A stretch of 64,000 nt of DNA, from the NCBI GenBank assembly GCA_004764695.1, contig SMSO01000031.1, forward strand, positions 7,621,261 to 7,685,260, given 5' to 3'. Positions within the stretch are counted from its first letter, which is position 1. Each line of letters begins with the position of its first letter. Origin of the DNA: Schizochytrium sp. TIO01. Its lineage: Eukaryota > Sar > Bigyra > Thraustochytrida > Thraustochytriidae. The notes below the pieces were generated by a model, which saw nothing but the letters and a program-made list of their open reading frames with translations, was not told where the DNA came from and did not search any database. Both the position numbers and the translations under genes were made by a program. Below, piece after piece: positions 1 through 64,000 of this stretch.

Positions 1-203
1 CCTTCGAAATTCGTGCCACTCTTTTCATAACTGCTCAGCTGATGATGGCGACCTCGGTAAGTTCTCCTTCGCAGCAACGATTTCGCCTGCGACCCGTGAC
101 GTTCACTGCTACCACGCAACCAACCAGCCACTCATGTCTTTCTTTAGCTTTAAGCCGTGCCAATCCCAATCATGTGACTCCGAGGCGATTGGTCAATCAT
201 TCG

Positions 204-228
204 TTCAATTACAATCAATCAATCAATT

Positions 229-260
<32 letters not shown>

Positions 261-262
261 AC
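204..262. repeat. (AATC)n microsatellite
   Basis: Tandem AATC tetranucleotides with one short interruption (ATTACAATC). It is read directly from the sequence and makes the surrounding 86-codon open frame an artefact of the repeat. Confidence 0.9.
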
Positions 263-405
263 ATTCATCACACTCTCGCTCTTTTCCTGCATCTCTAACT
301 AAAAGAATGGAAGCCGGCAACTTGAAGATAGTGGGAAGGAAATAGAAGAGCTTCCACAAATAATCCACATTCCACTATGGAGGCACTGACTGCCATCATC
401 GTTCA

Positions 406-451
406 TCGTTCATTCATTCATTCATTCATTCATTCTTTCATTCTTTCATTA
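406..451. repeat. (ATTC)n microsatellite
   Basis: About seven ATTC units followed by ATTCTTTC variants. Together with the AATC tract 150 bases upstream it marks this region as non-coding. Confidence 0.9.
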
Positions 452-2199
452 AAATAGTCGGACCTACTATCAAATCAAGGCACGATCAAGTTAATGGCAT
501 GACTGTCGCTCGTTTACCGCGGATCATATGGACAGACAGATTGAGCTGCACTAGAGCTCCCGCACTAGAACTCCTCGCCTGCAAACAGCGTCCGTCTTTT
601 AACTTCATCCATGATGGTCATTCATTCATCCGCCGTGCGACTTAGTTTACGCGTACATTCACGTGTTGCGGAGGCACTTATTTTAATTAACCGCACAGAA
701 GCAGAAGACGCAAACGTAAGGAGCGCTATTCAGTGTCTGCAGTGCTAAAGAATTAAAATAAAATAAAATAAAAGCATTAAAAGTGATATTACATATTACA
801 CTTTATATTCTGACTGGGAGAAAGATAAAAGAAAAGAAAGCTAGCTACTAAAAAGGATGTCTTGGAAAGAAAGAGCGAGGGAATGAGTGATGGATGAGGA
901 GTAGGCGTGCGCCCGACGATTCCAGTCCTTGAACAGGCCTCAGCGATGCCAGGGAGCTCGTTGAAGGCATAAAGCTTGACCTGCCATCACCAATTCTCTT
1001 CACCACGTTGTGCACGCCCCACGAGCTGAAGGCGCCAACTTGCTGCAGCACGAGCTTACCGTGAAACTCTGGCTCTGTGCCAGGGAGCGAGCAGCATTCA
1101 TACTGTTTTCTTCGTCGTTGCTTTCTTGTTTGTCTGTAGTAAACCTGTTTCGCTTTAGTTTGCGCTCAGGCTTTTTTTCTTTTGGGTGGAGCTGCCTACT
1201 GACTGCTTCTGCGGTTAAGCGAGAAAAGAACTTCGCCGCACCTCCGGCAGTCCAATCGTTCAATCATACGTGTTCTCCGGAGGAGTGTGACATCTGATCT
1301 GTTGATTCTTTTGTTGATTTCATTCCGCTAGTTTTTCTCTCTTTTCTTTTTGTTTCTTTCTTTTAGTTGGGAAACTTTGGACTTTACTCTGCGGACCAAG
1401 AGCACCAATCCACCCATCTGATCTTGAAACCTTGTGCCACAAGTGGGATCGAGGGGGCGACTGCAAGCAGCAAGAGCGCGACAGCAGTAACTGAATCGAG
1501 GGACCGGCGGACTCTCAGCAACTACGTCGGAACGGGCAGTGAGAGCTTATACGGAGTGACTGAACGGGCTCGACAGTGGTCCCGTGCAGTGCACTCACGA
1601 TATAGCGCTTTCTTTTTAAGTCTCAAAGGGAATTATAAAGGAACAGCAAAACAGATTGCCATCGACCCTGCGCCACAGGAGAGAAGAATACATTCTATTT
1701 CGAAGCTTCTGGGGCTATACGGCGAGTCACTTGGGCTTTGTGGCTCAGTAGTCGTGCTTGCACTGTGAGGCAGCGAATAGTGCAAAATTGCGAGGCTTTG
1801 ACTCGAGGCGACTAGCCGCTGCGGAAACTTCGTTTGCAACGCAAAGCTTAAAATAGCAGAACGCAAACGAAGGAGGAGGAGAGCCTTAACGAGACCAACC
1901 CCATTGGCAAGCTCATATCGAACACGGGACAAGCATACAGACACAAAGCACACGGATTTGAGAGTGGCAAACCTTTGACAAGAGATTCGTCTCTCTCTTG
2001 CACAGGGTTCTTTCAAAACCCTATCGCAAGCTTGATTCTGCATCAATCGTGATTGGCAGTTTTTGGACTTACGCGGCGCGCAAGCTCTGCATTAGTGATA
2101 GGAAAGTCAGAGTTTCTCCAACTTAAGTGGAACAGCACAGAGTAAATCCTTTGAGGGACAGCTACATACTGAGCAAAAGACATAAGTCTTGACAGCGCC

Positions 2200-5100
2200 A
2201 TGAAGAGTTTCCTTCGCCGAAAACACGCGCAGAGGAATGCTCACCATGACGCTGACATGGACGAGATCGACCGAGTAGTACACAGCGGCAGCAGAATTAG
2301 TAACAAACATGCCCCTAGCAGGTTCTCCCTGGCCACCTTGACCCGCCGATCCGGCTCACGTAAGTCCTCAAATGGCAGGTTGTCACTGGCAGCCAGATTG
2401 CGTGGTGGTTCACAATCAAAACCTGCTCGTGAGGCACGTCAAGTCACGAGCTGCGGAGGTTTCTGTGATCATCGTCCTGTATCATTGTATTTCATCACCG
2501 AATTCTGGGAGGCAATTCTTCAAGAAGAATTAGCAGAAGACGTTGAGCTCTGTGTTGTACAGCGAGACCAGTTTTGCTCAATTAAGGGACGCGAGGTATG
2601 TGTGCGGAAGGGTACTACAGTAAGGCGAAAACGGATTGCTGAAGACGACAATGTAGAAGTTATAGTCCCTGAGCAGAACAATGCAGTCACTATTATTAAA
2701 GAAAATCTCCTCTTTACTAAAGAGCGCAACGAATGGACAGTGGAGGACGTCGCTTGCTTTGTCATTCGAACCCATCCTCTAGTAAAAGACACACAGGCAC
2801 CCTTCAACGATGTCCTGGCAGGTGACGACCCGACTGCACTGGGTAAACCTCACCAAGGAATATTTATTTCCTACCCTCGATCAATGCGTTTCCACGACAT
2901 GCTTAGCACACTTCACCTTCGCTTTGACGGTCGCAGCCCCAAAAAATCATTCGTATGGCTTGATATATTCGGTGCAAGCCAGGCGACTCCAATCGCACAG
3001 ACAAACTCAGTCCGCGAAGAAGTTAACAGGGGCAATCTTGAGGCGCAGCGTAAGGCTATGGTTGAACTTGGTCTTGACCGTCTCGTCCGCCAAATGGGTG
3101 ATGTGGCTCTTATTATGCCTTCATGGGATACTGCCGAGCCTTTTAGTCGAATGTGGTGCATCTGGGAGCTTTATTTCGCAGCAAAGCACGAAACTAAATT
3201 TAGTGTTTTAACAACGCCGCAACTCACACCTTACATGCCTGTACGCCTTATTGAGAATTGTGAGGACATGCTCTCAGCTATTCAGTCAATTAACTTCAAG
3301 AATGCCAATTGCACAATCTCTGCTGACGCAAAGCTATTGCAGTCGGCTTGCGAGAAGCGTCGCGTTGATCCTGATATTGTGGATGAGATGGCCAAGCACC
3401 TGCTTCAGCAATGGATGCTTGGCTCAATCCGCAATTTGATTGCAAGCCGCAAACGGTATGTGCGAAGTGATGAACATCGACTTGAGCAAGCTGCCCTGCT
3501 AGAAAACGAGGCCATTATTCTACTTGGAGAGGGAGCTCATGAAGAGGCAGTCGTTCGTTTGAAAGAGGCCTTAGCGTATGCCAAAGCCTGTGCTGGCTCC
3601 CATAATATTCGGGTCGAGGAGCTCAATGATATTCTCGCTGCTATCCAACATGGAGAAAACCCTACGTTTTCGACGAGTAAAAAGGGCGCAACTACAACTG
3701 TAGCAGATGCTGCAGTAGCTGCTGCTGCCTCTCCCGCTGGCGGCGAAGGTCGCAATCGCCGTCGCACTCGAGGAAGCAGTGCTTCTGCCGGAGGTGTTGC
3801 GGGAGGAGATGCACCTTGGGATGGCAAAAGCGTGTGGAGCCGCAGTAGTGGCGGCAGCACCAAGATGTCGCAAGCATCTAGTTCAAACTCATTCCGGACA
3901 GGATGGGGCTCTATGGGGACACGTGGTGGGGATCAAAGCTTGCGCCAGCACACCGTGGATGAAGTAACTGAGCTACACAACGAAGGTGTAAATCTCACAC
4001 GTGAAGGTAGATCCGAGGAAGCCTATGACAAGCTTTCACAGGCGCTTGTTGCGTTTCGCAAGCTCGGGCCTAAAGACAAGGATGACACCCTTGCAGCTTC
4101 GATTCTGGCAAGCATGGCGAGTGTTCTTGATGAACAAGGCAATTTCAAGTTAGCATTGAAGCGCTCTCAAGAAGCCCTGGAAATTCGTAGGCGTATTCTT
4201 GGTGACATACACATGGATGTAGCCTTAAATATGTGCAATGTGGGTAAAATCATGTCTCATATGGGTGCAACTAGCGAGGCATTTGACATGCTCACCAGCG
4301 CAATGGCCGTGTCTGGCCAACTTGAACACAACCCCAAGACTCTTATTGCTAAAGTCGATATCTTAATTGCTGTTGCAGACGTTCTTTCCAACCAAAATTA
4401 CCTCAACGAGGCGTTAAAACGCCTCGATGAAGCTGTCTCGATTGTCAAGAGCTATACTGACATCGATGCATCGTTCCCAGAAGCAGAGGTCGAGAGTACT
4501 ATTGCTGATATTCTCCAACATGCCTCAGTGATCTGTATAGATCATGGAGAGTACAATGAAGCAATGAGCCGGGCTGAGACAGCACGCATGCTCTTTGAGA
4601 GCGCATATGGCCCTAAGAGCTCTAAGCTTGCTGATTGCATTAACAACCTTGCAGTGATATATGATGAACAGGGACTTACAATGGAGGCTATTGACGCCTA
4701 TTCAACGGCATTGAGCATTTTTGTCGACACGTTGGGAGAAGATCATCCTCGTGTTGGTGACGCATACTACAATATGGGTGCTGAGTTCTTGCAGCTGAAG
4801 CGCTACAATGAAGCTCTCATGTGTTATTCCAAAGCCTTGCAGATTTTCATAGCTAGTAACCACCCTCATGCTGCGCTTACGTATAACAACATTGCTGTTG
4901 TACATGAAGTGTTGGGCCAATATGACGAGGCTTATCTTGCCTGCAAACAGGCTGTGACCGCATTTGAAGATACCTTTGGACCTGATCATCCTCAGACAGT
5001 ACGCTCCCGTTCGAAACTAGCTCGTCTTCAACGCCGCCGCAATCGTGAGCTCGCCGCCAATAATCCAGCAATGGAGAAAAAGAAATCGTCTTCTTCGAAA

Positions 5101-5226
5101 AGCAAGAGCCGTAAGGCAAAGGGCGATTCCATCGTCGATGAAGATGCCATCGCTAAAGCTGCAGCTCGCGAAGATAAGAAACGGGTTGCCTTGTATCTTG
5201 CGAAGATGCGTGAAGACTGTTCCTAA
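2200..5226 (+). CDS. TIR-like domain protein with C-terminal TPR repeats
   Basis: This is a 1008-residue protein in one uninterrupted frame. It begins at an ATG followed by a basic, Ser-rich leader. Residues about 219-380 look TIR-like: a first strand GIFISYPR (220-227), a VWLDIF segment, then a hydrophobic strand (VALIMPSW) followed by RMWCIWELYF (317-326). In TIR NADases the catalytic glutamate lies in a WCxxEL-type helix, so E323 is the candidate here. One TPR-like helical pair sits near 430-470, then a low-complexity Gly/Ser/Ala linker (about 490-585), then consecutive kinesin-light-chain-type TPRs from about 588 to 950. The C-terminus is Lys/Ser-rich. By analogy the TPRs would bind a partner and the TIR-like part would signal or cleave NAD; enzymatic activity is inference. 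No nucleotide-binding (NB-ARC/STAND) domain is visible between the two parts. The domain may instead be a non-enzymatic adaptor. Confidence 0.85.
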   Translation: MKSFLRRKHAQRNAHHDADMDEIDRVVHSGSRISNKHAPSRFSLATLTRRSGSRKSSNGRLSLAARLRGGSQSKPAREARQVTSCGGFCDHRPVSLYFITEFWEAILQEELAEDVELCVVQRDQFCSIKGREVCVRKGTTVRRKRIAEDDNVEVIVPEQNNAVTIIKENLLFTKERNEWTVEDVACFVIRTHPLVKDTQAPFNDVLAGDDPTALGKPHQGIFISYPRSMRFHDMLSTLHLRFDGRSPKKSFVWLDIFGASQATPIAQTNSVREEVNRGNLEAQRKAMVELGLDRLVRQMGDVALIMPSWDTAEPFSRMWCIWELYFAAKHETKFSVLTTPQLTPYMPVRLIENCEDMLSAIQSINFKNANCTISADAKLLQSACEKRRVDPDIVDEMAKHLLQQWMLGSIRNLIASRKRYVRSDEHRLEQAALLENEAIILLGEGAHEEAVVRLKEALAYAKACAGSHNIRVEELNDILAAIQHGENPTFSTSKKGATTTVADAAVAAAASPAGGEGRNRRRTRGSSASAGGVAGGDAPWDGKSVWSRSSGGSTKMSQASSSNSFRTGWGSMGTRGGDQSLRQHTVDEVTELHNEGVNLTREGRSEEAYDKLSQALVAFRKLGPKDKDDTLAASILASMASVLDEQGNFKLALKRSQEALEIRRRILGDIHMDVALNMCNVGKIMSHMGATSEAFDMLTSAMAVSGQLEHNPKTLIAKVDILIAVADVLSNQNYLNEALKRLDEAVSIVKSYTDIDASFPEAEVESTIADILQHASVICIDHGEYNEAMSRAETARMLFESAYGPKSSKLADCINNLAVIYDEQGLTMEAIDAYSTALSIFVDTLGEDHPRVGDAYYNMGAEFLQLKRYNEALMCYSKALQIFIASNHPHAALTYNNIAVVHEVLGQYDEAYLACKQAVTAFEDTFGPDHPQTVRSRSKLARLQRRRNRELAANNPAMEKKKSSSSKSKSRKAKGDSIVDEDAIAKAAAREDKKRVALYLAKMREDCS

Positions 5227-6865
5227 TCTTGTGTTCATTTTTTGGATGTTTGATAGATCTAACAATCTACAAATCAATGTAAACTTTTACAGAGACTGAC
5301 TTCGATGGCTGGCTGAACCAGACATCAGAATGCTTCTCAGAATATTCTTTTTTTTAAATTACTCTACTATTATATACCTAGGCACCTATGTAGAAAACAT
5401 GTTGTTTTGCTTTTATCATCTTCCTTTAAGCGCGCTTTCTCATCAACCAACGTACAGTATTCAATTCAATTGAACTGCTTAATTATTCATCAAGAGCCTC
5501 TTGCTCTACCCGGAGAAATGACATTTCAAAACTTTTGTTACAACCCTATCCAAAGAGTCTCAAGAAGTTGGCTGGCTGCAACATTAGAGCGAGTCCGATT
5601 TCTCGCAGCACGTGGTTATTTCTCTGTTGTCTCCTTCAATTTGTCTCCTCCAATCGCAGCTTAGTGATGTATCGTCGCCGATCTTGTGACCACAGCACCG
5701 CTGAGAACTCCATTATAATGTCCCTAATTGGGAAGTATCTAAGTGAGACCTGGAAGCATTCCACAGAAGCGGTCCCTCGCGTCAGCTTTACCAGGTGATT
5801 GACGCTCTCGGTCAACGGAGGTTGACTGTTTACACTCACAGAGTGCGAGAAACCCCACTCCGTGTAGTCGGTAGGTACCTAGGCACTGCCTATCTACGAT
5901 CAAGGGGTCTCGCAAATCTCATCGCTACTTATCATCATGAAGAGCAGAGAGAATTCATGTTCACTTGACACTGATCACTCCTCTTGTATTCTGCTAATCG
6001 CTAGATTTTCTCAGATGAAGCTCGTCGATTCCTTCAAGTGTCTCCGCAGCCGCGCCCAATAAGTGTGTGTCGACCGCTGCTACAGTGTCTGCTGTCGCGA
6101 CCACTCTGGCTCGAAGCTGACGCCATGGATGTCAGAGTGGCTGGCAAAGTGGCCTGCAAGCTGGAGAGAACCTGAGTTGCATATCCGCAGCTTTATTTCA
6201 GCACCTGCGTGCCCAAGGGCGATCAATCGAAACCCAGCATCGCTGCTGCGTAACTTGATGGCGTTTAGCTAGCCCGCCTGTGTCAGGGCAGGGTTATTCT
6301 ATCTGAAGCCTGTGCTGTTTGCAGCTCGTAAGGGTGTAGGGACCCTTCCTTTCTCGTCACGAAAGATCAGAGGATCCGGGGTTAGACCATATAACAAACC
6401 AAGTTCTTGCGCGCTCGTCCTGCGTTCAGAGGCGTGGCATCGGCTCTGCTGCGGAGGACAACTCGAAAATATCCTGTCCTGAATGAAACTGGAAAAGTAG
6501 AAGAAAACGGAGCAGGAAGGAGATCAATGTCCTGGTGGATATTGGATTCTCTCACCCAAGAACTTTCAATCAACTCTCGAAACCCTAAACTACTGTAGAC
6601 TATTAGGTAAGTAGGTACTATCATATGACCTTGAATCTTTCTTACGAGTAGTAGGTAAATAGGGACTAGTAGGAATTTGAGGGAAAGATAAAAAGTTTTA
6701 TCTATTTATTTATTTTTAAAGAAAAAAATGAATCAATTGAAAAGAGGAAAATGCTTCAAAGATCTTGAGCAAACCAAGAACTCTGGATTGGAGATCTTCA
6801 AGGCGCTCAGTGAGTACTTCAGAGGATTTTGCGGGGATCTTCAGAAGAATTAAGCGAAGGTCAAG
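5227..6865. other. Intergenic region
   Basis: This 1.6-kb spacer lies between the TIR-like gene and the first SDR. Only short open frames without recognisable features were seen. The last 200 bases, purine-rich just before the ATG at 6866, are the likely SDR promoter and leader. Confidence 0.6.
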
Positions 6866-7900
6866 ATGGGAGGCAACTTCTCGTACGAAAAGCCTCAGGT
6901 GAAGTCGGTGGAGTACCCGAAGCTTCTGACGACTCTGCCCACGCAGGAAGGCAAGACTCATGTTATCACGGGTACTACCAGTGGCACTGGACTCGTGTTT
7001 GCCAAGACCGTGGTGCACTTGGGTGGCACCGTGATTTGCCTCAACAGGCCCAGCGAGCGAGCAGTCAAGGCCGAGGAAATCATTCGCAACTCCGGACCTG
7101 GCAAGGTGGAAATGGTGGATTGCGATCTCAAGGACTTTGAAAGCGTACGAAGTGCTGCGGCCAAGGTCCGTGAGCTGGCTCCAGATGGCATCTACTCGCT
7201 TGTCAACAACGCCGGTGTCATGGCGCTCCCTGCAGAGCCATGCCCGAAGGCTGAGGGTCTCGACGTCCAAATGACTGTGAACTGCCTGTCTGCATTTCTC
7301 TTGACCAAGGAACTCTTTCCCTTAATCAAGAAGGGTTCCGAGAAGTGGGGAGAAAGCCGTATTGTACAACACTCATCTGGAGCACGCAAACTTCCCCCCG
7401 GCGATCTTGAAGAGAGATACTGGACCAAGGGAGGTGATGTTGGCACGGACAGCAATGGTTGGATGATGAATGGAGATCGCTGGAAACGTTATCATCAGAC
7501 GAAGCTTGCCAACGGAGCTTTTGCGTATGAACTCGCCGATCGCATTGATGCTGCTGGCCTGAAAATCAAGTCAACCTTTGCTCACCCTGGTCTCGCTGCT
7601 ACTGATCTTCAAGCCACCACCACTGCCACAGGAGGCATGTGGCAAAATCCGTTGACCTCCTTGCTCATGAAGATGTCACAGTCTCCTGAGGACGGCACTT
7701 GTGGTATCATTCGATGCGCAATGGATTCTTCTGACCTTGTCAATAATGGCTCCTTCTTTGGCCCTGCTGGTTCTCGCCCGTATGGACCCGCGATTAGTCT
7801 TCCGCGAGAGGACGAGAAATCTTGTACAGATAAACCAGTGAACAAGGAGCTCTTCTGGCGTTGCTCTGAGGCTCTTCTGGGCAAATTTGAGGTAAAATAA
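6866..7900 (+). CDS. Short-chain dehydrogenase/reductase, tandem copy 1
   Basis: This 344-residue classical-type SDR acts as an NAD(P)(H)-dependent oxidoreductase; its substrate cannot be told from sequence. The cofactor loop TGTTSGTG lies at 35-42, NNAG at 114-117, a structural Asn at 139, the catalytic Ser in HSS at 170-171, the YHQTK active site at 209-213 (Y209, K213), and a PG turn at 241-242. The overall style (NRPSERAxKAE, HPGLAATDLQ) resembles the retinol dehydrogenase / WWOX / protochlorophyllide-reductase-like branch. The start is fixed by the conserved MGGxxS opening shared with the two downstream copies, which matches an N-myristoylation signal (Gly2, Ser6). There is no transmembrane segment, so lipid anchoring would be its only membrane link. 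It is the first of three same-strand paralogues. Confidence 0.93.
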   Translation: MGGNFSYEKPQVKSVEYPKLLTTLPTQEGKTHVITGTTSGTGLVFAKTVVHLGGTVICLNRPSERAVKAEEIIRNSGPGKVEMVDCDLKDFESVRSAAAKVRELAPDGIYSLVNNAGVMALPAEPCPKAEGLDVQMTVNCLSAFLLTKELFPLIKKGSEKWGESRIVQHSSGARKLPPGDLEERYWTKGGDVGTDSNGWMMNGDRWKRYHQTKLANGAFAYELADRIDAAGLKIKSTFAHPGLAATDLQATTTATGGMWQNPLTSLLMKMSQSPEDGTCGIIRCAMDSSDLVNNGSFFGPAGSRPYGPAISLPREDEKSCTDKPVNKELFWRCSEALLGKFEVK

Positions 7901-9036
7901 GTACTAGGCCTACACCAGTTTCATATAAGTGTCTAAACGTTTCAATGTAGTTTGGTAAAGGAGGTTTGTTAAACGCTGCGAAGAGGGTTATGCACGACAT
8001 AAACAGTGGCGACGACTGTCAAGAAAGAACTATGAAGCGCTCTCGCGGAAACATTTTTTGCAGTATGAATGAAAGCCGGTGGTGATTTTTGCAACCTTAA
8101 GCTAATCAATGAAATACTTTTCCTTTCTTTGAAGCCCTTGTGCCACAACATCAGTTCATTTTCTCCTGCTCTATGTTTTTTTGACAATAAAGAAAATAAC
8201 TAGTTTTACACTATTGCACTCTCAAACTGCGTACCCCATTGTACAGACAATACTTGCTGATAAGTCTATACTGCCGTCACTAGCGCTGCCTTTATCCCTT
8301 GCATCAATCCAACCCAGCAGGTAAATAAACATCTACCTACTTTAACATCATGATGACCTCACAAGGTTCCCTGGCACACACTGTTTAACAAACACTTGAC
8401 AGTCCACCATGGATGGATGGAAGTTAGTTAGTTAGTTAGACAACAAAACTTCCGCTGATTGTTTTTCTTTGCTCTTCTGTCGTTCTTGAAGACGTACTGC
8501 GCTTTTACGTACTGCACACCAGGTTTCTCGATCCACCCATCTATTACTTCATTCACTACGGTAGAATACTTATGAGTTCTTTTCATAATAAAGATTACTC
8601 AGTCTGGTACTTTTGCTTCTTTGTTCTATCGGCTTTTTTTGTTTTAAAAGTAACACCAACGTAGAGACGAGTCTTATAGACCCTGTTAAGGACTGCTAGA
8701 GGCACTTGGATCCCAAGGTGCTCGTTTAGGTACCTACCTAATCGCTTACTGTTTGATGGCCACCATCTCTTGAGATTCCAGAGCTTAGCAATCACCACTT
8801 GAGCCATACTTGAGCTTGAAGTTGGGACCCAAACACCGAGGGAGTTCTGCGTAACTTGCTGCATAACTATCTGCAAAGTCTTTGCAATGGACTGTGATTA
8901 GCTTAATTGGCAATGTGAAAATGCTCTTTTGACGATGATTTTGAAGCTGGAGAGCATGATACTCCAGCAAAACCAGAACACCCAAAGTCTAGCTTTTGCC
9001 ACAACATTAAACGAAGTAAGCGAGTAATTTACCAAG
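7901..9036. other. Spacer between SDR copies 1 and 2
   Basis: No gene is seen in this 1.1-kb stretch. It includes an AATAAA hexamer near 8187 that could serve as a poly(A) signal, a (GTTA)n patch near 8425-8441, and AT-rich DNA. No clear similarity to the spacer between copies 2 and 3 was visible by eye, so any duplication is old enough for the spacers to have diverged. Confidence 0.5.
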
Positions 9037-10080
9037 ATGGGAGGCGTTGTGAGCGAGTTCAAATATGAGAAGCCGCAAGTGAAATCCGTCGAGTACCCGA
9101 AGCTCATCGATACGCTCCCTCGCCAGGACGGCAAAATCCATGTGATTACTGGCACAACAAGTGGGACTGGACTAGTTTTTGCCAAGACCGTCGTGAGTCT
9201 TGGAGGAACTGCAATTTGCCTGAACAGGCCAAGCGATAGGGTCACGAAGGCAGAAGAAATCATTCGAAGTGCTGGACCTGGCAACGTTGAAATGGTTAAC
9301 TGCGACCTCAAAGACTTTGACAGTGTTCGCAGCGCTGCGGCCAAGGTTCGCGAGCTTGCTCCAAACGGAATTTACTCGCTGGTCAATAATGCTGGAGTCA
9401 TGGCACTTCCCGTCGAGCCATGCCCAAAAGCTGAAGGTATGGACGTGCAGGTGACTGTGAACTGTCTGTCAGGATTTCTCCTCGTAAAGGAGTTATTCCC
9501 ACTTCTCAAAAAGGGGTCGAGCCAATGGGGCGAAAGCCGCATAGTACAGCACTCCTCGCTAGCTCGCAAGTACCCTACCGGAGATCTCGAGGATAGGTAC
9601 TGGATTAAAAACGGCAACGTCGGGGGCAACGGCACTGGCATAATGATGGGAGGAGATCGTTGGAAGCGTTATCATCAAACAAAGCTTGCGAATGGCGCTT
9701 TTGCATACGAATTAGCAGACAGACTTGAGGCTACTGGACTTAAGGTCAAATCCACATTTGCTCACCCTGGCTTGGCGGCGACCGAATTGCAGGCAACAAC
9801 TACCAATTCTGGAGGCATGTGGCAAAACCCCGGTACCAACTTGTTCATGAAGTTGGCACAATCTTCAGAAGATGGTGCGTGCGGTATCATTCGGTGCGCC
9901 ATGGACTCCCCAGACAAGGTTCACAATGGCGATTTCTTCGGTCCAAAGGGTAATAAAATGAGCGGTCCCGCGGTGCTTCACTCTCGCAAAGCCGAGATAA
10001 AAACAACTGATAAACAAGCTAACAAGGAACTCTTCTGGCGCAATGCCGAAGCTCTTCTCGGAAAGTTTGATGTGATATAG
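9037..10080 (+). CDS. Short-chain dehydrogenase/reductase, tandem copy 2
   Basis: This 347-residue paralogue of the SDR at 6866 is collinear along its whole length and identical at most positions. It has the TGTTSGTG cofactor loop, NNAG, the HSS serine and YHQTK (Y212, K216), so it should be enzymatically competent. The N-terminus is MGGVVS, again Gly2 and Ser6 as in N-myristoylated proteins, followed by a three-residue longer leader than copy 1. Differences cluster in the region after the active site (for example GNVGGNGTGIMMGGD) and near the C-terminus, the parts that usually shape substrate specificity. Divergence of function is therefore possible. It lies 1.1 kb downstream of copy 1 on the same strand. 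Confidence 0.93.
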   Translation: MGGVVSEFKYEKPQVKSVEYPKLIDTLPRQDGKIHVITGTTSGTGLVFAKTVVSLGGTAICLNRPSDRVTKAEEIIRSAGPGNVEMVNCDLKDFDSVRSAAAKVRELAPNGIYSLVNNAGVMALPVEPCPKAEGMDVQVTVNCLSGFLLVKELFPLLKKGSSQWGESRIVQHSSLARKYPTGDLEDRYWIKNGNVGGNGTGIMMGGDRWKRYHQTKLANGAFAYELADRLEATGLKVKSTFAHPGLAATELQATTTNSGGMWQNPGTNLFMKLAQSSEDGACGIIRCAMDSPDKVHNGDFFGPKGNKMSGPAVLHSRKAEIKTTDKQANKELFWRNAEALLGKFDVI

Positions 10081-12060
10081 ACAGTTGTCTCAGTGCAGCA
10101 AGCTGGCGCTCAATGGCTCACGAGGGGAGATGACAGTCCTCTAGTTTTCCTGAAACTAAGGTTCCCTCCGGTGTGCTTTTTGCCATTCTAAAGATGGCAG
10201 ACGCGCCATTTGTTTTAGTAAAATAACTTTTCTAAATAAGAGAATTAATATGCTTATAGAGTAGAGTAACTCCACACAAGTGGCGTATGCATATCATGTC
10301 TTAGGTTGTTGAGTTTTGAAGTTTTGAAAACTTTTTGCTATTTTTTCGCAAGCTAGTTTTTTCGTTGGTCTTGATTTAAGTACAATTTACCACCTATCCT
10401 CACAGGAGTATCTCTATTTTGTAAGCTATCATTACAAGCAATCGAACATTTGTAACAGAGTTGTTGTGGCTTGAGTTTTTTCCCAAGTCAAAGGATTGAT
10501 AAGAGGAGTTTCTGGCTAGTGCGAGTGTTACTGTTGATAGACGAGTAGCTCGAAAGTACCCTTACTTGATTCACAAGTGAAGTACAATCGTCATGTCATA
10601 TATTCAATCTCTTCTCTCCTTCCACCCTTGTTTCTACTGAAGAAGAAATGAATAAACGTGGAACGACAACCTCTTGTACTCTGGCGTTGAAATACAGAAC
10701 ACCAGTCGTCACAAGCATCAATGATTTCCCACGAGTTTCTAGGTTCTTGAACGTCAGAGTCGTATCGCGCGGTTTCTTCCTAACAAGTTACTCGCCAAGG
10801 ACGTTTCATTACCATTGAGAGGTGCAATCCTCATTATGTTATCATGCGCATATTAAAAAGTTCGAAGAAGCTTAGGAAGTTTAAGGAGGAACTTTCCTAA
10901 CTCGCCATCTCCTGGTGAACTTGAAGTTCTGTACCTGCACAGGAATCAACAATCAACACCCAATCGAACTACACATCACATCACATCACATCACATCACA
11001 TCACATCACATCACGCCACACCGCATTGCAATCATCCTCCGCTCTAGTCATCATGTCCAGCCACAGCCCCATCCCTCAGCAAGAAATCTGCCATAGCCCT
11101 TGTGATCCAAGGCGTCAAGAACCTCAAACAAACTATAGGTAGACGCTTGCTGGGACTTGTTAGGGACACATGCTATATATACCTATACTTTTCCTTAGCC
11201 AAGTGCTATCGTTGTGTTTTTGTTCTGTCGTCCAAAAAGTGCGCTCTTGAGGAGATCGGGCAAAATCCACTTTCCAAAATGCACCAAAAACGACAATGTG
11301 CTGCACTCCTTCGCTTCGAAGGCTTGTTTCAGAACGCGAGGGCCGATCTCACGGCCACGTATTTTCCAGTGCTTTTGAGGACTGCCAAGGGAAGTTCAAG
11401 CGCGATGGCGCTATGCGTAAAGACAGATCTGAGCAAAGCCAGGTTTCTTTCCATGCATAGGCTGAAGTGCATTTTAGTCATATTAGTCATGATCCACATG
11501 CCCAGACAGGAAAGCTTAATGGTGAAGTTGACTGCTGGTTCTGTTCTTGGTCGGTGTGGAGGAAGGGGATTGAAGATCGACAATTATGAATGCTAACACT
11601 AGTGAGTGAGGCCAAGGGCGCCGTGAGGGTTGTTAAACAGTACGTCAGAACGTCTTCTCCACGCAACTGACGCCACGCGATACCGAAAAGTATGGCCAAG
11701 GCTAGGAAACCCCATGCGAACAAGGAGAACAAACAAGAGCCTTCTTACTTTACGGGTAGGGTACCTGATCACAAGGATAGCAAGTACGTAAAGAAAAACA
11801 GAGAATAGAATAATATGATTTGAAGGCTGTTTAGGTGTTACACTGTCTATATACCCCTCTGTATGAGAAAGAAGTGCCCGCACTGGACACACTACATATT
11901 TGGAATTTACTATTAAGTTCAACTGATCCTTAGTTTAAAAAAAATCGGCAGATAAGCATACCATTGAGGTGCAGCAAACCCAAAACATTCGAAAGCCATA
12001 AACTACCAAAGCAAGAAAACAAAGAAGCAGAAGAGCTCGTGACAAATTGCTTGTTTAAAA
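10081..12060. other. Spacer between SDR copies 2 and 3
   Basis: This is 2 kb without a supported gene. It holds a (CATCA)n microsatellite at about 10971-11014 and several short open frames (for example 11102-11596 on + with overlapping antisense frames) that show no domain and begin with non-conserved context. Confidence 0.55.
10971..11014. repeat. (ACATC)n pentanucleotide microsatellite
   Basis: Eight or so perfect CATCA pentamers, read directly. Confidence 0.92.
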
Positions 12061-13095
12061 ATGGGCGGCTCGTACAGTAGCAAGGCATACAAGAAGCCTG
12101 TTGTGGAATCCGTAGAGTACCCGAAGCTCATTAAGACGCTCCCTAGTCAGGAGGGCAAAACCCATGTCATCACCGGCACTACCAGTGGTACCGGTCTCGT
12201 ATTTGCTAAGACCGTTGTGCAGCTTGGCGGCACTGTAATTTGTCTCAACAGACCTAGTGAGCGAGCTGCTAAAGCCGAAGAGGTCATTCGCAGCTCTGGA
12301 CCGGGCAAGGTTCAAACGGTCGACTGCGATCTTAAAGACTTCGACTCAGTTCGCAAGGCTGCTGCCAAGGTTCGTGAGCTTGCCCCTGATGGCATCTATT
12401 CTTTAGTCAACAATGCTGGTGTCATGGCTCTCCCAGCAGAGCCCTGCCCAAAGGCTGAGGGTCTTGATGTGCAGATGACTGTAAACTGTCTTTCTGCATT
12501 TCTCTTGACTAAGGAGCTCTTCCCCTTGCTTAAGAAAGGTGCTGACAAGTGGGGTGACAGCCGTGTGGCGCAGCATTCTTCTGCATCTCGCAAGTTCCCT
12601 GCTGGTGATATTCATGAGCGCTACTGGACGAAGGGAGGCGATGTGGGCTCTGACAGTGTTGGTCTTATGATGGGAGGAGACCGCTGGAAGCGTTACCACC
12701 AGACCAAGTTGGCTGCTGGTGCATTTTCGTACGAGTTGGCGGATCGTATTGATGCTGCTGGCCTTAAGGTCAAGTCTACCTTTGCTCACCCTGGCCTTGC
12801 TGCAACCGATCTCCAGGAAACCTCTTCGACCTCCGGAGGCATGCGCTTTGCTTCACTTCTCATGAGGTTCTCGCAGTCTCCTGAAGATGGTGCATGCGGC
12901 ATTATTCGCTGCGCTATGGACTCACCGGAAAATGTCAGCAATGCTGACTTTTTTGGCCCTGAGGAGCCGAAGATGAGCGGTCCTGCTGTGCACCACCCTC
13001 GTAAGCAAGAGAAGGATACAACTGATAAACCTGTTAACAAAGAGACCTACTGGCGTTGTGCCGAACAGCTATTTGGAGAGTTCAAGGTAGAGTAA
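12061..13095 (+). CDS. Short-chain dehydrogenase/reductase, tandem copy 3
   Basis: This 344-residue protein is the third member of the tandem family. It shares the TGTTSGTG cofactor loop, NNAG, the HSS serine and the YHQTK motif (Y212, K216). It begins MGGSYS, so Gly2 and Ser6 are kept although the residues between differ from the other copies. That argues for selection on the lipidation signal rather than recent duplication alone. A three-residue deletion lies after the DLQ segment, where copies 1 and 2 have GGMWQNP and this copy has GGMRFAS. It is convergent with the Hsp20 gene 500 bases downstream. Confidence 0.93.
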   Translation: MGGSYSSKAYKKPVVESVEYPKLIKTLPSQEGKTHVITGTTSGTGLVFAKTVVQLGGTVICLNRPSERAAKAEEVIRSSGPGKVQTVDCDLKDFDSVRKAAAKVRELAPDGIYSLVNNAGVMALPAEPCPKAEGLDVQMTVNCLSAFLLTKELFPLLKKGADKWGDSRVAQHSSASRKFPAGDIHERYWTKGGDVGSDSVGLMMGGDRWKRYHQTKLAAGAFSYELADRIDAAGLKVKSTFAHPGLAATDLQETSSTSGGMRFASLLMRFSQSPEDGACGIIRCAMDSPENVSNADFFGPEEPKMSGPAVHHPRKQEKDTTDKPVNKETYWRCAEQLFGEFKVE

Positions 13096-13602
13096 AAAAG
13101 GGTAATTCATGCAAAGAAATGAAATGGGCATGGCGTGCTATATCAATCGCGAAAGATTCTGTATACCCCAATTTCTTCTTTCAAGTAGAGCAACAAGCAG
13201 CAGATTTCAACAAGAATCCCTATTGGCAAAGAAGCAAACCCACTTTTTCTTGAATTGTTTCAATTTTGATTTTCATTCTGTTATATCTATGATTTCTAGG
13301 CCCCTCTCCTGTTGATATGGTATGATGCGGATAGACGAAAGGAAGATGGGTAGGATTGTAGCCTGGCGATAAGGCTCGACTTCCATCAGAGACAGGGTTC
13401 TTGGTGTACTATTGTGTTTTGTTTTTTGAGGTTCGACTTGTTGCTTGATTTCCTATGGAACTGCGCATTTGCTTGCTTAGATGGAAGCACTGCCTTCTCT
13501 TGAGGAAAAGGAGAGGTAATGGTTTGAATACCTATGCCATTCGCAGGACACTAAAAAATCATGTGACTGTGCTTTTGAAGCAAACGTGTAAGATTACAAA
13601 GT
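13096..13602. other. Convergent intergenic region
   Basis: This stretch separates the 3' ends of SDR copy 3 (+) and the Hsp20 gene (-). It should carry both 3' untranslated regions. No further gene is seen. Confidence 0.55.
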
Positions 13603-14160
13603 CTAATTCACGGCGATACGGTGGACGCTCTTCTTCTCCTCAGCCGACTTCTTGGGGATGAGGATTTCAAGAACACCATCCTTCTGGGAGGCCGAGATAG
13701 CCTTGACATCCACAGACTCGGGAAGCTTGATGCTGCGTGAGACGTGGCCGCTGGAGCGCTCTACCCAGTGAACGCGGTCACCGTCCTCCTTCTTGACATT
13801 CTCTCGCTTGTAGTCTGCAGAGACCGTGAGGATGTCCTCCTCGACGCTGAGATGCACATCTTCCTTGGGCACACCCGGGACGTCGACGTGTGCGACGTAC
13901 TTGTCCTCCTTCTCTACCATGTCCATGGAGAGGCCACTCTTCATGACAGGCCAGTCACTGCTAGACATGCGTGCAAGCGGCATGGCGTCAAAGAATCCGT
14001 CAAAGAATCCATTGTTGCTACGTGCGAGGGCCATCGTTGGTGATTTCTTGCTCCTTTTGCGCGGCGGTTCTTGAACCTCAAGTTCTTCTGCTGCTTCTGC
14101 TTCTATTTCTTTGTCTTCGACTTCGTGTTTCGGGTTTGCTGATGCTTTGGTGTCGGCCAT
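13603..14160 (-). CDS. Small heat-shock protein (Hsp20/alpha-crystallin)
   Basis: This 185-residue ATP-independent holdase chaperone has an alpha-crystallin domain at about 78-170. The core begins VEKEDKYVAHVDVPGV, continues DVHLSVEEDILTVSADY, and contains the family hallmark DGVLEILIPK; the C-terminus ends in a short basic tail. The ATG at 14160 (MADTKAS) was chosen over one six codons upstream because its context is better and it lies nearer the expected transcript start. The N-terminal arm is acidic, then carries PPRKRSKKS, which looks like a nuclear localisation signal, then a Phe/Gly-Asp-rich segment typical of sHsp N-termini. A nuclear or nucleo-cytoplasmic member is therefore possible. 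No perfect heat-shock element was found immediately upstream. Confidence 0.95.
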   Translation of the reverse strand: MADTKASANPKHEVEDKEIEAEAAEELEVQEPPRKRSKKSPTMALARSNNGFFDGFFDAMPLARMSSSDWPVMKSGLSMDMVEKEDKYVAHVDVPGVPKEDVHLSVEEDILTVSADYKRENVKKEDGDRVHWVERSSGHVSRSIKLPESVDVKAISASQKDGVLEILIPKKSAEEKKSVHRIAVN

Positions 14161-14208
14161 TGCGTCCAAATCCCTCACCCTTAACCTCCACGACGGGTCT
14201 CTATGAAC

Positions 14209-14230
14209 CTATATATATATATAAATATAT
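14209..14230 (-). promoter_or_regulatory. Candidate TATA box of the Hsp20 gene
   Basis: An uninterrupted alternating TA run (TATATTTATATATATATATA on the minus strand) lies 50-70 bases upstream of the Hsp20 ATG. This is a suitable distance for a TATA element with a short leader. It could also be only a dinucleotide repeat. Confidence 0.45.
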
Positions 14231-15500
14231 GACAGGTAGAGCCACCTAGAGGGGATCGCACGAGTTGGCTCGGGTCTCTTCAAAAGCCTCACTGTTCGGT
14301 AACTCGCTCGCCAGGGTGTTGTCGAACCACCACTACTCCAGCAGGCACTTAGGGCTCCCCTCACAGCAGCAGTTGCTTCTCCCGTCAGAAGACTCGCGAA
14401 GATCTATCTCTGCGCGGGCCAATCTTTGCGAAGGTTTCGAGATTTGATCTATCTATCTATCGATCGATCGATTGCGTCCCTCAACTCTAAAAAGAAGTTT
14501 AAAAACAAGTATTAAAATTCTATTTTTCAAACTCTCTGGAGAGCAATTTTGAAATCAGTCCTACGCGTTTAACCTAAATAAGCGCTAGCCCTCGCTCCAG
14601 GAAGAGAAGGAAAAAAAGAAAGAAAGAAAGGAGAACGAACTTGAAGGTAACAAACGTATTACACCCAAGCATAAGTCAGTCGTCATCCAGCAGAACAGAA
14701 GCAAGAGTTTCCAGACTCCAAAGGCGTCTTTTGAGGGGAGGCGGCTTGCTCCGGAGCGCCTTTTCTTCTGCGCTTCGGCTCAGAACCGGCGCTCTCCTCA
14801 GACAGAGAAACCTCGCGCCACCGTCCGCAGAACTTGAAGATCCGGAAGCTCAGACCTTCAGAATCGTCGAGAAAGAAAGATACTAACCCTCCTCCCCCAC
14901 ACAACTAACGCTCGCCTACCCTTAACCTTACGACCTACCCCCGCAGGATCTCCTTGCCGGCCGCTGCTACCGTTTCGCGCATGAGCGGTGCTACCAGTAA
15001 GACCGGAGCTCTTCGTCCCTCGTCCTCTGTCTCTTCTTACGATTTCTTTTCCTTTTGGACCTTCGCGTTCACATTTCGTTACGTTTTGTCACGTTTCGTT
15101 TTTTCCGTTTCGTTTCGTTTCATTTCATATCATTTCCTTTCAAAGCCCTTTTCGCGATCTGAGAGTGCGAGTTCTCGAAGACATACGGAGATGGCCCTCA
15201 AGTTGAGGAGGGCGGCGTCCCGGACGCAGAGAAAGGCCTTCGCGGCGCCGGCGGAAGGGGGCGCAGGCGCAGGCAGACCGCAGCTTCCCGGCGCTGAAGG
15301 GCGGTCCGCCGCAGACTTGGGCGGGCCCGGGCAGGCAGGCAGGCTTTGGGCGGCTTATCCGCAGCAAACTCAGGCCCGCAAAGCCGCGACGAATCGAAGG
15401 CGTCCCCACTGCGGAGCTGGGGGGGTGCGATGCGCCACGCAGCACCTCGCGGGACGCCTTTTCCGCTCGCCAAGCAGGCCAGGTGCGGGGCCTGAAGCAA

Positions 15501-15514
15501 GAACGTTCTAGAAC
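15501..15514. promoter_or_regulatory. Perfect three-unit heat-shock element
   Basis: The sequence GAACGTTCTAGAAC contains GAA, TTC and GAA units each separated by exactly two bases, the canonical trimer-binding site of heat-shock factor. No recognised gene begins close by; the Hsp20 start is 1.3 kb away. A chance match is possible. Confidence 0.5.
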
Positions 15515-15810
15515 AAGTGGTGGCGTGTGAGGAGGATAAAATGCGGGAGAGCTGGGGGGGTCAGTTTCGCGGCTAAAGATCTTTAGCTGGTGTTCTGTTC
15601 TCTTTGAGAGATGAAGAAAAACGTGGAACGGATAGATCGTAAGACATCGAATGGGACTCCGCTGGTTGCTGTAGGAGCGATGGCTCTGCGTGCGCGGCGA
15701 CGTGAGGGCTCCCGCAAGCGTACGCGAATGGCCTGAGGATGCCGAGCGCGTCCTTGGCAAGGTCGAAGTTTGACCTCGTCAGCTTGACGTCGAACGAACC
15801 CTCAGGGTGT

Positions 15811-15840
15811 TGGCTGGCTGGCTGGCTGGCTGGCTGGCTT
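15811..15840. repeat. (GGCT)n tetranucleotide repeat
   Basis: About seven perfect GGCT units. Because the unit is not a multiple of three, copy-number change would alter any reading frame crossing it. Confidence 0.92.
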
Positions 15841-15871
15841 TGCAATTTGAGGGCTTACGAGGTAGTCGTTT

Positions 15872-16252
15872 CTGGCGACCATCACGCGGGAACCTACACT
15901 GACCTTTGTGCAGTTCACTGAGGAGCCCGACCAGGAAGGACCACACAAGCACTTGAGGCTTTGCGGGTTCACGAGGGAAGATCTTGCCGAGCTCAAGCAA
16001 CCTGGCTGGCCGTCGTACGCATCGCACGGACTCGACAATCAACCGCCACCGCAGCTATGCACGAGTACGAAGAAGCTTGTCGATGATAGCACTAGTATGC
16101 TGCTAATGGGGGCGGGCAGGCCAAGCGGCGTCCGAGTTCCGAAGGTTGGACCAACAACGTTTTTCATCACAAGAAGTCGACACAAGCACTACTGTGGAAA
16201 GGCCAGAGTGGAAAGGCCAGAGAATATCAGCGTGGATTTAGCATCTTTATAA
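15872..16252 (+). other. Possible exon or coding remnant, unidentified
   Basis: An open frame with coding-like composition runs from just after an in-frame TAG at 15863 to 16252. It contains TREPTLTFVQFTEEPDQ and CGFTREDLAELKQPGW. It has no good ATG near the front. A splice-acceptor-like CTTTGTGCAG ends at 15912, so it might be a 3' exon of an unseen gene. No family was recognised; it could equally be a decayed gene. Confidence 0.25.
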
Positions 16253-16419
16253 AATAGTCTATCTTTGGACAAGGTGGCGAGTCTAGCTAGCCTAGGCTAC
16301 TTGCTGCTTGGCTAGATTGCCTGTGCCGAATTTGGTTTTCAAGATTCATGGTTGCACGAAGGGTCGTTGAAGTGGTGGCATCGGGATTTCCACAGAAGTA
16401 AGAGTCTGTGGAAAGGAGT

Positions 16420-19261
16420 TTAGACCCTGCCAAGTCTGTGGTTGGGCCTTGCGACGCCCACAACGGCCTCGTCGTCATCGTTGTCGGTGACATCTGAAGC
16501 CGTCGCGAGAAGCGATGCCGATGCAGTCGGTTCTGAGGGCAGCGTCGGGTACAAAGCCATCTCTGTCTCGCCGACGACCTCCTCTTCGTATTCATCGTCG
16601 TCCTCAAGGGTGTAGTCTCCCGGGGCCAGGGGAGAAGATCCCCGTCCGAGACGATCATTCACAGACTCGCGAAATTGCATCCAAGAATCGGCAAAAGATT
16701 CGCGAAAGCTCGACGGGGCGTCGCCCCCCGCAGAAGAGTCGTCCTCGTCGCGATCTTGAGATGCAATTGCGTAACCTGCAGCGGCCATAGCGCCAAAGAT
16801 GGAAGCCCAAAAGAACATAGACACAATAGAACCCATGCTAAAGGAAGAATTCTCATCATCACCATCATCATCATCATCATCATCATTGTCACCTGCACCA
16901 ACGCCTATCTGAAAAGTGATAGGTGTGTCTGAGGTGTAAGAACCCGGGTATACGTTGCCAGCCATGTCTACAATAGCAAAGCTTGAGACAAAGATGCTGT
17001 AATTTCCGGGCGGAAGGTTGATCACTTGTACATTACTAGCATCTGCGTTTGTATCAGGGTTAGCTTTATCGGAGGGGGTTCCGCTCAAGTCGATCTCTAC
17101 CGTGTCATGTAGAATTCGTGATGTCGTGAGACTAACTTGCTCTGAGGTTGCGAGAGGAATTTCTAATGCTTGCTCTGAGTCGCGAATCAAAGCCACCGTT
17201 CCGGATGATACTTCGACCTGCTCGTTAAAGACCAAACGAATCAATTGCGACCCGTCAGTAGGCAAGGTTACGTTGGCCAGAGCAGGAGCACGATTGTCGA
17301 TCCGGAGACACTCTGCGGAATTGCCATCCATGACTTCGAACTTAAGATTCATTGCATTTTGGTGTCCAGTTTTGTACACCTCTATCAGCATGTTACAGGG
17401 GTCTGCCTCGAACTCTGTAGCTTGTGATTGAAACTCTGCCTCTTCCTTACAATCTTCGTAGATTGTAAGGCAAGTATTTCGGCACCAACGCATAGTAAGG
17501 TAAGACATATCCCAAGTCGCAAATTTATGGGCAGCAGGCAAGCAGAGGGAGCAAGCAAGATTCTGCAACGATTGCCTACATGTAGCAGACTCGATTTTAG
17601 CCATTAATTCATCCTGAAAAGGTCCCAATATACTGTCAATGACTGAAGTAGAGCAGCAGGAAACTTGAGATCCATAGGAGCACATACCCGAGTAGGTTTC
17701 CTCGACAGCCTGTGGACGAGCTAGCGGCAGTGCTATGTCTGCTGATTTATAGTATAGGAAACATGTCTCCTGAGATTCGTCGGTACAGTCGTCAGTAACT
17801 GTAAAGGTTGCTGATTTGCATACAAAGGGATGCGACTCCTCACAGCTTGCGTACTCCCAGACAGGTTCTCCATCACTGTACTTCATGACCACACATTTAG
17901 CAGTGCGACCGGGGCCAGTTTGTACGCTTGTTCCCCAGGGATGGTAGTCAAAGCGTGTTTCATCCTCCCATGTCTGCAGGCCGGCACCTTTAGCTTGCAA
18001 CCCAATAAATACTTGGTCAACAGTTCCAGTCGAGAATGGAGCCCACGGAATAAGAGAGGAGATCAACATATTCTCAGCTTGACTATGGATTGAAACTAAT
18101 GAGCCAGCTCGCTCTTTTTGACAAAAGTTCTTTGCATCCTCAAAATCCATCTTGGAAGAAATATACTCATAGCGAAAGTTATGACGACTAATGCTTGAAG
18201 CTGGACGCAACGAAAAGCATGTTACAAATTGCCCCGCGTCAGACTCAACCTTGCTGCTGTCCATCCACCAAAATGTTGTATTTGTTGCAGGGCCGGAACT
18301 TGATGCCAAGTTTGCATGAGAAACTACCTCTTGAACTACAGTATCCAAGAGAACTTTGTCGCGAGTATGCGTACTGAGCATGAATGCATTATCTTCATTC
18401 CAATCTCCGAGGATCGAATCCCCAAGCCCAGTATTGGATTGTGGCTGCGTACAGCGCCACTGCTTGAAAATATTAGTACCGCCAGATACGCTCATGGCAA
18501 AGGATGGTTTGGAATTTGTTAATTGCAGGCGAATTGCAAACGCTCGATAATCCTTCAGCACGGCAAAACTTGCTGTGGTTTCTCCACTTGAAGATTGCAG
18601 TTGCTCTTGGCCATCGATGTACACGCTCAGGAAGCACGCACCCTCGAGTTTGTACCAGAACATTCTCCGTGCGTGAGTTGGTCAGTCGCACTTGCGTTGC
18701 CGTAGCGCGATTGCGATAGAATGCATCCATGTAGCTTCCCGAAATGCTGCATGTTGGCACTTTGGGTTCGGAAGAAGTTACTAACGACGCTGGCAGAGGT
18801 ACCACGGGCGTTGCACTGCCTTCAGCATGATCTACAATGAGGGCACGAATGTTACTCTGAGTTGCAACAGTGCTGATAATGGATTTCATGCTAGTTCGGC
18901 ATTCATCAGCAGCGAGGAAGACGATCGCGTTATGCGCTTCTTTTGCCTTTTCTACGATCGCTTGACGGGAAAGCTTTTCAAGTTCACATGCTGACCAAAC
19001 CTCCAAAGGCCCACTTAAACCAGCTGTCGGAATTAACGCAGAGAACTTTGCTTCTAGACATGGAACCCGTGCGCCTTTGTAGAGCGCACCACCAGAAGTG
19101 CTTGAGCTATCAGTGTTGCTTGACACATTCTCAATAAGGAGATTCGCCATACGCAATTCGCTGCCCCCTGTTGTAGATGCCAAGCTTCGCACTGAAGTTT
19201 GTGCGGCGGCCAGGTGCAATAACACTACAAGCACCAACAGTGTCTTGGTCCAAGACCGCAT
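16420..19261 (-). CDS. Type I membrane protein: PA-like, C-type lectin, cysteine-rich and Ig-like regions (frame-interrupted)
   Basis: The protein starts with a signal peptide (MRSWTKTLLVLVVLLHLAAA; a second ATG lies 12 codons upstream). A PA-domain-like region (nt about 19060-18800) and a PA14-like stretch (FLSVYIDGQEQ) follow. A C-type lectin fold lies at nt about 18185-17810, with SKMDFEDAKNFC, an SLVSIHSQAEN helix and a closing CEESHPFVCK. Next come a Cys-rich module resembling Frizzled/folate-receptor domains (nt about 17790-17310), a bacterial Ig-like region (FNEQVEVSSGT) and an Asp-rich linker. One membrane helix (nt about 16840-16765) and an acidic cytoplasmic tail close it. Role: probably a cell-surface carbohydrate or particle receptor (inference). 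Oddity: the N-terminal frame and the long C-terminal frame differ by one base, with the switch between about 18682 and 18660. No suitable intron was found, so this is a frameshift, a sequencing error or a damaged gene. Confidence 0.8.
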
Positions 19262-20144
19262 TTGACTGTTGCACACCTTTGGTGAAGCCCGTGTCATCTT
19301 GCAAAACTACAATCTCTCTAGATATAGAGAGATAAGTATATAGATATAGATATATAAATGAATGTATTTTCTGTCGCTTGCGTTTCCCTCGTCGAGTGAT
19401 GTCCAAAGAAACTTAGACTACCTCTTACTAGGGACTACGCCTCTACCTTGGTTATTTTCCTTTCCGTCGCTGCTGCAAAAGTTTATCCTGAGGATACTAT
19501 TAATCTCAATTTAGAAAACACGCGGAGACGAAAGCCAAAAATTCCTTTTGCTGCACTCGCAATGAATGCTTCTAAGGAAAGGTAATATTTGGGGTTTGAT
19601 CGAGTGCAGCCTGGCTCGATCTCAGCTACTATCTGTTCATGGAATACTAAATAAGTCTATACGAAGTAGTACTAGAATACTGCAAGACCAGCGTACTAGT
19701 AGTATTGCGCGTCAAACCACTCCGACGAGGTTTGTTTTCTTCACCCAAGAGCCCAGAACTCACGGAGCTCTTCAACACCACCTATGTGCTGGTTTTCAGT
19801 TGAGCGGCCGATGCTGTAGAACCTTGATCGTCCCCAAGCTTCGCGCCTCGGTACCTTCGTTTAAGGCTTTGCCGCCAAAGAAAGCAGTGTCACAGTCTTG
19901 GAGATCTGACCTGGACCACAGATTAGATCTGTGAAGAACGATCGAACGGCGTTGATGCCTCGACACCCCACCACAAATAATAAACTACTCCGACGCAACT
20001 CTGAGGTGGAAGGAGGGAAGGAACCCGAGTCCACTCCCTCGTCCAAACAAGCCAAGGACGGGAGCCTCGCAGACAAACTTAGCACGGGCGAAGCACGTGG
20101 ATGAAGGAAGAAGATGCGGTGGTGCCAATTTCAGTTTTGTCGAT

Positions 20145-20219
20145 GAATCAATAAATGAATCAATAAATGGATGAAGGAATGAATGAAAGAAAGAAAGAAA
20201 GAAAGAAAGAAGAAAGAAA
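20145..20219. repeat. Mixed (AATC/AATG/AAAG)n tetranucleotide repeat
   Basis: Degenerate AATGAATC and AATGGATG units grade into perfect GAAA units. Read directly. Confidence 0.85.
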
Positions 20220-20718
20220 CTAAAAGACTCAAATGACTCAAAGGAACAATTCTAACTTAGCAGTTCTCCCCTTAGACATTCAGGTCGCAGACTTCACAAG
20301 GCAGCCAATTGACAGCAGACACGCAGACAGACAGAAGGGCAGGCGGGAGGCAGCTGGCTACTTATTTGCCAGGCTACGGGCTCCTCAAGTTCCTGGCAGA
20401 GCGGTTCACGAGCCTGGCTGGTGTTTGTTTGCATCGACTACGCATTGGCGTCGAACCTCGAGTCTACTGACGGAGGCGGTGCATCGAAGGGTTGGATCCA
20501 CGGCGAATGGTCGCTTTGCAGACGCGCACCGTAAACCCTCTGCGACGCAGTCCCTTGAGCAGAACACCTCAGGCCGGGGGCAGCCTGCGACGTTGTGGGG
20601 ATTCGGCTCAACTGGGAAACCTCTGTTGAGACGATGACCCAGGAATGGCTATTTCGATAAGCAGCAATACTGCTTTGGAAAAGCAAGCACCATTCGATCT
20701 GACGATGGGTTTAGCAGA

Positions 20719-20960
20719 TGCAGTGCAATGTAGTGCAATGTAGTGCAATGTGATTCAATGTAGTGCAATGTGATTCAATGTAATGCAATGTAGTGCAATG
20801 TGATTCAATGTAAGCAATGTAATGCAATGTAATGCAATGTAATGCAATGTAATGCAATGTAATGCAATGTAATGCAATGCAATGCAATGTAATGCGATGT
20901 AAAACAATATAGTCCAATGTAATGCGATGCAGTACAGTCAAATACAAGTCAATGCTAGGC
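20719..20960. repeat. AATGY pentanucleotide array with 10-mer periodicity
   Basis: About 240 bases built from pentamers AATGC and AATGT, mostly alternating as a 10-base unit (AATGCAATGT), with GTAGTGCAAT and GTGATTCAAT variants at the left end and increasing decay at the right. The reverse complement of the AATGC unit recurs as a GCATT array near 49918. Confidence 0.92.
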
Positions 20961-22006
20961 GGTGCAGTTAATTGCAATAAAATGTAAACAGGTGAAGTGC
21001 AGCAGGCCCAGGAAACTCACGACACTGCCAAGGTAGCACCGTTTCCGCACAGACCGTCGTCAATTGAGACGCAAGAGGGCAAACGAACCCTGCATGCCTA
21101 CTATCGCGTAGCGCTGCAGAAGAGAGCGAAAGCTCCCATGCGAACTCTTAGAATGAAGATCGTGTCAAATTGCGCGAGGTTTCAGCTTCCAACGATCCCC
21201 GCTGTGCACGTGCAGCCACACGCCAAGAGGAAGCCCTCCTACGATGTCCCCGGCGGGTTCCCCGTATGAGTCCTCAGGTTAGGTGTGTACTGTGGCTTGC
21301 ATCTTGAAGTTGAAATTCAGTGTTTCTTTCTTCTCAATTTCTTTTTTAGTTTAAAAAAATAAATTAAATAATTGTTAATTGAAAAAAATCTACAAGTTTT
21401 TGGATAGAAACAAATAACTTCGAAATACACTGGATGATGCTCAAGGACGGAAGCAATCTTAGATGAATAAATAAATGAAGTCTTCCCAGGGATCCCCCCC
21501 TTCCCTATATAAACTACCCTCCTGCGCGTTGGCGATTGGAACTTACGAAAAGGCTGCTCGGATTGCGGAGCTGGGCGGCGTCCACGGGCTGCGCAAGGTC
21601 TTAGAGGTAAACGTTAATTAGACCATAGCGACGCTCCATGCACGTGCTGGTGACAGATCTGACGACTAGGTGAAAGCTTGCAGTACCTCCACTGTTATAA
21701 ACAGTTGTGAGCTAGCAACGCGAGATTGTGAACGGTGTTCGGCTGAGAGTAGTTGCTTGGCATATGCTGGACTCCCGAGAGGAGGTTTGGCGTTGTTACC
21801 GGAAGAACCTGGAACTAGAGGTGTGATCCTTGACCTTGAGCATCTTGCAGGTGGCTCGACACGAAAGTATTCTCCAGAACTAGTTTTGTAACAGCAAAGC
21901 AATATTCTTGGCAGCGCAAAGTTGTGAGAATAGGTTCACTGGTCTCTTCGTGTGCGCGTCGCTTTGCCAAGCTGGTTTGTAGAGTTTTGAGAAATCGATT
22001 TGGAAA

Positions 22007-23311
22007 ATGGGAAATGGCAGGAGTCGCCAACGATCGCGAGGGCTCAGCAAAAGCGTGGAAGGCGACGTAGACGATGTCGCATACCTTCTCAGATCGCATA
22101 GTGACGGAGGAAGCTCGCTGCTTTCAGCTAGCTCATCATTCATATCTGACTCCTCATTTGAAATTGACGCTTCAGTCATCTGGCGTCAAGACTCTCAGTG
22201 TAGTCCTCCCCCCCGACGAAAGAGCTTTCTCCGCAAGCGAAAGCCCCGCCTGGCTCAATGGGACAACGAAGCGGTTGCAGAGGCGCTTGAATCCGGGGCT
22301 CTTTCTACGGTGGTATCTACTGAACAAAGCAAAATAGGTATTCTTGAAGCTGTTGGTGCACCTCCGCTCGGAGTTCGGACGTTTCTGACAAGCGGCTTCG
22401 GCCATCGCACAGAGCTCATTATTCGAATTCTAGACAAAGAGGATCACGAAAAGATAACTCAAGATTTAGAACTACTTGCAGAGTCATTAATGCGACTTTC
22501 CGAGACCTCAGAGGCATCTGCAATTGCTGCGTACAAACTTATTCAGACAGATTTGTTTCCTTGGGATACCAAGGTCATTGCGAGTCAGGGGAAACACCAC
22601 GGCCTAGTTCTATTTCCTGATCCTATGCTAGAGCCGTTGTGCAGCAGTCGTAGTAACTTTCTCGCGATCTTAGCTTTGCAACCTGAGGAGTGGGAACTGG
22701 CCAAGCAGGTACCAAAGATTCCATTGCATGCTTTTGTGTCATCTGAAACAGGGGCAGCAAACCCCCTTCTTGTAAACAGCGTTCGGCGCCCAAGTATACT
22801 TAATCTGGGCGCCTTAGAGGACCTAAAAGGGTATTTACCTGCAGAGGAATCTTCAGCTATGCACCAAAAACTAGGTGCTATTGATTTTTCTGTATCATCA
22901 TCATCCGAGTGCTTCAGCCTTATAATTACCCAAGTCCAAGCGGCAAGTGTTTTTTCGCTCCTAGAGTCACAATTACTCGGAGATGTATTCGGCATGCGGT
23001 CTCTTGAGATAGTTCCTTCAAATGAAGGGCGATCTATCTTGTTCCGCAATCGACGCGACATATCTAACATCGACGAAACCACCTGTACCGACAAAATCGT
23101 GATTGATACTGGTGATCGATTTTATGGTTGCCTTATGAGTGAGGTATGGCCCAAAGTATACAATACTGAGCACCCGGTTGATGAAATCAATGATGACCAC
23201 CCCTATTTGAATGGTGAAAGTGATGTATTTATGGTGCGAAAAACCATCGATCTCACCTACGAGTTTGGAGGCCCGTTTCAGTTTCGTATCGTTGTAGTGG
23301 CACACATATAG
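22007..23311 (+). CDS. Unidentified protein with myristoylation-type start; faint SUFU-like middle
   Basis: This is a 434-residue protein in one frame. The ATG opens MGNGRS, with Gly2 and Ser6 as in N-myristoylated proteins, followed by a basic Arg/Ser-rich stretch that would aid membrane binding. The first 90 residues look disordered. From about 95 to 260 the order of features recalls suppressor-of-fused (SUFU) domains: a TFLTSGFGHR turn, a hydrophobic RTELIIRIL strand, a long helix, a segment with LVLFPDP, then FLAILALQPEEWELAKQ. This is similarity of pattern only. The C-terminal 170 residues were not recognised. It is convergent with the aldo-keto reductase 170 bases away. The coding call is firm; the family suggestion is weak. 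Confidence 0.8.
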   Translation: MGNGRSRQRSRGLSKSVEGDVDDVAYLLRSHSDGGSSLLSASSSFISDSSFEIDASVIWRQDSQCSPPPRRKSFLRKRKPRLAQWDNEAVAEALESGALSTVVSTEQSKIGILEAVGAPPLGVRTFLTSGFGHRTELIIRILDKEDHEKITQDLELLAESLMRLSETSEASAIAAYKLIQTDLFPWDTKVIASQGKHHGLVLFPDPMLEPLCSSRSNFLAILALQPEEWELAKQVPKIPLHAFVSSETGAANPLLVNSVRRPSILNLGALEDLKGYLPAEESSAMHQKLGAIDFSVSSSSECFSLIITQVQAASVFSLLESQLLGDVFGMRSLEIVPSNEGRSILFRNRRDISNIDETTCTDKIVIDTGDRFYGCLMSEVWPKVYNTEHPVDEINDDHPYLNGESDVFMVRKTIDLTYEFGGPFQFRIVVVAHI

Positions 23312-23480
23312 TTCAACTAGGCCATCGATTTTTGGGTGACGGCGCTAACGAGGTAATGCATAGACCTAATTTGTTTCCAATAACAAGAACTATATTAGAG
23401 ACTAATGTGTGAAGAAAGTGGCAAGCGTTCGTCTTTATTAAAATTTGAAGGAAACGTATATTTTACTCTTTTATGAAAAT

Positions 23481-24616
23481 TCAGTATTGCATGACAAGGT
23501 CATCAATAATCTCGAGATTGCTTTGTGTCAAAAGATCTGAAGGCTGTAGGTGCAGCAGTTTAGCGTTTGCTTCAATGTGATTTTTGCTGGTGCTGCGCGG
23601 AAGAATGATGGCGTCTCGCTGAAGAGCCCACAGAAGTACGGTTTCCTGGACAGATCTTGAAGTACGTTTTGCGATTGCCAGTAAAGCTTCATTTTCAAAA
23701 ACGAGGTTTCGTTTGTACGGCTCGCGATACTGCCATTGAGTGCCAAGTGTGCTATATGAAGTGTACGCTATTCGGTGTTGCTCACACTCTGCTCGAACAT
23801 CTGCATCTTGGTGAAAGGGATCCATCCAATTCTGTACGACGTGTGGAGTGACCCTGGCCTCGCTCATGCACCGTGCAATTTCGTAGCGTCCAACATTGGA
23901 GAGTCCAATGGCACGGATTGTCCCTTTATCGTAATATTCCTCTAGTACGCTGTATGCTTCCAGCCAATCGCCCTCTGGATCCACGCCCTGGCACGCGGGA
24001 ATCCAGGAGCCACAAACTGGGTAATGAAGCAAAACCAAGTCAAGATAGCTCGTTTGAAGCCGCACAAGCATGTTTTCAATGGCAGCATGGGTTCGTGTTC
24101 TACCGAGATTTTTCGGGTGAACCTTGGTTGTCAAAAAGAGGTCTTCTCGTGAGACAGCAGGTGTCTCATTAAGGTACTTTGTGAGAGCACGGCCTAAGGC
24201 TGCATCATCATACCACTCTGTTGCCTCCGCGCCGTCAAAGTGGCGAAATCCTGCCTCTAAGGCGTATCTCACAACCCTTTCCGTCTCGGCTCCGCGCTTG
24301 TATTTCAATAAGATATCTTCTCTAGTTAGAGTCTGAAATAATGATTAATTCTTTGAGCGGTATTCTCACTGTTTTAGCATCCGCACCTTCCACGCCATGA
24401 CGAACTTACCATGCCTGCAGTGCCAAAGCCTACGCGCGGGATCTTCACGCCATTCCAAAGCTCTTTAGTTTGCAAAACAAACTCACAAGAGGAATCTCCG
24501 TCTCCATCGCTGATGTCTGTGCACGAGTCCACGACTTCTTCTGCAAGGACTGAGCAAATTTGCAGAAGATTGCCTAGGAGAGCAAAGACAACGAGAGACC
24601 ACGAGGAAAGCTGCAT
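23481..24616 (-). CDS. Secretory-pathway aldo-keto reductase, one intron
   Basis: Two exons (24616-24410 and 24332-23481) give 352 residues. The 77-nt intron (24409-24333) has a consensus GTAAGT donor and a TTATTTCAG acceptor and joins VGFGTAGM to TLTREDIL in phase 0. An N-terminal signal peptide (MQLSSWSLVVFALLGN...) is followed by a short acidic, Cys-containing segment and then the AKR barrel. Active-site candidates are D102 in HFDGAE, Y110, K139 in LTTKVHP and H172 in LLHYP. The D-to-Y spacing is longer than the usual five residues, so the catalytic Tyr assignment is uncertain. An AKR entering the secretory pathway is unusual, since most are cytosolic; it would meet an oxidising compartment. 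Substrate unknown; NADPH as cofactor is the family norm. Confidence 0.92.
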
Positions 24617-25117
24617 CGTTCTTTAGCGGTGACTCTCGTTTCAGAATTGGTCTATATTTGTTTACCGCCTTTGTCTTTTGGAGGGTTGCCCATATAACAT
24701 AGTGACTTAAACTCCTTTCAAAGTGTGTTCCATAACAAAAACGAAGATCCAACAGCATTTAATATAGCACTGTATAATTAGGAACATTATTTTCAAGGGA
24801 TCCTATTTTGGAAAGTTGTCTAGCTAGGTGCCAATAGACTTATTCAGAATGTATTGGAAATATGAGCCAGGGTAGAAAGAATAAACGGTCGAAATCCATC
24901 TACCTAAGAAGATTCATTATTCATGCTGCTGGCAATTTCCCTTCGACGAAAGCGACGTTGGTGCATCATTCACAATTACACAAACTCAGCTAGTTAGAAA
25001 ATGCTCAAAACTTCAAGTGCCGCAACACTAAAATATATGTAGACAAAGCGTGTAGACAAAGCGTCCTTTTATACTTTCAATTGATCATAAGTTAAGATGT
25101 TTCTATTTATTATTAAT
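24617..25117. other. Intergenic region
   Basis: AT-rich 0.5-kb spacer between two minus-strand genes, with a small direct repeat (GTAGACAAAGCGT, twice near 25040-25065). No gene is seen. It probably holds the aldo-keto reductase promoter. Confidence 0.5.
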
Positions 25118-26548
25118 TTAAAGCTTTGAAGCAGCATGAGGGGGGTTCTCGTTGCTCTCTTGGCGCTCCTTACTAGACTCGGTTTCACTCTGGTTGCTAG
25201 TTTCTTGTGGCTGCATTTGTCGACGGGTCACTTCGTCTAGTGTCCCATACGCAACGCCATACACATCAAGAAGAGTCTCTGCGTGCAAATAAACAGTGCC
25301 GGACTCAGGTACTAGAATTGCGGATCTCGATAACAAATCGGCGGCATTCCAGGCTCGCTTTGAAGAATAGGTATCTTCTGTGGACTGATGTAACGGCTCA
25401 ACATCTAAAGTCCGAAAATCATTGTCGGAATTTTCAGCCGATAAAGCACGAATAATGCGCTGGAAAAGATCAAGCCGTGCTCGCCGCGGGACCTTATCTG
25501 CAGGAAGAATGAGACGTTTCATGTATGTCTCTGTTGACCAGTAAAATTGCTGCAAAGTACTCTTGAGCCAGACTGGGCTCTCATCCTCATAACCAAATCG
25601 ATGGCGGGAGAGATGGCGACATATGCGATCAACCATAACAGTTGCAAGCGTTTTCTGGCCAGATTTGGACAATTTTGAAACATGATTGATGTGCCGAAGG
25701 GCTAAGCGCTCCGCAACAATACGCACAACACGTTCGTTCTCAAGTTCATCATCACCAGTCTCCTCGAAGGCAAGTAAGACATTTAAGCAGCGTTCTAGTT
25801 CCCAGGCTCGCTTTTTCAGGTCGAACATGTGTACACCAAAAGAACCTGCTAGAAAAAGTGCGCCAGCGCGATAACTGTTAAGAATACGATTGTACATTGT
25901 GGATAGCATGAGTCCAGACGCACCCACTACCACAAGTTTTGCAGCCAGCCCTGATGATGTCAGAAACGAAAGCACTCCCCCAATTTGCTTCAAGCCTCCA
26001 AGGCTAGACGCCATTGCACCGCGAGCAAAACCAGAGGCGCCAGCAGAGGTTCCAGAGCGACTTTGAATGAATGAGATTCCCCCATTGCCCCAGCGGGACT
26101 CACCCGAGTCCCACTGAACACCATAAATGCTCTCAGGGATAAAGAACTGCCCACCATCCTGCTCCAATGAGTTCCAAATTTGCCCAGCTAGAATCTTATA
26201 TTCAATAATTCTATTTCGAAGCCGAATTTTGAGGATTTCGCTAAATTGTACAAGCTGACGCTGCACGATTTCAGCCTTTGCACGTTCTGTAATTTGGAAA
26301 TTTGCCACAGCATCACTCAACATTAAATCAAAGGTTGAATTAATAACCTGGTTCTTGCGATTGGCCTTCGTTAAGGCAACTTTAGAGCTGCGTCCTCGAA
26401 CATTTTGGGGATCGGAACTCGCCAATTCTGACTCGGAACCTTTATTTTCCTCATTATCGCTTTCATCTGCTTCTGCTATATTAGGTTTTGCCCCTCGTCG
26501 AGCTTCAGAAGGTTGCTTTCCAGGTTTCCTTTTGTCAGGTGATGACAT
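25118..26548 (-). CDS. Unidentified protein with two predicted membrane segments
   Basis: This 476-residue protein has no recognised family. Its N-terminus (1-65) is charged and disordered. A helical region follows (about 70-130), then a Gly/Ser-rich patch (150-190) leading into two closely spaced hydrophobic helices at about 200-218 and 226-243, separated by a short polar turn. The second half is soluble-looking and helical (ELERCLNVLLAFEETGDDELENERVV). The tail is Gln/Ser/Glu-rich. The helical hairpin resembles membrane-inserting segments of organelle-shaping proteins, but nothing identifies it. The ATG at 26548 starts a Lys/Arg-rich leader with no signal peptide. Confidence 0.8.
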   Translation of the reverse strand: MSSPDKRKPGKQPSEARRGAKPNIAEADESDNEENKGSESELASSDPQNVRGRSSKVALTKANRKNQVINSTFDLMLSDAVANFQITERAKAEIVQRQLVQFSEILKIRLRNRIIEYKILAGQIWNSLEQDGGQFFIPESIYGVQWDSGESRWGNGGISFIQSRSGTSAGASGFARGAMASSLGGLKQIGGVLSFLTSSGLAAKLVVVGASGLMLSTMYNRILNSYRAGALFLAGSFGVHMFDLKKRAWELERCLNVLLAFEETGDDELENERVVRIVAERLALRHINHVSKLSKSGQKTLATVMVDRICRHLSRHRFGYEDESPVWLKSTLQQFYWSTETYMKRLILPADKVPRRARLDLFQRIIRALSAENSDNDFRTLDVEPLHQSTEDTYSSKRAWNAADLLSRSAILVPESGTVYLHAETLLDVYGVAYGTLDEVTRRQMQPQETSNQSETESSKERQESNENPPHAASKL

Positions 26549-27261
26549 GTCGGACTCAGAACCAGCACAGAGGAACCCAAGAGAGAAACCTACGCACAGG
26601 ATTCGGATTGAAGGGTATGCGCGGGCCCTTGCCTAGGCTCTACCTTCCCTTACTTGCCGCAGTACAAAGACAGACAAGGCGTTATAGTTGTAGTTCTGCA
26701 AATTGCAGTCTGGCGAAACAAGGCGCAATACTTTCCGGCAGGTACAGCTACTTAAAATACTAGGAGTGGTGGTACGTCTTTATCGTATTTATTGTTAATA
26801 GATTTTATTGTTAGGGTGACAAGTAAGGAGTCATAAAGCTTGAAGGGCCAATCTCTTGACCAGTATTAGTACATAATTACTACTTTAAAGAAACCATGTA
26901 CAAGCTTGACACAAAAGGAATTTATTGTCAAAGGCTAAGTAGACAACCTCAGAATGTCAATGGTCGAAAGTCTTTATTATCGGCATGGTATGGAATTTGG
27001 CAGAAAGCAAATATTCGATTCCTACAAATGCTTCTTAACATGTCCAAGGTTTACGTTCTATCAAAGCCATGTTCGATATGCAGAGGAAGATAATCAATCG
27101 CTACTCAAACATCTGTGAGACACACAAAGTGCCTTGAATCCACAAACTCATTGTCAATCGCATCATCAGAAATCTATCTAGCATCGTGTTGCTTTAACAA
27201 ACCAGAGCTTACTGATCAATATTGTATAAATTTACAAACTCAAATTAATGAAAGCAAAAGA
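26549..27261. other. Intergenic region
   Basis: 0.7 kb between two minus-strand genes. Only short open frames without features were seen. It should contain the promoter of the membrane protein upstream of 26548 and the 3' end of the methyltransferase transcript. Confidence 0.5.
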
Positions 27262-28263
27262 TTACTCTTTCTTTTGCGCAGCAAGCTTGGTATGAATTTT
27301 AATAATAATATCCTCGTCGCGATAACCTTCACAGAGGCTGGCAAATGGAATTGCTTCTTCTTTTGTAAATCCTGCTTCAGAGGCTAGCAAGGACGAGAAC
27401 AGCTGCTCCTGAACACGTGAAGAATTTACTGTGTCCGCTACATGATTTTCAGAATCATTCACAGAGGTTTGTGCAATCTCATCTTGACTCGCGGGCACAT
27501 CCCGAACTTCATAGCATGATACAACTACTGCATACGAACTCGCTTGAGTCAGGTTTGCAATTGTGGCAACTAAGGCCCGCGTTGTGCTAGCGTCACCAGC
27601 ATAAATAAGGTCAGAGCATAAAATCGTGCTGAATGGGCACCTTTTCGCGATCTCAGGTGAGAGTGTTCGATCCCATTCGATGCTCGCGGCTTCAACGTGC
27701 GCAGTGTCAATGTGCGCACTATTGAGCTCAATTTGATGACGAATCCATTCCATTGCAGAAGGCCTTTCAGAAAGGATGACCTCTTGTGCTCCCAACGCGG
27801 CAGCTACAATGCCTGGAAGACCTAGTGCACATCCGAGCTCCACCACGCGTTGTCCCTTGACGAGTTCTACCTTTTGAGTAAGAAAACGTGCTAAAATTCC
27901 AGCACAATCCCAGAGCATCTTATTTTGCTCGCCCACAACTTCATCAATCACAATTGTGGTTTTGGAGTCTGGAAGATGAATTCCGAATTCTGGAATCTGA
28001 CGAAGAAGCGCCCGGTTCTTATTTGAGCGCTCTCGCTTTGCCACCGCTAGAAGTCTGCGCGACTTTTGTGCTTCTGTTTCATCAAAGAGGCTTGAAAATG
28101 TTCTTTCTGACTTATCTCCATTCTCACCAGTACCGTCTACATCATCCCCATCTTCGTCACTATAAGGTGCCCCGCCAAGCCTCGAGAACCAATCTCCATC
28201 TTCGTCGCTGCTGCTTTCTTCACTGTCGCTGCGCGATGGGTTGTGCTCGAATGTGGTGTCCAT
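27262..28263 (-). CDS. METTL21-type (Methyltransf_16) protein methyltransferase
   Basis: This 333-residue protein belongs to the seven-beta-strand SAM-dependent lysine methyltransferase group that modifies chaperones and translation factors. Visible motifs are LWDCAG (117-122, the family's LW(D/P) entry motif), motif I VELGCALGLPG (141-151) for SAM binding, an acidic residue after strand 2 (SERP), and SDLIY (217-221), equivalent to the DxxY substrate-site motif. Residues 1-65 are an acidic, Ser-rich disordered leader; a loop rich in Asn/Asp near the C-terminus is an insertion. The first ATG in frame (28263, MDTTFEH) is the start. The precise substrate cannot be told. The nearby CCT subunit gene is 13 kb away, so no link is implied. 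Confidence 0.9.
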   Translation of the reverse strand: MDTTFEHNPSRSDSEESSSDEDGDWFSRLGGAPYSDEDGDDVDGTGENGDKSERTFSSLFDETEAQKSRRLLAVAKRERSNKNRALLRQIPEFGIHLPDSKTTIVIDEVVGEQNKMLWDCAGILARFLTQKVELVKGQRVVELGCALGLPGIVAAALGAQEVILSERPSAMEWIRHQIELNSAHIDTAHVEAASIEWDRTLSPEIAKRCPFSTILCSDLIYAGDASTTRALVATIANLTQASSYAVVVSCYEVRDVPASQDEIAQTSVNDSENHVADTVNSSRVQEQLFSSLLASEAGFTKEEAIPFASLCEGYRDEDIIIKIHTKLAAQKKE

Positions 28264-29233
28264 GCTGACCACCCAAGTCAGCTCTAGTGGCGACTTCCGC
28301 CTTCGGAAACTCCAAGATAAATGATTTCTATCTACGGTCTAGAGTTGGAGCTTTACGCTCGCAAGCTGCGCAAGCTCAAATTCAAGGCTCTGCTCAACCT
28401 GAGTCCATGAGAGATTGTTCTGCAAATGAGAAGTGGTTGGTTCTCTTGCGTATTATGCACGGACTTGAAAATTCAAAGGTTTTAGTCACATAAATTGTTT
28501 TTATTTTGTCTATACTAGTGAGTACTAATAGATACCTAGGTGCCTGAAGGTAAGTCTAAAGTATGTACTGGACTAAAGGGCAAAATTAATATAGATATAT
28601 ATAGGCCTATATATCTTATTTTTTTGTAATGAAAGATTAAAAAATCAAATCAAAAACCTTTAAAAGCGTTTTTAAAAACAGATTTTCCGTGGAAGACATC
28701 AGGGTGGACATGAAGTCAATTGCAGCAATATAAAAGGTTGACGAAAATTATAAGATCGAGGAAAATTGAATGTATAAATGTATCTATGAATGTGTATAAA
28801 AGTATATAGTTAGAAAATAGGTAGCATCTTGAAAGAGTGGATAGAACACATACCATGTGGCGTGAGTTATCAAAACGCAGTGGGCGTGAAATCATCGCAC
28901 GCATGCAAGAAGGTAAACTTGTGATTATCTCCACATCGTACGCCAGGATGATTGAAGAAAAGACGAGAAATTTCGCAGGAAGAATGTTTGAGAGATCCTA
29001 TGGGTTGCACACATCTGAGTTACCACTCTCTCGATTCTGAAGAGATATGAGACGAAGAGAGAGAGTGGCTCAAAAATCTTACATGTGTGCAGTACCTTCA
29101 TATGATATTAAGGAGAGTGATGCAAACCTTTTATATAAGTAAAGAGGGACACGAAAATTAGCAGGAATGAGACATACAATTTGTACACTGTTGTTCTCTT
29201 CTTGGCATGTTACAGAACTGATGTTAAGACATT
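28264..29233. other. Intergenic region
   Basis: AT-rich 1-kb spacer. A 61-codon frame from the ATG at 28855 (MWRELSKRSG) to 29040 on the plus strand has a protein-like composition but no recognisable family, so it was not called. No other feature is seen. Confidence 0.5.
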
Positions 29234-31075
29234 TTAGGACGAACTGTCGTAAGCTTTACGCAGACGGGAAGGACCCGGTGCTGGACTGTGCATAGGTGGT
29301 GAATAGGGTTGAGGAGACTCATCAGAATAATCCGATCTGATACGGAAGTCATCTGCATCAATGCCTCGAAAGTAATCAGCAGAGTCGAAGCGGTGCACGC
29401 GTGGTGAATGCTCAGCCTGCAAACGCTCACGCGCAGCAGTTGTCGATGCTTCCTTATCATCCTCTTCAGCATCTACATGAGCGTGGTGTGGAGGGCCAAC
29501 CATTGACTTACGGTAGGTGACAGCTTTGTTGCTCAGCTTGCTTGCAAACTGGTGAACTGGCGCTGAAGTGCTACCTTCATCAGTAGCCTTGGATTCAACA
29601 GAGTTGTGTCGGCTGGAAGCACCATCCATTTGTTTAGCAAATCGAGATCTTGCGCTTCGCATGGGAGCGTCACCACCCTCCTTCCTATTAATACGCTTAT
29701 GAAGAAGACGCTGAGCCATTAGGGCACTGGAACTCTGTGGAGAAGCAGCACTGGCAGGTTCGTCAACAAGTCTCATAGGAGCTGGCGGAGGAGTGTTTTT
29801 GTCTCCACGAGGAGGTGACCCCGCCACAAGTTCTTCTTCTGCAGGTACACCTGTGAAAAAGTCTGCGCTGTCAAAACGACGCGTGTGTCGTACAGATCGT
29901 TCAAGGACCACACGACGAGCCTCTTCTCGGACGATTGGTTTATCTCTGGTGGCACGACGTAAAGCAGCATCGTCAGACAGAGCTCCACGAAAGAAGTCAG
30001 CACTATCAAAGCGTGGATGCGAGCCTTGGCGAAGCATATGAGCTCTGTTGCCCTTGTCTTGGCGAGGCGGTTGCTGGTGCTGAGATTCGCGAGAAACGGC
30101 AAACTCAGGGCTCAACGGCGTACCACACTCCAGTGCAAGACAATCGGACTCGTCCACAGAGTCGTTTCGTTTCAATCGCACCTCAGACGAGTGATCTCCA
30201 CTGTTCAGGGGAGAAGCAGTTTTAGTGGGCACTCGCGAAGTTTCAACCTGAAGATTATGCGCACGCATAGAGCGGAGGCGAGGGGGGCTCGTTCCTGCAA
30301 TGTTTTCCTCAGGTTGGAGACCCGTGAAGAAGTCGCCACTATCAAAGCGGCGAGCACGGCGGAATGTACGTTCCAGAAGAGCTCGAGTGCCGTCTTTACG
30401 TGGTTCTACAGTGGGATGCTGCAGCTTATCTGCATTAGAGCCGCGAGGCGTAGGAAATGGCAAGGGCGGGGCAGAACGTCTTGGGAAACGTGAGCTTTTG
30501 ATTGATCTATTTCTACCTGCAGGTGCGGCATCCTCGGTTGGGGTGCACGAATCGGTGCTAGAAACTGGTGAAGGATTGGGTTCGGCTTCAAGGTTTAAAA
30601 GGGCCGATTTTGCAGAAAATCGGGCGTTTCCAAGCCCGCTACGAGCAGTATCCTCTGTGTTGGGGTCGGAGGTCTCTGGGTGATGTTTACTCAACAGCTT
30701 CTCGTGAGTGCTGTGAGCGTGATGATGGCCAATTTCTTCGTTCTGCTCAATTTCCTCAAGGTACTCCTTTTGCTGTTCACGGGGGCGCATAAAGTACTCA
30801 CCAGAGTCAAAATGGCGCATTTCAAATAATCGATGATCAAGAAGCTCTCTGCGTCCTTTCATGACTGAATCAACACGCTGGAAGCCCCGCCCTGAGGTAC
30901 GGTTGAGAAGCTGGTTGCGCAGTGGTGACTGCGGCTGCCCTTGTTGTTGTGTTTCATTCATGAGAGAAGTAGCTGCAGACGAAGATGCAGCGGTGGATGA
31001 AGACGAAGGCGAGTTCTCCACAGATGTTGATGCTGGCATCCGTATGACACTGCCATGTTGGTCACCAGAATCCAT
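29234..31075 (-). CDS. Endosulfine-like protein with five FDS[GA][DE][FY]F motifs
   Basis: This 613-residue, mostly disordered protein repeats the endosulfine/ARPP19 core five times: FDSGEYF (89-95 region, Ser91), FDSGDFF (Ser246), FDSADFF (Ser358), FDSADFF (Ser403) and FDSADYF (Ser565). In ENSA/ARPP19/Igo proteins the Ser of FDSGDY is phosphorylated by Greatwall kinase, and the phospho-form inhibits PP2A-B55 to drive mitosis. Most copies here are preceded by a basic helix, such as LLERTFRRARR before the second, LERSVRHTRR before the fourth and ARERLQAEHSPRVHR before the fifth, matching the helix-basic-FDS layout of ENSA. Linkers are Pro/Ser-rich with many SP sites, suggesting further regulation. 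Normal endosulfines are about 110-170 residues with one motif. The ATG opens MDSGDQ. Function as a multivalent phosphatase inhibitor is inference; the repeats themselves are plain. Confidence 0.85.
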   Translation of the reverse strand: MDSGDQHGSVIRMPASTSVENSPSSSSTAASSSAATSLMNETQQQGQPQSPLRNQLLNRTSGRGFQRVDSVMKGRRELLDHRLFEMRHFDSGEYFMRPREQQKEYLEEIEQNEEIGHHHAHSTHEKLLSKHHPETSDPNTEDTARSGLGNARFSAKSALLNLEAEPNPSPVSSTDSCTPTEDAAPAGRNRSIKSSRFPRRSAPPLPFPTPRGSNADKLQHPTVEPRKDGTRALLERTFRRARRFDSGDFFTGLQPEENIAGTSPPRLRSMRAHNLQVETSRVPTKTASPLNSGDHSSEVRLKRNDSVDESDCLALECGTPLSPEFAVSRESQHQQPPRQDKGNRAHMLRQGSHPRFDSADFFRGALSDDAALRRATRDKPIVREEARRVVLERSVRHTRRFDSADFFTGVPAEEELVAGSPPRGDKNTPPPAPMRLVDEPASAASPQSSSALMAQRLLHKRINRKEGGDAPMRSARSRFAKQMDGASSRHNSVESKATDEGSTSAPVHQFASKLSNKAVTYRKSMVGPPHHAHVDAEEDDKEASTTAARERLQAEHSPRVHRFDSADYFRGIDADDFRIRSDYSDESPQPYSPPMHSPAPGPSRLRKAYDSSS

Positions 31076-34000
31076 TCTTACGGATATGCTTTTGAAGGCG
31101 GATTGCTCTAGGTGCTAACTATATTATTCTTGAAGCACAAGTGATTGGAGAAAGTAGGGATATTGCCTATATGTGAACCTGCTTTGCGTCTGCAGAAATG
31201 TATTGCACTAGGTTCAAAAGCTTCTGGTGAAATAATCACAAGATGCGGCGCCAAATCAGTAATTCTGACGTAGACAAATTTGAGCAGACCAAGTCAAATA
31301 AGCACAGATCAATCTCACAAGCACACACACACAAAAACTATGCTGATGTCAAAAGCAGCACTGCAATGATCAGGTAAATCGATCGATGCGTAGAAGGTGC
31401 CTCCTGGCAACGACTTCAACTCGTCGCAGAGCTGACTTGAGATAGAAAGAACGTAACTAGGTAAATAAGGGGGACGATTTGGGCGTGAGTTGCTTTGAGT
31501 TCAATTTGTGCGGACCTCGATGAGTCTAAGCTTGCGCGCGGTCGCTCAGCGTGTTCGGCAGGCAAGATCGCCAGAACGGAGATCTGCCGCGCCTCCACGT
31601 CCTCTCCAGAGCAGAACCGATCCCGAGAAGCGCCGCTGCCGCGCTAGCGATCGCGAGAGGCTGGTTTAGCGCGCTTTGATTTTGATTTTTACTCTCTTTC
31701 TTTTCAGCCTTTTCTCTCTTTTTTTTAACATCACATATTATGCAACAACAACTTGAACAATAACTATAATAACAAAACTTACTTCTACTACTGCGAATAA
31801 TGAGAATGATAGCACCAGGATCACTATTGCCCACCTATCATAAACGCTAATACAATCTATCAACAACAATATCACTCAAAAGAGAAACTTTCAAGCAGAA
31901 AGCAACAAGAAAAGAAGAAAATAGTAACAACAAACAATAAATTGGTATATAAAAAGTTTTTAGAGCTCTTTCTTTCTGGCCAATCGTACGTATTCAAGTT
32001 CATCTCCACTACTGTAGTTTTGGAAAGGAATGGCTTGCCTACGGTGATCCCCAATCTAGCCTTAAGAGAAATTAAGTTGTCTAGCCGAATACAATGCTTT
32101 GCGTGGTTAACACACGAAAGTTTTGCTTGCCTGCTACACTTCTGAGAGAGGAGGCCATTCTTTGCCTTAGTTTATTTGCTTTTGTTATCTCACCCATTTC
32201 TTCTTCTTCCTCACAAAATCCGAGTTATAAATGAAAAACTGTTTGCTTTTCCATAGTATATGTAATCTTTATAAAGTTTTCCTTCATTATTTATCTCTCG
32301 CCTGTGGAAAAAGGGGGCTCGGCAATTCGGGAAAACACCCTGGTGGCTTCAACGTCCCGCTAGAAGTTTTAAGAAGCCCCCCAATTGGTGAAAGATTCTA
32401 TGAGCGCGGCGGTGTATATAAAGAGTCTATGAAACATAGATAGTCCGGTGTAAAGAGAGAAATGGTTTTTTTTTTAATCAATCAATTTTTACCTTTCTTT
32501 CTTTCCTTTTTTAATTGATGATAATCGAAGAAAATGGTTTTCCTTTTTGAGAAGTTGGATTCCATTCCATTAGGTGAGCTCATGGTGGATTTTGGATACG
32601 TCCAGAAATTGTGCAAAGAACTTGCGAGAAACAAGGGAACGGAGTCGGGGGGCGGGTGATCTGCGTTCTGATGTCTGGACGGCGGTGTTTCATTGAGTCA
32701 GAGTGCGAAAGAATGAATGATTTGTTGAGCTGAGTTCCTGTCAAAAATCGCATTTACACTGCTTGCTCGCTGGAACTGGGCAATATAATATGCAATTGCA
32801 ATATAAATGAGTATCAACCAATTTGCGAAAATGGACGTGGCAAAGTTTCAATGGTTGACCCTTGTTGTACAAGTCCAAAATCGTCTCATGAATATGGTCG
32901 TCGGTCTGGTTCATTCTAGAGTCCAGCGAAATATTTGCAACCCGACCTAAGTCTAGCATTCATCTGCAACGAATGAACAAGCAAACTCGTCAGCTGCACG
33001 AAGATACAGAATGGTTGATTGACTAGCCGACCGAAGACGAATTTATCGTCGTTCCAACTGGAGATTACATTGCCATGACACCGATGCACATTCTTTCTTC
33101 ATTTTTTAACCTTGATGGGAAAAGTAGCAGTAAACAGAATTGCATACATTATTTTATGCTACAATAAAAGGTTATTAGGTGTACGAGCAAAGGGTTTCAG
33201 GTTGTCCGTGCACTTCAGAACAGCGATTCGTCATTCAGCAGATGCGGCCAGCCTTCACGACGAGGCAGCAGCCAGCCCCCAGGTGATCGGAGAAAGGATC
33301 TCCAATAGTTGCTCGGGAAGTTTAGGTGTAATGCTCTCCTTCTCATACGGCTTAACTTGCGTAACGCCTTGCATTTCCAGCCTTCTTCATAGGTGCTATT
33401 TTTAAGGCCTTGACAGATCTACTTTGGCTTGTTCTAGGCTGGTGTGAGAAGCAAACTCTCTGAAGAGGTTTGTTTATGTTAGCTTGTGGCCCCATTTGTT
33501 TTCGTGCCGAAGACTAGGAGGGTTGGATTTGCTTTACAGGGGTGGTAAACTCACAAGACAATAGAACGTAATCAATTGGCTCTCCCTTTTTCTTCCCCTC
33601 GCACGGTTCTGCGTGAATCTGCTGCTCCTCAAAAGTCGCCAATCAGATTGTCGATCTCCACAATGTGTCGCGTATGATTCCATAAACCCATCAGGGGTTT
33701 ACAACAACGGCGACGGCGATGACGATGATAAAGGCGACAGTGACAAAGATCATAATGATGATAGTAGTGGTGATGGCATGCCGGTGCTGGTGCTGGCTGG
33801 TTGGTTGGTGGAAATTACCCCTCCTTGGAAAATCACAATCTAAGTCCTGAAAATTAATCGTAATCGTGGGTACCGGTACTCTCAGGGTTGCCTAGTGGCC
33901 AGTAGATAAGTGCTAGAAGGAGGGCATGTTACTGTTACGCCAAGTTTGGCTGGGAAACGTAGGTGCGAAAAGCGCGGGTTCGAGATGGCGCGAAAGGAGA

Positions 34001-36250
34001 AGACAAAAGGATGTGGAGAGATGGAGAGTAATGAGTGCAAGGGAGGGTCAGCAGGGAAGAAACTGTTTCATAACAATCTGAGAGGACTGCAATGAATTCT
34101 GGAAGCAGCGAAGCACAAGAGGCGGAGAATGGTTTCTTTCTTTCTATGGGCAACTGATGATGTAAGAACTAAAAGAAAGGAACTCAGAAACTTGAGTGGC
34201 GCGATGGGCGCAGCAGTGCAGTAGCAGAAGAAGGTTCGGAGAGCTGGACATTTGAGAATTAACTATCGACACACGATATTTCAACAATCTTTTCAGAAGA
34301 ATAAATGAAAGTCTGCAGGAAGCAGCGGGTCTTGAAGGGAAGGGTTTTTAACATTAAAAAGGAAAGCTTCCTTGAAAGACCGGCTGAAGTGCGCGCTGAG
34401 GAGAAACGAGTTGCAAGTGCAATTGGAATCCATTATCAGCGAAGTGGAGGTTCGCCTACTTTATTGATACCTCTTATTCATTTATTGGGGTGGCTGCCTC
34501 ATTTACTTATATACCAAAACAAACAAACAAAATGGTATTGCTAGGTGGTAGCAGTACCACAGTGCATAATAGAGTCTAAAATTGTAACACAGCACATCTG
34601 AAATTGATAATGTCGTCTCGCTGGCTTTGTGCTAGCGCGACAGGGAAGTGCGAAAGACGGCGTTCAACCTAACACGTTCAAGATCATAATATAGAGACCT
34701 GGAGGCGGTATGGTATCCGGATGCTGCCAACAGTGAACAGGCATCTGGCGCTTGTCCAGGTAGCCCCGAATATTGAAAAAAAGAGCTAAAAGATGCAATA
34801 AAACCTGCTTCCCCTTTGCTAAAGGACTCTGTCTCGGTAGATCAAAATTTTCTGTCGTGAGGAAACTCTGCCCCTCTGGCAAAGTTATGGATTGTCCTTT
34901 GAGTTTCATGTGTTGACCTTACCTGTGGCTTACTGATAGCCTAGGTCCTGAGGAATCCACCAACATTGGAAATTAGTACCGCCTACTTTTTACTTCAATA
35001 ATTTCGTACTCTTAATCCAATGAAGCTTTTGATGATCACCATTGCCTCTGCAAAGAACCCCACAAGCCTTTGACTCACGATACATTGCCCCCGAATCCAT
35101 TTTGAATTCGATTTTGAACAATTGTCGAGAGAAACAAAACTGCACTTGCGAAATATAATTATATTATAAATACCTAAAGACTTATCCGGTAATCTAAAGC
35201 CAACTCTTTGCTTTCCAATAAACTATAGCACAATGCGGAAATTTAGTCCTGCTAAAAAGGTATCGAAAATTGACTCTTATACCACCACATTCCTTGTCGA
35301 ACATTAAAACTCCATCACCGCATCATTATACGACAAAGCCCATGTGTCCTATATTGATTTTTAGAAGCCATTTTTAGCATGTTTCGTCCAAGTATACTTG
35401 ATACATATATGTGCGCTCTATGTTATGTCTAAGCAGTGAGGCCGGCAATTGTTTGGAACAGCCATTTATTTGGTGCCGCAAGTTTAGCATGGTAATAATA
35501 GCCTTGCTGTGCTATAGTCAGAGTTTTACATAAATAGATTCTAGCTTCGTATAATCTATACTGGCCAATTCTACGCAGATGAGAACAACCTCAACATGAT
35601 ACAACCGAAAGGGAACCTTTTGCTTAAGAAGGAAGACGACCCCTAGGCATTCTCAGCATGATGCTCAATTGTTCGATTCTAAACAGGTTACTTTCACTTC
35701 TGAATAGTTTGAGTTGTTGACACCTATGCTATTGAGAAACCCAAGGGTTGTCACATCGTGTTAAAGACTACTTTCGCACAAGCAATACTTTTGTAGAATC
35801 TAGCAAAGCGAGTATTGAGCTTTCTCAGCACCTATATTTTTCCTTTCGTTCATTTCACCTTTTTGTTCATCAAGTATCTTAGAGCTGCCACTTAACGTTA
35901 TGAATCTCTTTAATTCCACATCTACGACCTAAGTTCATAGGTGGGTTAGACTATTTTCCTGGAACATTCTTGTATTTCATTTTTCTAATTTCATTGCAAC
36001 TGGCACTTTGTAGCCGCTTCTCGTGGTTCTCCTTTTCACAGTTTCGCCTTGGAGTGAGATGCCAATTTTAGTCGCCCTTTTTCTTTTCTTTTTTTGCGTA
36101 GTATAGCCTATAGACAACGCTTTTATATCAATACTTGATGAATATTATTTATTTATTTTAAAGAAAAAAAGATAGGATGCAAAACGTTGGTAAAGAAATG
36201 AACAGAATAAGCAACTGTCAAACACCAACAGGTTGCGCCGAGCCTCAGAG
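31076..36250. other. Large gene-free region
   Basis: No protein gene, tRNA or rRNA could be supported in this 5.2 kb. It is AT-rich with stop codons in all frames. A GAC/GAT-rich patch lies near 33700-33780, and a TATA-like GTATATAAAG near 32412 has no gene behind it. The left end should contain the endosulfine-like gene's promoter, the right end that of the glycosyltransferase fusion. Non-coding RNA genes cannot be excluded. Confidence 0.5.
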
Positions 36251-39200
36251 ATGCTGCCCCCAAGAGGGATTGGGCACAAAAGATGGGTAGCTTCCACGCT
36301 ATTTTTTTCATTTATTACACTTGTGGAGCTGGTGTTCGGCGTGAGGGGAGATTCTGGCAATTTGTCAACCAGGAATGATGACACCCAATTGGCCATCGAC
36401 ACAGCACATAAAGATTATCAAGCGTACTTGCTCTACAATGAGTGCGTTACTGCAGATAACCAACGCCAGGTTGAGCTCGCAGAGCAATGCTACATGGAGG
36501 CTCTCAAGCTAAAGCCAGACTTGCTAGAGGCTATGAATAATCTAGCAGGGTTGTATCGAAGGGAATCATCTTATGGCAACGCACAGAGGCTATATGAAGA
36601 AGTTTTACGAGTCGCTACAGATCAAGGTAACCTGCGTCTTAAAATTGCATCGAAAAATAACCTCGGATTGTTGGCTCTTCAAAGATCAACGGGTGGAAAA
36701 GAGAACATCCTTAATGACCCCAACACTGTTCGTGAGGTTACTATCCCATACTATCTTTCAGCTATCGAAGACGATCCTACATTCATTGATGCGATTTACA
36801 ACCTTGGTAATGCCTATTCAATTTTAGGGGAGCCAGCATCGGCGTACGACCAATACATGAGGGTTTTGGAACTGGATCCACACCATATATCAGCTAACAT
36901 GAACGTCGGCAACATTTTCATTAGACTCAACCGTTTCTCTCAGGCAGCTGCTTACCATGAGCGTGCTGCAAATGCTGCAAATGCATTAGGTGCGTCAGCT
37001 CAGCTGCAAACCGATACGCTCAATAACTTAGGACAAACCCTACGTGAAATGGGTGACTTATATGGCGCAATCGCTGCTCATGAGAAAGCATTGCAGCTCA
37101 TCCCAACCGCCAGTGACGCTTTATTATTCACCATAGTTGCGAAGCGAGCTCTTTGTCAATGGCAAAACTGGGATAAACTTCACGTTAGTCTTACCGAACT
37201 ATGGACACAGCAGTTGACCCCGCAGAGTACCCCATATGATTCACTCTTATTTCCACCTCATCTCTTGCGGGGAGCTGTGACGCCAGCAAAGATTTCTCGT
37301 GCGTTTGTGGTAACAGCGACCGATGTAACTCGCTCTAAGGAAAACAGTGCGGCAAAAGGGTCTATAGTAAGACAAATCAAACAGAAAAGTTTTCCTCTCA
37401 ACCTGGGCTATGTTTCTTACGATATGGATAACCATCCGATGGCTTTTCTAATGCATGGTTTGTACAAAAATCACAACAGATCACAATTTGGCGTTTTTGT
37501 GTTTATGTACGGTCCTCGTAAAAACAGTTGGCAAAGAACTCGTTTAGTTGAAGCTGTGGACACTTTTTATGATGTGTCGGCAGCCGCAACAGATGCGTTT
37601 GTTAATGCAATGCAAGAAAGCAACATCAACATTTGTGTTGATCTGATGGGCCACACAAGAGGTGCTAAGCCTGAAATAATGAGTCTAGCAGGCCCAGCGT
37701 TATATGTGAACTTTCTCGGATATCCTGGAACCAGTGGATTCCGTGACGAAAACACATTTATTATCGTCGATCGACATGTCCTGCCTCTCGAAAACATCGT
37801 TGCAGAAATTACAGAGCGGCCTATATACCTGCCAAGCACATATCAAGCAAACGACTATAACTCTACAAATGCATTGTGTCAATCGTTTTTGGAAAGTGAA
37901 AGGTCTTACCTTGCTTGCCGTGATGCGGGGGATGTTGACGCGCAGCTCGAATCCTTAAATGACACAGAAAACATTCAGCAGAAGATATTCCGATTTGCAA
38001 ACTTCAACTCCTTACACAAGCTGGAACCTGCAAGTTTTGATGTTTGGATGCGAATTTTACAGCGGGTACCACGAAGCGTGATGCTGTTTGTTGAACATGG
38101 TGATCTACCAGAACAAAATACTACAGCCAGCCTTCGAGCAGAGGCTGCTGCGCGAGGTGTTTCTCAAGATCGCCTCGTCTTCTTGTCGCGGGCGGGTAAA
38201 AACAAGCACTTAGATCGAATTAAAAAGGTGGACCTTTTTCTTGATTCACTGGTGTATGGTGCACATTCAACAGCCAGTGATGTGCTATGGGCAGGCGTTC
38301 CTCTTTTAACTATTCGTGGTAGAATCTTTCCTGGGCGCGTTGCGACTAGTCTGTTGGAATCCTTGGGGATCGCTGATGCTCTCTCTGTTTACTCGGTCAA
38401 AGAGTTCGAAGATACCGCCGTAGAACTTGCCACTCACCCCTACCGTCTTGCTGCTGTTCGCATGCGGCTTTCGCGCGCTCTCGTGGAGAAAGATACATAT
38501 GACCCTATCATCTATACACAAAATTTTGAGAATGGTATTCGTGCTGCAGTGGATGAAAGCTGGGAAGGACGTGAAGCAGGCGCAATTTTTATCTTGCAGC
38601 AAAACCTTAACGTTGAAGGTACAGTCAGAAATAAGCTTCTGGGAGATAAAATTTTAGAGCTCATAAATCAAGGGAGAGAATTACACTATTCAAACCCTAA
38701 GCAAGCTGCTAACCTCTACCGTCGGGCACTGGGAGCTAGCACACAATCAGTGCATCTAGACAAAGCAATAGAAGCTCTTCATCTGTTAGGCCTATCAGAA
38801 GGTAAACCTATATATATTCACAGGGCTGTAAATCTAGCAAGAAAGTTGGGTCTGAAGGGAGCTTTCTATTTCAAGAATCTGGCCCACTTCGTGCGTGGAC
38901 AAGGGAACGTTGATCTCGCTAGAGCTTATTTTCGAGAGGCGCTTGACCTTTGCATTGAGGAGAACAACTCTCTTGAAGAATTTACTTCTATTTTTTCTGC
39001 AGCGGTGCACCTCTCGTTCTTGGCTTCTCCCCAAAAAATGACTGGTGATGCATTTCTTCTCATGGAACGTATTGAAACTATTTTTCAACGTTTGCCCCCA
39101 CAAGTCGTCTCTGAAGCCCTATTTTCGCATCTAGACACAATGGCGCATGCCCTATCTATGAACTCCACGGAGGGTTCTTATGTTGCAAGTTATATTCTGA

Positions 39201-40525
39201 GACGCTCTGCAGAAATATTTCCAGTAGAAAGCGAACAGCGTGCCTTAAGGCTTTACCTTGCGGCTACCTTGCTTCCTCAAAATGAACTGCCTCATGAGGC
39301 TCTCGCAATGTACACAAGTGCTCTCAAAGCTCACCATGCTGCAAGATTTAAACCTCGAATGGAACATCGAGCTCCGAAATCACAACGCCCACGTGTTGTA
39401 TTCTATTGTGATGAATACTCGCAAACATGGTGGCCAAACTGGGGTCCACGATCACCTGAAAATGGAGTTGGTGGATCCGAAGAAGCTGTAATTTTCCTGG
39501 CTCGCGAACTTGCAGGCTTAGGAAACGTCGTCGAAATCTATACAGATCCTTTGGAAGAAGATATGGGCCGGGAGCCACATGCTGATGTGTATTGGCTACC
39601 TTACTCGGCATATGATGTAAGTGACCCGCCTGATGTCTTTGTTTCTTGGCGATACCACTTCTCTGCTGCTCTTGGGGAGTCCGCTCCAGTACGTTTATTG
39701 TGGCTCCATGACATGGTCACATCAGTTGGAAAACAGATTGCGTTGCAGGTGCAACGAGGCATTATACACTCTGTTCTTATGGGCAGCCGCTTTCACATCT
39801 CAGCAATGCCCCCTGAGGTTCAAGCTGCATCATTCATGTTAGGGTTAGGTCTTCAAAATAAGTACTTTGTGGATGGTGTCAACAATAATTTAGACTTTAT
39901 CTACGCGTCTGCTCCAAATCGCGGCCTTGAAGAGCTGCTGCGAATTTGGCCTCAAATATATGACGCAAATCCCCAAGTGCGACTTTTTATTTATTATGGA
40001 TTTTCTGAATCCTTCATGAAATGGGGAAATCAAACAATGCCTGATTTTGAATCTTGGATAAACCACATTAATGGGACCATCACAAACCTGGCCACAAAAG
40101 GTGTGACTTACGTTGGGATGGTTTCACATCAAGAATTAGCTCTTGCGTACGCTCGTGCTGGATTCAGCCTCTATCCGACCTCTTATTCTGAAACTGCGTG
40201 TGTTTCTTTGATGAAGTCCATGGCCATGGGTGCAATCCCGATTACAAGCCGATTCGTCAATTCATCACTTCCAGAGTTAACTAAGTTATGGGACCTTGGT
40301 CCTCCTGTGCGCGAAATCTATTCGAAACCAATAAGTAAAGATACAAGGTTTCTGCAAGAGTATTCAGACAGTATCATTGCTGCTATATCCCAGCCTAGAC
40401 ATGTTCTTGCTGATCATCGTGCAAAAATGAAGGAGTGGGCTCGCAAAGAATTGATCTGGCCTGCAATTGCGGATCGTTTCGTCAATCATGTCCAGTTACT
40501 CAAGACGAAATTCATAAATTCCTAA
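36251..40525 (+). CDS. Membrane-anchored OGT-like (GT41) protein fused to a second glycosyltransferase domain
   Basis: A 1424-residue protein; the first in-frame ATG is 36251. Residues about 12-31 form a signal anchor (WVASTLFFSFITLVELVFG), which puts the rest in the secretory lumen. TPR repeats cover about 50-290. The OGT/SPINDLY-like catalytic region (about 380-780) has GYVSYDMDNHP (H395, the position of the human OGT HP histidine), a GYPGTSG motif, AGKNKH (K650, matching the UDP-contacting Lys) and GAHSTASDVLWAG (H672). A helical, TPR-like bridge follows, then a second Rossmann-type glycosyltransferase region (about 1045-1424) with a GGSEEA motif and a C-terminal YSETACVSLMKSMAMG segment typical of GT-B enzymes of the GT4 kind. 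Metazoan OGT is nucleocytoplasmic and lacks both the anchor and the second transferase. A Golgi enzyme making a two-sugar product is a reasonable inference. Confidence 0.9.
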   Translation: MLPPRGIGHKRWVASTLFFSFITLVELVFGVRGDSGNLSTRNDDTQLAIDTAHKDYQAYLLYNECVTADNQRQVELAEQCYMEALKLKPDLLEAMNNLAGLYRRESSYGNAQRLYEEVLRVATDQGNLRLKIASKNNLGLLALQRSTGGKENILNDPNTVREVTIPYYLSAIEDDPTFIDAIYNLGNAYSILGEPASAYDQYMRVLELDPHHISANMNVGNIFIRLNRFSQAAAYHERAANAANALGASAQLQTDTLNNLGQTLREMGDLYGAIAAHEKALQLIPTASDALLFTIVAKRALCQWQNWDKLHVSLTELWTQQLTPQSTPYDSLLFPPHLLRGAVTPAKISRAFVVTATDVTRSKENSAAKGSIVRQIKQKSFPLNLGYVSYDMDNHPMAFLMHGLYKNHNRSQFGVFVFMYGPRKNSWQRTRLVEAVDTFYDVSAAATDAFVNAMQESNINICVDLMGHTRGAKPEIMSLAGPALYVNFLGYPGTSGFRDENTFIIVDRHVLPLENIVAEITERPIYLPSTYQANDYNSTNALCQSFLESERSYLACRDAGDVDAQLESLNDTENIQQKIFRFANFNSLHKLEPASFDVWMRILQRVPRSVMLFVEHGDLPEQNTTASLRAEAAARGVSQDRLVFLSRAGKNKHLDRIKKVDLFLDSLVYGAHSTASDVLWAGVPLLTIRGRIFPGRVATSLLESLGIADALSVYSVKEFEDTAVELATHPYRLAAVRMRLSRALVEKDTYDPIIYTQNFENGIRAAVDESWEGREAGAIFILQQNLNVEGTVRNKLLGDKILELINQGRELHYSNPKQAANLYRRALGASTQSVHLDKAIEALHLLGLSEGKPIYIHRAVNLARKLGLKGAFYFKNLAHFVRGQGNVDLARAYFREALDLCIEENNSLEEFTSIFSAAVHLSFLASPQKMTGDAFLLMERIETIFQRLPPQVVSEALFSHLDTMAHALSMNSTEGSYVASYILRRSAEIFPVESEQRALRLYLAATLLPQNELPHEALAMYTSALKAHHAARFKPRMEHRAPKSQRPRVVFYCDEYSQTWWPNWGPRSPENGVGGSEEAVIFLARELAGLGNVVEIYTDPLEEDMGREPHADVYWLPYSAYDVSDPPDVFVSWRYHFSAALGESAPVRLLWLHDMVTSVGKQIALQVQRGIIHSVLMGSRFHISAMPPEVQAASFMLGLGLQNKYFVDGVNNNLDFIYASAPNRGLEELLRIWPQIYDANPQVRLFIYYGFSESFMKWGNQTMPDFESWINHINGTITNLATKGVTYVGMVSHQELALAYARAGFSLYPTSYSETACVSLMKSMAMGAIPITSRFVNSSLPELTKLWDLGPPVREIYSKPISKDTRFLQEYSDSIIAAISQPRHVLADHRAKMKEWARKELIWPAIADRFVNHVQLLKTKFINS

Positions 40526-41117
40526 CCAGTTTATCAGCCAAGCCATAGTTAAGTATGCAATTAGTATTAGTTTGGTTGATCCGAACTCAAGAAACTATCT
40601 GATCTTGAATATTGATAGAATAACCCTTGATTTATTTCTTTCCGTGCCAAAAGATGACAGGCCAGAGCTTAAGTTTTTCCTATTTTATGAAAGATCGAAA
40701 CCTCTTCACTGGGAATTTATGCGCACAAATAGTGAAAACTATATGCATTCTCATATATGAGGGATTTCCTTCTTGCTCTGCGTCTAACCACCAGTCCGAG
40801 ACCCTCCGTGATGAACGTGGTGTTCTTATCATTAGATAGAGAAATCGCTACAATATCACTTCAAGAAACGGCTGGCTCACTCGTTCGTCAATCCGAACTG
40901 GACACCAGCAGAAACTACATTGAAGGGGGGTTGACCCATTTCTACTGCAAGGTCATAGAGATATCAACATCTCTCACTGTGAAAATATAGAACAGCTTTT
41001 GTGATCGTTGAAATGCTACGATGCGTGGCAGAGAAGTATCAAATGAAATTCAAAGAAAAAAAAACAAGAACAAAACAATGAGTTCATATTAGGGCTGGAA
41101 TATTTTTGTGTTACTTT
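40526..41117. other. Convergent intergenic region
   Basis: 0.6 kb separates the 3' ends of the glycosyltransferase fusion (+) and CCT4 (-). No gene is seen. Confidence 0.5.
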
Positions 41118-42957
41118 CTACTGCACACCGACAAGGTCATCGGTCTTCAAGAGCATTCTTGTCACTTCGGAAGCTAGCGAGATGGCGGAGGTAGTCACGA
41201 GCAAAGGCTGGTAGACATTCTCATCAGCAAGGTCTGAAATTTTACCCTCGCGCACGTTGATACCACTAGTGGTGATACCCTCAGCGTGCTGGCGGCGCAA
41301 CTCAGTGATAATCTCAATAGGGTTCAGACCGGCATTCTCAGCGAGAGTGTAGGGGATAACCTCGAGAGCGTCGGCGTAAGCCTTAACACAGAACTGCTTC
41401 TGGCCCGGAAGAGTTTTGGCATATTTTGACAGCCGGAGAGCAAGCTCGGCCTCGGGCGCGGATCCACCAACAATAAGGAACTTCTTCTTCACAAGGCAGC
41501 GAATGACACAAAAAGCATCGTGAAGGGAGCGCTCGGCCTCTCCAAGCACAAGCTTGTTAGAACCGCGGACAAGAACTGTCACAGTGTTAGCCTTGGTCTC
41601 ACAGCCAGTCACCTTGACAACGCGGCCAGAACCCAGGCTGACCTCCTCCACAAGAGACGCATTGCCGAGCTTGTCAGCAGTAAAACTGTCCGGGTGTGCA
41701 ACAGGTGTGCAGCCAGCTGTGCGAGAGATAAACTCAATGTCATTACGCTCCACATCAGTGATCACCAGGATCTTCATCTTGGCCAAGAAGTGAAGCGAGA
41801 GGTCATTGACAGCATCACGAAGGATTGACTTCTGAACAAGCAAGACATTGCAGCCGGAGTCCTTGATCTTTTTGCACAGCTTGAGGATATACTTGCGCTC
41901 CTCACGGAGAATGCGGTCCATGGCGGCATACTCGGAGACAACAACGTTGTTCTCGATATCAGTCTTGGGGGCAGAAAGGCAGACTAATAAGCGATAAATA
42001 GATCCACATGTGTCCACATGATTAAGCGGTGAAGAAGTGCGAATTCACGTGATAAGATATATGAATGGACAAAAGTGGGCAGTTAGTTCTGAGGTTCTCA
42101 CTTTATGTAACACATGGAAGGCTTAGCAAGAGAAGAGCAGCACGAACAGAACATCGGCTACTGAGGGGAAAACTGAGCATCATTGTTCAGTCTTGAGAGG
42201 GATCTCTCACTGCTCTAAAACAATCTGGAGAATAATACTTACACTGGATGAGGCCAATCTTGGCATTTTCGACACGGGAGGGCGCACCGCTCACAGAGGC
42301 GCCCTTCTTACGGAACACAAGACCATCAACAAGCTCGGTATCTTCAATGGTGCCACCGACCTGCTGGACAACACGAATGTTCTCATCAATATCCACGTTA
42401 GAGCTGGCGTTGGGGTCAATCACACGCAGGGTAGCATCCACCGCGATGGGTGCGAGCACCTGACTGTCACCAGACACAACCTTGGAGCTAAGAGAGGTGG
42501 TGGCAGCCTGGATGAGAGCCTCGCGGTCGTCGAGCTGCACAGGGCGCGAGACGGACTCGAGGATGCGCTCGGCCTCATGAGAAGCATCAAGGAAAGCCTC
42601 GGCGATGGTCGTGGGGTGAATACCCTTGGAAAGGAGATCCTGAGTGGACTTGAGAAGCGCTCCAGCAAGAACCACAACAGATGTAGTGCCGTCACCGGCC
42701 TCGATATCCTGTGACTTGGAGAGAGACTGCATCATCTTGGCAGCAGGATGAATGCACTTCATCTTGGAAAGAATCGTAGCACCATCGTTTGTAATAATGA
42801 CCTCACCATCATCACCCTGAATCATCTTATCCATACCACGGGGACCCAAGCTGGTGCGCACAGCATCAGCAACAGCCTTGGCGGCAAGAATGTTCGACTC
42901 GCGAACATCCTTTTCCTTCTCGCGTTTGCGAAGGGTCTCTGTCGAACCGTTTGCCAT
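41118..42957 (-). CDS. CCT4: T-complex protein 1 subunit delta (CCT4), one intron
   Basis: Two exons (42957-42243 and 41983-41118) encode 526 residues, close to the 539 of human CCT4. The 259-nt intron (42242-41984) has a GTAAGT donor and a TTATTAG acceptor; splicing restores [14 protein letters not shown], identical to the animal sequence at this place, which proves the join. It is one of eight paralogous subunits of the cytosolic TRiC chaperonin that folds actin and tubulin. Visible are [13 protein letters not shown] (35-47), ITNDGATIL, the ATPase motif GDGTTS (88-93), and the C-terminal [14 protein letters not shown]. Delta identity rests on the match over the whole length ([30 protein letters not shown]). 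GC-rich codons set it apart from neighbours, as expected of a highly expressed gene. An AAG|GTAAGC donor-like site on this strand at 43777 might mark a 5'-UTR intron. Confidence 0.97.
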
Positions 42958-43459
42958 TTTTCTGACTTGTGTAGAAAGGAGCTACGAAGAAAACCGTTGC
43001 TTTTTACAGCCAGCCTCTGATGGACTGTCTTTTTTATAATAGATTTGCTTTTACAAGCTGACGCAAGACAATACCTATATCATAGAAAGTTCCCCAGTGA
43101 ACACCGCGCACGTAATCAAATGTCCCCAGATCAAAATTCAAAACAGCCACAGCAATAATAGCGCATACCCGTTAGTCTGCAAAGGAACCATTTAGCTATC
43201 TTCATAAAATTCACAACAAATTATCTCCCATGTTTCGCTCCCTTTTCTTCTCATTCATACCTGTTTATTGAGCTTTTCCACTTGAGTGCACTCTCGTTAT
43301 ATTGCAGCTGCAACGTGTCGGGCGTACCTTCGATAGGACGAATGCTCAAATGATAGGTCGAACGTTCGATTGAGATTTTGATTCAATAATCGAACATCTA
43401 AATAGATACGAATAAAAAGAAAGAGAAAGAAAGAAACAAAATAATGGAAAACGAACGAA

Positions 43460-43747
43460 ACGTTTCCTGCGCGAAACTTCGCTTCAAGCTGCGTCTTCGT
43501 GACCGCCAGCCTAGAACAGCCCACCCAAACCGCCTTCGTCGCTCAATCTCTCACCCAAGGCATTACGAAATGCCTCGCAGCAGGTCCTCACCAAGTCCCG
43601 GAAGAAGGGGTGGCGGGATCGGCAGGAGGCATCATGCTTCATGATGATCGCTGGGGAGCCCATGACCGCCACGTTACGGCTCCCAAGAATATGAAGGAAC
43701 AGAAGAGCTTCAAAATCATAAAAAGAGGGGGCGTCTATGCTGCATGA
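43460..43747 (+). other. Coding-like frame, possible gene remnant
   Basis: Open from a TAA near 43443 to a TGA at 43747 with G/C-rich third positions unlike the surrounding DNA. It includes LEQPTQTAFVAQSLTQ and GGIMLHDDRWGAHDR. There is no ATG before the MLHDD segment and no family was recognised. It could be an exon of an unseen gene or a fragment of a decayed one. Confidence 0.25.
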
Positions 43748-43832
43748 GCAGCTGCGAACGCCGCCGCGCGCGCGCTTACCTTGCGAAAGCCTCGACTATT
43801 CTCGTTTGGTCTCGGATCTGCGGCGACGGTTG

Positions 43833-43883
43833 GCGGATAAACCTGATTTTTAGATTATCCGATGGGGGTTACTGTAAAATGTC
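43833..43883 (-). mobile_element. Possible pogo/Tigger-like terminal repeat remnant
   Basis: Read on the minus strand from 43881, the DNA starts TACAGTAACCCCC and soon contains ATCGGATAATC, then GGTTTATCCGCC. A TA dinucleotide next to CAGT and nearby TTATCCG/CGGATAA motifs are typical of Tc1/mariner-superfamily pogo ends. A second TTATCCG follows on the plus strand at 43892. No matching opposite end or transposase was found, so this is weak. Confidence 0.25.
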
Positions 43884-44790
43884 AATTTATCCGACCCCTC
43901 CAACGGTTACCCTATTGTAATGTACATAAAAACCGGAAGGCTATAGATCGACGCATGATACCCCCCATTAAAAGCCAGAATATCCTCGAAAACGAGTGAC
44001 AGTCGCGAGCGAGCGAGCGCTGTCCAACGGTCATTGAAGAAGGAGGAGTAGAGCTTAGGGCGAAGCTCGCGAGGCACTTTGCTCTTTTGGGCGCTTGCAT
44101 AGCTCCTCTGATGTGGTTTTTTCATATAGATGCATCGAATCGAGTTCAAGAGTTGTCTATTGAGTTGTAAGAGATAAACAAGGAAATAAACAACAAACCA
44201 TTGGTAACTTTATTGTAACAAGGTGAAAGGGCAACCAAAATTAAACATTTTCTGAGCATCAACTAGTATTTGTAGTTTTCCTACTTAGGATTAATGGTGA
44301 GAGGTGAGCAGAACTCCACTTAAGTTGTAGTCTTGCTTACTTTAGATTAATAGAAGTTGTTGGGAAAGGGGGTGTTAATAGAAACAGCAATACGAATGTA
44401 ACTTCTATGTGCCACTCATCGCATACAGCAGAGTGGAAAGTGGCGTGGTCCTCCTCCTTGGCAACAGCGAATTGCCTTTGCACGTCAAATACTTATCGCT
44501 GCCTTACAGCAGCAGGACAAGAACCTTTGCACGGACGTTTGCCAGGACTTGCAGGTATACTTTTTTAGAAAGAGACCAGTTAGACGCTTGCACTGACCTA
44601 CACATGGGACAAGGCCACAAGCGCGGGTGAAAGGCTGTGCAAAGGTCCTCATTCGCAGAGCTCTTGGTTGAGGAACTAATTTGACAAGTTTAAAGTATTC
44701 ATCCTTGTGAGTTGTGCCTTAGATTGAAATCACAGCAAGACTCTGGAGCGGTTAGAGTTAAATCTTGTAAACTCTGCCACAATAAGTATT

Positions 44791-47256
44791 ATGAAGAATT
44801 CGGAATCTGAACAAGGATCTGGTTCAGGATTCGATCCAAATAAATCAAAAGACACAAGCGAAAAGTCGTCTAGATCAGGAGGGTCTGGGGTAACGAAGAG
44901 AGATGAAAAACGTTCTCCTCAATCAACCTCGGGAAGCTTAAACCACAATCCCTTGGAGAAAGGTAAAAGCTATGAAGAGGAAGCTATGGAAGCTTTGCGG
45001 AGGTCTTCTGGACTGGGGGAACTGCCAAGTCGTACCAGTGTTGCAGGTCACCAAATACCCAGCCACATCCAAAGCTTTCAAGTTCAACCAGGTCACGGAA
45101 TAGCTGTGCGACCATCTGAGAGTCGTCTATCCATGTCAATGCGTGACCAGTCCTTACGACTGCGACCTAGCAAAGACATGAGTATGAACAAAATCGAGGC
45201 AAAGCCATCCCTGCTCAGCAAACTTCCGTCTATGCAATCTGCTGCTTCATTCGTCATGCCTAATAAAATAGGCCATTCTATGATTTCCTCAAAATCAAAT
45301 AAAAAGGCTCGTGAGCGTGGTTCGTTAGAGTTTTTTGCTACAGAGCTTACAGATGGAGAAGTAAATACAGCCAAGAAAAATGCTAGAAAAAATGCAAGCT
45401 TTATAATGCAAAATGTAGCATCAAGTAATGATATTGCAGCGACGCTTTCTGCAGAAGGAGGCAGAGGCGGAGGTCATCGACCTTCAGGGCAACGGAGTAG
45501 TACTATTATAAGCAATGGAAAATCCCCGAGCCCTTTAGGTACGGGAGAATCTTCAAACATGATTGGACCAACGAATTCACGCAGATCTACAATTTTGGAA
45601 GGTCCAGAAAAGCGAAACAGTTTTCTAACATCGCGCCCCTCGTTTATAGTTGGCCAGACCTCAAAAGCAAAGTATGATGAGCTAATCCGACGTCGCTCCG
45701 AACTATTAGGTGATCGAAAAATCAAACTCGAAAGTAAAGAAGAGCGCGCAATTTTCTTTGAACCTCCTGGTGGGTACAGCCAAGAAGTAAACATTTTTCG
45801 GCGCATGGAGATGAATGATGCAAATAGAATGATGAATACAGAGACGCCAGGATTAACACCATTTGGAGCGGCTGCTCGAGTTAGTGAAACTGAACGAAAA
45901 GCAGAACTGAACCGTTTCACTGCACTGCAGCGCCGGGCTGCACGTACAAACACGACAAGTACCCCAACGAGTTTTTATGATGTGGTGGATACTGAGGCAG
46001 AACCGCAAGCAAGCAACACAGACTTTTCTGAGCGCCTTGCAGGCAGGATTACAGAATCCTCGTGGTTTCAGAACTTTATTTTGTTTTGCATTATTTTCAA
46101 TACTGTTCTTTCGATCTTGTACACAGAGTCGTATGTGGAAAAAAACTTTGGACGCTTAATTGATGAGGCAGATAGTATTTTCCTCACAATATATCTATTA
46201 GAAATTTGGCTTAAGATGATTTATCAAAAAGCTAGTTTTTGGCGCGATAATTGGAATCTCTTTGATTTCTCGTTGATCTTAGTATCTGTGCTCAGCATTC
46301 TGGTTCGCGATATTGGTTCGAGATCTACCGTAGATGGCCGGGTACTTCGATTCTTACGTGTACTACGCGCCTTTCGTACTTTGCGTATTTTAGGAGCCTT
46401 ACGAAAACTTCAAGTGGTTGTGAACACCTTCTTGAAAAGTCTTATGGAGCTCACAAACATTGTTGTGATGATTCTACTTTTAATTTTCATGTTTGCAATC
46501 ATGGGTCTGCAACTTTTTCAGGAGTACTCGCCAGAATATTTTGGCACTTTAACTCAGTCTGCTATGACTCTCTTTATTTGCATTACTCAAGACGGATGGG
46601 TTTCAATTGTTGACGAGGTATTTACGAGTGTACAGGAGGCAGATGTGGATATTTTTATTAGCTTTATTATGCACGCTTTCTTCATTATTTACATCACCAT
46701 TGGAGCGTGGACGATGATTAACCTCATTAGTGGTATCACGGTGACAAATTGGCAATTGTACGTAGATGAAGTGAAAGCTATGGAGCGTGCTCGTTATCAT
46801 GACATCACAACACCATCACTGCGCGATGACCAGGTTGCAGAAGGTGCTCGCAATATTTCAGCAAAAACAGTGAGCTCAGATGTTTGGTCGAAGCAAGTAC
46901 CTTTATCATCAGCATCAAGCGTTGGACGAATCTCTGTTCAGAAATTGGAAAATTACATGTTAGTCCTCGATGCTCTCGAGCAGAACATGCAAGAGTATAA
47001 ATCGTTGACTAAGTTGCTGAAGGGGCACTTAGAAATCATTCAGTCAACCAATGCAATTCTCGATGTTCCGTTGCTAAATCGAGAGACGTCTACAACTAAA
47101 TTTGATGGTGACGTTCTCAGTATCCAGATGATGCGTGGACGGGACAATGGAGAGGACAATGATTCTCAGAGTGGCCGTCCGCTTATTGGGATGCGAGGCC
47201 TCTCTCGGCGTGGAAGTTCAATCATAAAAAGTATTTTGACGGGCCCAGATAAGTAG
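44791..47256 (+). CDS. Single-domain voltage-gated cation channel, CatSper-like
   Basis: This 821-residue protein has one six-helix channel repeat, so four chains should form the pore. Residues 1-400 are Ser/Arg/Lys-rich and disordered. S1 begins near 420 (WFQNFILFCIIFNTVL), S2 and S3 follow, and S4 carries arginines every third position at 517, 520, 523, 526, 529 and 532. The pore loop reads TLFICITQDGW, with filter residues T599-W603. The TxDxW filter is the hallmark of CatSper Ca2+ channels, and this wording is close to animal CatSper4. S6 ends about 665; the C-terminal 150 residues include a short helical, possibly coiled-coil stretch near 715-750. It should conduct Ca2+ or mixed cations on depolarisation; placement in a flagellar membrane is inference supported by the HYDIN-like gene 9 kb away. 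Other single-domain eukaryotic channel families remain possible. Confidence 0.93.
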   Translation: MKNSESEQGSGSGFDPNKSKDTSEKSSRSGGSGVTKRDEKRSPQSTSGSLNHNPLEKGKSYEEEAMEALRRSSGLGELPSRTSVAGHQIPSHIQSFQVQPGHGIAVRPSESRLSMSMRDQSLRLRPSKDMSMNKIEAKPSLLSKLPSMQSAASFVMPNKIGHSMISSKSNKKARERGSLEFFATELTDGEVNTAKKNARKNASFIMQNVASSNDIAATLSAEGGRGGGHRPSGQRSSTIISNGKSPSPLGTGESSNMIGPTNSRRSTILEGPEKRNSFLTSRPSFIVGQTSKAKYDELIRRRSELLGDRKIKLESKEERAIFFEPPGGYSQEVNIFRRMEMNDANRMMNTETPGLTPFGAAARVSETERKAELNRFTALQRRAARTNTTSTPTSFYDVVDTEAEPQASNTDFSERLAGRITESSWFQNFILFCIIFNTVLSILYTESYVEKNFGRLIDEADSIFLTIYLLEIWLKMIYQKASFWRDNWNLFDFSLILVSVLSILVRDIGSRSTVDGRVLRFLRVLRAFRTLRILGALRKLQVVVNTFLKSLMELTNIVVMILLLIFMFAIMGLQLFQEYSPEYFGTLTQSAMTLFICITQDGWVSIVDEVFTSVQEADVDIFISFIMHAFFIIYITIGAWTMINLISGITVTNWQLYVDEVKAMERARYHDITTPSLRDDQVAEGARNISAKTVSSDVWSKQVPLSSASSVGRISVQKLENYMLVLDALEQNMQEYKSLTKLLKGHLEIIQSTNAILDVPLLNRETSTTKFDGDVLSIQMMRGRDNGEDNDSQSGRPLIGMRGLSRRGSSIIKSILTGPDK

Positions 47257-48872
47257 AGATAGGGTCATGAGGAGAGATCGAATCTCATGCTTTAAATCTT
47301 TCCTCTGTATTTGCATGCAAATTGTAAGAGAGTTTGAAGAATAATGGGTTGAAGCGAACCGTCTACAGTCTGAGCCTACAGTACTAGCAAAGGTATTCGA
47401 GTCTTTAAGAAACAGTATTTTAGTATTTTTAAAAGTATGAACTAGTTTCTAAATATGCTTTCCTTTTATCGCTACGGTATTAAATGTCATATCACTCTGA
47501 CGGAATCAATCAAGTAGATGGTAGACTTTCAAATTTTGATTTTAAGAGAGATCGTATACTCGAGGGAAGACTTTTCATTTACCCAGTTTCTCTAAAGTGA
47601 GCATTTGTCGCAACTCAGATTCCGCTCAAGGGGAAATAATTAAAGTACCTTGGCAATCAGCCCAGTCCATTTTAGAGATGGACAACATAGCAAACACCAA
47701 GACAATTGTTGTAAGTTGTATAGCTAGGAATTTAATACTATTTGGCTAGTATACTAATTGGTAGGAGCAGATATTTGTTGGCGATGTGTACTAGAAGGTC
47801 ATATGAACGTGTGACAAATGAGGAATGAATTAGATTGTATGGGTTGATGTGCAATTTGTTATTCTAGTTAGAGCATAGCAAGGGGTTTTCGGCCTTAGAA
47901 AGGGTTGCTGTTAATTGTTGTTGATGTAACTAATCTCTGTCGCTGACGAGGCACTGGAAGGTGTAAACCCAAGGTGGCTCGAATCAGCAGAGTGAGATTT
48001 CGATCGTGTAAATGAAAGATAGAACTTTGGTCGTCCCTGGCGTCCTTGCCGCAGCCTTGCTCTCTTTTTATTTACGAAGTAGAGCGAGTGAATAAGTTCG
48101 CAAGCGAGAAACCCACCTCCACTTGAAACTGCAATTCTTTAAACGTGAATGTAAAAGAGGCCAAGGCGAAAGCGAAGTTGGGTCACCCGCAACGTAAAAG
48201 TACTTTGAGTAAAGTAGTAAGTAGTATGTCCAAAAGAAGCACGTCAGTAAGTATGCAATTAAGTAGGACAGAAGTCGAAGGGTTGTTGTTAAAAGTTGTA
48301 TTTGGTATTGAAGGTTTGGAGGTTGAAAAGAAGAAGAAGAAGAAGAAGAAGAAGAGGTAGTAGTAGAAGAGTAGGAGCACCAGATGAGACAATCCAGACC
48401 AACTCCAGAAGAAGGGAAATCCAAGGTTGAATACGATCAATTTCAACCTCAGAGACCTTTCCTAGCTACATATAAAAAGTGAAAGTGATATATGTTGAAG
48501 TAAAGCATTTGAACACAAGGCAATTAGGAGTTTGATTCCACCAATTCAGAATTGAATGGAGCCCACCAGACTGCCATGCAGTCGAAATTTGCCACAGAAA
48601 GCCACAGAAACCACAAGCAAGATGTTATGCCTTCAGAATCAGCCTCGCAAAAGTCTCGAGCACGGAATAAAGACGCACAAGCTTCCTCAAAATGTCCGGA
48701 ACCTTAAGATTCTAAAGATGAGAAGATATTTGCAGAAAGCGTCATAATTCAACTCGCACTAAACCCGCAAGGCCTTCTTCTGAAGCCCTGTGCTAACCTG
48801 CGACCCTCGTGGCAACCGGCGACTCAGTATCGCTAGAGCACTGGTCACTCGTGTATGGATCTAATTCTCAAA
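47257..48872. other. Intergenic region with (AAG)n repeat
   Basis: 1.6 kb without a supported gene. A (GAA)n tract at about 48325-48357 creates artefactual open frames on both strands. Confidence 0.55.
48325..48357. repeat. (AAG)n trinucleotide repeat
   Basis: About ten GAA/AAG units, read directly. Confidence 0.92.
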
Positions 48873-49181
48873 TTAGTGCTCAAGGTCCGCGACGCGCTTG
48901 CGAAGAGCCTTCTGGCCGTCAAGGGTATCGCGACGGAGCTCAGCAAGGGACTGCTCGACGCTCTTGGTGCACGCGTCGATGTCCTGAGCCAGCTGGTAGT
49001 AGCCAAGTCCAAGGCTGCCGACGGCACCGACGAGAAACCAGGTGAACCTGGCGCCCATGGAGGGCCCGCGCTTGACGGTCTTGACAGGCTCCGAGGCGGC
49101 TGCCGAGGAGAAGCCGCGCACGGAAGCAGAGGACACTGACACGCGCTGGGCGGCGCGGAGGAGCATGTTCTGGGCCTGCAT
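48873..49181 (-). CDS. Small mitochondrial membrane protein, unidentified
   Basis: This 102-residue protein starts at the ATG at 49181 (MQAQNMLLRAAQ). Its first 30 residues are rich in Arg, Ser and Ala without acids and end in VRGFSSAAA, a typical mitochondrial presequence. One hydrophobic helix (FTWFLVGAVGSLGLGYYQLA) follows at about 46-65. The remainder (QSLAELRRDTLDGQKALRKRVADLE) has heptad-like hydrophobics and should form a coiled coil. Third codon positions are strongly G/C, unlike the flanking DNA, which supports a real, well expressed gene. The architecture fits an inner-membrane assembly or respiratory-chain accessory protein, but no family was recognised. Confidence 0.75.
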   Translation of the reverse strand: MQAQNMLLRAAQRVSVSSASVRGFSSAAASEPVKTVKRGPSMGARFTWFLVGAVGSLGLGYYQLAQDIDACTKSVEQSLAELRRDTLDGQKALRKRVADLEH

Positions 49182-49552
49182 GTTGACTAGAGAAGGAGGA
49201 GAGGCGAGAGGCACGGAAGAGGCGCGGAGAAGCTTGAGCTTGCTGCTTGCGGCTTGCTGCTTTGAGGGTCTGTTGATCGAAGCTCCATTTCTATCTATTG
49301 CATCTATCGACCCCTTCTATGCTAAACTCCTACCCCTGCGCTAAGACCCCTCCTCCTAGGCGCTCCTTACCCATTTACTACGGCCGTCTAACACACCAAT
49401 CTCATCATTCCTGAGGATGTGAGGTACTATCGTGCTGCAAATGACCAAGTTGCTCGCTCAAACCGACGCCTTCGAGCCCCAATGATGCCCAATGACACCA
49501 AACATAAAGGAGCCCGAAGCTGGAGGCTGAAGATGGTGTATGCAATCGATGC

Positions 49553-49580
49553 AATGCATGCATGCATGCATGCATGCATC
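49553..49580. repeat. (ATGC)n self-complementary repeat
   Basis: About six ATGC/GCAT units. Each unit pair (GCATGC) is palindromic, so the tract can fold on itself. Confidence 0.92.
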
Positions 49581-49917
49581 CATGAAAGTTGGCCAAGAAG
49601 AAAGGAGGACAGAGACAAAGGATGATGCGGCGCTGAGAAGGGGAGCCACGTAAGCTTTACGGTAGGAGTGCAGTAGGGGCGGTGGTTATCTTTGAAGACC
49701 CTCGAATGGAATGAGAGATGGCGATAAAGGCCGTGAAGACAAAGAATTGCAATGAGTAATTAATTAATTGATCCTCGTCAATGCGGAATTGACTCCGCAG
49801 CGTCAGCTTCGCAGGCTCTTGGAGATTCCAGGAAATTGGCAAATCAAGCAACCACCGAGGAGCAGAAGTCGCCCAAGTCGAGTCGCATGCACTTGAAGCT
49901 AGCTAGCTGCCTGCTTC

Positions 49918-50018
49918 TGCATTGCATTGCATTGCATTGCATTGCATTTTGCATTGCATTGCATTGCATTGCATTGCATTTTGCATTGCATTGCATTGCA
50001 TTGCATTGCATTGCATCA
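49918..50018. repeat. GCATT pentamer array with a 32-base higher-order unit
   Basis: Tandem GCATT units are interrupted by GCATTTT at 49944-49950 and again at 49976-49982, giving a 32-base higher-order period (one GCATTTT plus five GCATT). The unit is the reverse complement of the AATGC unit at 20719-20960. Confidence 0.92.
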
Positions 50019-51140
50019 TTCATTGATTCATTGCTGTGCTAGTGCTTCTATTATTATGCTTTTCTGCGGCTGTCATGCATAACCTTCGAACAAGAGAATG
50101 GAAATTATAGACATTGAATCCTCGTTCCGAAAATGCATCTCGCGCCACTGAAATACGATCAAGGCTCAGGAGTGGGAGACCTCGCGACAGCTGAGTGATC
50201 TGGATGGGAATCTGCAACAACGAGGAACGATGGTGCTCCTCCGTATTCGTTGAATATTGTCCATTTACGTACATTTCATTCATTTAGGTGTTCCGAGGAG
50301 TTGACATATGACATATCCTGGACTCCTACGTAGAGGCCTAAGTAACGGGGTGGCAGCAGTGGCAGTCGAAAGAGCGCAGAAGGTTCGCTGGAGTGCAAGA
50401 ACCTCTGGAACGCGAGACGAATCGAGAATCTTAGCGAACTTCGAAGATGGATGTAGATAGATTGGAATCAAATCACGCCTGACCAAACAAGTCCGCGTCA
50501 ACAGACACACCAAGGTTCAAGAAGAAGATATTCTCAACAGGGTTGCGTAAATATACTTCCGGCACGTTTACATATTCAACGGATGCTCTGGTTAAGCATT
50601 CCTACCTAGTTTTCAGGTGCGTCTGAAAAGATCGTCGTTGCAGCCAACAACCAAACAGTAAACGGCTCAGTTTCCTTATGTTTTACTGGACGAGCTCAGG
50701 CTACTGCGATTAAACCATCATTACCAGCTCATGTGCTTCTGAGGATGAATGTAGCACGCTTCTGGCCAGCGCCGCTGCTTCACTCGAACTTATCGACTGC
50801 CGAGAACCAACTGGGGAGCTCTTGCATTACATTTCCAAGTATCTTTTTCATGACTTATAACTGATAATCTACTACGAAGATCATAGTAAGCGTACCTAGC
50901 CTAGATAGTTCGTAACCCAGGGCAGACCTTGAAAGGAAGGAGTGAAGCCCCTCAAAACCAAAACTCTTGAACGGCGCAGGGGCCTAGCTTGGCACCATTG
51001 CTGAGGCAGCAAAGGGACCAAGATAAGTTGGATCAGAGTGCAAATACTTAGAGTTCGTTCTTCTTCAGAAGTCGTGGCGTTTGCTTGGACTGATTCGCAT
51101 TGGTCAACCTTAAAGCGAACAAAAGTCAGAATCTGTTATC

Positions 51141-51692
51141 ATGAATCCTTTGGAGTACAGACCAGCACCCGGACCCGAAGCCGAGGCTTACGATAGGCTC
51201 TGGAGTAGCGCCACAGCAGGTACGCAATCTCCAGATAAGCTTTCTGGAAAACCTGCATTTGACTTTTTCATCACATGCGGCTTGCCTAAAGAGGTCCTCA
51301 AGCACATCTGGGATATGGCAGACCCGTACAAAAGATTCTTCTTAGAGAAACCACAATTTGATGTGGCCGTGCGGCTTATCTGCGTAGCATGTGCTGGCTT
51401 AGACATAAATGTTTTGGGCACATGCCCTGGACGAGCTCTTGCGATGCCTTCACCATGGAGTACTCCGGAGATAGCCTCCAAGTCGACCGTGAGACCAAAA
51501 TTCCAGAAGCAAGACCGCGTAGCTCACACGCGAACATCCGACGGCCTCGTACGTCGTGGTATTGTGGTTGGTGTTCATGATGACGACGCTGTGAATGGAA
51601 TATACTACACTGTACGTCTTGATGAAGGAAACCATGAGCTGCAAGCAGCAGAGCATAAACTTCGCCATGAGAGAGAGCTTGATGCGCCGTCT

Positions 51693-51759
<67 letters not shown>

Positions 51760-53729
51760 TAGTACCTCAGACCTGGGCTATGACCCAGAATGACTTTCAA
51801 AAATTTCGTGCTATGTACAACGAACTCGCTGGAAGATACCCTGGAAACCACATTAACACACAGAATGCAGCTGACTTCTTTAGCCAGTGTGGACTTAATT
51901 CAGATGCAATCATTGCGACCATTAGACTCTGCGACTTAGACCACGACAACTTTCTGAACGAGATCGAATTTTGCATTGCCTGCCACATTTTAGATGTCAA
52001 CAAGAATGGCTATTCAATGCCAACATCGCTGCCTGTAGAACTAGCTCAGTTGTATGCGCAGTATAACTCATGGGCAGCCCAGCAACGTCAGCAGCAGCAA
52101 CTTAGCCAGGCTAGCCAAAGTGAGTTTGTCATTCCATCGATTAGTATGGACCATGAGAAAGGGAATGGGGTGAATGAAGAGGCTAACCTCGAAGAACACA
52201 ATCTTGGTACGAATAATAATATACAGATGGTGTCGGCCTACCAAACGGCTGGTAAGGGGGATGGAAGCACCAAGACTGAATCAATTCCTGCTAGTGTGGG
52301 AAATGGTGCAGGCGGGAAGCACTTTGCAAAAGAACAATCAAATGAAGAGACAGAAGAAATAGAATCAACTCAACGAAATGGACTCGAATTAAACATGACT
52401 GAAGGATTGCAAGACTCACAAAACATTTTGCAAATACACACTAGTAATAGTAGTAGTAGCAGTAGTAGCAGCAGCAGCAGCATTGATGATGAGTTCGACA
52501 CAAATTGGGCTGCCCCAAGCTCATTGCAGTCTGATCCGTCGATTACATCATCGGAGCTGAATTCAGGCAAGCACAGAAAAAACAAAACTAGCAGCGCAAC
52601 TCAGGGGCCTCCTATCGAAGAAATCCTTTCCATAAATGGAGTTGGTGAATCTGCGCCCCTGGCATCCGATGATGTCGAAAATAGTTGGACTAGTTTTGAT
52701 GAGACCCTGAGAACACCAGTGATGACCCAAACCTCAACCGAAATGAGTCAAAGCCATGGTGCTGTAGCCGCTGCTGCTGTTGATGCTGGTATGCTTAGCG
52801 AAGACACAAGCCTCAAGCACCCTATCTTTCCTAAAGAGGATGGCTTGCAAAAATCAAACGGAAATTCTAGTGCTGTCTGTGCAAACGGTGTTGAAACCAG
52901 ACTGCAGGATTTGATTAAAGGGGAAGATTTTGGGGGGTTGCATTCCCTTCTTCTGGGAGCGACCTCCGACGAAGCTCCAACTGACAATAGTGAAATCAAC
53001 ACATTTTCAATGATGGTAGATCAGTGCCCAGCGCTTTTACGAATTTATGAAGGCGGCTTTACAAGCGAGCAAGCACTATTAGAGCGCTTGATCGCTGAGG
53101 AGAAATATGAGGAAGCAAAAGAAGCTGCCTTGCAGGCCGTTGAAAGACAGCGAAGAGTTTTAGCACACGCGCGTCTAGCAGAAGCAGTTGCCCGTGGTGG
53201 AGAGGTGGTCATTCGGCAATGGTCATACCTTTTGGAAGTAATTACTGAAGAGACAAAACGTGCTAATGTTTTAATTAGCTCTTTGCACATGTCTTTGACC
53301 GGGGATGCCGAGGCTGCTAACAACGCCATGCGATCTCAGCAAGTTCAACAATATTTTGCAGATGTCGACCGCATGAATATTATAGGATCGCGTGTGACTG
53401 CTGCTGTCATCGCAGGGCTTGTAGAGAAACAATTAGAAGAAGAGATCAGGAAATGGAGAGAAGTTCAATCAGAATTTTCAACAAACGTAAATACCCTTCA
53501 GCTTCAGGAATCAGATGATCAAATTCAACAAAATCACAACACTGCTGAGCTAGTTACTCTGCTTCTCGATAAAACTGTAGATAAAAATGAGTGTGTGCGA
53601 TGTGGCCTTACTCTTTGGCCTTTAGAGGCGTCCGAAATTTGCAAATTTAGTGGTAAGTCGTTTCGAAGAGATGTTCTCAATTTATGGCTGAACAAAATCG
53701 ACTCTACTGCACCTTCGGTATATTGGTAA
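51141..53729 (+). CDS. EH-domain protein resembling synergin gamma
   Basis: This 862-residue protein has two EH domains, which bind NPF peptides in clathrin-linked traffic. EH1 (about 15-95) contains KPAFDFFITCGLPKEVLKHIWDMAD. A small beta-rich segment (VVGVHDDDAVNGIYYTV) and a pure CAG tract of 21 codons (from residue 185) follow. EH2 (about 214-305) keeps a complete EF-hand loop, DLDHDNFLNEIE (D265, D267, D269, N273, E276). A long Ser/Gln/Asn-rich middle carries a second low-complexity Ser run. The C-terminal 200 residues are helical and end in CVRCGL...FSGKSFRRDVLNLWLN, which matches the layout of the synergin-gamma C-terminus (CGVCLL...YHASCANFWIN). That implies a role with AP-1 at the trans-Golgi or endosomes. 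The synergin assignment is by pattern, so moderately sure; the EH domains are certain. Confidence 0.88.
51693..51755 (+). repeat. (CAG)21 polyglutamine tract
   Basis: Twenty-one uninterrupted CAG codons inside the synergin-like gene. The lack of CAA interruptions makes length change by slippage likely. Confidence 0.95.
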
Positions 53730-53949
53730 CCAATATAGATAAATTAATTCTCCCCTTTCGACTTTGCCATATTTGTTGGCATTCCCTTTCACCTTCACAT
53801 CAAGAGTTGCGATGCTAAAGCAGCCTTCTATCAAGTGCAACAAACTTTTTGAAAATAACTTATGATTTGCTCCATGCATCCTTGCATATATTGGAATCAG
53901 CCAGAAAATTTGTACAGAATGCCGCTTGACTGCTCAATTATCTGTTTCC

Positions 53950-55767
53950 TTAGGGGTCTTGACTCGGGTCGGTGAGATCGGTGAGGCCAGTTCTTTTGTG
54001 CAAAATAGAGATATCAGTCTGTAATTCATGAACTGTTGAGAAGTATAATGACCTCATTTTACTTGCACGAGATGTGATAACTTCAAGGCGAGGATCTGCA
54101 TATTGGCTTGCTGCAAGCTCACGAATACTTGAAACAAGATCTTGAAAGTATGTTTGCATTGCGCGGTTACTCGTTTCGGTGTGCAAAAGAGTTGTTTGTA
54201 ACCGATTATGCAGATCTTCGTCATGAAGGACACCTCTTCCAACTCTAGAACTATACGGATCATGAATTCCGGCTCCAGATTCTTCAGAAGTAGATAACAA
54301 AGATGTAGATCTGTAGTTTCCACCATTCGATGTGCGTTCTGTCCCGGTGTGAGAAAGAGTTATTTCTTTAGAGGTGGTTGACTTTAGATTGGAAGCGCTA
54401 TTCTTTAGTCCAAGCTCCACGCTGCTTAGTGATTGATCATTGGCAACGTGAAAATCTGAGTTTTCGAGACGTGGAACTTTAGCTGGCCTGGTGAGGTGAA
54501 GGTCATCAATTCGTTGATCCGCAATGTTCATCGCTACGTTGAGAACATCTTGATGTCCTGGGATCGGTGTGTTTATGTCGAACTTAACGCATGGTACTGG
54601 GATGGCAAAGCCAACATGTTTCCCATCCTTTATAATATCCTCTGGATGATGCATGGAAGTTTCTAAGACAGCAAAGCGGAGTCTCCGTCGTCGGTTTCGC
54701 GATGATGAAGAAGGAGGGTTTTCGTTGCTAGTTGTGTCTCCGTGAGAATTAGTAGACTTTCGACGGTCTAAACCATCCATTTTAAAGAAGACTTCTGGAA
54801 AGTGAGTCCAACAGACCTCTGGCTTGGAAATACATTTCACAGAAAGTTGATCTTCTGTAATTCCAAGATGGGCGAGCCATCTCTCACGAAGTTTGATACC
54901 ACAGCGTTCCGCCCCAGGTGGTGGCAATTGAAATGACGAGCTATTTAGCCAGTGGTCTGATCCTGCACGATCTTCAAGAATACGGCACTGGCCGCTTTCA
55001 AAAACGCTGCTTGAAGCTTGCTCGCACACACATAAATTACGCCGTCTTCGCCTCTGTGCTGAGTGTTGAAGGGTGTTCAGTGATTCACTGACAGTAGGCA
55101 TTACAGTACCTGTTGAAGAAGCAGCTGCTGCCAGTGAGGCAGCTTCTTCTAGTTGCTCTTGTAGTTGCTGCTGTCGTGCACGAACCTCCTTCAGAAGATT
55201 AATTTTAGTTCCACCATGTATCTGATGTTGTTCGTCCTCTCGCTCCTGCAATATGTGTCCTGACTCTACAGAGGATGATCGCAACGTAGCTTCATGAGTT
55301 TTGTTACTCACCTGGCGATTTACATCTGTGACAAGAGTCTCACTGTTTTGTTCCGTTCTACCCAAAGTATTAAATTCTTCAACCACATGCCCCGGAGGTT
55401 CCAGATCTGATGAAACTTGAACAGCAGTAACACTTGCAATCCTTTCAGCGTCTTTTGAAACATTGGATTCTGCACTCGATTCTGCAGAGGCCCTTACTCC
55501 AGTCGTTTGAGAGGCTTTTGCTTCCGAAGAATTCAATCCTGAAGCATTTACATCTGCAGCATTTTCTTCTGCTACATAGGCTGCTTCATTGTTGTTCGCG
55601 TTCGTAGCCTCAAGCCGCTCCGGCTCAACGATTTCTATCGACTCTGTTTTGGTGTTGATTTCATCCTTCGGTGAGCTGTTGGCCTGCACTCGGGGAGAGG
55701 TCTGGGAAGGCACTGCAGCCTGGTTTATGCTTGATGCGAGGTTTGTGTTGGGCTCAATCTCCGACAT
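53950..55767 (-). CDS. Unidentified, largely disordered protein
   Basis: This 605-residue protein uses the first in-frame ATG (55767, MSEIEPN). Residues 1-180 are rich in Ser, Asn, Ala and Glu. A basic/Gln coiled-coil-like stretch (LLKEVRARQQQLQEQLEEAASLAAA) follows near 190-215, then an Arg run (QRRRRRN). The middle is more structured, with Cys and Trp residues (CGIKLRERWLAHLGITEDQL, CISKPEVCWTHFPEVFFK) and a hydrophobic GFAIPVPCVKFDINTP strand. The C-terminal 90 residues look helical. A second basic stretch (SRNRRRRLRF) could be a nuclear signal. No known domain was recognised. It is convergent with the synergin-like gene 220 bases away. Confidence 0.78.
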   Translation of the reverse strand: MSEIEPNTNLASSINQAAVPSQTSPRVQANSSPKDEINTKTESIEIVEPERLEATNANNNEAAYVAEENAADVNASGLNSSEAKASQTTGVRASAESSAESNVSKDAERIASVTAVQVSSDLEPPGHVVEEFNTLGRTEQNSETLVTDVNRQVSNKTHEATLRSSSVESGHILQEREDEQHQIHGGTKINLLKEVRARQQQLQEQLEEAASLAAAASSTGTVMPTVSESLNTLQHSAQRRRRRNLCVCEQASSSVFESGQCRILEDRAGSDHWLNSSSFQLPPPGAERCGIKLRERWLAHLGITEDQLSVKCISKPEVCWTHFPEVFFKMDGLDRRKSTNSHGDTTSNENPPSSSSRNRRRRLRFAVLETSMHHPEDIIKDGKHVGFAIPVPCVKFDINTPIPGHQDVLNVAMNIADQRIDDLHLTRPAKVPRLENSDFHVANDQSLSSVELGLKNSASNLKSTTSKEITLSHTGTERTSNGGNYRSTSLLSTSEESGAGIHDPYSSRVGRGVLHDEDLHNRLQTTLLHTETSNRAMQTYFQDLVSSIRELAASQYADPRLEVITSRASKMRSLYFSTVHELQTDISILHKRTGLTDLTDPSQDP

Positions 55768-56154
55768 CGCGTCAATGTTAAGAACGTTAGGGCTCTGAGG
55801 CAATGATAAAGAATCGAACTCTACGAGGAATATGAGTTAAAAAGAAAATTGATTGCTATTTTGTGCATTGAAAAAAAATAAAAAATCCTTAGATGTACTA
55901 TAGCGAACACTATAAAAAAAGGTAGCATGTTTTCGTTAGGTTAGGTCAAAATCAATGACGATCAAATGTAAAGCACCAGCGAAGAGTCAAACATGAAAAT
56001 TTACTGGTAGGTACCAAGATAACGATGGATGATCTAGAGAAACTAGGTTACGAAAGTTAGACGGGAGCTAGATTTAGCAAGGAGAAGAGAAACTTTAAAA
56101 GCTTTGACAAAAGATTCAAATGCATTGCTGCTAGTTCTAGAGATGTTGCATTTC
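55768..56154. other. Intergenic region
   Basis: 0.4 kb of AT-rich DNA between two minus-strand genes, serving as promoter of the disordered protein and 3' end of the HYDIN-like gene. Confidence 0.5.
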
Positions 56155-59100
56155 CTAACGCCGAGCCGGATGTCTTGGCTTACTTGGACTTTGACGATTG
56201 GAGGCCTTGTTTTCTTCGCTTCTATTTATGAATGGTGGAATAGGCGAGGCCGGAGACTTCAAAGGTTCAGCAGAAGCAAAAGGCTCCTCGTCAGAGACAG
56301 AATTTGAAAACAATGTTTTCCAATGGCTATTGGAAAACGTATATGTTGTTGAAAGTGAGTTCGAGGTATTATGATCAGATGATCGGTCGAGTCGCAATGG
56401 AGTGCGGTTATGATGCCACTTGGGACGAAGGCCTGAAGGAGGAGTTTCAGTGACCAAGGGTGCAGGCCTTGCGAGTATGTTTTCTAGGTGCCCCGTTGCG
56501 TACTCCAGTGATGGCTCGATATGAGAAACCAGGTGCTTGATAGACATTTTCGGCAATCTGACAATCGGGGCAATGACCTTGTGCAGGTGGAGATCTTCCA
56601 CGTCGTCAGAGCGGAATTCAAGCTTGGGCAGACGCTCTTCTCGTAGAATGCGTTGCAATTCCTCTGAGAGGTTAATTTTGTCTCCAAAGGCAGCTACCTT
56701 GACTGCCCAAGAGTATGGGCTAGTGAGTGTACCATCGTTAGCATTTGATACCGGCGAAAGGTCAATCCAGAAGCTTTGCTGAGCTTCCACCCGCAGTGTA
56801 AGTAGAACATTGATATCAACACTCTGTGCCGGAAGCAGCGAGACTTCTGATGGTGCAAAGTTTACTGTGCCAATTTCTTCGGCATCACGCGCCACCAGAC
56901 GTACATTAAGTTCAACATCGCCAGAGTTCTTGACATGAAGATAAGCTGCCTGTCGAATGTGAGTCGAAACACGTCCAAAATTCAATACTCGCGGGAAATC
57001 GAGGCTGACGCGACCACCGATGCCTAATACCCGCACAGTTTCTTTCAGGAGCCTTGCGGCCGGGACACTTTTTGTTGGTAACTCAGCGTCATGACTGATG
57101 TCCAAATGTTTACCATCTGTACTCAATACACCTGGTTCCTTGTCAAAGGCATGTATAATTATTGCACCTTCATACGATTTTTCCTGAACTGGCATAAACA
57201 CTACCTGGACACTTTGAGAGGATCGGGCCTTTACCATCAATCGATTTGGCTTTACAGAAAACCAAGAACCACCAGTGCGCTCTAATTCAAAAAACATTGG
57301 CAACATACTAGTATTGCGCACAGTTAACGTATCCGCTTTGTTCAACATTGCACCTACAAAACCAAAATCAAGACATTGGGACGGTTTTAGTTTAATGCTT
57401 GCTTGACTGCCTTGACCTGTTACAGAGACTGAAAAAATCAAATCGTCGACCTGTATCTCGACCGTTGTCTCATAAAGTGCATCCTCACGTGGCCTAAAGA
57501 CAACAGGATAATCCACAACTTTGTGAGGACCTAATTTGATCGGATTTGCAGTAGGAGAATAGAAAGCTGCATCAGGAAATGTCACGCGGGCTTCAACAAC
57601 TTCCTCTGTGATATTTTCAAGACTCAAAATGCGCTCTTGAGACTGTCCCACGAAAACAGGATCCGTGAATCGAATCGGACCTAGGCTTTCTGCCTTGAAG
57701 ATATGATCCATCGTTTTAACATGTACGGGAAGTATCATTTCTGGAAGAGCGCCATGTAAGAAGCTAATAACGATCTTCACAGGATTGTGAAGAGAATCAA
57801 ACGATATGGGGAAATTACAGCGAAGCTTCACGGCAATCGGTTCACCTAAAACAAGGACGCCTTCTTTCCTTGACAGAGAGAAGTAAGCATTATAGTTCTC
57901 TGTAGAGTTTGGGTGCTTGTGCACAATAATTTGTGCTTTGAACGGAATGTACATAGTACTGTCAGTAGAAAGAACAAACGACTTAGACACAGCCTGTTTA
58001 GTTAAGATTGAGCCAAAAGAGAGCACTGCACCTACTCGTGCTGTCTCTTCTTCATTTAAGAAGCTTGAAGAATCTTGACCATCTCCACCCGCACTCAGAT
58101 CACGAATGCGAACCACACCTTTTTCAGCATCTGTTGGTAAAGGATCTGAAAGCTCAACAATGACCCGCGGGACGGTCAATACGTATTTTAGCTCGATTGG
58201 GAAAGGAGGGAGGTTGCCTGGACGTAAAAGGTATACCTTAAAAGAACAGGGCACAGCTGACTGCGATTGTGCATTCATTAATGCACGGAAGCGATGAACA
58301 TGCTGTTTTGCAGGTATCTTTTTTGCATCCAGCCATGAATCGGGAATACCAAGACGGACCTCGACAACAGAATCCTCATTTTCGGTAGCTAAGAGAACCG
58401 ACCTTGATAATTCTAGGTGCCCAAGCTCGTGAACTGTAGGCAAGACATCATTGGGCAGCAAGCCACCTTCGCCAGCAAGGATACCCCCTGCACCAAAAGG
58501 TGGCTTCCACCGCGGATCCCACGATGCATCCCCAAAAAGAAGTTTCAATGGCACATCCTGCGATCCACGGCGTTGTAAAATGAGCTGGGTCGTCTGCACC
58601 TCGCCGAAATTCCATCGACCAAAATCGATGCAATTTTGTAAGCGATCCATTTGCAAATCAAATGATTGTGCATCAGCACAAATCATAACCTCCCTCGCGC
58701 CACCGCCTCTACCGCGTTCGATATTGGTGTCAATTATTAGCTTCGCTTGAAGATTCCCGCGGAAGCGAGGACAAAAAGAAAGCATCATACATAGCTCTGC
58801 GCCAGCAGCTAGAACACCAAAACCATAATAGACAGGTTGTTCGATCCCCTCACCAACACCGTCTCCTGGGTGGCTTAGCTCCCCAATGCTTTGTGCATAA
58901 TCCAAGAATTCAGGGGTTTGCCCCACTGCTAGATCTAGCTTCGCTGGAATTGCACGATTGCGATGAGTACTATTAGGTCGTTGCCAGCCTAGAAACAGAA
59001 CTTGTTCATAGTCTTCAGTCGATTCATATTCGATACGAGGTTTGACATGTAACATACCAGTGCCCCTATTACGAAAGATGATCGGTATGGAAATCGAAGA

Positions 59101-62100
59101 GCTAAGTTGGCACTGTCCAAAGTCAATAATGCTCTGGCCATCTAGATTTGTGGAAAGCTCAGGACTGCCTACAGAACCATATCCACGTAGGTGAATATCG
59201 CATACTCCAGTTGTCTCATTAAAGACTTCTATTTCAACATCATGCCAGTTTTCTGTGTCTTCATCAACTGCTGTAAACGAGACTTGAAGATCGACTGAAC
59301 CCCCTGGTTCAATCTTCCCATTACTTGGAGATACTTTCCAAGCGTCATCTGCTTTAGATAAGCGACATACAAACTTAATTTCCATGTCTGTCCCATTTAG
59401 CAAAGATCGAGTATCAGTACATTTTTGACGGAAAGGAAGACGTCCCATAGCAAAGTTCGACTTCTTTGATAGTCGCAATCTGTTGTTGATTGCATCTGCT
59501 GAAATCGGGATAGTTTTTCCGAAGGGGCCCGCAAGGGCATCTAAGCCTCCCATATTATCTAAACCTTTAACACCTCGGCGATTCGTGGAACTATATTTAT
59601 TTGGTGAAAAGTTTAGGTCGACGACTTCTTGCAAATCAGGGTGACATGGGCGAAGAAGGATAGTGCCATTTAATTTCCCCACTGCCTTGGCCCAATAACC
59701 AACGCTCACGGTTACTTGCGTATGGCTTCCAAGGCGAAAGAGTGCACGATGGTTATCGTTAATCCTTTCCTTCTCATGCAAAGCCTCTAGCTCGTAAACT
59801 GCTCGTCCAGATTGTTTCTGTATTATTTGACCTTTTCCCATGGTCGATTCCTCCACAATAAAAGTCATTTGCTCTTGCGTTTCAGCAGGTTCCACAGTAA
59901 GCTCAACCCATGATCCAAGGAGACCAGAGTTTTGTATGGAGAGTGAGTCAAGGGTGACGAAGCCAACGCCAATATTGTTCTGCTCGAGAGGTTTGATAAC
60001 CTCCATGCAGAATTCACCCCCTGCACCTGAAACAGGAATGAGAAGCTTTTGGTCCGAGGTTCCTAACACTAAAAATTCTAGCGAACCCCTGTACTTCTCT
60101 TCAGATGAAGGGTAAAATCCAATGAAAATTGTGGTTGTTTCCCCTGGCTCTAATCGGATCTTCCGGAGAGGAACAGAAGCTAACTGATTAGATCCATTTT
60201 CACCCCCTGCCGGGCTGCTTGTTGCTCCTTGAGGCGCCGCAGTTCTGTCTCCATTTTTATTGTGAAATGCTTTTTTCGCCATCAGCCGTCCCATCTCCAA
60301 AGCCTCGCCAGTTAGTGTCCGGTCCAGCTCTGCGGCATCAAAACGGCGTTCAATCTGTATTTCCATATCTCGTTGCTTTTTCTCTTCCTCGCTAAAGCAT
60401 ATAGAAAATATGTTGCGAGGCAGATTGCATTCGATGCGGCATTCTAAGGAGAGCTTTCCTTCATTCTGCATACAAACGTGCCGCCAAGTTCCGACTGAAC
60501 CTATTCGATTGGGCCGGGTGCCAAAACCGATTCCTTTGTCTCCTTGCACTAGATCCTTTCCACCAACTTCAACAGGGGTTTGGCTTTCTTGCTCTTTTGA
60601 CTCATCCTCAATTGCCAGTAGTTCTTCATCATCAACGTCGGCAAGTGACCAAGTCAGGCGTCCACGAGCACCTTCACCCATCAGGATGACTTCATACGGA
60701 GTCTGCCCAGCCCATTCGATCAAAAGAATTCCTCTACAGTCCAATAGGTCCTCATCAGCAGCAAGATTTGACCGTTTGGGTGCAAATTTCACATTCATAG
60801 CATGATCATCTTGAGCAGGAATCGTGCCGTTCGCGACATCAACAGTGAAAAAATCCCCCCCTTCAATTATGCGCGCTGACCAACTAACTGGACAGTTTCC
60901 AATAGACTGTAATATCAGAGTTTTCGCCTCAGGGTGACCATCAATCTGACATCGACCAAAATTGAGCTCGCCCTCAGTACATATCAATCTAGGCAATCCC
61001 GAAGTTGCAGCAAAGGCAAGTTGTTTTCGTACCTGACCAGTTTTGAGAGCATTACCCACAGGCCTAAAGCGTACATCTGAAATAACCTGGTGGAAACCTT
61101 CAGTTTTGGCCAGGAATGCCACATCGACTGAGATGCGTTCAGCCGGAGCTAGGTGCCCTGATAGAGGATATATCGAGAAATTTCCTTTCTCCCCCGCTAC
61201 TTTATTATCTTCAGGTTGGATAAGAAATTCAACGTCGATAGTTCCATGGTTCACGAACTCGCATGCCCCTTTCCGAATAAACTCATGGTGAACCATGCAG
61301 ATACCAAAATAACTCATGAGCACGTCATCAGATGTCAGAGCAGAAGATTGAAGCAAACTGGGGATGTTGATTCGTGCATCGAGCTTGCCAATTTTACTAC
61401 GGAGGGAACCACCCCACTCTTGGTCTGGGATTTGGTCGACCCGGATTGTCCAATTACCAAGAAATACAGTAGCTTCCTTGTCAACACCTGGCAGATCTTC
61501 GCTCGCCGCAGTTTCAATCACAAGAGTTACGCTCTCTCCAGGGGATAGCTTCGCGTGCACTGGACCAATAGAAAAGCACGACACGCGAGCTCGGTCATCT
61601 TGATCAGGGTCAACTGTGGCCTCAATTGGGCCAGGGGTGGGCCCAGAGTGTTTAAGTTCGGAAACACGCTGCCGAAGTGCAGATCGTGCAACCGTGAGAC
61701 CTCTGGTTTTCCCTTCTTGCGCCGAATCATCTTTACCGGTATTCCACATGGAGAGGACTTTATTTGCAACAGATTTACGTGCGCCTTTAATTGTTTGATC
61801 ATGAAGATAGAGAGTCGATCGGACGTCCACCTCCGTGCGTCCCGTATTCTGGATTTTAAACACTTTTTGCGCATGTGCACCAACGAGAATGACGCCAAAA
61901 TCAATATCTCTATTCTCGGGAACATGTACTTGTGGAGCCACCACTTGACCACAGAGACGTAGCTCAAGTTGACCTGAGTCTGTTTTGATTGGAATAACTA
62001 AATCGAGAAGGTCGCAATGACGAGATATGATCTGAATGGCAATCTCAACTTCTTCGCCAGGCTCAATTTGGCCATCTGTAGCGCTAAAGTCAACCTTTAG

Positions 62101-64000
62101 ATAGCTAGGAATAACAAGGCGATCCATGAGAACAGTCCACTCTCCAAAAGCTGTGCCTACGTTGCGTAAAATAAACTTTGCAGTAGAAGGACAGTGCAAG
62201 GTAACAAGACCCATATCTTGTTGAAGGGCGTCCGCTTCTAAAATAACTCGACCGATATCAGCAACTATAGGAACATTGATAATTGACCAATGCCCATCCG
62301 GAACAAGTTGCCAGCGAATTTTCAAATTCGAATCAAGAGTGGTGAGATCTTCAAACAAATGCTCATCCTCAACTGGCACGCAACAATTTATGAATATAGC
62401 CTCTGTGCCTCCAGATGCGCCAAGTACAAATATCTCCTGGCTTGAAGAGAAGTATGGAGATTCGCATAAGACTTCCAAAGTGGCTTTGAGAGATCCACTA
62501 TTGCTTAGAACAAGCTTTGCAGATGACTCTACTCCGAATTTGATTGCAGAAAAGCGCACTGCGTCGGACTTTGCTTCAACTCGAGCAGCTGCACCAACTC
62601 CACTTAAAGAGACATTTCGTCGACCAAAGACATCTTCAAGAGCTAATTGAGCGTGGTATTCAGTGTTTGCGTGTATGGGACGAAATCGCACTGGTATTGT
62701 GACAGTGCAACCAGGTTCTACGACCAGTGCACTGTCAGGGATCTCGAAGCTCAAATTATTGCATCGTGCACAATGAAAGGATTGCGGCTGAAGAGACTCG
62801 TTGGTCGCAGAAATGTACATCATCGTCCCTTCGTTGTGCACATCTGGAGGGAAATGTTCTTGCGCCGCGGTTGGCTTAAAGCTGAGCTGTTGAGGCCTGA
62901 AAACAAGTCTTCGAACGGCAGTTCCTTCCAAACGCATGTTAAAGGACGAGCTCTCTACACTAAGAATTTCTGCATCTCCTAGTTCAACATCAGTGCGCAT
63001 GTCAGGAACCTGCCAAGGCAAGAAGTCCATGGCAATTGGTACACTAACTGGAATACATACATCGGCAATGAAACTAACTCGTAAGATAAATGAATCTCCA
63101 GATTTCAGAGGAGGCAACTCAGGCAGCTCAGCATTTTGATAACGGTCTAGCGGTGCTTCAGGAATTAGAAGCCGTGGCATTAAGCCACCTTCCCTTTGAA
63201 GAAACCGTTCTAAGCTCGGCATCTGCATTTGCACTCATGAGCAGGTTGGCCTGTTCTGGGTGAAGCAGGCAAGATGATTGACTCAGAATCAAGCTCGATG
63301 AATTCGAATGCTGGTGCATGCTATTTGTAAATAAATGAGGTCTTGATCCACTATTTTGTTCCAGGTACTGTTGCATGGAGCGATTGAGCTGAGAACTAGA
63401 GTTACCCAGTTGCAGCATGTCTTGACGCGAACCTTGTTTAAGTTTAACAGATTGAAAAAATTTCGAATTGCGTCCGTAGGAAGGTTTCTCCATCCTGAAA
63501 GATGTCTCGCGGCGTTTTTGAAATGCAACAGACCCGTGAGCTTTGAAGGAAGCTCTGCTACGCAGTGCCCGTGACATAGCTGGCATTTTAATCTTTTGGA
63601 TAGAAGCAGAACCTGTGATTCTCGATTGCAGTTGTTTTGCGCGCGTTTTTCGCACAGCATGACCCAGACGCTGTTTAAGAACAATCCAAGTATATGGCCT
63701 TTCGGTGATCGGCATGACATTCGTTGTCTCAGTAAAAGAGGGCAATACTCCAATGAATGTGATGCGAGTTCTACGAAGCTGCCAGGCCAAGTTCCGTAGA
63801 CCAGTGTACTTGATACGAGAAAGGCACAGGGGAAGATTCCCAGTATTTGTCACTGTAACAAAACTTGAACTTATTGTTCCGTATTTGCGCGGACCAAACT
63901 GCACCAAACCGCCACTATGCGAGACGGAGGACAACAAGTTCATCTCACCGCAAATTCCTCGTAATAAGAATACTGAAGGCTTTCCATTTAGCATGCAAGT
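56155..64000 (-). CDS. Giant ASH/MSP-repeat (HYDIN-like) ciliary protein, partial
   Basis: More than 2,500 codons are present, with the 5' end beyond the right edge (the frame is still open at 64000). The protein is a string of immunoglobulin-like ASH/MSP domains. Their signature, an FG-type turn then a strand ending in NxG, recurs many times: LNFGRCQIDG, IDFGQCQLSS with FRNRGTG, CLDFGFVGAM with VRNTS, LNFGRVSTH with VKNSGDVELN, and VQFGPRKYG with VTNTGNLPL at the right end. Such repeats build axonemal central-pair and related proteins (HYDIN, CFAP47, CFAP65). The frame changes between about 63405 and 63222. One explanation is a 172-nt intron (63405-63234, donor GTAACT, weak acceptor ATGAG) that keeps frame; the other is a single-base frameshift. 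The C-terminus (SPSKPRHPARR) ends in a stop at 56155. Which ASH family it belongs to was not settled. Confidence 0.88.

Follow-up and report, generated by a model that had tools for sequence, protein, structure and literature searches.

The predicted gene described here, from the genome of Schizochytrium sp. TIO01, encodes a 613-residue protein in which the endosulfine-type phosphosite motif FDS[GA][DE][FY]F occurs five times (Ser91, Ser246, Ser358, Ser403 and Ser565). Judged by its sequence, the protein is best described as endosulfine-like and not as a full member of the Pfam Endosulfine family. It is probably a multivalent endosulfine built from three full units and two motif-only units, for which we infer phosphorylation, binding, inhibition, stoichiometry and a delay. 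The gene lies in the window, that is, the whole stretch of 64,000 nucleotides that was analysed, and its predicted frame runs from an ATG at 31075 to a stop codon at 29234-29236 with zero internal stops. The gene and its motifs are located as follows:

29234..31075, minus strand: predicted five-motif endosulfine-like protein, 613 amino acids, one open reading frame; Pfam Endosulfine 18.3 bits
30791-30811, minus strand: motif 1, FDSGEYF, Ser91
30326-30346, minus strand: motif 2, FDSGDFF, Ser246
29990-30010, minus strand: motif 3, FDSADFF, Ser358
29855-29875, minus strand: motif 4, FDSADFF, Ser403
29369-29389, minus strand: motif 5, FDSADYF, Ser565

The open reading frame and the motif scan reproduced the coordinates, strand, frame and all five serine positions given in the first-pass annotation, which was also right that Gly is replaced by Ala in three copies (repeats 3, 4 and 5, FDSAD). 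The five-motif array is real and not a product of chance. The heptad appeared in none of 20,000 composition-preserving shuffles of the 613-residue protein, against five copies in the real sequence, whose composition is biased (79 Ser, 67 Arg and 52 Pro out of 613). The heptad serine is encoded by TCT in two repeats (1 and 5) and by AGT or AGC in the other three (2, 3 and 4). Since conserved heptad residues use different codons, the array does not stem from recent DNA duplication. The protein also contains 16 S/T-P sites, which would allow CDK input.

The sequences around the five serines fall into two kinds of unit:

30785..30886, minus strand: unit 1, residues 64-97, predicted helix plus FDSGEYF, Ser91, full endosulfine-like unit (Pfam, flank shuffles, AF2)
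30320..30391, minus strand: unit 2, residues 229-252, predicted helix plus FDSGDFF, Ser246 (upstream kinship to units 1 and 4; AF2 fragment)
29984..30058, minus strand: unit 3, residues 340-364, motif-only, FDSADFF, Ser358 (no −12/−8 pair, Pro at −4)
29849..29929, minus strand: unit 4, residues 383-409, predicted helix plus FDSADFF, Ser403 (upstream kinship to units 2 and 1)
29363..29431, minus strand: unit 5, residues 549-571, motif-only, FDSADYF, Ser565 (no −12/−8 pair, Pro at −7)

Unit pairs were compared in serine-anchored alignments with 5000 shuffles each, and no correction was applied to these 20 comparisons. Over the 16 residues upstream of the serine, shuffles equalled the real score 11 times for the pair 1-2, 34 times for 1-4 and never for 2-4, and the remaining seven pairs were unrelated (at least 957 of 5000 shuffles equal). 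The downstream stretches were alike in the pairs 2-4 (11/5000), 3-5 (17/5000) and 4-5 (2/5000) and more weakly so in 3-4 (114/5000) and 2-5 (128/5000); the other five pairs showed no downstream likeness (at least 483).

Helices that bind B55 carry hydrophobic residues at positions i and i+4 and a mainly basic residue at i+2, ARPP19 using L49 and L53 (PMC11446282). In a test framed after the units had been seen, hydrophobic residues at both −12 and −8 were found only ahead of Ser91, Ser246 and Ser403 among 77 serines tested; over the whole protein, such a pair occurs at 13 of 601 positions. Position −10 is His at Ser91 and Arg at Ser246 and Ser403. Units 3 and 5 have no such hydrophobic pair, and each contains a proline in its upstream stretch, at −4 and −7, respectively. 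The upstream stretches of units 1, 2 and 4 therefore appear close to the B55-binding helix rule, which units 3 and 5 lack.

Structure prediction of the full protein with AF2 from the single sequence gave a low-confidence model (mean pLDDT 44.8) with helices at residues 64-90 and 383-394. The first, directly before Ser91, had pLDDT means of 57-76 over 10-residue blocks, and the second, which ends a few residues before Ser403, was mostly below 50. This low-confidence model placed no helix ahead of units 2, 3 or 5, and a single-sequence model of the fragment 215-275 (mean pLDDT 61.8) predicted one at 229-243, just before Ser246. A basic helix had been proposed ahead of most copies; helix-like stretches of this kind precede three of the five (units 1, 2 and 4), and the proposal does not hold for units 3 and 5.

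Endosulfine (PF04667) was the only Pfam family reported for the protein, in a scan run at a maximum E of 10 with filters that remove most matches above about E 0.1. The match scored 18.3 bits (E 0.0025), below the curated cut-off of 29.8 bits, and joined residues 76-122 to profile positions 23-65 (43 of 80 covered). As a scale, the query sequences used for human ENSA and ARPP19 scored 34.9 and 36.9 bits, respectively, and that used for Igo1 scored 109.7 bits, a match that does not verify every residue of the query. When the repeats were scanned as separate 60-mers, Endosulfine was matched by one of the five (repeat 1, E 0.017) and by none of five flank-shuffled controls, one of which matched an unrelated family at E 1.4. 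Endosulfine proteins are small and single-site, and the present protein has 613 residues and five sites, all of them close variants of the FDSGDY-type phosphosite and none of them exactly FDSGDY.

The contribution of the sequence outside the heptad was estimated with a small four-sequence endosulfine profile, the heptad being kept and the flanks shuffled 2000 times per repeat. Shuffles equalled the real score once for unit 1, 96 times for unit 2, 1914 times for unit 3, 1326 times for unit 4 and 760 times for unit 5. Outside the heptad, then, likeness to endosulfines is clear in repeat 1, marginal in repeat 2 and lacking in repeats 3-5. With the same profile, 758 of 2000 shuffles of the whole protein gave some domain, with a top score of 4.8 bits; repeat 1 of the real protein reached 11.2 bits and repeat 2 reached 4.7 bits, which leaves repeat 2 inside this null. 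The earlier expectation that the repeats would score above random against the endosulfine family was borne out for repeat 1, marginally for repeat 2 and not for repeats 3, 4 and 5. The profile does not support the view that most units resemble ENSA, since one does so clearly and a second only marginally; the helix rule would count three. A five-repeat profile searched against the PDB, which may lack an ARPP19 chain, returned five sequences at E ≤ 10; the top one was ribosomal L35 (E 0.062), and there was no endosulfine among them. The whole protein matched seven PDB sequences, all of them ROR-gamma at E 2.9 or worse.

Compared with its own genome, the whole five-motif protein matched only itself. 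A six-codon pattern of the motif had 25 matches in the genome (19 for the reversed control), five of which are in this gene. Among the other 20, nine lack a serine in third place and the remaining 11 do encode FDS[GA][DE][FY], four in long frames and seven in frames of 35-80 codons; judged by eye, none of these 11 places has an endosulfine-like context. A W-ended pattern gave two matches, one of which encodes FDSADW in an unrelated frame of 1006 codons. No second endosulfine-like gene was seen by motif pattern and eye, a search that an intron-split motif would escape. Family searches of the genome with PF04667 gave no candidates at E ≤ 0.001 or E ≤ 10, and protein searches with ARPP19 and Igo1 cores had no match at E ≤ 10. 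Since these searches missed even the gene in the window, we give them no weight as evidence that a single-site endosulfine is absent. A genome search with the elicitin family PF00964 also gave no candidates. Relatives of the five-motif protein, known here from one genome, were sought in viral and prokaryotic contigs. In viral contigs, the repeat alignment returned 13 pattern stretches and the whole protein 10, none of which was confirmed, and the repeat alignment returned 35 in the genome-contig collection, again with none confirmed.

Elsewhere in the window, the neighbouring frame at 27265-28338 encodes a Methyltransf_16 protein, three consecutive short-chain dehydrogenase frames lie on the plus strand (6854-13092), and a frame of 752 residues that includes a C-type lectin domain lies on the minus strand (16426-18681). 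Also on the minus strand is a 2358-residue frame with HYDIN/CFAP65/Cep192-like Ig domains (56161-63234). Two tandem arrays were noted, one with 20.7 copies of a 10-base unit (20724-20929) and one based on TGCAT that can also be read as a 32-base unit (49918-50034). Outside the window, at C4:611570-614607 of the same genome (locus L044 and on), ten matches coding for LGIDSIKR lie on one strand at distances of 324-381 bases, and the reversed control gave none. Such a layout is seen where a PUFA synthase carries its ACPs in tandem, a thraustochytrid trait, and the ten copies point to a PUFA synthase and hence to a thraustochytrid. Thraustochytrids belong to the stramenopiles, a group distant from animals and fungi, and have multinucleate stages.

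Both partners of an endosulfine switch, which the first-pass annotation proposed to look for, appear to be encoded in the same genome: a B55 subunit (locus L029) and a Greatwall-like AGC kinase (locus L032/L048). An N-lobe sequence of MASTL, confirmed against the PDB, was used as a probe; of 369 candidates, 150 were scored, and they yielded at least 134 matches to kinases, with L032 the best. Among 12 loci compared of the 134 matches, L032 was top for both lobes, the C-lobe probe being a provisional sequence. The best solved match of the L032/L048 kinase was Greatwall (E 1e-73, 252 bits), with CBK1 close at 247 bits. Its DFG-to-APE span is 86 residues, compared with 72 in L037 and 19-23 in the other 10 of the 12 loci; the span of Greatwall itself is about 550 residues (PMC11961639). 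The domains DUF1908 and PDZ, characteristic of MAST1-4, were absent from the L032/L048 kinase in a search of Pfam families at E ≤ 0.1. The kinase retains the S-x-x-G-T site, which MAST kinases lack (PMC11961639). From these sequence features, we consider L032/L048 a Greatwall-like kinase candidate.

A B55 fragment whose identity was supported by its match to human B55-alpha in the PDB had three matches in the genome and revealed two B55-like frames. L029 matched B55-alpha of the PDB entry 8ttb_B at E 2e-141, and seven of the eight pocket residues named in PMC11446282 are identical in it, D340 being replaced by Glu. The second frame, L030 (contig C31, about 5055434-5055868, minus strand), has diverged further, with 38% over 220 aligned columns. 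In the alignment read by eye, its pocket differs in that Y178 is replaced by Phe, D197 by Asn and V228 by Tyr. Since most eukaryotes should have B55 and AGC kinases, their presence is necessary and not a strong argument. The parts of the proposal that sequence supports are the five motifs, the context of unit 1, the upstream kinship of units 1, 2 and 4, the B55 pocket and the Greatwall-like kinase. With the profile result and the presence of both partners taken together, the protein is best read as endosulfine-like, with five sites of the Greatwall type.

Other readings of the array were weighed against this one. Chance or a low-complexity coincidence might be suspected from the bias toward Ser, Arg and Pro, but we give it almost no credence, because the shuffled proteins never contained the heptad and the upstream stretches of units 1, 2 and 4 are related. 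It is improbable, though somewhat less so, that a different short linear motif, such as one for trafficking or scaffold docking, converged on FDSGD-like letters in a disordered adaptor unrelated to PP2A. The motif is short, its 6-mer FDS[GA][DE][FY] is found in four other long genome frames that are unrelated by eye, and the protein is rich in Ser, Arg and Pro. Such convergence would, however, have to account for the Pfam match and flank test of unit 1 and for the helix rule ahead of three copies, and it sits less easily with a genome that encodes B55 and a Greatwall-like kinase, although both are expected in most eukaryotes.

A more substantial alternative, which we still regard as unlikely, is that only unit 1 (perhaps also units 2 and 4) works and that the remaining FDSAD copies serve the kinase as substrates or decoys, which would buffer or tune the Greatwall-type kinase without inhibiting PP2A-B55. 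It would agree with the finding that the sole Pfam Endosulfine match and the strong flank-shuffle result both belong to unit 1, with the absence of the helix rule from units 3 and 5, and with the Gly-to-Ala replacement in repeats 3, 4 and 5. Against it, all five heptads are kept amid diverged units and synonymous codon differences, including the aromatic residue at +3 and Phe at +4, which a mere kinase site would presumably not need, and unit 4 keeps the helix rule.

In the multivalent reading that we prefer, the protein is probably disordered, and as many as five of the FDS[GA][DE][FY]F serines would be phosphorylated by an AGC kinase of the Greatwall/MAST type. Each phosphoserine would become a tight, slowly hydrolysed pseudo-substrate of PP2A-B55. 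In units 1, 2 and 4, the amphipathic basic upstream helix may dock on the helix pocket of B55 and put the phosphoserine into the active site, as in ARPP19/ENSA, and units 3 and 5, without the helix, could serve as extra phosphosites for a phosphatase that the same chain already holds. A single molecule might hold several PP2A-B55 enzymes, or one enzyme through several rounds of dephosphorylation, and the outcome would be a delay before the dephosphorylation of CDK sites resumes.

The first-pass annotation had suggested that five sites could give an ultrasensitive switch, an idea that a toy tight-binding model did not favour. The model compared a five-site chain, with one enzyme per chain and no exchange, with a common pool in which the same number of sites is spread over individual molecules. 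Release of the phosphatase from 10 to 90% took place at 50-159 s with the five-site chain, at 82-126 s with separate molecules and at 2-46 s with a single site at 1:1. The half-times of the chain and the separate molecules were alike (93 and 94 s), and the chain released the phosphatase less sharply. Within this model, both arrangements delay release relative to the 1:1 site and the chain does not sharpen it, so a device for delay or stoichiometry seems the better guess, ahead of an ultrasensitive switch. We suggest only tentatively that the lineage uses one multivalent inhibitor, with full and site-only helper units, in place of a single-site endosulfine. If that were true, the timing of the phosphatase would be set by the number of sites per chain and not by how many copies of a small inhibitor are present.

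In the literature searched, no paper was found with FDSADY, FDSADF, FDSGDF, FDSGEY, FDSADW or FDSGEF, and none was found that joined endosulfine with an oomycete or a thraustochytrid. Among the matches listed in broader searches, no title or start of an abstract named a multi-site endosulfine. Labandera et al. (2015) reportedly treat the conservation of endosulfines across eukaryotes and could hold prior art. The five-site version would be a variant of the known endosulfine switch, for which prior art is possible; to our knowledge, the Greatwall-endosulfine-PP2A-B55 switch is known from single-site endosulfines.

The animal proteins ENSA and ARPP19 have one site in about 110-120 residues, whereas the present protein has five in 613 and is about five times longer than human ENSA (121 residues). 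Relative to their motif, Gly is replaced by Ala in three copies, Tyr by Phe in three and Asp by Glu in one, and all five have Phe at +4. The budding yeast endosulfines Igo1 and Igo2, targets of Rim15, are also small proteins with one site, in contrast to five sites in 613 residues. In Igo1, the hydrophobic pair presumably also lies at −12/−8, as in units 1, 2 and 4. We know of no FDSGDY phosphosite array in FAM122A or other helical B55 binders. These binders place a helix on the same B55 surface, and ENSA and ARPP19 share with the five-motif protein the FDSGDY-type Greatwall site and, in units 1, 2 and 4, a predicted upstream helix with hydrophobic i/i+4 residues (L49/L53 in ARPP19), although the pair is at −13/−9 from S62 in ARPP19 (PMC11446282) and at −12/−8 here. 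Phosphorylated endosulfine is described in PMC3949306 as a tight, slow substrate of PP2A-B55, and in the 'unfair competition' model of the same paper the inhibitor must exceed the phosphatase, with an excess of no more than about fivefold. If functional, the five-site version would tie this inhibitor excess to protein architecture and would offer a direct test of the effect of valency on the timing of mitotic exit.
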